Part shown: positions 1 through 45,997 of the stretch, in pieces
How positions within the stretch are numbered: the stretch's first letter is position 1
How the letters are laid out: each line of letters opens with the position of its first letter
NCBI GenBank assembly: GCA_018902385.1
Contig: JABSSW010000091.1
Location: 1 to 45,997 of the forward strand
Direction: 5' to 3'
DNA: 45,997 bases
From: Physcia stellaris
Taxonomy: Eukaryota; Ascomycota; Lecanoromycetes; Caliciales; Physciaceae
The notes under the pieces: generated by a model
Seen by the model: the letters and a program-made list of their open reading frames with translations, nothing else
Databases searched by the model: none
What the model was told of the DNA's origin: nothing
Translations under genes and position numbers: made by a program

Positions 1-990
1 TTTAGAATTAGAGATTTGAAATTCAATATAAACGTTTTTTCAATTCAAATTCAAACATATATATGATACAAATATTTGTTTTTAAAAATACAAATTTGAA
101 ATTAAAATATTAACATACAACAATTTAAACAATTAATAAAATGAAAATATAATCACAATAAAAACGTACGAAATAATATGAATTGACATTTCAATATTAT
201 ATTATATATAAATTATTATAAAATTACAAAAATTGTCATTTTATTAATCATATGCGAAAATATAAAATATAATAAAATAATAATATAATTATAAATTTAT
301 GATTGTAATATAATTAATATATGTTTGATGTTTCAATAATTTAAATGATTTATATAAACATATATAATATATTTGAAATAACATATCAAATCGTATTGTT
401 TTAATTTATATACGAAATTAATCGAATAATATTTTATTATTTTTTCGTTTTTTAAATCGATATTTTATTTTTTATTTTTTATTTCGATGTATTAAAATTA
501 TTTGTTTTCAACAATCGAAAATGAATTTTAATTTTATTAAAAAACAAATATTGTTATTATGAGCATTTGTTTTGTTTTATTTATGATGATTTTTGATTTT
601 TGAAAAATTAAATATTCGAATAATTCGATATTTAATATTTTTTTGCACGCAATAATTTAATGCAAAAATTAAAATTCATATTTATATTGCGTTATTTGAA
701 AAAGATAAATAAAATTCTAACAATTCAAAAATTAAAATGAAAAATAATGATATAATGTATTGTTCAAAATTGACAAAAAGTCATTTATCATATTATTATT
801 ATTTCATGAAATATTGTTATAAATCGAAATCAATTATAAACAGCATGAAAATTGATGATATTTTGTTACGTCATATTTGACAAAAATTTTGCTTTCGTTT
901 CATATGATTTTGATGATGATTCGACAACAAAATCGCCAAATACATACATAATTTGACATTTCGCGTTTTTTAAATGTTAATCGATTCAAT
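1..990. other. AT-rich gene-free stretch
   Basis: Almost entirely A and T with scattered CG dinucleotides and many short A/T runs. Every frame is broken by frequent stops, and I see no RNA gene, repeat array or coding-like composition. It leads into the left copy of the 3.1-kb duplication. Confidence 0.6.
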
Positions 991-1590
991 TTTCACTTCA
1001 TTCATAACAAATATCGATTTGAAAAGCAAAATTCAAACGCGAATTTAAATTATGTAAACTAATTATTCAACAGAACTAACGTTGTGTCTAAATGACTGTG
1101 ACGTTGTTGTTCACAAACATTTTCAGAATTTTTCGAACAAAATGAATATTTTTCATTTGAAAAATTATTCGTTTCGCATGAATCGTTTCTTGATGAATCA
1201 TTTCATAAAAATTAATCATCAAAATAATGCGCAAAAATAATGCATTTGATTTATTTTCAAACATTTTTGTGACAAACGTTTCGATATTTTCTTGCAAAAT
1301 TTCAAAATCGATATCTGAATTTTGACATTTTTCTTTATGTTTTGCATCATTTTTCTCACAAATTTCGCGAACGATTTTTTTGCAATTAATAATTCAATGA
1401 TTTTTTGAAAACGTTTAATTTCGCGCAATGCAATCATTTCGAATTTTGTTCGCTTGTGCTTTTATTGATGTGTTAATCAATATTCGATAACGCATGATTT
1501 GAATGCATTATCGATTTGTTCGTCATTTTTTTTTTAATCAATGATTTCAAGCGTTTTGCGATTGACTTTTTGCTCGACTGAATTGCAAAT

Positions 1591-1695
1591 TTGAGCGCAA
1601 AAAACTTGAGCGCAAAAGATTTGAACGCAAAAAACTTGAACGCAAAAGATTTGAACGCAATAAACTTGAACGCGAAAAATTTGAACGCGATAAAA
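1591..1695. repeat. 15-bp minisatellite in reading frame (copy A)
   Basis: About seven copies of a 15-bp unit of the form TTGAACGCAAAAGAT. The unit length is a multiple of three, so it is open on both strands. Read on the plus strand it gives the pentapeptide pattern A-K-[ND]-L-[NS]; read on the minus strand it gives A-F-K-[FS]-F. Since the flanking exon-like sequence is on the minus strand, that reading is more likely. Units differ by GAG/GAA and ACTTG/ATTTG, both fitting C-to-T change before T. Confidence 0.7.
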
Positions 1696-2279
1696 ATCAA
1701 TCTTTGTGACTTTTTGACTGACGTTTTGTTTTTGTTCACATCAATGTCATTATTCATTCGTCGATTTGCTTTTCTCATGCGACGTTTTTCGATTTGTTAA
1801 TTTGTGCATTACTTTGACGCATTATTCGATTTATTCAAAATTCGAATATCGTTATCGTCATTCGTTTCATTATCGTCAAAATCATCATCATCGAATTGAT
1901 TTGCATTCAAATTTTCATTTTCATCAAGTTTTTTTTCATTCGAAATATTGTTTTCGACATTTTTCTGATTTTCAAATTTTTGAATCGTTTTCATTGCGAA
2001 CTTTTTTGAAATTTTCGTATTTTTAACAGTTGTTATAATTTGTTAATTTATGCATTATCTTCATGCATTATTTGATTTATCAAGAAAAAAACTACTATTA
2101 TTATTGATATTATTATTGACATCAATGATTTTATCATTTTTCGCTTTTTCAGATTTCGTATCGATTGTCGTTTTAAATGTTCGCATCACGTTTTCAAAAC
2201 ATTAAATTTGAACGATTGAATATTCGTCATAAACGAAACAAACAAATCAGTTTTCGCGAACATAAATTCTGAAAGTTGT

Positions 2280-2318
2280 TAATTTATGCATTATTTTCAT
2301 GCATTATTATTTATTCGT
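2280..2318 (-). repeat. Recurring intron-like element (representative of about 14)
   Basis: Read on the minus strand, the element is AATAATGCATGAAAATAATGC followed by ATAAATTAAC and, here, a short tract ending CTTTCAG. Related copies lie near 1489-1526, 1797-1838, 2041-2080, 2493-2535, 2899-2931 and 3137-3166 in copy A, and 4602-4640, 4886-4921, 5127-5166, 5384-5425, 5560-5600, 5964-5993 and 6203-6232 in copy B. The 5127-5166 copy begins GTAAAT (a GTAAGT hit before T would read so), and the 5560-5600 copy keeps an ACTAAC branch-like motif. Spacing is mostly 200-400 bp. They could be repeated introns or another dispersed element. Confidence 0.4.
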
Positions 2319-3229
2319 GTTTTGAACATTTTTCGAATTATCATCAATATTATTTTCGTTATTTTCAGTGTTTGCTTGAAAATCGACAACATTTCGAAAT
2401 TGATTTATGAAATTGATAACATCGATGTCATTTGATGAAAACATGATTCAATTTTTGTGATTTGAATATAAATTGAAATGTTTTAATTAATGTTAGTCAA
2501 CGCATTATTTTCATGCATTATTTTATTTATTTATTATTGTTACAAATGAATATTCAATAAAATTGTCGATGCGTTTTATCGAAATTTGTTCAACAATCAA
2601 TAAATTCATTTCATTGCGATTCAAATTTGTTTTATTTGCAAACGTTGCAAAAGTATTGATGCGATCGTGTTGAATATTTGATTAAATGTTTTGCATCGAA
2701 ATATTGTTCTTGATTTCGACGTTTAAATTTTTTCGATAAACGCAACAGTCGCGTGTCGACAATTTTCGATCGACTTTTTATAACACTTTCAGTTTTTTTT
2801 TTCGATACTGATAAATCACTTCGCATATTCGATTATCTTTTTGTGTAATATTCGTTACTTTTCGCTTCATCATTTACGTTGTGAATACTTTAAAATTGTA
2901 TGCATTATCATATCGCATTATCGATGCTAATCATTTTTATTGCAAATAGATTTTCAAACTTGACGATTAAACATTATTTTGTATTTTCACGTTTGTTTTT
3001 TTTCGTTTTCAAATATGATTCAATTGTTTATCGCATGACGTTTGCTAATGATTTCAATCACAAATTTGTTTTCAATTTTGTCGATCATTTCGTATTGATT
3101 CATATTCGACGTACGTTTTGAACATTGTTCAATAATGATGCATTATTTTGTCGCATTATCGTGTTGATATTTACATTCAAAATGTTCGAATTCGCACAAT
3201 TTACATTTGTTAAAATTTATTCGACGAAT

Positions 3230-4059
3230 TCAAAAAATATCGTTAATCGCGAAAAAAAAAAGCATTGATCGAATATTCAAATCAAACTGTACAAAGCACA
3301 AAATGTCGACAATGTCGTTGTGTTCAAATTCAAAAAAAATTTGATGAAAATTGCTGTTTGATTTGAATTTGATGAAAAAAATCGCAAAATTTTGAAAAAA
3401 AATGATAAAAAAAAAATGTTCGATGCACGTATTGAAAACGACAATCATGATAATGCAATCGAATAATGCATATAAAAATTGCGATTTCTAATTAATTTTA
3501 AACGTATTTTTTGAAAGATGAAATTTATCAACAAAATAAAAAAAAATTCGACGAACAAACACGACAAAACGATGCAAAAAAAAATGCAATCGAAATCATA
3601 CGTCGAACAGCAAACTTCGAATTTGCGCAGCAATCGATGAATTCTCAATGTCAAAATTTGTCAAAATTTGTTGATTTCATTAATGATTCACTTTAAATGC
3701 AAAACGATGACGACATTGAACGCGTGCAAAGCGCAATAAAAAAATATTTGTATTCAATGATGAAATTGATTGCGCAACGCGTTCTTTATGACGATATGAA
3801 AATTCGCGCATTGAAAACGACGAATTTTGTTGACGCGATAAAAAAAATGCAAAAAACAATTAATGATTTTGTTTTTTCGCACAATGCGAAAAATCGAAAT
3901 ATTAAAATCGATTTTTTCAATGCGATCAAAAAGAAGAAAAATGCAAAAAACGACGACGATGACGAAAAGAAAAACAACGTGAAAAAATTCGATGACGAAA
4001 ACGAATTCGAAAACAGCGAAAATACGAACGATAAAAATTTCATAATGTTCGATTTTTAA
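3230..4059 (+). pseudogene. Decayed D/E/K/N-rich gene, plus strand (copy A)
   Basis: No family recognised. Coding-like segments are 3371-3466 (charged, ending NDNHDNAIE), 3511-3696 (begins DEIYQQNKKKFDEQ) and 3697-4059. The last contains a basic/amphipathic part (IKKYLYSMMKLIAQRVLYDDM), then an acidic tail with a DDDDE run and a C-terminus FIMFDF. Frame 1 is interrupted by TAA at 3694-3696. In copy B the same place reads TAG followed by TTTCAG, preceded by CACTAATGATT, which resembles an intron branch site and 3' splice site; copy A would have lost the AG. The minus strand of the same stretch is also open but is hydrophobic and lacks the local codon habit. It is transcribed away from the minus-strand remnant. 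Confidence 0.4.
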
Positions 4060-4237
4060 ATTGACTAAATAACGAAAATGCATTATTATCATGTATTATC
4101 ATTTAATTTTCAATTCACGCATGACAAATATTGATATGAAAAGCAATTCAAACACGAATTCAAATTATGTAAACTAATTACTCAACAAAAATAACATTGT
4201 GTCTAAATGATTGAAACATTGTTATTCACAGACATTT

Positions 4238-5900
4238 TCAGAATTTTTCGAACAAAATGAATATTTTTATTTGAACAATCATTCGTTTCGCATGAATCGT
4301 TTTTGCATTAATCATTTCATAGAAATTAATCAACAAAATAATGCGCAAAAATAATGCATTTGATTTATTTTCAAACATTTTTGTGACAAACGTTTCGATA
4401 TTTTCTTGCAAAACTTCAAAAATCGATGTTTGAATTTTGACATTCTTTTTTATGTTTTGCATCATTTTTTTCACAAATTTCACGAACGATTTCTTTGCAA
4501 TTAAAAATTCAATCGTTTTTTGAAAACGTTTGATTTCGCGCAATGCGATTATTTCGAATTTTGTTCGTTTGTGCTTTTATTGATGTGTTAATCAATATTC
4601 GATAACGCATGATTTGAATGCATTATCGATTTGTTCGCGATTTTCTTTTTAATCAATGAACTCAAACGTTTTGCGATTGATTTTTTGCTCGATTTACTGA
4701 CAGATTTGAACGCGAAAAACTTCGACGCAAAAGATTTGAACGCAAAGAATTTGAACGCGAAAAGCTTGAACGCGATCATGTTCATTTTTAGTCGCTTTGT
4801 GATCGACGTTTTGCTTTTGTTCACATCAATGTCATCATTCATTTGTCGAATTTGTTTCTTTCATGACGCGTCTTCGATTTGTGAATTTGTGCATTATTTT
4901 GACGCATTATTCGATTTATTTGAAATTTGATCATCATTTTCGAACTCAGTATGAATAATAACAATATCATGAATATCGAATTTGTGAACAATTTTGATTT
5001 CATTTTCATCAAATATCTTTTCATTCGATTTATCGTTTTCGACATTTTTTCGATTTTCAGACATTTGAAATGCTGATATTTCGAATTTTTTTTGAATGTT
5101 TTCATTTTCAGCAATTGCGATGATTTGTTAATTTATGCATTATCGTCATGCATTATTCGATTTACAAAACGAAAAATCATTATGATTATTAATATCAACG
5201 ATTTCATTATTTCGCGCTTTTTCAAATTTTTTATCATTAGCAAATTCAATAAACATTTCAGCAACGATTTTCGACTTAAGTTTTCGAACAACGTTCGCAA
5301 AAACGTTTCAATTGATCGACGAAATATTGATTGAAAACGGAACAAACAATGCAATTTTTTCAACAAAACGTTTTATCATTTGTTAATTTATACATTATCT
5401 TTTTGCATTATCATTTTTATCAATGTTCACATTTTTCGTTGAAATATCATCAACAATATTCTCATCGTTTTCATTCATCGTCATAACAATAACAATTGTT
5501 GACTGAACGTTTTGAAAATCTTTAAACTTTGAATGAACGTCGAGAAATTCTAAATTTCGTTAGTTTATGCATTATTTTCATGCATTATTTTATTTATCTA
5601 ATGTTGCTACAAATGAAAATTTAGTAAAAATGTCATTGATTACAAAGTTAAACATGCGATGAATCGATTGTTGCTCATCAATCAATAAACTCACTTTTTC
5701 GCGATACAGACTTGCATTATTTGCAGACGTTGCGAAAATATCGATGCGATCGTGTTGAATGTTTGATTAGATTTTTTGCATCGAAATATTGCTTTTAATT
5801 TCGACGTTTAAATTTTTTCGATAAACGCAACAATCGCGTGTCGACAATTTTCGATCGACTTTCTATAACACGTTCAGTCTTCTTTCTCTCGATATTGATA
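4238..5900 (-). pseudogene. Decayed split gene, disordered N/D/K-rich product (copy B)
   Basis: Counterpart of the minus-strand remnant in copy A. The clearest block is 4543-4238, which keeps REIKRFQKTIEFLIAKKSF and reads on through ENIETFVTKMFENKSNA further than the copy A version. The acidic block near 5050-4905 ends in NKSNNASK exactly as in copy A, just before the intron-like element. The block at 4842-4588 ends in SIMHSNHALSNID in both copies. This conservation across two damaged copies suggests the duplication happened when the gene still encoded protein. Function unknown. Confidence 0.4.
4706..4780. repeat. 15-bp minisatellite in reading frame (copy B)
   Basis: Four to five copies of the same 15-bp unit seen at 1591-1695, here with variants such as TTCGACGCAAAAGAT. 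Copy number differs between the two duplicates, so the array has expanded or contracted since duplication while staying in multiples of 15 bp. Confidence 0.65.
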
Positions 5901-6299
5901 AATCATTTGTCAAACCTGATTATTTTCGTGTGTAATATTCGTTATTTTTCGTTTCAAAATTGAATGCATGATCATATCGCATTATCGATGTTAATCAATT
6001 TCATTGCACACAAGTTCACAAACTTGACGAATAAACATTAATTTGAATTTTCAAATCTGATTCATTTTTCGTTTTCAGATATGATTCAATTGTTTATCGC
6101 AACACGTTTGCTGATGAATTCAATCACAAATTTGTTTTCAATTCTATCGATTAATTGATATTGATTTATACTCGACGTACGTTCTGAACATTGTTCAAAG
6201 ATGATGCATTTTTCTGTCGCATTATCGTGTTGATATTTATATTCAAAATGTTCGAATTTGCACAATTTACATTTGTTAAAATTTATTCGACGAATTCAA

Positions 6300-7113
6300 A
6301 GAATGTCGTTAATCGCGAAAGAAAAAAAAATTGATCGAAAATTCAAGTCAAACTTTACAAAACACAAAATGTCGACAATGTCGTTGTGTTCAAATTCAAA
6401 AAAAACTTGATGAAAATTATTGTTTGACTTGAATTTGATGAGAAAAATCGCAAAATTATGAAAAAGAATGATAAAAAAAAAATGTTCGATGCTCGTATTG
6501 AAAACGACAATCATAATAATGCAATCGAGTAATGCATATAAGAATTGCGATTTTTAATTAATTTTTAACGTGTTTTCTGAAAAATGAATTTTATCGACAA
6601 AACAAAAAAAAATTCGACGAACAAATACGACAAAACGATGTCAAAAAAATGCAATCGAAATCATACGTCAAACAATTAATTTCGAATTTCGCAACAATCA
6701 ATGAGTACTAAATATCAAAATCTGTTGATTTCACTAATGATTCACTTTAGTTTCAGAACGATGAAAACATTGAACGAACGCAAAACGCAATAAAAAAATA
6801 TCTATATTCAATGACGAAATTGATCGCGCAACGCGTTCTTTATGATGATATGAAAATTCGCGCATTGAAAACGACGAATTCTGTTGACGCGATGAAAGAA
6901 ATGCGAAAAACAATTAAAAATTTTGCATTTTCGCACAATGCGAAAAATCGAAATATTAAAATCGAATTTTTCAATGCGATCAAAAAGAAAAAAAATGCAA
7001 AAAACGACGACGATGACGAAGAAAAAAACAACGTGAAAAATTTCGATGACGAGAACGAATTCGAAAATAGCGAAAATACGAACGATGCAAATTTCATAAT
7101 GTTCGATTTCTAG
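6300..7113 (+). pseudogene. Decayed D/E/K/N-rich gene, plus strand (copy B)
   Basis: Counterpart of 3230-4059. The longest uninterrupted frame is 6751-7113, preceded by a TAG stop at 6748-6750 at the position equivalent to the TAA in copy A. The two copies agree in the amphipathic segment (KLIAQRVLYDDMKIRALKTT), the acidic run and the FIMFDF end, with conservative replacements, which supports past coding. The part upstream of 6748 is more damaged than in copy A. No domain recognised. Confidence 0.4.
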
Positions 7114-7224
7114 TTTGACTAAATAACGAATATGCATTATCATGATACATTATCACTTGTCTGTGAATAATGATCAATTTTTCTTTTTTTTCAAGTTGCA
7201 TTATCAAAATTCATTATTCATTAT

Positions 7225-7560
7225 TCATGTCTAAAACTTCTTGTAGTATTTTTTTCTCTTCAGTAAAGTCTGTAAGAATAAAATCTATTTTTATTATTTT
7301 TATCAATAGTATTTCAAGTCAAGTCAAGTTTTTCAAATCAAGTTTCAAATTCAAGAAAAAAAGTTTGATTTGACGTCAAAACAAATTTCAAATCGAATAT
7401 GTCGACTTGAGTTTGAACTTGACATTAAAATCAAAGATTTGAACTTGACGTCAAAACAAATTTCAAGCTTTATATTTCAGACTTGATTCGATTTTTTCGA
7501 GTCAAATTCTTGATCTTTTTCAAGCTTTTAACTCGGCGCGATCAGTCTAGTCAAATGACA
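7225..7560. other. Unmutated patch with repeated TGACGTCA palindromes
   Basis: Unlike both neighbours, this patch is full of CT and AG dinucleotides (for example CTTCTTGTAG and TTCTCTTCAG). It contains CAAGT/ACTTG-rich sequence and a direct repeat of TTGACGTCAAAACAAATTTCAA around 7370 and 7445, 75 bp apart, each with the palindrome TGACGTCA (7371-7378 and 7446-7453), a sequence bound by bZIP factors of the CREB/ATF type. Whether these are real binding sites is unknown. No gene is seen. Confidence 0.5.
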
Positions 7561-10500
7561 ATTTTATTGTCAATTAATCAACAACAAACATTTTGCATGA
7601 AATTTCGCGATTTATTTGCGTTTATGATGAATTTATTTACGATCGTCGTGCAAATCAAAACAATCGTTAATGAAATCGTTCAAATAATATCATTTCAAAA
7701 AAAAATATTATTTCAAAAAAAAAAAACAAATGTTTTCGCAATCATGATGAATTTTGCGCAATATTGACGTATGATGCAAAACAATCGTTCAAAATCATTT
7801 TTCAACATTGATGTTTTTTTACATTTTTCGACAATGTTACAACGCGACGATTCGTTTCAAAATTACAAAAACATAAATTGAAACAATCTATTTAACGATC
7901 AATTTTCTTTGTATCGTTTCGATATCGTCGTTTTCGAAATTTTTTTCGAGCAAACACAAATCAATTTTCATTGAAAATTGCGTCGACGTTTCGATGTCGA
8001 CGATTTCGTTACGTATTTCAAAACGTTAAAAAATTTAAAAAACGATTTGAATTTGTCGTATGTTTCATTTTATTTTCAACGTGTGATGAACGATTCAAAA
8101 ATATTCATCGACGAACACAAATCGCATGAAATCATGAATTTTCGTTTAAAAATCGATTTCAATGATCGAAATTGAAATTACAATATTCACGTTTTTTTTT
8201 CTCACATGAAATTTTCGAAATTTCGTCATTTGAAAAATGCAACGCAAAAAATTTGAATAAATCAAATTGTATTATTTGCGATTCGCGCAAACGTGTCGAT
8301 CAATATTCGAACGCGTCATTTTTTCAATTTTGAAATCGTCAAAATTCAAACGCACAATAAAAAAAAAATTTACATGTATGATGTCGATCATTTCATGAAC
8401 AATTTTCGATTCGTTTCAATCGACAATTTTGTCGTTTTTTGAATTCAAATTGTCATTTTGATCAACGAATTTGCGAAATTCAAAAAATTCGTGTTGATGA
8501 TTTTTGATTGAAATCAAAAATTGCATTTTCAACGATCAATTTTAAAAAAAACGCGAACGATTTTCATCATTCATTTGAAACAACGTTTTCGCATTTTCGA
8601 CGAATTCATGAACGAAATTTGAATTGATTTCGAAATAAAATATATTTTTTGTTTGTATCATGTCGATTTCGTTGTCAAAAACATCACGTTGTTGTGAAAA
8701 ACATCGTGTTTCGAACATTGAAAAACGTTTTTTCACAACAAAATTAACGTCGTTCGTCGAGTTCGCAACGCGACGTATTCATTTTTGTTAATTTGTGACG
8801 TCGAATTTTGTTTCGTCGAAATGACATTCATTAACGTTTTTCGAACAAACGATGAACAAACGTTTCACAAAATTTATGTCATGATTCGAAATTATTAATT
8901 TATTTTCGTTCGAAATGTCAAATTTTTCGTCAACACATATTTCGAAAATTTGTCGTTTAACGACGAAAAATTCGATCGATAACACATCGTTAATCGTCGA
9001 AATGATTTGATTTTTAAAAACGTGCACAACAAATTTAACGATAATCAATCGACATCGTTCAAATTCAAAATTTATCAATTCAAAACGTAACGAACAATCA
9101 AATATCGTATCGATATTTCATTGATTGACGCGCACAATTTTTTTTATACGACGTCAATCGAAATTATCAATGATTTACGCAAAAAATATCGTTTACGTTT
9201 GTCAATTTTTCAAAAATTGAAATCGATGCACAATTTCGTCGAAATTGATTTTTGATCATCATGAATTATCAACGATTCGAAAATTCGAACGTCACATTTT
9301 TTTGTTTGTGAATTTTTTTTCGCAAATTTTTTTCGTCATCGTTCATATTGAATTTTGTTCAAAAAAAAATCGACATTTTCATCACGATCACGTTCAATCG
9401 TTATTTTTTATTCATCGAAATCATGATCATTCAATGTCACAATGATTTCAATGATTTGAAATTCGTTTTCGTTGACGAACAACAACGATACAATTTCATA
9501 ATCAACGTTTTTTTTTCGAATTTTTCAATTTATCGTGAACGATATTTTGTTTGTCACGATGAACGAATTGTGACAAAATATCGTTAAACGACGCGTCGTT
9601 CGACAATCACATTTATTCACGATCGATTGAAATTTTGATTCGTCGAATGTCAAAATCGTTCGACGACGCGAATTCAATTATAAAAAATACATTCAAAAAT
9701 ACGATTATTTTTTTTGTTCGTTCATTTCATCATTTGAAAATTCGATTTTTTGTTCGTTTTCGATTTTCGTTTTGTTTTTCGTTTGATTTTTGTTGTCGAT
9801 GACATGCAAAATCGTTTCAAAAATTGTCGTGACATCGTTGCGATTATAATCAAACAAAACAGCACATTTAAATTGTTTCGCGATCGAATAAAAGTTTTTA
9901 TTTTCGATTATGACGACAAAAACGATATGATCAATCACAAACGCGTTCAAAAATCATGACAATTAAAATCGAATTGATTGTTCAATTTTACATTCAAAAT
10001 ATTTGAAATATTTTCAAAACACGAATTACGAAACATATCAAAATTTCGTCGAACGACAAAAACAAAATCGTCGTTTCATGTTTCGATTGTCGAAAAAAAA
10101 AATTGCAAAATTTCATGATTTCATTTATGTTTTTGTCGTCAAATTGCTCGATGATGTCAAATTTAAAATTGTTTTTAAACGATTATTCAAAAAATACGAT
10201 TCGAACAACAACAAAACGAACGTTTTTGAAAAATATTACGTCAATGACAAATGAATCGATCGTTTTCGAATTTTTTTCGAATAAAACGATTTTTTTCGCG
10301 ACAAAAAACGCATTTGAAACAAAATTCGATTTCGTCAATTTTTGAATCGATTGCATTACGTCGTTTTCATTTTAAAATTTTTTGTCGACGACACGTTTCA
10401 AAAAATTTTTGTTTTTGTCGTTTATCAAAAATTTTTTTGTATTTCATTTTTCGATTGCGATTATTTGTTCATCGAATTGAAATTCAACAAAAACAATAAC

Positions 10501-10970
10501 ATTCAACGTGTAATCGAAATCGTCGATCAAATTGAATTGAAACGAACGAATTGATTTATCGTTTGTTTTTTTTTCGACACAACAAACGCGTATCGAAATC
10601 GCATTATGACGATGTTTCGATTTTCGTTTACGATACAAAAAAAAATAACGCAATGAATTCAACATCATATTCGCACAAAAAAATTAATCACGATCATTTT
10701 TACGAATGCATGAATCGTTTATTTTCGAAATTCAACAAATTTGCATTTGCAATCAATTTTACGATGTCGACGCGTTCAAAAATTTCATGTCGATATGACA
10801 AAAACAAAAAAAACAAAATCGAACGAAATCAATGATCAATCAAAATTTCGACGAACGAAAACGACGAAAAAAAAAAAAAAAAAAAAATCGAAAATACGTT
10901 TGTCATAACTTAATAAATTAAAATTTCAATTGAATTCAATTTTCATTTTTGTTCAACACATTATCACAAT

Positions 10971-11160
10971 TCATTGCATTATTTATTTTGAATACATATC
11001 GTTTGCAAACAATATGTTCATCGCATTATTAATATTTATTTTGAATACATATCGTTTGCAAACAATATGTTTATTGCATTATTTATTTTGAATACATATC
11101 GTTTGCAAACAATATATTTATCGCATTTTGATATTTCGTTTACAAACAATATGTGCATAA
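10971..11160. repeat. Tandem array around GTTTGCAAAC (47-53 bp unit)
   Basis: Three full copies and a partial one of GCATTATTTATTTTGAATAC plus ATATCGTTTGCAAACAATATG. The palindrome GTTTGCAAAC sits at 11001-11010, 11054-11063 and 11101-11110, and a variant GTTTACAAAC at about 11138-11147. The unit also carries GCATTAT, the motif of the intron-like elements in 1-7 kb. Confidence 0.85.
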
Positions 11161-13710
11161 TTGTTCATGTTGATTACGAACATCATGACGTAACGTACAC
11201 GAAATTTTTTTTTTGATTTTTAGCGAAACATTCAAATATAAATGCAAAAATGTTCATTTGAATATTTTCATTTTTCAAATCATGTCGAAATCGATTTGTT
11301 AAAATTTTTCAATATAAAAATTCGAATTCATTATCGATTCAATGATATTGTTCAAATTTATCGAATTAAATTTCAATAAAAATTTTTCATTAACAAAATT
11401 TTGTTTATACGTAATCGTTTGTTTGCGCATTGTAAACAACGTTGAATTACAAAATCAAATTGTCGTAATGATTTGCATCATTTATTGATTTATTCGTATC
11501 ATTAAATTTTCGATTCAAAACGTTTTCAATGAAATTGATTTGAAATTGTTTTTTGTGACGACATCAAATCGTTTGATTTTCAATTTCAACATTTGATCGA
11601 ACGAATCATTTAAAATTCACTTTTTTGAAACGTTTTTCGATAATATTCAATTTGAAATTCATATGAACAAAATTCGAATATTTTCGAAAAACGTTTTCGA
11701 ATAAATTGATTTGAAAACATCAATCGTTTTTCACATTTCATTTTGTATCATTAATATTTTTCAAAAAAATCACAATAATGAAATTCGCGTTTTTCAAATA
11801 ACAATTTTTTTTTTTTGATTTTTTTGATCGAATCGTTATTAATATATCGTCGTTGACATTTTCGACATTATCAGCGATTTTATTTTATTTTCGTGCATAT
11901 TTCGAATTTTCAATATTTGTTATTATTCACGTCACGAACATTTTTGCGTTTTTTATTTGAAAAACGCGTTTTTTTTTTTCATACGTCGATCGTTTAAACG
12001 ATATTCGTTTTGACATTTTTTTTATCGTTTGATGACGTCAAGCGCGACAACATCGTAATTGAATTCGTATTACAAAATTTTTGAATTTCATTTTATGTTC
12101 AAATCACGTATACACATTTCGAATGTCAATTATCGCATTTTCGACAATCAAACAAATTTCAAAAATTCATGAAATGTATCAATGTTTATTGATATTTTAT
12201 TTTAATTTTTTACGTTTATTATTTGAAAAATGTAAAAAAATCGAATGTCATGTTCATTTTCATTCGAAATTCAATCATTTTATGAAAATTTTCGAAAATT
12301 CGAAAATTTTTTAATTTGCACGTCATTTTATTATCAATTGTTTTTATGCGACAACGTTTTACAAAACATACAATTTTCGTAATTTTTTGCGTTGTATATT
12401 CAACAACGACGACAAACATAAAAATCGCAACAATACGATATGTGTCGATTTCGAATTATTCACACATTTAGTTGAAAATTTAAACGAACATATTTCGTGT
12501 CGTATACAAAACATTTTACATTTTCAACGAATCGCGTCGTTCAATCGTTCGCGATAAAATATAATAAAACGATTATTCAATCACGATAATAACGACGAAC
12601 AATTTTTCGATTTTTATCGACATTCACGAAAACGTTGATGCGCGATTGTTGATTCGTTTCTGTGTCGATAATGAAATTATCACGAATTCAATTCGAATTT
12701 TCAAAACGATTGATTTTTGACATAAAAACATAATGACGATTGATTTCTGTTCATGACGAAATTCATTGAACGAAAAATTAACATGTCAATTGCGATAAAT
12801 CAAAAAAATTCGAAATTATATTTTACACGTCGAACACATTTTTTTGAAATTTATTTCATAACATTTTCGACAAATTGAACTCGATTCATATCGACATTCA
12901 TGTTCACATGATTTGATTTCTGATAAACAAATTTGACATTTTCAATAAAACGAAACGCGAATTTTTTCATCAAACGATTGCAAACACAAAAAACATTTCT
13001 CGTTCGAAATTTTTTTCGTGAACATTTGATATTATCAATCGTCGTTTTATCACACGATCGAAAAAAAATTTACATTTTTCGTTCGTTTCGATGTCGATTC
13101 ATTTTTATCGTCGAACGTTCAAATTGACAAAATGAAATTGATTGACATTGTTATTTGCGACGTCAAAAATTTCGAATTATCGTTTGTCAATATTTATTTG
13201 TCGATTTCACATTCATTTCAAAAATTTATCTCGAAAACTCAATGTTTTCGATTGTTTTCTTTTCGTTTTCGAACGTTTTCTCGTCGTTTTCGAACGATTT
13301 CTTTGCGTTCAATTTTTCAAATGTCGAATTCAATTTATCGTCAATTCAATTCGTTTCATCAACAATCAATTGATCATTCATTCATTCGCGACGATTTTCG
13401 AAACGAAAAGCGATACATTTTTTAAACGAATTTGAAATTTATCATTTTCATACAAATGCGCGTATTTGTTTAATATTCGTTTTCGAATGACATTATTTTT
13501 CTTGATGAAATTGTCGATCACATAATTTTCGACAATTTGATTTAACGTTTTTTTTTTTTTTCGCAAACGACGACGATATTTTGCATTTTGAAACGCAATT
13601 TCATGTAAATAAATTTGATTTGTTTGTCAAACGAACATTCGAAAAAAAAACAATCGAAAAATTGTTTAAACAGAATTTTGTTTGCAAATTAATCGACGCA
13701 CAAAAATAAA

Positions 13711-13989
13711 TATCGTTTGCAAACAACAAATGAAAAATAAATATCGTTTGCAAACAACAAATGAAAAATAAATATCGTTTGCAAACAACAAATGAAAAAT
13801 AAATATCGTTTGCAAATAACAAATGAAAAATAAATATCGTTTGCAAACAACAAATGAATGATAAATATCGTTTGCAAACAACAAATGAAAAATAAATATC
13901 GTTTGCAAACAACAAATGAAAAATAAATATCGTTTGCAAACAACAAATGAAAAATAAATATCGTTTGCAAACAACAAATAAAAAATGTC
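13711..13989. repeat. 31-bp tandem array with GTTTGCAAAC
   Basis: Nine copies starting at 13711, 13742, 13773, 13804, 13835, 13866, 13897, 13928 and 13959, exactly 31 bp apart. Each unit holds the palindrome GTTTGCAAAC within TATCGTTTGCAAACAACAAA. Copies are identical except for a few single bases (for example GCAAATAAC in the fourth). Because 31 is not a multiple of three, three overlapping minus-strand frames stay open by chance and are not genes. Confidence 0.95.
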
Positions 13990-15440
13990 GTTTGTCGACA
14001 ATCGTTATACAAAAAACATTAATTTCGACATTTGTCATGATGATTTTTTCGACAATTGTCGATTAATGAATTCGAAAATGTTTGTTATCGATGTTTGAAT
14101 TTCGATTGATTAAAAACGTTATTTTCGATTTCATGAAAAATGAAACGTGAAAAAAAAAAAACGATTAATCAACAAATTTGAAACGTTTAATGATTTTCGT
14201 CGAATGACACGCGTGTATCAGAATTTCGCGTTAAAACATTTGATCGTTTTCAACGTAACAATCGTTTCATTTACAATTATGATGTTTTATTTTATATTTT
14301 ACGTGATTTCGTTATTGAATGTATTCGTTTCATTGCACAAACGTCAATTTTAATCGTCGCGTTCAAAATGATATTGTTTCGATCAACACAATTTGTTGTT
14401 CAAACAATCGAAAATCAAAAACACAATTTTAATTTTTTTTTTTCACGCGATCATTTTGATCAATTGCGATTTTGATGAAAACGATAAACATTTCGCGACA
14501 TTCGAAATTTTCTCATTTGTATTGCGCAATTTTATTAAAATTTCATCAACAAAAAAAAATTCAACGTTTGTTTCAAAACGTGCAAATCATTTTAATCAAT
14601 TTCATCGATTTCATTTTTCGCAACGACGAGAAAATCATTTTTGATGATTGAAACGCGAAATTCAACGATTTTTTTCGTTCACAAACATCGATTCGCGTTG
14701 ATGATAACGAAATACAAAATTGTTGAAAATTTTGAATATTATTTTTCGTTTAATGCAATTGTTCGTTTTTTTTTATGCGAAAACGACACAAACAATGATT
14801 CAAATCATTTTTTTAAATCACAATCAACGACGAATTTTCAATAATCAAAACGAATCGAAATTTATATTCGCGTCGATAATTTGAATGTTTACACACACAA
14901 TCGACAAAAATGTATCAAATTTCATGTCATTTCGTTTTTCATTTCATTTTACGACAAACGATTTTTTAAATGTTGAAAACGAATAAATTCGTTCGACATA
15001 TACAAATTCACAAATTGATCAACACAATGTTGTTTGATTGCATTCGTTCAGTTTTTTTTCTCGACAAATCGTTTTTTTATTTACATTTTTTTCAATTTTA
15101 AACGAAATATTTCATGACAATACAAATAATCGTGTCGATAAATCAACACGAAAAACTTTTAATTGAATTTTTTCGTCAAAATTATGTTAATTATGATCAA
15201 AATCACATCACGACGAACATCGAATTAAATCGTATAAATTCAAATTCATAAACGCGCACATTATCGACGATACGATCGTTACGAATCAACAATCACATGC
15301 ACGTTCAAAATTCGCGTCATTTTCGAAATTTTTTCGACATGATTTTCATATTTGTCAATGTTCGAAAATGTCGACACATAACAACGATTTTCAATTTGCG
15401 ATGTTGAAATGCGATCGCGAATTGAATTTGAATACATATT

Positions 15441-15493
15441 GTTTGCAAACAACGTTTTTATCAATTGTCGATCGATTGTATGTTGTTTACAAA
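15441..15493. repeat. Dispersed GTTTGCAAAC pair
   Basis: GTTTGCAAAC at 15441-15450, preceded by AATACATATT as in the 11-kb array, and GTTTACAAAC at 15484-15493. They lie outside any tandem array in the hypermutated block. Confidence 0.6.
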
Positions 15494-16439
15494 CGACATG
15501 TTCAACGTAAAATTGAATGAAATTTTAAAATTATGAAATTTACAACGAAATGACGATTGATCGAAATCGCATTATTTCACATGAATATCGATGTTCGACG
15601 TGTGAATTTCATTTCGAAATTGAAATGAATAATTTGTTATACAAAATTTTTTGATAATTTTGATTGATCGTTTCAACATTTTGTAAATTCGTTTGATTGT
15701 TTCAAATGATAAATGTTTGATATGTGATTTAACGTCATTATTCGAATTTATTCGCAATTGATAAACATCGTATGAAATCACAAGACGAAATTGTTCAATA
15801 TATCAAATGTTTCTATCACGTGAACAATTATAGATTTCGATCATTTCGTTTTCGTAAACGATTTCTGTCGAAATGATTGCATGATTGCAATGAACAATAA
15901 TTTTTTTTGTTTTGTCGTTTTTGTTTTCGTACGATTTTCATTCACGAATTATTATTTGTTATACAATGATTTCATCATTTATTCAATCAATAATCGTCAT
16001 TTATTTTTCTATATGTGATTTCAAATTTCAATTCACGATCAAATCGTTTTTTTTCAATCAATGTTATTTGAATTGATCAAATAAAATTCAACGCAAACGC
16101 GCGTTTTCGACGCGTTTAACATCGAAAAACGTCAAAACATTCAACACAACGTCAACATTTTTTAATTTGCAATTTCGATTCACGAAATCGACAACGTGTT
16201 ATCATCGATAAATCAATTCAACGTTCGAATTCAATCAAACATGTTCGCGATTTTATTTTGTTTTTTGCAAAAACGTAAATAATTTTCACGTTGTTTTCAT
16301 AAATCAATTAAATCATCAAAAAACACAATTGTTTCATGTCGAATCAAATTCACATCACGATTTTACGAATTCGAAACGAACAAACGAAAATTTAAACAAT
16401 GAAAATTTTCGTTGTTGTCGACAAACATTCAATGACGTC

Positions 16440-17070
16440 ATTTTTATTCTCGTCGATTTTCAATAGAACATTTTCTATAAAAAAATGTTTTGCGTTTTCT
16501 TTTGAAATTTTAAGTTAATCGAATAAGAAATCACAGAATTTTCAAAATTCAAATCGCGAACATCAAAATCTGATTATCGTATTGCGTTTATGTAATTTTT
16601 TGCAACTTGCACATCAATCAACAATCTCATATGATTTTTAATTGTTTAATTCAAATTGTAAAACAGAATAAGCGCAATTCAACGTTGCAATAAAAACAGA
16701 AATCGATTCATTATCGCATTAGTTTTGAAATTTGAAAAATTATGTTGTTGTCAATAATGTGTTTGTCGAACAACTTTCGCAATCTTATCAGATCTGATTC
16801 TAATTCTGAATATCAATTCGCAAATTTTTTTTTAAAAAAAATTTCGAACAAATTTGTATTTCATACAAAAAATCTGTTTTCGTAATCGTGTTGCGAAAAA
16901 CAGTCGAAACGTCGTCAATTTTTCGAAACAAATTCACATGACGAAAAACGACAAACGTTTAAATTCAATATCGAAATCAACATTTATAAATTGTTTGATT
17001 TCGATATTTCAAAAAGAAATCGTCGTCGTCACGAATTATTCGCATGTTATTAACATAATTCAAATTCGAA
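16440..17070. other. Partly unmutated patch, no clear gene
   Basis: CT and AG reappear here (TTTTCTTTTG, AAGTTAATC, CAATCTCATATG), ending the saturated block. A 91-codon plus-strand frame (16854-17129) is open but has no motif and runs into the downstream triplicate, so I do not call it a gene. Confidence 0.45.
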
Positions 17071-17665
17071 CAACGTCATTTTATCGAATAAAATCTGATC
17101 ATCACGTTTCGAAATTTTTTTTTTTTTGATTTTTCATTCATTATCATTCATTTCGACGTCGATTTCAGATTTTTTCTTTATATATCGCTTTATTCAAAAA
17201 AGATGAAAAAAAAAAAAAAAAAATTTTGATATAATTATTGTTTGCAAACAAATTCAAACGCGTTAAAAATTTTAACAACGTCATTTTATCGAATGAAATT
17301 TGATCATCACGTTTCGAAAATTTTTTTTTTTTGATTTTTCATTCATTATCATTCATTTCGACGTCGATTTCAAATTTTTTCTTCATACATCGTTTTACTC
17401 GAAAAAAATGAAAAAAAAAAAAAAAAATTTTGATATAATTATTGTTTGCAAACAAATTCAAACGCGTTAAAAATTTCAACAACGTCATTTTATCGAATGA
17501 AATTTAATCATTACGTTTCGAAATTTTTTTTTTTGATTTTTCAAACATATCATTCAATTCGATTTCAGATTTTTTTTTCGTTCATCGTTTTATTCAAAAA
17601 AAAATGAAAAAAAAATGAAAAAAATTTTGATATAATTATTGTTTGCAAACAATTTTAAACGCGTT
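17071..17665. repeat. 205-bp tandem triplicate
   Basis: Three copies starting with CAACGTCATTTTATCGAAT at 17071, 17277 and 17479. Each has a T run followed by GATTTTTCA, an A run, then ATAATTATTGTTTGCAAACA and AAACGCGTTAA. GTTTGCAAAC lies at 17240-17249, 17444-17453 and 17641-17650. Copy 1 keeps ATCTGATC where copies 2 and 3 read ATTTGATC and ATTTAATC, a stepwise C-to-T/G-to-A series. Confidence 0.85.
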
Positions 17666-17933
17666 AATTTCAACGAAACGATAACGATTTCGATTCGATT
17701 TCATTCAACATATTTTCGATTTCGTTTTTTTTTTTTTTTTTTTTTTATTTTATATTTTTATCATATCAATCATTTTCGTTGATTCGATTCAAAATCACGT
17801 TTTGTTTTTTGTTTTGTTTTTCGTTACATTTATTATTTCATACATTATCTCATACATATTTTTGTTGCATTGAATTCGAAATTTGATTAATTGAAATCAA
17901 TTTGATTTTGAAATTTCAAATGAATTTCAAAAT
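17666..17933. other. AT-rich spacer with long T run
   Basis: Contains a long uninterrupted T run near 17726-17747 and then AT-rich sequence up to the first palindrome unit. No gene or repeat seen. Confidence 0.5.
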
Positions 17934-19929
17934 CTAACATCCACTCTAACGGTACCGGTGCACCGGTACCGCAAATTTTGGTGAGTGGGGTTAGGGTTAA
18001 CTAGCTCCGGTACCGATTTGAAATGTTCCAGCGGTACCGGTGCGAGTTCTCGATGAAAACTTAACATATGACAAATCTGAAAGCAGTTCTGAAATCAGCA
18101 TGAAAAAACGCATCATTTTCATATATATAATGTCCCGATTGGGCTAGCGGTTGATTTTATAAAAAATTTTCAAGCAAGATTTTCGAAAATTTCGACTAAG
18201 TCCCGAGATTCTTGCGGTACCGGTGCTGTTTCTCGATGAATACTTGACGTATCGTAATTTTGAGACCAGTTTTGAAATCTACAAGAAAAACGGAATAAAA
18301 AAGTGGTGGGGTTGAGCCGGATCGGGTTAGCGTCTGATTTGTTACGAATTTTTCGAATTTTGATAACTCGAAAATTCGACTAAGTTTCGAGATTCTTGCG
18401 GTACCGGTGCTGTTTCTCGACGAATATTTGACGTATCGTAATTTTGAGACCAGTTTTGAAATCTACAAGAAAAACGGAATGATAAAGTGGTGGGGTTGAG
18501 CCGGATCGGATTAGCGTTTGATTTGTTACGAATTTTTCGAATTTTGATAACTCGAAAATTCGACTAAGTTTCGAGATTCTTGCGGTACCGGTGCTGTTTC
18601 TCGACGAATATTTGACGTATCGTAAATCTGAAATCAGTCTTGAAATCTACAAGGAAAACTGAATGAAAAAGTGGTGAGATTGAACCGAATCGGGCTAGCG
18701 GCTAATTTGTTACGAATTTTTCGAATTTTGATAACTCGAAAATTCGACTAAGTCCCGAGATTCTTGCGATATCGATGCTGTTTCTCGACGAATATTTGAC
18801 GTATCGTAATTCTGAAATCAATTTTGAAATCTACAAGAAAAACTCAATAAAAAAGTGGTAAAATTGAGCCGGATCGAGTTAGCGACTAATTTGTTACGAA
18901 TTTTTCGAGTTTTGATAACTCGAAAATTCGATCAAGTTTCGAGATCTTTGCGGTATCGATGCTGTTTCTCGATGAATATTTGACGTATCGTAATTCTGAA
19001 ATCAGTTTTGAAATCTACAAGAAAAACTCAATGATGAAAAGATGAAGTTGAATCGAATCGAGTTAGAAACTAATTTGTTACGAATTTTTCGAGTTTTGAT
19101 AATTCGAAAATTCGATTAAGTTTCGAGATTCTTGCGATATCGATGCTTTTTCTCAATGAATATTTGACATATCGAAAATTTGAAATCAGTTTTGAAATTT
19201 ACGTTAAAAATAAAATAAAAAAGTGATAATGTTTAGTCAAATCGAATTAGTGTTTAATGTTTTACGAATTTTTCGAATTTTTTTATCTCGAAACTTTAAT
19301 TAAATTTCGAGAATTTTGCGATAACGCAATCGTTTCTAAATTTGTACATGAACGTTAATTGAATTAAAATAATAAAATAACAAATATATTAATATCAAAT
19401 CAACAAAATTCATGCACGAATATAATTTAATTCATGCACGAATATAATTTAATTCATGCACGAATATATTTTAATTCATGCACGAATATATTTTAATTCA
19501 TGCACGAATATATTTCAATTCATGCACGAATATAATTTAATTCATGCACGAATATAATTTAATTCATGCACGAATATAATTAAAATTCATGCACGAATAA
19601 ATAAAAATTCATGCACGAATATAATTTAATTAAATGCACGAATATATTTTTAATTAAATGCAACGAATATATTTTAATTCATGCACGAATATTTTTAATT
19701 CATGCACAAATAAAATTTAATTCATGCACGAATAAATAAAAATTCATGCACGAATATAATTTAATTCATGCACGAATATATTTTAATTCATGCACGAATA
19801 TATTTTAATTCATGCACGAATATAATTTAATTCATGCACGAATATATTTTAATTTATGCACAAATAAATAAATATTCATGCACGAATACATTTATTAACT
19901 TTAACAATACAAATTTACTTTTACACAAA
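17934..19929 (+). repeat. Telomere-relic unit 1
   Basis: First of six head-to-tail units in the same orientation as the chromosome end. Parts in order: palindrome and TTAGGG relic (17941-18000); eight subrepeats of 184 bp with box starts at 18033, 18216, 18400, 18584, 18768, 18952, 19136 and 19320 (last partial); and a minisatellite of about 22 bp, AATTCATGCACGAATATAATTT (19405-19895). Subrepeats decay from left to right. No coding frame. The later inverted minisatellite and the CA-rich tail present in units 3-6 are missing here. Confidence 0.9.
17941..18000 (+). other. Palindrome plus relic telomere, unit 1
   Basis: Perfect 20-bp palindrome GGTACCGGTGCACCGGTACC at 17951-17970 (22 bp with the flanking C and G), enclosed by CCACTC on the left and GAGTGG on the right, followed by GGGGTTAGGGTTAAC. 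The TTAGGG strand points toward the real telomere. Confidence 0.9.
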
Positions 19930-21512
19930 TCTAACATTCACTCTAACGGTATCGGTGCACCGGTACCGCAAATTTTGGTGAGTGGAATTAGGGTTAACTA
20001 GCTCCGGTACCGATGAAATGTTCAGCCAGCGGTACCGGTGCGAGTTCTCGATGAAAACTTAACATATGACAAATCTGAAAGCAGTTCTGAAATCAGCATG
20101 AAAAAACGCATCATTTTCATATATATAATGTCCCGATTGGGCTAGCGGTTGATTTTATAAAAAATTTTCAAGCAAGATTTTCGAAAATTTCGACTAAGTC
20201 CCGAGATTCTTGCGGTACCGGTGCTGTTTCTCGATGAATACTTGACGTATCGTAATTTTGAGACCAGTTTTGAAATCTACAAGAAAAACGGAATAAAAAA
20301 GTGATGGAGTTGAGCCGGATCGGGTTAGCGTCTGATTTGTTACGAATTTTTCGAATTTTGATAACTCGAAAATTCGACTAAGTTTCGAGATTCTTGCGAT
20401 ACCGGTGCTGTTTCTCGACGAATATTTGACGTATCGTAATTTTGAGACCAGTTTTGAAATCTACAAGAAAAACGGAATGATAAAGTGGTGGGGTTGAGCC
20501 GGATCGGATTAGCGTTTGATTTGTTACGAATTTTTCGAATTTTGATAACTCGAAAATTCGACTAAGTTTCGAGATTCTTGCGGTACCGGTGCTGTTTCTC
20601 GACGAATATTTGACGTATCGTAAATCTGAAATCAGTCTTGAAATCTACAAAAAAAACTGAATGAAAAAGTGGTGAAATTGGGCCGAATCGGGCTAGCGGC
20701 TAATTTGTTACGAATTTTTCGAATTTTGATAACTCGAAAATTCGACTAAGTTCCGAGATTCTTGCGGTATCGATGCTGTTTCTCGACGAATATTTGACGT
20801 ATCGTAATTCTGAAATCAATTTTGAAATCTACAAGAAAAACTCAATAAAAAAGTGGTGAAATTGAGCCGGATCGGGTTAGCGGCTAATTTGTTACGAATT
20901 TTTCGAGTTTTGATAACTCGAAAATTCGATCAAGTTTCGAGATCTTTGCGGTATCGATGCTGTTTCTCGATGAATATTTGACGTATCGTAATTCTGAAAT
21001 CAGTTTTGAAATCTACAAGAAAAACTCAATGATGAAAAGATGAAGTTGAATCGAATCGAGTTAGAAACTAATTTGTTACGAATTTTTCGAGTTTTGATAA
21101 TTCGAAAATTCGATTAAGTTTCGAGATTCTTGCGATATCGATGCTTTTTCTCAATGAATATTTGACATATCGAAAATTTGAAATCAGTTTTGAAATTTAC
21201 GTTAAAAATAAAATAAAAAAGTGATAATGTTTAGTCAAATCGAATTAGTGTTTAATGTTTTACGAATTTTTCGAATTTTTTTATCTCGAAACTTTAATTA
21301 AATTTCGAGAATTTTGCGATAACGCAATCGTTTCTAAATTTGTACATGAACGTTAATTGAATTAAAATAATAAAATAACAAATATATTAATATCAAATCA
21401 AAAAAATTCAACGAATATAATTTAATTAAATGCACGAATATAATTTAATTAAATGCGCGAATATATTTTAATTGATGCACGAATATATTTTAATTAATGC
21501 ACGAATATATTT
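19930..21512 (+). repeat. Telomere-relic unit 2 (more mutated, short)
   Basis: Same order as unit 1 but with only about 100 bp of minisatellite (21405-21510). Its head is damaged: the palindrome reads GGTATCGGTGCACCGGTACC (19948-19967), CCACTC reads TCACTC, and GGGGTTAGGG reads GGAATTAGGG. Every one of these is a C-to-T before C or the complement. Confidence 0.9.
19938..19999 (+). other. Palindrome plus relic telomere, unit 2 (mutated)
   Basis: Left palindrome arm and telomere relic are altered by transitions at CC/GG sites only; the right arm CACCGGTACC is intact. Confidence 0.85.
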
Positions 21513-24190
21513 CTAACATCCACTCTAACGGTACCGGTGCACCGGTACCGCAAATTTTGGTGAGTGGGGTTAGGGTTAACTAATCCGATATAAAAAAACG
21601 AATCGAAAATAATTCAATAAAGCGATACCGGTGCGAGTTCTCGATTGAAAACTTAACATATGACAAATCTGAAAGCAGTTCTGAAATCAGCATGAAAAAA
21701 CGCATCATTTTCATATATATAATGTCCCGATTGGGCTAGCGGTTGATTTTATAAAAATTTTCAAGCAAGATTTTCGAAAATTTCGACTAAGTCCCGAGAT
21801 TCTTGCGGTACCGGTGCTGTTTCTCGATGAATACTTGACGTATCGTAATTTTGAGACCAGTTTTGAAATCTACAAGAAAAACGGAATAAAAAAAGTGGTG
21901 GGGTTGAGCCGGATCGGGTTAGCGTCTGATTTGTTACGAATTTTTCGAATTTTGATAACTCGAAAATTCGACTAAGTTTCGAGATTCTTGCGGTACCGGT
22001 GCTGTTTCTCGACGAATATTTGACGTATCGTAATTTTGAGACCAGTTTTGAAATCTACAAGAAAAACGGAATGATAAAGTGGTGGGGTTGAGCCGGATCG
22101 GGTTAGCGTTTGATTTGTTACGAATTTTTCGAATTTTGATAACTCGAAAATTCGACTAAGTTTCGAGATTCTTGCGGTACCGGTGCTGTTTCTCGACGAA
22201 TATTTGACGTATCGTAAATCTGAAATCAGTCTTGAAATCTACAAGGAAAACTGAATGAAAAAGTGGTGAGATTGGGCCGAATCGGGCTAGCGGCTAATTT
22301 GTTACGAATTTTTCGAATTTTGATAACTCGAAAATTCGACTAAGTCCCGAGATTCTTGCGGTATCGGTGCTGTTTCTCGACGAATATTTGACGTATCGTA
22401 ATTCTGAAATCAATTTTGAAATCTACAAGAAAAACTCAATAAAAAAGTGATGAAATTGAGCCGGATCGGGTTAGCGGCTAATTTGTTACGAATTTTTCGA
22501 GTTTTGATAACTCGAAAATTCGATCAAGTTTCGAGATCTTTGCGGTATCGATGCTGTTTCTCGATGAATATTTGACGTATCGTAATTCTGAAATCAGTTT
22601 TGAAATCTACAAGAAAAACTCAATGATGAAAAGATGAAGTTGAATCGAATCGAGTTAGAAACTAATTTGTTACGAATTTTTCGAGTTTTGATAATTCGAA
22701 AATTCGATTAAGTTTCGAGATTCTTGCGATATCGATGCTTTTTCTCAATGAATATTTGACATATCGAAAATTTGAAATCAGTTTTGAAATTTACGTTAAA
22801 AATAAAATAAAAAAGTGATAATGTTTAGTCAAATCGAATTAGTGTTTAATGTTTTACGAATTTTTCGAATTTTTTTATCTCGAAACTTTAATTAAATTTC
22901 GAGAATTTTGCGATAACGCAATCGTTTCTAAATTTGTACATGAACGTTAATTGAATTAAAATAATAAAATAACAAATATATTAATATCAAATCAACAAAA
23001 TTCATGCACGAATATAATTTAATTCATGCACGAATATAATTTAATTCATGCACGAATATATTTTAATTGATGCACGAATATATTTTAATTAATGCACGAA
23101 TATATTTCAATTCATGCACGAATATAATTTAATTCATGCACGAATATAATTTAATTCATGCACGAATATAATTAAAATTCATGCACGAATAAATAAAAAT
23201 TCATGCACGAATATAATTTAATTCATGCACGAATATATTTTTAATTCATGCACGAATATATTTTAATTCATGCACGAATATTTTTAATTCATGCACAAAT
23301 AAAATTTAATTCATGCACGAATAAATAAAAATTCATGCACGAATATAATTTAATTCATGCACGAATATATTTTAATTCATGCACGAATATATTTTAATTC
23401 ATGCACGAATATAATTTAATTCATGCACGAATATATTTTAATTTATGCACAAATAAATAAATATTCATGCACGAATACATTTATTAACTTTAACAATACA
23501 AATTTACTTTTCACAAATCGATTTAATTAAATGCGCGAATAAATAAATATTCGTTTGAATAAATAAATATTCGTGCATGAATAAATAAATATTCGTGCAT
23601 GAATAAATAAATATTCGTGCATCAATAGATAAATATTTTTGCACGAATAAATTTAATATTTGTAACAATACAATTTAATTTTTACACGAATCAATTTAAT
23701 TTTCGCACGAACAAAAAAATTCGTTTGAATAAATAAATATTCGTGCATTTGAATAAATAAATATTCGTGCATGAATAAATAAAATAAAATGCATGAATAA
23801 ATAAATATTCATGCATGAATAAATAAATATTAAAACGAATAAATTTAATAAATTTAATAATAAAATTTTATTCTTTTTGCAATATATAAACAACGAAATT
23901 TTGTCTTTAATTCTTTTTCAATCGTTCGCATTTTTCACATTTCGCACACATTTACACACGAAACATACATCGAAACACATATTGACAACAAATTTACAAA
24001 ATACACATACGAAACACACATATAAAACATACATATTCAAACGATATACACAAAACACAAACACGAAACACAGCACGAAAATATAAAAAAACATATACAC
24101 AACACAGAAACACATTTACAATTTTCACACGAAATTTACGCGAAATACAACACAAAAACATTAAAAAATCTTTGAACGTTAAGTTTATTT
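21513..24190 (+). repeat. Telomere-relic unit 3
   Basis: Head (21520-21580), 184-bp subrepeats (from 21806), ATGCACGAAT minisatellite (about 23000-23480), a second minisatellite with the reverse-complement core ATTCGTGCAT (23520-23850), and a CA-rich tail of ACACACGAAACAC-like sequence (23930-24180) ending AACGTTAAGTTTATTT. The sequence just after the head differs from the others (TAATCCGATATAAAAAAACG in place of TAGCTCCGGTACCGAT). Confidence 0.9.
21520..21580 (+). other. Palindrome plus relic telomere, unit 3
   Basis: Intact 20-bp palindrome at 21530-21549 and GGGGTTAGGGTTAAC at 21566-21580. Confidence 0.9.
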
Positions 24191-26939
24191 CTAACATCCA
24201 CTCTAACGGTACCGGTGCACCGGTACCGCAAATTTTGGTGAGTGGGGTTAGGGTTAACTAGCTCCGGTACCGATGAAATGTTCAAGCGGTACCGGTTGAG
24301 TTCTCGACAAAAAACTTAACATATGACAAATCTGAAAGCAGTTCTGAAATCAGCATGAAAAAACGCATCATTTTCATATATATAATGTCCCGATTGGGCT
24401 AGCGGTTGATTTTATAAAAATTTTCAAGCAAGATTTTCGAAAATTTCGACTAAGTCCCGAGATTCTTGCGGTACCGGTGCTGTTTCTCGATGAATACTTG
24501 ACGTATCGTAATTTTGAGACCAGTTTTGAAATCTACAAGAAAAACGGAATAAAAAAGTGGTGGGGTTGAGCCGGATCGGGTTAGCGTCTGATTTGTTACG
24601 AATTTTTCGAATTTTGATAACTCGAAAATTCGACTAAGTTTCGAGATTCTTGCGGTACCGGTGCTGTTTCTCGACGAATATTTGACGTATCGTAATTTTG
24701 AGACCAGTTTTGAAATCTACAAGAAAAACGGAATGATAAAGTGGTGGGGTTGAGCCGGATCGGGTTAGCGTTTGATTTGTTACGAATTTTTCGAATTTTG
24801 ATAACTCGAAAATTCGACTAAGTTTCGAGATTCTTGCGGTACCGGTGCTGTTTCTCGACGAATATTTGACGTATCGTAAATCTGAAATCAGTCTTGAAAT
24901 CTACAAGGAAAACTGAATGAAAAAGTGGTGAGATTGGGCCGAATCGGGCTAGCGGCTAATTTGTTACGAATTTTTCGAATTTTGATAACTCGAAAATTCG
25001 ACTAAGTCCCGAGATTCTTGCGGTATCGGTGCTGTTTCTCGACGAATATTTGACGTATCGTAATTCTGAAATCAATTTTGAAATCTACAAGAAAAACTCA
25101 ATAAAAAAGTGATGAAATTGAGCCGGATCGGGTTAGCGGCTAATTTGTTACGAATTTTTCGAGTTTTGATAACTCGAAAATTCGATCAAGTTTCGAGATC
25201 TTTGCGGTATCGATGCTGTTTCTCGATGAATATTTGACGTATCGTAATTCTGAAATCAGTTTTGAAATCTACAAGAAAAACTCAATGATGAAAAGATGAA
25301 GTTGAATCGAATCGAGTTAGAAACTAATTTGTTACGAATTTTTCGAGTTTTGATAATTCGAAAATTCGATTAAGTTTCGAGATTCTTGCGATATCGATGC
25401 TTTTTCTCAATGAATATTTGACATATCGAAAATTTGAAATCAGTTTTGAAATTTACGTTAAAAATAAAATAAAAAAGTGATAATGTTTAGTCAAATCGAA
25501 TTAGTGTTTAATGTTTTACGAATTTTTCGAATTTTTTTATCTCGAAACTTTAATTAAATTTCGAGAATTTTGCGATAACGCAATCGTTTCTAAATTTGTA
25601 CATGAACGTTAATTGAATTAAAATAATAAAATAACAAATATATTAATATCAAATCAACAAAATTCATGCACGAATATAATTTAATTAAATAATATTTTAA
25701 TTCATGCACGAATATAATTTAATTAAATGCACGAATATTTTTAATTGATGCACGAATATATTTTTTAACATTTAATGCACGAAATATATTTCAATTATAA
25801 TTTAATTATGCACGAAATATAATAATTCATGCACGAATATAATTTAATTAAATGCACGAATATAATTAAAATTCATGCACGAATAAATAAAAATTCATGC
25901 ACGAATATAATTTAATTCATGCGACGAATATATTTAATTCAACGAACGAATATTTTAATTCATGCACGAATATTTTTAATTCATGCACAAATAAAATTTA
26001 ATTCATGCACGAATAAATAAAAATTCATGCACGAATATAATTTAATTCATGCACGAATATATTTTAATTCATGCACGAATATATTTTAATTCATGCACGA
26101 ATATAATTTAATTCATGCACGAATATATTTTAATTTATGCACAAATAAATAAATATTCATGCACGAATACATTTATTAACTTTAACAATACAAATTTACT
26201 TTTACAAACAAATCAATTTAATTCAAATCGCGAATAAATAAATATTCGTGCATGAATAAATAAATATTCGTGCATGAATAAATAAAAAAATGCAGTACCG
26301 GTGAATAAATTTAAATATTCGTGCATAAAATAAATAAATAAATAAATATTCGTGCATCAATAGATAAATATTCATGCACGAATAAATTTAATATTTGTAA
26401 CAATACAATTTAATTTTTACACGAATCAATTTAATTTTCGCACGAACAAAAAAAAATTCGTGCGAATCGGGTTGAATAAATAAATATTCGTGCATGAATA
26501 AATAAATATTCGTGCATGAATAAATAAATATTCATGCATGAATAAATAAATATTCATGCATGAATAAATAAATATTAAATGCACGAATAAATTTAATAAA
26601 TTTAATAATAAAATTTTATTCTTTTTGCAATATATAAACAACGAAATTTTGTCTTTAATTCTTTTTCAATCGTTCACATTTTTCACATTTTCACACATTT
26701 ACACACGAAACATACACACGATACACATATTGACAACAAATTTACAAAATACACATACGAAACACACATACAACATACATATTCAAACGATATACACAAA
26801 ACACAAACACGAAACACACGCACGAAATATATACACGCAACATATACACAACACATACACATTTACAATTTTCACACGAATTACATACGCGAAATACAAC
26901 ACAAAAACATTAAAAAATCTTTGAACGTTAAGTTTATTT
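24191..26939 (+). repeat. Telomere-relic unit 4
   Basis: Complete unit with head (24198-24258), subrepeats (from 24472), forward minisatellite (25663-26170, with several irregular copies), reverse-core minisatellite (26230-26590) and CA-rich tail (26690-26930). A stray GCAGTACCGGTG lies inside the second minisatellite near 26292. Confidence 0.9.
24198..24258 (+). other. Palindrome plus relic telomere, unit 4
   Basis: Intact palindrome at 24208-24227 and GGGGTTAGGGTTAAC at 24244-24258. Confidence 0.9.
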
Positions 26940-29900
26940 CTAACATCCACTCTAACGGTACCGGTGCACCGGTACCGCAAATTTTGGTGAGTGGGGTTAG
27001 GGTTAACTAGCTCCGATACCGATGAAATGTTCAGCCAGCGGTACCGGTGCGAGTTCTCGATGAAAACTTAACATATGACAAATCTGAAAGCAGTTCTGAA
27101 ATCAGCATGAAAAAACGCATCATTTTCATATATATAATGTCCCGATTGGGCTAGCGGTTGATTTTATAAAAAATTTTCAAGCAAGATTTTCGAAAATTTC
27201 GACTAAGTCCCGAGATTCTTGCGGTACCGGTGCTGTTTCTCGATGAATACTTGACGTATCGTAATTTTGAGACCAGTTTTGAAATCTACAAGAAAAACGG
27301 AATAAAAAAGTGGTGGGGTTGAGCCGGATCGGGTTAGCGTCTGATTTGTTACGAATTTTTCGAATTTTGATGTTGCCAGTCTGTTTCGAAAGAGTTCTGA
27401 AATAATCGAAAATTTGAATCTGCAGATCTAGCATGAAAAAAAGAAATTTCGAGATTCTTTTTCGAATTTTCGAAAATTCGACTAAGTTCGATAATTCTTG
27501 CGGTACCGGTGCTGTTTCTCGACGAATATTTGACGTATCGTAATTTTGAGACCAGTTTTGAAATCTACAAGAAAAACGGAATGATAAAGTGGTGGGGTTG
27601 AGCCGGATCGGGTTAGCGTTTGATTTGTTACGAATTTTTCGAATTTTGATAACTCGAAAATTCGACTAAGTTTCGAGATTCTTGCGGTACCGGTGCTGTT
27701 TCTCGACGAATATTTGACGTATCGTAAATCTGAAATCAGTCTTGAAATCTACAAGGAAAACTGAATGAAAAAGTGGTGAGATTGGGCCGAATCGGGCTAG
27801 CGGCTAATTTGTTACGAATTTTTCGAATTTTGATAACTCGAAAATTCGACTAAGTTCGAGATTCTTGCGGTATCGGTGCTGTTTCTCGACGAATATTTGA
27901 CGTATCGTAATTCTGAAATCAATTTTGAAATCTACAAGAAAAACTCAATAAAAAAGTGATGAAATTGAGCCGGATCGGGTTAGCGGCTAATTTGTTACGA
28001 ATTTTTCGAGTTTTGATAACTCGAAAATTCGATCAAGTTTCGAGATTTTTTGGTATCGATGCTGTTTCTCGATGAATATTTGACGTATCGTAATTCTGAA
28101 ATCAGTTTTGAAATCTACAAGAAAAACTCAATGATGAAAAGATGAAGTTGAATCGAATCGAGTTAGAAACTAATTTGTTACGAATTTTTCGAGTTTTGAT
28201 AATTCGAAAATTCGATTAAGTTTCGAGATTCTTGCGATATCGATGCTTTTTCTCAATGAATATTTGACATATCGAAAATTTGAAATCAGTTTTGAAATTT
28301 ACGTTAAAAATAAAATAAAAAAGTGATAATGTTTAGTCAAATCGAATTAGTGTTTAATGTTTTACGAATTTTTCGAATTTTTTTATCTCGAAACTTTAAT
28401 TAAATTTCGAGAATTTTGCGATAACGCAATCGTTTCTAAATTTGTACATGAACGTTAATTGAATTAAAATAATAAAATAACAAATAAAATCAAATCAAAA
28501 AATTCATGAAATTGCACGAATATAATTTAAATTTCAAATCAACGAATATAAAATTCATGCACGAATATATTTAATTCATGCACGAATAAATTTAATTAAA
28601 TGCACGAATATATTTTAAATGCACGAATATAATTTTAATTAATGCACGAATATATTTTAATTCATGCACGAATATAATTTAATTCATGCACGAATATATT
28701 TTAATTAAATGCACGAATATAATTTTAATTCATGCACGAATAAATAAAAATTACGAATATAATTTAATTATGCACGAATATATTTTTAATTCATGCACGA
28801 ATATATTTTAATTCATGCACGAATATTTTTAATTCATGCACAAATAAAATTTAATTCATGCACGAATAAATAAAAATTCATGCACGAATAAATTTAATTC
28901 ATGCACGAAATTAATTCATGCACGAATATAATTTAATTCATGCACGAATATAATTTTAATTAAATGCACGAATATATTTTAATTGATAATGCACGAATAT
29001 ATTTTAATTAATGCACGAATAATTATAAATGCACGAATTAATTTAATTCATGCACGAATAAATAAAAATTCATGCACGAATATAATTTAATTAAATGCGA
29101 ATATAATTAAAATTCATGCACGAATAAATAAAAATTCATGCACGAATATAATTTAATTCAAACACGAATATATTTTAATTCATGCACGAATATATTTTAA
29201 ATGCACGAATATATTTTCAAATGCACAAATAAAATTTAATTCATAAACGAATAAATAAAAATTCATGCACGAATACGAATAAATTCATGAATAAAAAATA
29301 TATTTTAATTAAATGCACGAATATAACAATTTTAATTTTTACCGAATTTGGCGAAGAACATAATTAAATGCACGAATATAATTTAATTCATGCACGAATA
29401 TATTTTAATTTATGCACAAATAAATAAAATTATTGCATGCACGAATACATTAAAAATTAACTTTAACAATACAAATTTACTTTTACACATTTTTCAATTT
29501 AATTTGCGCGAATAAATAAATATTCGTGCATGAATAAATAAATATTCGTGCATGAATAAATAAAATGCATTTAAATTTAAATAAATAGATACATCAATAG
29601 ATAAATATTCATTAAATTGAATAAATTTAATATTTGTAACAATACAATTTAATTTTTACACGAATCAATTTAATTTTCGCACGAACAAAAAAAAAAAATT
29701 CGTTTTGAATAAATAAATATTCGTGCATGAATAAATAAATATTCGTGCATGAATAAATAAATATTCATGCATGAATAAATAAATATTAAATGCATGAATA
29801 AATAAATATTAAATGCACGAATAAATTTAATAAATTTAATAATAAAATTTTATTCTTGCAATATATAAATAAACAAACGAAATTTTGTCTTTAATTCTTT

Positions 29901-30218
29901 TTCAATCGTTCACATTTTTCACATTTTCACACATTTAACACGAAACATACACACGATAACATATTACAAACAAATTTACAAAATACACATACGAAACACG
30001 AATACAACATACATATTCAAACGATATACACAAAACACAAACACGACTCACACGCACGAAATATATTTTACATCGCAACCGATTATTACAACACGACTAT
30101 CGATTAAATACACAATCAATACACATTTACAATTTTCAACACGAATTAAACAAATAATTTCTATTATTCGAAATACAACACAAAAACATTAAAAAATCTT
30201 TGAACGTTAAGTTTATTT
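26940..30218 (+). repeat. Telomere-relic unit 5 (longest, with insertion)
   Basis: Head (26947-27007), subrepeats (from 27220), an expanded and irregular forward minisatellite (28500-29450), reverse-core minisatellite (29510-29830) and CA-rich tail (29930-30200). One subrepeat is interrupted by about 107 bp at 27370-27475. The minisatellite contains short foreign-looking bits such as TACCGAATTTGGCGAAG near 29340. Confidence 0.88.
26947..27007 (+). other. Palindrome plus relic telomere, unit 5
   Basis: Intact palindrome at 26957-26976 and GGGGTTAGGGTTAAC at 26993-27007. The following KpnI-like box reads CTCCGATACC instead of CTCCGGTACC, a GG-to-GA change. Confidence 0.9.
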
Positions 30219-33200
30219 TAACATCCAATCTCTAACGGTACCGGTGCACCGGTACCGCAAATTTTGGTGAGTGGGGTTAGGGTTAACTAGCTCCGATACC
30301 GATTGAAATGTTCAGCCAGCGGTACCGGTGCGAGTTCTCGATGAAAACTTAACATATGACAAATCTGAAAGCAGTTCTGAAATCAGCATGAAAAAACGCA
30401 TCATTTTCATATATATAATGTCCCGATTGGGCTAGCGGTTGATTTTATAAAAAATTTTCAAGCAAGATTTTCGAAAATTTCGACTAAGTCCCGAGATTCT
30501 TGCGGTACCGGTGCTGTTTCTCGATGAATACTTGACGTATCGTAATTTTGAGACCAGTTTTGAAATCTACAAGAAAAACGGAATAAAAAAGTGGTGGGGT
30601 TGAGCCGGATCGGGTTAGCGTCTGATTTGTTACGAATTTTTCGAATTTTGATAACTCGAAAATTCGACTAAGTTTCGAGATTCTTGCGGTACCGGTGCTG
30701 TTTCTCGACGAATATTTGACGTATCGTAATTTTGAGACCAGTTTTGAAATCTACAAGAAAAACGGAATGATAAAGTGGTGGGGTTGAGCCGGATCGGGTT
30801 AGCGTTTGATTTGTTACGAATTTTTCGAATTTTGATAACTCGAAAATTCGACTAAGTTTTCGAGATTCTTGCGGTACCGGTGCTGTTTCTCGACGAATAT
30901 TTGACGTATCGTAAATCTGAAATCAGTCTTGAAATCTACAAGGAAAACTGAATGAAAAAGTGGTGAGATTGGGCCGAATCGGGCTAGCGGCTAATTTGTT
31001 ACGAATTTTTCGAATTTTGATAACTCGAAAATTCGACTAAGTCCCGAGATTCTTGCGGTATCGGTGCTGTTTCTCGACGAATATTTGACGTATCGTAATT
31101 CTGAAATCAATTTTGAAATCTACAAGAAAAACTCAATAAAAAAGTGATGAAATTGAGCCGGATCGGGTTAGCGGCTAATTTGTTACGAATTTTTCGAGTT
31201 TTGATAACTCGAAAATTCGATCAAGTTTCGAGATCTTTGCGGTATCGATGCTGTTTCTCGATGAATATTTGACGTATCGTAATTCTGAAATCAGTTTTGA
31301 AATCTACAAGAAAAACTCAATGATGAAAAGATGAAGTTGAATCGAATCGAGTTAGAAACTAATTTGTTACGAATTTTTCGAGTTTTGATAATTCGAAAAT
31401 TCGATTAAGTTTCGAGATTCTTGCGATATCGATGCTTTTTCTCAATGAATATTTGACATATCGAAAATTTGAAATCAGTTTTGAAATTTACGTTAAAAAT
31501 AAAATAAAAAAGTGATAATGTTTAGTCAAATCGAATTAGTGTTTAATGTTTTACGAATTTTTCGAATTTTTTTATCTCGAAACTTTAATTAAATTTCGAG
31601 AATTTTGCGATAACGCAATCGTTTCTAAATTTGTACATGAACGTTAATTGAATTAAAATAATAAAATAACAAATATATTAATATCAAATCAACAAAATTC
31701 ATGCACGAATATAATTTAATTCATGCACGAATATAATTTAATTAAATGCACGAATATATTTAATTGATGCACGAATATATTTTAATTAATGCACGAATAT
31801 GCACGAATTTCAATTCATGCACGAATATAATTTAATTAAATGCACGAATATAATTTAATTCATGCACGAATATAATTAAAATTCATGCACGAATAAATAA
31901 AATATTCAGGCATATTTGTAATATAATTTAATGATGCACGAATATATTTTTAATTCATGCACGAATATATTTTAATTCATGCACGAATATTTTTAATTCA
32001 TGCACATAATAAAATTTAATTCATGCACGAATAAATAAAAATTAATGCACGAATATAATTTGTTAATTGCACGAATAAATTTTAATTAAATGCGCGAATA
32101 AATTTAATTCATGCAATAAATAATATAATTTAATCATGCATGAATAAATTTGCGCATCGAATTTTATTTCGATTTTGCACGAATAAATAAAATTCTTTAA
32201 TGCGCGAATATATTTCAATTAAATGCTTCGAATAAATTTAATTCAAGCACGAATATAATTTTCACATTTTCACACATTTATGCAAAATAAATAAATTAAA
32301 ATAAGCTTGGTGGTTCAAATAAATAAAAATTCATGCACGAATATAATTGAATTATCATGCGAATATACGCGAATTTAATCGAACGTTGCACGAATATATT
32401 TTAATTCATGACACGAAATTTTTAAAAAAATAATTGTTTTCATGCACGAATATAAAAATTAAGAACACGAATAATAAATTTAATTAAACGAATAAATAAA
32501 TATTATTCAGATTTACGCGAATCGAATACAATATTAATTTAACAACAACTGAGGCAAATTTTTAATTTTTACACAGAATAAATTATTTCGAAACATTTAT
32601 TATTAACGAACGCGAATAAATAAATATTCGTGCATATGAATAAATAAATATTCGTGCATGAATAAATAAATATTCGTGCATGAATAAATAAATATTCGTG
32701 CATCAATAAATAAATATTCATGCACGAATAAATTTAATAATTTTAACAATACAAATTAATTTTTACACGAATCAATTTAATTTACGCACGAATAAATAAA
32801 TATTCGTGCATGAATAAATAAATATTCGTGCATGAATAAATAAATATTCGTGCATGAATAAATAAATATTCGTGCATGAATAAATAAATATTCATGCATG
32901 AATAAATAAATATTCATGCACGAATAAATTTAATAAATTTAATAATAAAATTTTATTCTTTTTGCAATATATAAACAACGAAATTTTGTCTTTAATTCTT
33001 TTTCAATCGTTCACATTTTTCACATTTTCACACATTTACACACGAAACATACACACGATACACAAGGGAAATATATGACAACAAATTTACAAAATACACA
33101 TACGTAAACTACAGGAAACACACATACAACATACATATTCAAACGATATACAAAACACAAACACGAAAACACAACGCACGAAATATATACACGCAACATA

Positions 33201-33293
33201 TACACAACACAATACACATTTACAATTTTCACACGAATTACATACGCGAAATACAAACAAAAACATTAAAAATCTTTGAACGTTAAGTTTATT
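30219..33293 (+). repeat. Telomere-relic unit 6
   Basis: Head (30227-30287), subrepeats (from 30505), a forward minisatellite that becomes very disordered after 32000, a regular reverse-core minisatellite (32610-32940) and CA-rich tail (33020-33280). It ends AACGTTAAGTTTATTT like units 3-5, but instead of a seventh head it runs into the microsatellite upstream of the helicase relic. Confidence 0.88.
30227..30287 (+). other. Palindrome plus relic telomere, unit 6
   Basis: Intact palindrome at 30237-30256 and GGGGTTAGGGTTAAC at 30273-30287. The junction before it reads CATCCAATCTCTAAC instead of CATCCACTCTAAC. Confidence 0.9.
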
Positions 33294-33317
33294 TCAATTT
33301 GTTAATTTGTTTTTTTT

Positions 33318-33470
33318 TTTTTGATTTTATTGTTTTATTGTTTTATTGTTTTATTGTTTTATTGTTTTATTGTTTTATTGTTTTATTGTTTTATTGTTTT
33401 TTGTTTTTTATTGTTTTATTGTTTTACTGTTTTTTTATTGTTTTATTGTTTTATTGTTTTTTTTTATTTT
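33318..33470. repeat. 8-bp microsatellite (TTTTATTG)n
   Basis: About 17 near-perfect copies of TTTTATTG directly upstream of the helicase relic. It creates three overlapping plus-strand open frames of F, I, L, V, Y and C that are artefacts. It may lie in the old promoter or 5' leader of the helicase gene. Confidence 0.95.
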
Positions 33471-33492
33471 CAAGAAAAAAACTTTTTTCAAA

Positions 33493-33615
33493 ATGTCGTT
33501 TTACGATATCAACAATTCTAACGTCATTGACAACGTTGAACGAATTAACGATTTTCTTTATTACAATAAAGAATTCAAAATCGTTTTTTGTTGTAAAAAT
33601 GTCACGTTGTTATAA
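33493..33615 (+). pseudogene. TLH relic: N-terminal block (frame 1)
   Basis: ATG at 33493 follows the microsatellite and begins MSFYDINNSN. The frame reads YNKEFKIVFCCKNV before a TAA at 33613. The pattern resembles the N-terminal Cys/His region (hydrophobic, C-x-x-x, later H-x-H) seen ahead of fungal TLH finger domains. The reading seems to continue in frame 3 from about 33600, where HFNSNVQH supplies the expected histidines. The ATG is the best start: the only earlier frames are the microsatellite artefacts. Confidence 0.55.
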
Positions 33616-34568
33616 ACAACGAAAACAACGACAAATCAATTACTCATTTCAATTCTAACGTTCAACATCGAAATTTAACTTTCAACGAGAAAAAATCAAT
33701 TATTAACGACTTGAAAAATTACACACTTGTTTCAACGAAAGATATTGAAATTCTTCAAAATTTCAAGCATTTTTTTCCGTTTTTGTACACATATAACGAC
33801 GCTTTTTCGTGTAAAAAGTGTTCGTATGTTGTACGTAACGAAAAAAAAATGAATACACATTGTAATCAACAACACAATGACAAAAAAACAAAACAATCAA
33901 CAGAAACGTTTTATAACTCGAACGTATACGCGCAAATTTTTACAACAAATCGATATCGAAAATTTTTCGCTGTTTTATTCAACGACAATCAAATCAACGT
34001 TACACGTCAAAATTCAACGTTACAAACAAATTTTACAAACGACGAAACAAATCAAATCAACGAATATAATCAACAGTTAAACGATATCAAAATGCAATCG
34101 ATTCAACGAAACGAAACGACGCAATTCAAAGAATACAATTTGTTTTTACAACAATCATATTTTCACGAATATCTCGAAAACAAAAATATTGACGATTTAA
34201 TACAATCTGTCAATACAAAATTCTTGAAACAACACGAACAATTACGTTGTTTACACGAATTAACGCTTGAACTCGCAATCGAATCAAACGAATTAATTCA
34301 AAAATTCGATATTCGATTAAAACAATTGTTACATACAGATAAAGCAATCGATATTGCTTTACATAACAAAAAAATGAATCCGTTTCAAGAATTGCAAAAT
34401 ACGTCGTCAACTCAAGATTATTATTCGACGTTTGCAGATTTAATCTGTTATATTTATTATTCAATCGAAATTGAAAAATCGAATTATTCGCAACCGATTA
34501 TTACAACGAAAATTTCGAAAATCTATTCGATTAATTACGCAACTTTTGTCTCGAATCAACGAAATTGA
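33594..34568 (+). pseudogene. TLH relic: C2H2-like finger and helical region (frame 3)
   Basis: Longest N-terminal block. A finger CKKCSYVVRNEKKMNTHCNQQH (Cys codons at 33810 and 33819) has spacing C-x2-C-x12-H-x4-H, followed by a hydrophilic, Gln/Asn/Thr-rich, probably helical stretch (EYNQQLNDIKMQ, QHEQLRCLHELTLELAIE). The frame ends at TGA 34566-34568, but the preceding dozen codons overlap a better continuation in frame 1. Function in TLH proteins is unproven; DNA binding is a reasonable guess from the finger. Confidence 0.6.
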
Positions 34569-34725
34569 CAACAAAAAACAACAAGACGAATTTAAACAAA
34601 TAATTAAAACGTCTATTATTCGATTAACGTTTGAATTGTTATGTCAAAAAACAGAACAAAAACGTCTCGACAAACACGCAACGTTTGACAGTATTGTTGT
34701 CACGTTTTTGTTTGCAAATCAATAA
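34525..34725 (+). pseudogene. TLH relic: middle block (frame 1)
   Basis: Continues from the previous block after a one-base shift near 34540: LLSRINEIDNKKQQDEFKQI and on to FDSIVVTFLFANQ before TAA at 34723. Composition and codon use match the neighbours. The reading resumes in frame 3 at 34725. Confidence 0.5.
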
Positions 34726-35282
34726 GTTCTGTTGATAAAACGTTATTAAAACGTCGATGATCGAAAAATTATGCAGCAAACTTCTTTACATGCTTCGATA
34801 TTTTTTATGTTATACGTCAATTATCGAAACAACAAGCAAACAACAACGACGAAAACGATTTCAACGTATCAACGTTTTTTCACGAAAATTTACTCGAACA
34901 CGTATCAAACGATTCAAGAAATTGTTTCGAAACAATACAAAATTATCGAGCTTTAACGCGAAAAATCTCGATGAACGAAACTGGAAATTCTAAAATTACA
35001 GACGTTTTTAACGATATTCTTCGATACGATAACGTTGAAATTTCAATCAATAAATTACGATTATTTTTCAATCAATTAATTGACGATCTTGAACGACAAT
35101 TATTCGAAAATTTGTTACAAATCGACAAAAACGAGCTCGAAACGTCAATTAATCTTAACGAAATTTATGACGATTTACACGAACAAAAAGATCAATTTTA
35201 TTTCGTTGAACACGTCACGAAAAATCAAAATTTTTCGCATTTGAAACAATTTTTATTCGACGTTTTTCAAAACAGAAACTGA
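34725..35282 (+). pseudogene. TLH relic: middle block (frame 3, in-frame TGA)
   Basis: Reads SSVDKTLLKRR, a TGA at 34758-34760, then SKNYAANFFTCFDIFYVIRQ and on through MNETGNSKITDVFNDILRYD to TGA at 35280. TLH proteins commonly have Trp near this place, so TGG mutated to TGA (a GG-to-GA change, the local mutation type) is the simplest explanation of the internal stop. Other frames here are also open for 60-78 codons but lack continuity with both sides. Confidence 0.5.
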
Positions 35283-36498
35283 ATTTCATCGTTTCTTTCA
35301 CGGCAAAAATACAACAATTAATAACAATCAAATTTCGATATATTTACAACATCGAAAAGACTTTTTAAAATTGTTATTAATTGTTATTTATTTAACAACA
35401 GGAGCGTTTGCTCGAGACGAAGAAATTATCAAAACAAAATTCAAAAATTCGTTACATACGGGTTTACGCGAAATTTTTACGACGAAACATCGAAATTAAT
35501 CATGTTTAATTTACGATATCACAAAAATCAATCGAAACAACGAAAAAACAGCAAAAAATATTCGATTTTGTAACGAACGCGTTTCAAAAATTATCGTTTA
35601 TTATTTATTGTTCGTGCGATCTTTTTACGAATTTTTACAAATTCGTTATTTAAATTCGAAAACGTTGTCGTCGATTCATTTATTCGAAAATAACGACAAA
35701 ACATTCACATCTGAATCAATGTTTGATTTTATTAAATTAAAATCGTTACATTATATTCAAACGCCGTTACGAATCGCGATGTTACGTCAGATTATGACGT
35801 ATATTATTCGTGAACGAATTTTGATTTCAAATTACAATGACAACGATTCGTCGAATTCTGACAACGACGAATCAATACAATTTATACAAGCGAATCATTC
35901 TCGTAAAACGAATCAATTTCATTACGGACGCGATCAACATACGTTGATAAATACATCGAAAAATGCACAACTCGAAGCGTTGAAATTTTGCAAAAAATAT
36001 CAAGAATTTTTCAATTTAAACGGAAATTCGATTACGAAACGTATTCGTTCAAATTCAAACGACGACGACGACAACGTTACAACAACAAACAAAAAATTAA
36101 AAACGTCAAATGAAATATCTTTCAATACGTCGTTATTAACACGAGATGTTAACGAAAACGTTCTTGATTTAAATTTATCGTTACAACGATTTTTCAAAAA
36201 TTCAAACGCAACGTTTAAATCAAACGCACAATTCGAATCAATAAAAGCAATCGAAAATAACGTTTCGAATGTGTTTTTTCGAGCAGGAACCGGAGCAGGA
36301 AAAAGTCTGTTATTTATGTTTTCGTCATTTATTTCGAAAGAAACAATTAACTTTGTAGCGTTGCCACTTGTATCGTTAAAATTCGACATGAATCAACGAT
36401 TAAAAACGCTCAATATTCACGCAGAAATATTCGAAAACAATGCACAACATTCGTCAAATTTGCAATTAATATCTTACGAAAGTTTATTCGAAAATTGA
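35278..36498 (+). pseudogene. TLH relic: TGxxAR region and helicase N-terminal lobe (frame 1)
   Basis: Begins TEFHRFFHGKN, then LLLIVIYLTTGAFARDEEI, matching the remembered TLH pattern of a hydrophobic run followed by TGGxPARxxE. A TAA at 35497-35499 interrupts it, after which the same frame continues NIRFCNERVSKIIVYYLLFV and on without break to the helicase. Walker A is GTGAGKS at about 36286-36306, within FRAGTGAGKSLLFMF, followed by motif Ia-like VALPLVSL. It ends at TGA 36496-36498 and continues in frame 3. A run of Asp codons (36061-36075) lies upstream of the Walker A. Confidence 0.75.
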
Positions 36499-37685
36499 CG
36501 TTTTACGATTATTTATCGTTACAAATTCGACAAAATAAACATATTCGACTTTTTTTCGACGAAGCACACTTGATTGTTTTGCATAAACAATTTCGATACA
36601 TCATGAAACATCTGTCACAAATCAATTTGTATAAAATTCAATTGATATTTTTATCAGCAAGTTTTACAACAGAAATTTTACAAGAAATAATGACGCAATT
36701 TTCGATTCAAAAATACGAAATATTTCACACAACAACGACACGAAATAACATCAAATATATCGTTCGAGAACACAAACAAAATATCGATATATTTGAAGAT
36801 TTGAAAAATTGTATTCAACAAGAACTTTATCATACGTTAAAAAACGACGAAAAAATATTGATTTATACAAAAGAAAAACAACAATGTGAAGATTTCGCAC
36901 GTAAATACAAAACATTGTATTATCACGCGAAAATGACACAAGACGACAAAGAATCGACGCAAAAATCGTTTTTTCAAGACAATAATCAACGTATTTTAAT
37001 TGCTACTTCAGCATTTAACGAAGGAATCGATTATTCGTCAATAAAATACGTTTTACACGTTTCAAAACACGAATCAATGATTACTGTCGATCAACAAATC
37101 GGACGAGCCGGTCGTAATAACGAGAATGCAACATCGATTTTTTTCGTTTCTTACAATTTTCTATCACGAAAAATAGAAAATAAAATCGATCGAAAAATAA
37201 CGAAAGAAAACGACGTTTTTCGAATCGATCAAAATATGTTACATGCATATTTATTAGAAAAGAAATGTTTACGACGTGTTCTCGACAATTATTTCGACAA
37301 TAAAAAAACTGAAGAGTGTTCACACAATCAAAATCTTTGTTATTTATGTGAAAAACGATTCAACGAATTACAACAACAAAAAACAAACGAAATTTCGAAA
37401 ATTTCGTCGAATTTTCACGAAGAATCGAAATTTTTACGATATTACGAAAAATTTTCGAATTTTTGTTTCAATTGTTTTCGTCACAGAAAATTTGACGATA
37501 TGCATTTACACGAAACGTCAAATTGTAAACATGAAAAACTTTTCGATTTTCAAGTTTTAGCAAAGAATATCAAAGACGAAATCAAGAAAAACAAATTACT
37601 CGTTGAAAAATTTTCTTGTTATTATTGTTTATTGCCGCAAAAATTGTGTAACAATACACGAAAAATAACAAATGTCAATATTTAA
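36495..37685 (+). pseudogene. TLH relic: helicase core with DEAH and GRAGR (frame 3)
   Basis: Contains motif II DEAH within RLFFDEAHLIVLHKQFRY (36558-36569), motif III-like FLSAS (36650-36664), motif IV/V region with ILIATSAFNEGIDY (about 36997-37038) and motif VI QQIGRAGRN (37091-37117) with both arginines. A RecQ-style zinc segment follows: LRRVLDNYFD, then Cys residues in EECSHNQNLCYLCE. The end (CYYCLLPQKLC) is another Cys cluster. All key helicase residues are present, so damage here is recent or this part is under-mutated. The 36495 codon is TTG, not a true start. Confidence 0.85.
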
Positions 37686-39814
37686 CAACGTCTTTGTACG
37701 TTTTGTTAACTATTGCGTTTTGTCATAAAGAAAAATTCTTGATGAATTCGTATTTAACGAATTTTTCGAAATCGAATTCGAATTCGAATTCTTTGACGTT
37801 TTCGAAATTTCTTTGTCAAAAATCTTCAATATTCGATACAGATTGCATACACGCTATGCATATTATTTACGAATTTATTCAAAACTTCGACAGATTGATT
37901 TCAGAATTAATGAAAATTCACAATTCTCACAAAGAACGACAAAAACAATTGAAAAATTCAAACAACGAATCAAAACAACAATCGAACGTTCAATTCAACG
38001 ATAATTCAAATAACAAATCGATTAACGATTCAAACGACGAATCAAATGACGATTCAAACGACGAATCAAATAACGATTCAAACGACGAATTAAATAACGA
38101 TTCAAACGACGAATCAAATGACGAATCAAACAACGAATCAATCGACAAATCGAACGATTTATCGCGTCAAAAATCAAACGATTCTTTGCATTTACAATTC
38201 GAATCAACGTTAAATATAAGTCAACGTGACAATAATCAAATTTCGTCGAATATTATACAGAAATCGAGTCACGATTCGATTTCGAATTCAAGTATCGATT
38301 CAAAATTTGAAACAACATCTTTTCACAAACAAGACAAAATTGTGAAAGAAAAATACAAAGAATATGTCAAACAAGCACGCAAAAACGTCAAAAACAAAAC
38401 AATGATTCAAAACATGATAATGTCAATTGATAATTTCGTAAATAGTTCAGAATTTTACGATTTAATCGACGAAAAAACGTATGATTATTATCACGAAAAA
38501 AATTCAACTCAAAACGTTACAAAAAACGTTACAAAAAACGTTACAAAAAAACAATCGAAATTTTTAATCGATGATAACAATTTATACGATATATCATCGT
38601 TTTCAAACGACGAAATTGTCGATCAAATTGTTCAAAAAAATAAAACATTGAACATGTACGATTCGTTTGTTCAAAACGAATACAATAAATACGTTAAAAA
38701 ATGTCGAAAACAAAAAACAACAACAATGAATTTCATTTTATCAATTGATGATTTCGTTCAAAACGACGAATTTCATCAAAATATTAACGACGAAAAATCG
38801 AAACGTTGTCGCGAAATATATTCAACGCAAAATATTCGACAACAAAAACGAAATTTACGAAATCAACAACAAACGAAAAAAATATTTCAAGAACATGAAA
38901 ACAAAAATACACGCGAAATTGATATGACAAACGTTGAAAAAAATGAAATATTCAACAACGAATTTATACAATTGTCAAACAGTGCGAATTCAATTGACAA
39001 ATCAAACGAAAATTCAAACGAAAATTCAAACGACGACGAAAATTCAAACGACGACGAAATTTCGAACGACGAAAATTCTGACGACGACGAAAATTCTGAA
39101 AATGAAAACACAACAACGTCGAAAAATCGATTGTTAAAATCAAACGATATCGATGTTGAATTTTCTGATAATTCTGACGACGAACGAAAATTCGACAAAT
39201 TTCAACAATTATATCAATCTCGAAATCGTTTCGAACTTCTTGAAAACAACGATACAAACGACGACGAATTCGATATAGACGACGATTTATTACAACACAT
39301 GAAAAATCAAATCGAAAACGAAATAATCAACGAACAATTTTCGAAAATTATCAAAAAAATTCAACGATTGATCACACGTTGTATATTTTGTAAAATATAC
39401 AAATCGTCAAATTATCTTTCACATTCGTCGTCAAAATGCAAGAAATTTAAAAGATTAGAATTTCAAATTGCGTACGGATTGTTAAAACAATCGAGTCGAC
39501 TTTTTAACGATTCAAAATATTCGAATCGAAAATTCGAAACGATTTGTTCTGAATGTCTTATGTCGTTCAAAATTTGTTCTATTTTTCGTCGAAAATCGAA
39601 ATATTCAAAAATGGAACGTTGTGTTTTATGTCAAGACATATTTGCATATTTACACGTTATTCACGCGTACAAAAACGATTTGAAAGAAAAAAACGTTAAA
39701 AATTTCAACGTTGACAATAACGAATCAACGTGTTTTGCAAATCATTTATCAGACAAAATTTTATTTCGAAAATTAGAAGCGAGTCAAGCGTTTAAATACA
39801 TTGTCAATTTTTAA
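37670..39814 (+). pseudogene. TLH relic: acidic region and C-terminal Cys domain (frame 2)
   Basis: Longest single frame in the window (over 700 codons). It begins KCQYLTTSLYVLL, continuing the Cys cluster of the previous block after a frame change. Then come an Asn/Asp/Ser/Glu-rich stretch (about 38010-38150), two related segments of about 50 residues (38340-38505 and 38680-38820, each with a YKxYVKxxRK-like start and an SIDxFV core), a second acidic stretch (38990-39110), and a C-terminal domain with CIFCKIY, HSSSKCKKF, ICSECLMSFKICS and CVLCQDI. This fits the Cys-rich tails of fungal TLH proteins. It could be a separate gene, but no ATG-led start near its left edge is convincing. Confidence 0.65.
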
Positions 39815-40071
39815 TTTTTTGTATTTACAATTTATATCAACGAAATAGCTTTACGAATAAATTCTTAAAAGTATCAGTTTTCAAGCTAAAATTCTGCAAA
39901 AAATACATGACAATCACAAATGAATGAAGAATTTTTAAAAAGAAACAAAAAATTAATTGCGTCATGAATTGACGAAATATGTTGAATATTTCGCGTAAAC
40001 TATCTACAGAGACTATCTAGTAATTACGCTTAAGAAGTTGCAATTCCTCACGACATTTCTATAGAAATTAG
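39815..40071. other. Spacer between convergent genes
   Basis: Holds the presumed 3' ends of the helicase relic (plus) and the AT-hook gene (minus). CT and AG are present at normal frequency, so it is not hypermutated. No terminator-specific signal identified beyond A/T-rich sequence. Confidence 0.5.
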
Positions 40072-40828
40072 TCAAATATCACGTGAAATGACACATTGAT
40101 TTATCTCGAATTGCTCGAGACAATGTTGCATTTTAGTGAAGATTTTCTAATAACGTTAATAATAAAATAAAGATTAATACAAGAATAACTTACTTCTGTC
40201 TTCACTGCCTGACTCTTGACTATTCTAGCCGACAGTCTAGTCCCAGAATGACTAGTAAGAGTCGATTTTGGGCGATTTTTTGAGCCTTTAGGTCGCTAAA
40301 CAAAATTAGTAAATAATTAACAAAAAATTACAAAAAACAAAAGAATTACTTACGCCCCGAGAACGACGTCCGTTCGACTCGTAATTTTCAGCATTTGTAG
40401 CTGTATTACTGTCAATATTGACAGAATTTTGGCCGAACTATAGCAATTGTTAATGATTTATTATTGAAAAAACAAAAAAAGTACTTACAGTTGTATTGAC
40501 ATGAGTGGCTTGCCAATTGCCGTTCGAGTCAACGTGATACGTCAGATTGTCGTCAAATGACGTGTTGTTATACAACATTGCGTCATCGACGTAATTGACA
40601 GACTGTATGACATATTAATCAATAATTAATGAAATTAGAAATAAGAAAAACTTACTGTCGCATCACTTCTCAACGCGATTTCCAATTGTTGCACTCGTCT
40701 CTGACAAAGACGTGCTTCTCTCCGGCATTTATCGGCAAAATATTGAGCATTTCTCAGAGATCTTGACGAGTATACTCGAAATCTGTAGACGCAAAAGATC
40801 GAAAATAGTCTTCGAACGCAGATGACAT
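40072..40828 (-). CDS. Small AT-hook protein, five exons
   Basis: Exons on the minus strand: 40828-40656, 40602-40489, 40437-40354, 40295-40194 and 40146-40072. The four introns (53, 51, 58 and 47 nt) all begin GTAAGT and end CAG or TAG, and all junctions fall between codons. Exon 1 ends in a basic, probably coiled segment (CRREARLCQRRVQQLEIAL); exon 2 is polar with Tyr/Asn/Asp; the exon 3-4 junction forms the AT-hook RGRPKGSKNRPK, which binds the minor groove of AT-rich DNA; exon 5 ends QCVISRDI and TGA. ATG at 40828 gives MSSAFEDYFRSF but meets a stop after about 24 codons; the good downstream frame is shifted by one base, so exon 1 has a frameshift, an assembly error or an unseen start. 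Composition (many CC and CT) is unlike the mutated DNA around it. Likely nuclear; family not recognised. Confidence 0.75.
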
Positions 40829-41109
40829 CTTCTGTATGTGTATGTGTGTTCTATAGATTATTTAGCTAGCTAACAGAAAAGTCTTGTCATGAATAAAGAC
40901 GAAAAGAACGAGAAATTTCATGAATTATATAGACAAACTGCTCGGAAATAATTGAAAGTTTATTTGAATATTTTCAATATAATTCGTATTAATTTATTGA
41001 TATTCTAGTGAAACTGCATTAGTTTATTGATTTTCAATGAATATTGCATTAGATTATTGATTATGCATGCACGTATATGTACATATATATTGATTGATTA
41101 TGCAATTAA
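40829..41109. promoter_or_regulatory. Upstream region of the AT-hook gene
   Basis: AT-rich sequence just upstream of the minus-strand ATG, including GTATATGTACATATATATTG near 41070 and ACACATACACATACAG right before the start codon. It is the only place a promoter for the AT-hook gene could lie before the 161-bp repeats begin, but no specific element can be assigned. Confidence 0.35.
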
Positions 41110-42420
41110 CAAAAACTCAAAATCGAATCATTCGAAGACGAGAAACTCTGCAGCAATCGAGCGTGAAAATCTTCTAAAATGATTTCATGAAATGAATGCA
41201 AAATATTTGAGATAGTGACTGAATAGAAAGCAGATTGCAGTGTTCTCGAACGAGATCTCGAACGATATCAACAAGCGCTCAAAATCGAGTCATTTCGAGA
41301 GAATGAGATCTGCAGTCACGAACGTGAAAATTTTCAAGAATGATTTCATGAAATGGGTGCAGAATACCTGAAATAGTGACTGAATAGAAAGCAGATTGCA
41401 ATGATCTCGAACGAGATCTCGAACGAGATCAATAAGTTTTCGAAATCGAGTCATTTCGAGATGATGAAGTCTGCAGTCACGAACGTGAAGATTTTCAAGA
41501 ATGATCTCATGAAATGAGTGCAAAATATCTGAGATAGTGACTGAATAAAAACAAATTGCAATGATTTCGAACGAGATCTCGAACGAGATCAATAAACTTT
41601 CGAAATCGAATCATTTCGAGATGATGAAGTCTGCAGCAATCGAATGTGAATATCTTTAAAATGATTTCATGAAATGGATGCAAAATACCCGAGAATGATT
41701 GAATTGAAAACAAATTGCAATGATTTCGAACGAAATCAATAGGCTTTCGAAATCGAGCCATTTCGAGATGATGAATGCAGCAAAGTGTGAATATTTTAAA
41801 ATGACCTCATGAAACGATACGAGATAACTGATTTTCAATGGTCTCGAATCAATAGGCCCCGAAATCTCATTCCGAAATGAAGCCTGCAAGATATTCCAAG
41901 ATGAAATGGGTGCAGGATACCTGAAATGGTGACTGCATTGGAAAGGCAAATTGCAATGATCTCGAACGAGATCAAGGCCCCCGAAACCGAGCCATTCGAA
42001 ATGAGTCATTTCCTGCAGCCACGAACGTGAAGATTTCTCAAGAAATGATTTCATGAAATGGGTGCAGAATACCTGAGATGGTGACTGCATTGAAAACAAA
42101 TTGCAGTGTTCTCGAACGAAATCTCGAACGATATCAACAATATTCAAATCGAATCATTTCGAAAAAAGGCCTGCAATCACGAACGTGAAAATTTTCAAGA
42201 ATGATTTCATGAAATGGTGCAGGATACCTGAGATGACTGCATTGCATTGAAAACAAATTGCAATGATTTCGAACGAAATCAATAATTTTCGAAATCGAAT
42301 CATTTCGAGAAAAGAAATTTGCAATCACGAACGTGAAAATCTTCAAAAATGACCTCATGAAATGGATGCAGGACCTGAGATGATGATTGCATTGAAAACA
42401 AATTGTAATGGATTTTCGTT
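41110..42420. repeat. 161-bp tandem array
   Basis: Eight to nine copies; GATTTCATGAAATG or a variant recurs at 41181, 41342, 41503, 41663, about 41804, 42047, 42204 and 42350. Each unit also has CTGCAGTCACGAACGTGAA, AATTGCAATGAT and CTCGAACGAGATC. The first three periods are 160-161 bp; later copies carry deletions. Copies differ as GATCTCATG/GATTTCATG, ATACCTGAGA/ATATTTGAGA and GGGTGCAG/GAATGCAA, all C-to-T before C or T. Minus-strand open frames across the array are by-products. Confidence 0.9.
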
Positions 42421-42479
42421 TATTTAATTGATCTGCAAATAAGCTCTTATTATCTGAGGGATATCTGCAAATGTAAAGT

Positions 42480-43640
42480 AACTATTCGAAATTCGAGCAT
42501 TATTTAATTGGACCCTGAAATTTCAATCGAGGCCTGAAACTCGAACCTCCAGGCATTTTCAAGAATGATTTCGAACAAGGGTGGAGGAGCCGAATCCCGC
42601 AGGGGGGGTCCCACCTTCTGCCCGTCGATGATGGTCTGATCGTAAAAGGAAAAAAAAAGGGGAGGAACGAATAAATTGAAATAATTGATTTCGCATTTAA
42701 CGAATTTCTCCGATTTTCGAGCTCGAGATAACTGGCAGTTTCGCACCCAATTAAGGCCTGTTCTCCGCGCATGTTTCGAGCTCGAGGCCTGGCCGAATTT
42801 TCAACCTCACGGGTCAGGCCTCGACGAAAATATCAGGCTTCGAACAAGGATGGAAAAGCCGAATCCCGCAAAAAAAATCATCTATCTGCCCGTGACGAAA
42901 TTAGCAAATCTCGATGTGTATGTAAAGGCCGAAAAAAAAAAACGAATAGATTGAAAGCAAGTTTCGCACCCAATTAATTTGTTCTCCGCGCATGCTTTTC
43001 GAAATAACTGGCAGTTTCGCAATTAAGGCCTGTTCTCCGCGCATGTTTCGAGCTCGATTTGCCTGGAATTCGAATTTTCCAAACAGGGGGTCAGGCCTCG
43101 ACGAAAATATCAGGCTTTGAACAAAATGTAAAGCCGAACTAGTCCCACCTATTCTGCCCGTGGACGAGATTAGCAGGTCTCGATGTGTATGTAAAGGCCG
43201 AAAGGGGGGGACGACAAAAATTCGATTAATTTTAATTAAAATTCTGATTTTCGAGCTCGAAATTTAACAATTTCGCATTCAATTAAGGCCTGTTCTGGTT
43301 TCGAATTCGAATTTCCATTCGAATTATCAGAAAAAATCAGATTTCGACGAAAATATCAGACCTTCGAACGAAAGATGAAAAAGTCGAATTTCGCAGGGTG
43401 GAGAAAATTTCATCTATTTGCCCGTGACGAAATTAGCAGATCTCGATGTGTATGTAAAGATCGAAAAGGGGGGAAAACGAAAATAGAGCCTGAGATAATT
43501 GGCAGTTTCGCACCCAATTAAGGCCTGTTCTCCGCGCATGCTTCGAGCTCGAGATAACTGGCAGTTTCGCACCCAATTAAGGTCTGTTCTCCGCGCATGT
43601 TTCGAGATTTCGAGATAATTGACAATTTATTTCAATCAAC
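42480..43640. repeat. GC-richer tandem repeats (60-bp core in longer units)
   Basis: A core of about 60 bp (CTGGCAGTTTCGCACCCAAT, then TAAGGCCTGTTCTCCGCGCATG) recurs near 42730, 42960, 43010, 43260, 43500 and 43560, in longer units that also carry GCCGAATCCCGC, ATCTGCCCGTG and CTCGATGTGTATGTAAAGGCCGAAA. It is the most GC-rich DNA in the window. Worn copies read GTCGAATTTCGC and TTCGAGATAATTGACAATTT, again changed at CC, CT, GG and AG only. Two plus-strand and two minus-strand frames of 68-90 codons here are not genes. Confidence 0.85.
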
Positions 43641-43649
43641 CCTGTTCTT

Positions 43650-44585
43650 AAGTTGATTTCGTGTTTATTTCGAGTCAAATAAAATATCGAAATCGAACGT
43701 TGAAATCGAATTTGACGTTTTGTCATTAAATAATCATATATATTTCAACGATAAATCGTTGTTTATTTACAAAACAAATTCGATATTTGACATTTATAAT
43801 TGTTACGTTATTATTTGTTTGTTATGATTTATTTTATTCAAAATTCGTTTAGTAAAAATGTTGAACAAGAATTAAAACATATAATATTTAAATAAAATTT
43901 GACTATTTTTGAATATTTGTATCAATTCATAAAAATTATTTTTTACAAATTCAATTCGTTTGAATATTGTTTGAATTTTGTATAAATTATCAAATTACGA
44001 CATTGAAATTTAATTATTAAATTTACAAAAAAAAATTAAAACAATATTTGATTTTTATTTTAATGATAAAATGATTTGTTAATATCGAATCAAATTTTTA
44101 TATAAATCGTTAAAAAAATATAATTTTGCAATTATATTTTAAAATAATATAAATCATTATATTTTTTATGTATATCAAATATTTCATTACATTAACGACA
44201 AATTTTATACAAAAATTTAATATATTCGTTCGAAAATTTTATTTTATGTTAACATTATTTAATTTGCGAAACAACATTTTAAAAAATCATGATATCATTG
44301 AAAATCAAAATAAAATTATAATTTAAAGTTTAAATTAACGATATTATAATTACGATATTATCGATTTCAAAATTCGATTTAAATTAAATGTAATTAAAAA
44401 ATCAAAAAAGTTATATATAAAAAAAGAAAATTGATTGATATAAAAATAACGAATTTCGAATTTCGTAAATATAATGTCGATTTTCGTTAAAAATTAAAAA
44501 AAAATTGAATATTCGGAGTTAAAATTCAATTAAAATTTGTAAAATAAAATGTTATTACATACGTTACGTTTCGATTGAATTAACG
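43650..44585. other. AT-rich gene-free stretch
   Basis: Almost pure A/T with many short runs and no CC or GG for long distances. I see no repeat, RNA gene or reading frame. Composition is like 1-990. Confidence 0.6.
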
Positions 44586-44589
44586 ATTA

Positions 44590-45986
44590 ATATTATAAAA
44601 AACTTTTCAAGCAAGTTTTTCGAAAATTTCGATCAAGTTTCGAGATTCTTGCGGTACCGGTGCTGTTTCTCGATGAGTATTTGACGTATCGTAAATCTGA
44701 AACCAGTTTTGAAATCTACAAGAAAAACTGAATAAAAAAGTGGTGGGATTGAGCCGGATCGGGTTAGCGACTAATTTGTTACGAATTTTTCGAATTTTGA
44801 TAACTCGAAAATTCGACTAAGTCCCGAGATTCTTGCGGTACCGATGCTGTTTCTCGATGAATATTTGACGTATCGTAAATCTGAAACCAGTTTTGAAATC
44901 TACAAGAAAAACTGAATAAAAAAGTGGTGAGGTTGAGCCGGATCGGGTTAGCGGCTAATTTGTTACGAATTTTTCGAATTTTGATAACTCGAAAATTCGA
45001 CTAAGTCCCGAGATTCTTGCGGTACCGGTGCTGTTTCTCGATGAATATTTGACGTATCGTAAATCTGAAACCAGTTTTGAAATCTACAAGAAAAACTGAA
45101 TAAAAAAGTGGTGAGGTTGGGCCGGATCGGGCTAGCGGCTAATTTGTTACGAATTTTTCGAATTTTGATAACTCGAAAATTCGACTAAGTCCCGAGATTC
45201 TTGCGGTACCGGTGCTGTTTCTCGATGAATATTTGACGTATCGTAATTCTGAAACCAGTTTTGAAATCTACGTAAAAAACATAAATAAAAAGTGATATTG
45301 TTGAGCCGGATTGGGTTAGCGGCTGATTTTCTACGAATTTTTGAAATTTTCGTATTCGACTAAGTTCAGATAAAACATCGGAACCGAAATCGTTTCTCAA
45401 CGAATATTTGACGTATTGAAAATGTAAGACCAATTTTGAAATCTACGTAAAAAATTGAAATAAAAAGTGACAAGGTTGGGCCCAATCGGATTAGCGGCTG
45501 ATTTTCCACGAATTTTTGAAGTTTTGTATCTCGAAAATTCGACTATGTTTCGATAAAACATCGATACCGAAGCCGTTTCTCGATGAATATTTGACGTATT
45601 GAAAATGTAAAATCAGTTTTGAAATCTACGTGAAAATGAAAATAAAAAGTTGTATTGTTGGGTCGAATTGAGTTAGCGATCGATTTTTTACAAATTTTTG
45701 AAATTTTGTATTTCGAGAATTGATCGATATCGAAATTCTTTCTTAACGAATATGTGACGTATCGAAAATCTGAAATCAGATTTGAAATTATAATAAAAAA
45801 TGACATCATTTTTACATAAATTAAGTTTCAATTGAATTAACGATTGATTTTACACGAATTTTTGAAATTTTGTATTTTGAAAATTCGATTAAATTTCGAT
45901 AATTCATCGACATTGAAATCGATTTTCGACGAATATGTGACGTATCGAAAAAATAAAATTAATTTTAAAATTGACGTAAAAAGTTT
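44590..45986 (+). repeat. Terminal 184-bp subrepeat array
   Basis: Same subrepeat as in the six internal units. Boxes GGTACCGGTGC (or GGTACCGATGC) start at 44652, 44837, 45021 and 45205; three or more strongly worn copies follow up to the telomere (GGAACCGAAATCG near 45380, GATACCGAAGCCG near 45570). As in the internal units, decay increases to the right. Minus-strand frames of 82-88 codons at 45185-45433 and 45543-45809 are read-through of the repeat. Confidence 0.9.
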
Positions 45987-45997
45987 GGGTTAGGGTT
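45987..45997 (+). other. Telomere repeat at window end
   Basis: GGGTTAGGGTT, nearly two copies of TTAGGG, in the orientation expected of a right-hand chromosome end. The window stops here, so I cannot see whether the tract continues as a full telomere or is another relic. Confidence 0.75.

Follow-up and report, generated by a model that had tools for sequence, protein, structure and literature searches.

Repeats in the genome of the common lichen-forming fungus Physcia stellaris carry C-to-T changes on both strands that follow the base on the 3' side of the cytosine, with CpC and CpT hit and CpA and CpG mostly kept; the affected samples were repeats, and the sampled genes were spared. From comparison of sequences we think it likely that these changes come from a RIP-like process which targets CpY, in an order inverted relative to that of Neurospora, and which would be run by a DNMT1-type enzyme.

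The window, by which we mean the whole stretch of 45,997 nucleotides analysed here, contains a block (7560-16440) for which the original prediction had claimed a near-absence of CpC and CpT with CpA and CpG common. Direct counting of its 8881 bp substantiated this, giving no CC, no GG, 23 CT and 15 AG. In 200 shuffles of the same bases about 331 CC+GG (minimum 288) and 880 CT+AG (minimum 820) were expected, against the 0 and 38 observed. The dinucleotide odds were 0.00 for CC/GG, 0.04 for CT/AG, 1.31 for CA/TG and 3.77 for CG. The earlier count for 8521-8880 (no CC, GG or CT and a single AG) was exactly reproduced, as was the claim of at least ten CT in the AT-hook exon (Table 1). The stretch free of CC and GG exceeds the block and lies between 7535 and 17941, and in the flanking 1-7.5 kb there were 0 to 2 CC/GG per kb with CT partly retained (odds 0.15-0.49). 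The lowest GC among the other stretches of the window was 0.13.

Table 1. Coordinates of the features in the window
Feature	Coordinates	Strand	Basis
Dispersed-repeat copy, near-saturated C-to-T (G-to-A) at CpC and CpT	7560..16440		Composition, repeat matches, copy alignment
Stretch without any CC or GG, 10.4 kb	7537..17940		Base counts
Pair of direct copies, 984-4104 and 4101-7158, at about 81% identity; CC gone, CT partly gone	984..7158
Array of related repeat units	17930..33297
Helicase-like gene remnants, CC-depleted, four long open frames	33597..39814	+	Domain matches: Helicase_C over cut-off; OrsD and DEAD below
Comparison exon (AT-hook), 11 CT in 102 bases	40194..40295		Count

The block represents a single copy of a dispersed repeat, which has 15 other matches of at least 1.5 kb in the genome, at 82-95% identity. 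A Pfam search with seven open pieces of this repeat gave nothing over the cut-off (12 frames of at least 90 aa were listed). When five copies were aligned, and sites with a differing 3' base between copies were set apart, 559 of 566 CpT and 26 of 29 CpC sites were variable, against 207/1191 for CpA and 65/1215 for CpG; the ten pairs of copies held 3493 transitions and 421 transversions. CpC and CpT had high transition rates, CpA and CpG low ones, and the pattern that would have spoken against the original prediction, transitions even across contexts or mainly at CpA, was not found. Its claim of CpG sparing also stood, with 25 of 1131 sites changed between the window copy and another copy (L034), while that of CpA sparing held mostly but not fully: in the same comparison CpA had become TpA at 129 of 1136 sites, most often within TpCpA. 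Since CpA accounts by number for about one in four C/T differences in the five-copy alignment (739 of 2968 pair counts), owing mainly to the window copy, CpA is slow rather than immune.

Other repeats of the window were compared at sites with equal flanks. C/T differences between the two direct copies fell on 101 of 122 CpT, 1 of 1 CpC, 39 of 314 CpA and 33 of 279 CpG sites, among 276 transitions and 179 transversions overall. For six units of the array the pair-site counts were 72/827 at CpC, 10/1466 at CpT, 6/1801 at CpA and 5/2717 at CpG (216 transitions, 196 transversions); perhaps the array is an early stage of the same mutation process as the block. A further family, to which positions 1-1000 belong, was aligned in seven copies (L002-L008), where variable sites made up 30/30 of CpC, 834/996 of CpT, 1381/5464 of CpA and 644/3696 of CpG. 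The trend agrees with a CpC/CpT preference, but it should be noted that the 1.5-kb flanks of these copies are not all homologous (8868 transversions against 7823 transitions), hence we do not rely on this alignment.

The direction of change was read most cleanly from a near-intact Gypsy retrotransposon (L039), taken as reference, and one mutated copy (L043) out of 39 other matches of its family at 69-80% identity. C>T or G>A accounted for 408 of the 438 differences, and 16 were transversions. C-to-T change had taken 246 of 298 CpC (83%) and 144 of 305 CpT (47%), but 11 of 284 CpA (3.9%) and 6 of 304 CpG (2.0%), so that a pyrimidine on the 3' side guides the change as predicted, and the rates at CpA and CpG lie about 20- to 40-fold below that at CpC. 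The bootstrap intervals of CpC, of CpT and of the CpA/CpG pair did not overlap. A control pair, L039 and L038, was not quite flat (CpY 34/618 against 17/588 for CpA and CpG together, Fisher p 0.03). In a runs test for strand patches the mutated sites of L043 were no more strand-clustered than the targets themselves (z -3.2 vs -4.0).

In contrast to the steep effect of the 3' base, the 5' base mattered little in L043, with 0.80-0.89 of CpC and 0.40-0.55 of CpT changed whichever base preceded. This bears on an AID/APOBEC-type DNA cytidine deaminase editing transposon DNA, which would also leave C-to-T changes on mobile DNA, and the genome has eight matches to the deaminase fold PF00383. Enzymes of this type select their target by the 5' base, however, and CpC was lost much alike in ACC (62/70), CCC (48/60), GCC (68/84) and TCC (68/84), hence we regard a deaminase as very unlikely. 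Ultraviolet damage could be expected in a sun-exposed lichen, and CpC and CpT are dipyrimidines, but TpC is a hot spot of such damage; TCA (2/91) and TCG (2/111) were spared and ACT (28/67) and GCT (31/77) were hit. As the gene-like DNA adjoining mutated blocks is also of normal composition (L022, L025 and L030), we give UV next to no chance. The original prediction was correct that neither the Neurospora preference for CpA nor that of Pucciniomycotina for TpCpG fits these counts, and TpCpG targeting was rejected on the TCG count.

The claim that depletion is not a uniform property of the genome was borne out: 17 of 20 sampled 10-kb regions were normal, with GC around 0.49 and CC odds of 0.86-1.05. 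Sampled gene-like DNA was undepleted, so the loss of CpC and CpT from single-copy genes that would have refuted the original prediction was not found, and genome-wide depletion was discarded as a cause. Two AT-rich samples were repeats, and one gene-like control had short matches only. An exception to this association with repeats was one CpY-depleted segment, L030 6875-8000, of which no copy elsewhere was detected among the 21 of 225 candidates that were scored.

In-frame stops in transposon protein families were mostly TGA, with TGA/TAA/TAG counts of 250/33/3 for RVT_1, 401/101/3 for RVT_2 and 44/3/0 for DDE_1. Such an excess is what GpG-to-GpA change at Trp codons predicts. Frames would thus be broken mainly by missense and Trp-to-TGA changes, each mutation yielding about a tenth as many stops as under CpA targeting. 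The bias is almost too clean, which might suggest an artefact of sequencing or assembly, or else some constraint that fixes the composition of this element. Yet CpY loss is shared by different repeats located on several contigs and is graded between copies, and with the TGA excess and the normal gene-like DNA alongside we find such an origin highly improbable.

The usual RIP thresholds (TpA/ApT at least 0.89 and (CpA+TpG)/(ApC+GpT) at most 1.03) did not detect this mutation. The block failed both, at 0.37 and 1.30, and none of 16 mutated 1-kb windows passed both; two of 200 1-kb windows did, and those two had ordinary GC and CC. By the composite RIP index the block (-0.94) even appears less RIPed than genes (-0.58). 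TpA is reduced, not raised, in the mutated DNA, and a CpA-directed RIP with overlooked products was ruled out by this depletion.

The original prediction had proposed a search for RID/DIM-2-type methyltransferases, and three cytosine methyltransferase genes were found: a DIM-2-like gene without stops (L010), a RID-like gene (L011/P0121) and a second RID-like gene, RID2 (L009), with the motifs PPCQSFSPAQ and EETFGL, which is found in Physcia, Heterodermia and further relatives. We take L011 and L009 to be RID-like by their motifs and their kin. Methyltransferases of the RID/DIM-2 set read the 3' side of the cytosine. The agent may hence be a DNMT1-type member of this set, presumably acting on paired repeats across repeated sexual cycles, whose specificity has probably shifted from CpA to CpY through a change in a RID-clade enzyme. 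The first candidate would be the divergent RID2, with the RID-like and DIM-2-like genes as alternatives. We put forward as a possibility, held with rather less than even confidence, that the RID2 lineage has come to read the base 3' of C in a new way, giving a CpC/CpT RIP that would inactivate transposons mostly through mass missense and Trp-to-TGA changes and that the usual thresholds would miss because they rest on CpA and TpA. In a table of one review, RID is entered as without detected in vitro activity (PMC13297926).

The same gene set allows for slow loss instead of RIP: repeats would be kept methylated at CpC and CpT by the DIM-2-like enzyme or some other methyltransferase, and the resulting 5-methylcytosine would deaminate over many generations. 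The DIM-2-like gene is free of stops, the context rule alone would be the same for a burst or a gradual decay, and the methylation by Neurospora DIM-2, as excerpted from the review, is likewise non-CG, CpT-leaning and repeat-directed (PMC13297926). That methylation, however, is described there as covering every CpN context, with CpA and CpG not strongly protected, against the 20- to 40-fold sparing seen here. Moreover, a loss of 83% of CpC with so few transversions implies a process far faster than background, and we consider slow loss unlikely, though less so than the other alternatives.

Returning to a RIP-like process, the likeness to the RID-dependent, premeiotic RIP of Neurospora crassa lies in C-to-T change on both strands, in repeats hit and genes spared, and in the RID-like and DIM-2-like genes. 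The context order differs, being CpA>CpT>CpG>CpC in Neurospora (PMC5496416) and CpC>CpT>>CpA>CpG in Physcia, so that CpC, hit least in Neurospora, is hit most in Physcia, and TpA falls where it rises in Neurospora. CpT as leading target is reported for N. crassa Tad1 copies and short rDNA repeats of Stagonospora nodorum, although Tad1 also has raised CpA change and the authors doubt that the CpT change in S. nodorum is RIP (PMC2621366); 'CpT to TpT' is also given as a dominant form in RIP-capable fungi (PMC7882544). The excerpts of both papers share the CpT lead with Physcia and leave CpC unnamed as leading target. CpT is a major target beside CpA in Botrytis, Sclerotinia, Magnaporthe, Anisogramma and Colletotrichum truncatum, some C. 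truncatum families being CpT-biased, but CpA also leads in these genomes, and CpC goes unmentioned in the excerpted text (PMC4352252, PMC10998396, PMC6180176). Microbotryum shares transposon C-to-T change and a 3'-base rule, yet its TpCpG mutation targets CpG (PMC4352252), the best protected context in Physcia. Cladonia rangiformis, also a Lecanoromycete, has RID and DIM-2 homologues and sharp AT-rich repeat blocks adjacent to normal genes, but its transposon DNA is reported to peak at about 16% GC, and the excerpts give no mutation contexts and do not use the term CpA (PMC12542154). The Physcia block copies are at 27-33% GC with CpA and CpG kept, although GC falls lower elsewhere in the window.

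The claim that the pattern was previously undescribed thus holds in part: we met no CpC-first pattern sparing CpA in the open-access literature searched, but CpT-dominant change has been reported before. It looks like the known fungal genome defence, RIP, directed at new preferred targets. A bias towards CpA is regarded as the common trait of RIP, and a 2025 kingdom-wide screen came to the conclusion that RIP-like defences have it in common (PMC12543289), yet a Physcia repeat stands at zero CC over 10 kb with CpA mostly kept. The usual composite index has a blind spot for CpY-type mutation, which the separate CpC/TpC and CpT/TpT ratios of RIPCAL would reveal if applied, and gene annotators should beware because CpY-mutated transposons retain longer open frames. 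Two RID-like enzymes and one DIM-2-like enzyme offer a sequence contrast for finding the determinant of specificity and, if the RID2 reading is true, comparing species that have RID2 with species that lack it would provide a natural experiment on what sets RIP specificity. The finding suggests that the target choice of RIP can be rewritten.

Neither CC nor GG occurs in the 8881 bases of the block, one copy of a dispersed repeat, and CT and AG together number 38; base-preserving shuffles gave about 331 CC+GG and about 880 CT+AG. The odds (observed/expected dinucleotide ratios) are 1.31 for CA/TG and 3.77 for CG. This agrees with the original prediction that CpC and CpT (together CpY) are nearly gone from the block while CpA and CpG are common, and its counts for 8521-8880 (no CC, GG or CT, one AG) and for a downstream exon were confirmed on recount.

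Coordinates of features in the window and in one sampled region
Feature	Position	Content
CC/GG-free stretch, longer than the block	between 7535 and 17941	10.4 kb
Block	7560-16440	
ATCGTTTGCAAACAA-type recurrent motif	about 13700-13985, near 11000-11130, 15430	~30-bp minisatellite and scattered copies in the block, located by eye
Nested repeat-unit array	17930-33297	GC-rich (~0.38) and AT-rich (~0.21) parts
Helicase-like gene	33597-39814	CC-depleted DNA containing four long open reading frames of 323, 332, 444 and 720 aa; OrsD-like zinc finger (below cut-off), Helicase_C
Exon	40194-40295	at least ten CT in 102 bases
CpY-depleted part of L030	6875-8000 of L030	CC odds 0.03, CT odds 0.34

The direction of change was read from a near-intact element on contig C12 (L039), which we take to be Gypsy-type from its pol frame; its composition is normal, and one reading frame stays open over 901 codons or more. 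The one mutated copy compared with it (L043, contig C95), from 39 listed matches besides L039 and a copy on contig C5, is 80% identical, and 408 of its 438 substitutions are C>T or G>A. Changed were 246/298 CpC (0.83, bootstrap interval 0.77-0.88), 144/305 CpT (0.47, 0.40-0.54), 11/284 CpA (0.039, 0.014-0.066) and 6/304 CpG (0.020, 0.006-0.036), and over the four 5' bases the fractions ran from 0.80 to 0.89 for CpC and from 0.40 to 0.55 for CpT. The control pair, L039 and the C5 copy (L038), gave low values (CpC 0.062, CpT 0.048, CpA 0.028, CpG 0.030) with a slight CpY lean (34/618 vs 17/588, p 0.03). These two Gypsy copies are 96% identical and both of normal composition, and therefore seem to reflect a recent transposition that has so far largely escaped mutation.

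The block has 15 other matching stretches of at least 1.5 kb at 82-95% identity. Five copies, the window copy and L033-L036, cover 6 of 15 matching stretches and differ by 3493 transitions against 421 transversions, summed over ten pairs. With sites whose 3' base differs between copies kept separate, 559/566 CpT, 26/29 CpC, 207/1191 CpA and 65/1215 CpG sites were variable; transitions are thus neither even across contexts nor mainly at CpA, outcomes named beforehand as contrary to a CpC/CpT preference. By number, C/T pair differences fall at CpT (66%), CpA (25%), CpG (7%) and CpC (2%), the CpC share being small and the CpA share sizeable because CpC is nearly exhausted and CpA sites are plentiful. 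When the window copy was left out the variable fractions were 0.85 for CpC, 0.74 for CpT, 0.05 for CpA and 0.03 for CpG. Between the least mutated copy, L034, and the window copy 6/6 CpC, 342/360 CpT, 129/1136 CpA and 25/1131 CpG sites had changed, the CpA losses leaning to TpCpA (90/615).

Genes are spared in the DNA sampled. The genome of this Lecanoromycete (Caliciales) comprises 44 Mb, the window being its contig C91, and was sampled at 20 round coordinates within long contigs, with 10 kb taken at each. Seventeen regions had GC of 0.48-0.51, CC odds of 0.86-1.05 and CT odds of 1.00-1.13, so that depletion does not extend genome-wide to genes, the other contrary outcome. The remaining three (L022, L025, L030) switch sharply to GC of 0.25-0.32 and CC odds of 0.00-0.08 per kb, and 16 of the 200 1-kb windows had CC odds below 0.3. 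Among the matches listed, L030:1-8000 had at least 20 others of at least 1.9 kb, all inside its first 6.9 kb, and gene-like L013:1000-9000 had matches of 48-111 bp only; L022:1-5000 had at least 41 others. The last part of L030:1-8000 is CpY-depleted with no other copy among the matches listed, an exception to the repeats-only rule where mutation may have spread into the flank or the repeat may be too old for detection. According to the genome paper (PMC7513301), in whose searchable text the word RIP is absent, the size is 46.57 Mb and the GC content 43.32%. With GC of 0.495 in genes, about 0.28 in mutated DNA and 0.433 overall as published, mutation may extend to roughly 29% of the assembly, the sample being of long contigs.

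Six tandem units of the nested array show equal-flank C/T differences mainly at CpC (72/827; CpT 10/1466), along with 196 transversions and 216 transitions, and the process is perhaps caught near its start there. Moderately mutated L041, L042 and L043 have CC odds of 0.07, 0.43 and 0.19 and CT odds of 0.39, 0.70 and 0.71, respectively. From the array units and these odds it follows that CpC is lost first, CpT next, then some CpA, and CpG barely.

A C-to-T process targeting CpC over CpT in the repeats is real, and the order of its context rule is almost certainly correct. The RIP-like reading first proposed is best refined to a RIP variant; such a variant would be run by a DNMT1-type enzyme, and a RIP mechanism through the RID/DIM-2 family is probable. 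Passages of published work give CpA>CpT>CpG>CpC for Neurospora, with CpC last also in Trichoderma (PMC5496416), whereas CpC comes first in P. stellaris repeats; a screen of 1,239 species found CpA preference common to RIP-like defences (PMC12543289). The prediction held that a C-to-T process guided by a 3' pyrimidine would, as far as its author knew, be previously undescribed. This stands for the CpC-first order sparing CpA, of which we found no description in literature on CpC/CpT RIP or lichen RIP (mostly titles, abstract openings and passages), but not for CpT-dominant change, reported for N. crassa Tad1 and short rDNA repeats of S. nodorum (PMC2621366), by alignment in RIP-capable fungi (PMC7882544) and in some Colletotrichum families (PMC6180176); CpT together with CpA is targeted in other fungi (PMC4352252, PMC10998396).

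The RID/DIM-2-type cytosine methyltransferases suggested for a search are present, with four PF00145 matches in three genes, one DIM-2-like and two RID-like. Residues 220-905 of DIM-2-like L010 match PDB chain 9bap_A (E 2e-181), presumably Neurospora DIM-2. We regard L011 (PPCQFFSDAH, EQTSGL) and L009, or RID2 (PPCQSFSPAQ, EETFGL), as RID-like by their motifs; over the region searched, the L011 protein is identical to P. stellaris G7Y79_00005g016670. When two short inserts that carry stops, putatively introns, are left aside, L009 can be aligned through the catalytic domain with a Heterodermia protein of 524 residues. A 58-row tree was built from 53 of 239 distinct matches, two DIM-2-like ones and the three own genes; in it L009 and its kin form a clade of 13 (support 100/100), separate from the L011 clade with Usnea and Xylona. 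This second RID-like clade has 29 matches at 60-94% identity among those listed, one of them from Heterodermia. RID2 as the cause of the CpY rule is a tentative suggestion.

One round of CpY mutation creates stops by TGG to TGA only. In silico, changing all 721 CpY sites of the 901-codon frame gave 10 stops, all TGA, and changing all 339 CpA sites gave 46. In-frame stops within transposon domains, tallied from genome-wide match listings (TGA/TAA/TAG), were 250/33/3 for RVT_1 (150 matches, 150 of 527 candidates scored), 401/101/3 for RVT_2 (137 matches) and 44/3/0 for DDE_1 (10 matches), counts that are not independent since transposon copies are related. TGA is also commonest among out-of-frame stop triplets of the block (573 TGA, 359 TAA, 6 TAG), and the evidential part is the in-frame TGA excess.

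On the usual RIP indices the block scores as not RIP (TpA/ApT 0.37, (CpA+TpG)/(ApC+GpT) 1.30); the CpC and CpT ratios of RIPCAL (PMC2621366) would expose its mutation. A gene finder may likewise take CpY-mutated genes for intact, the frames of the helicase-like gene being a case.
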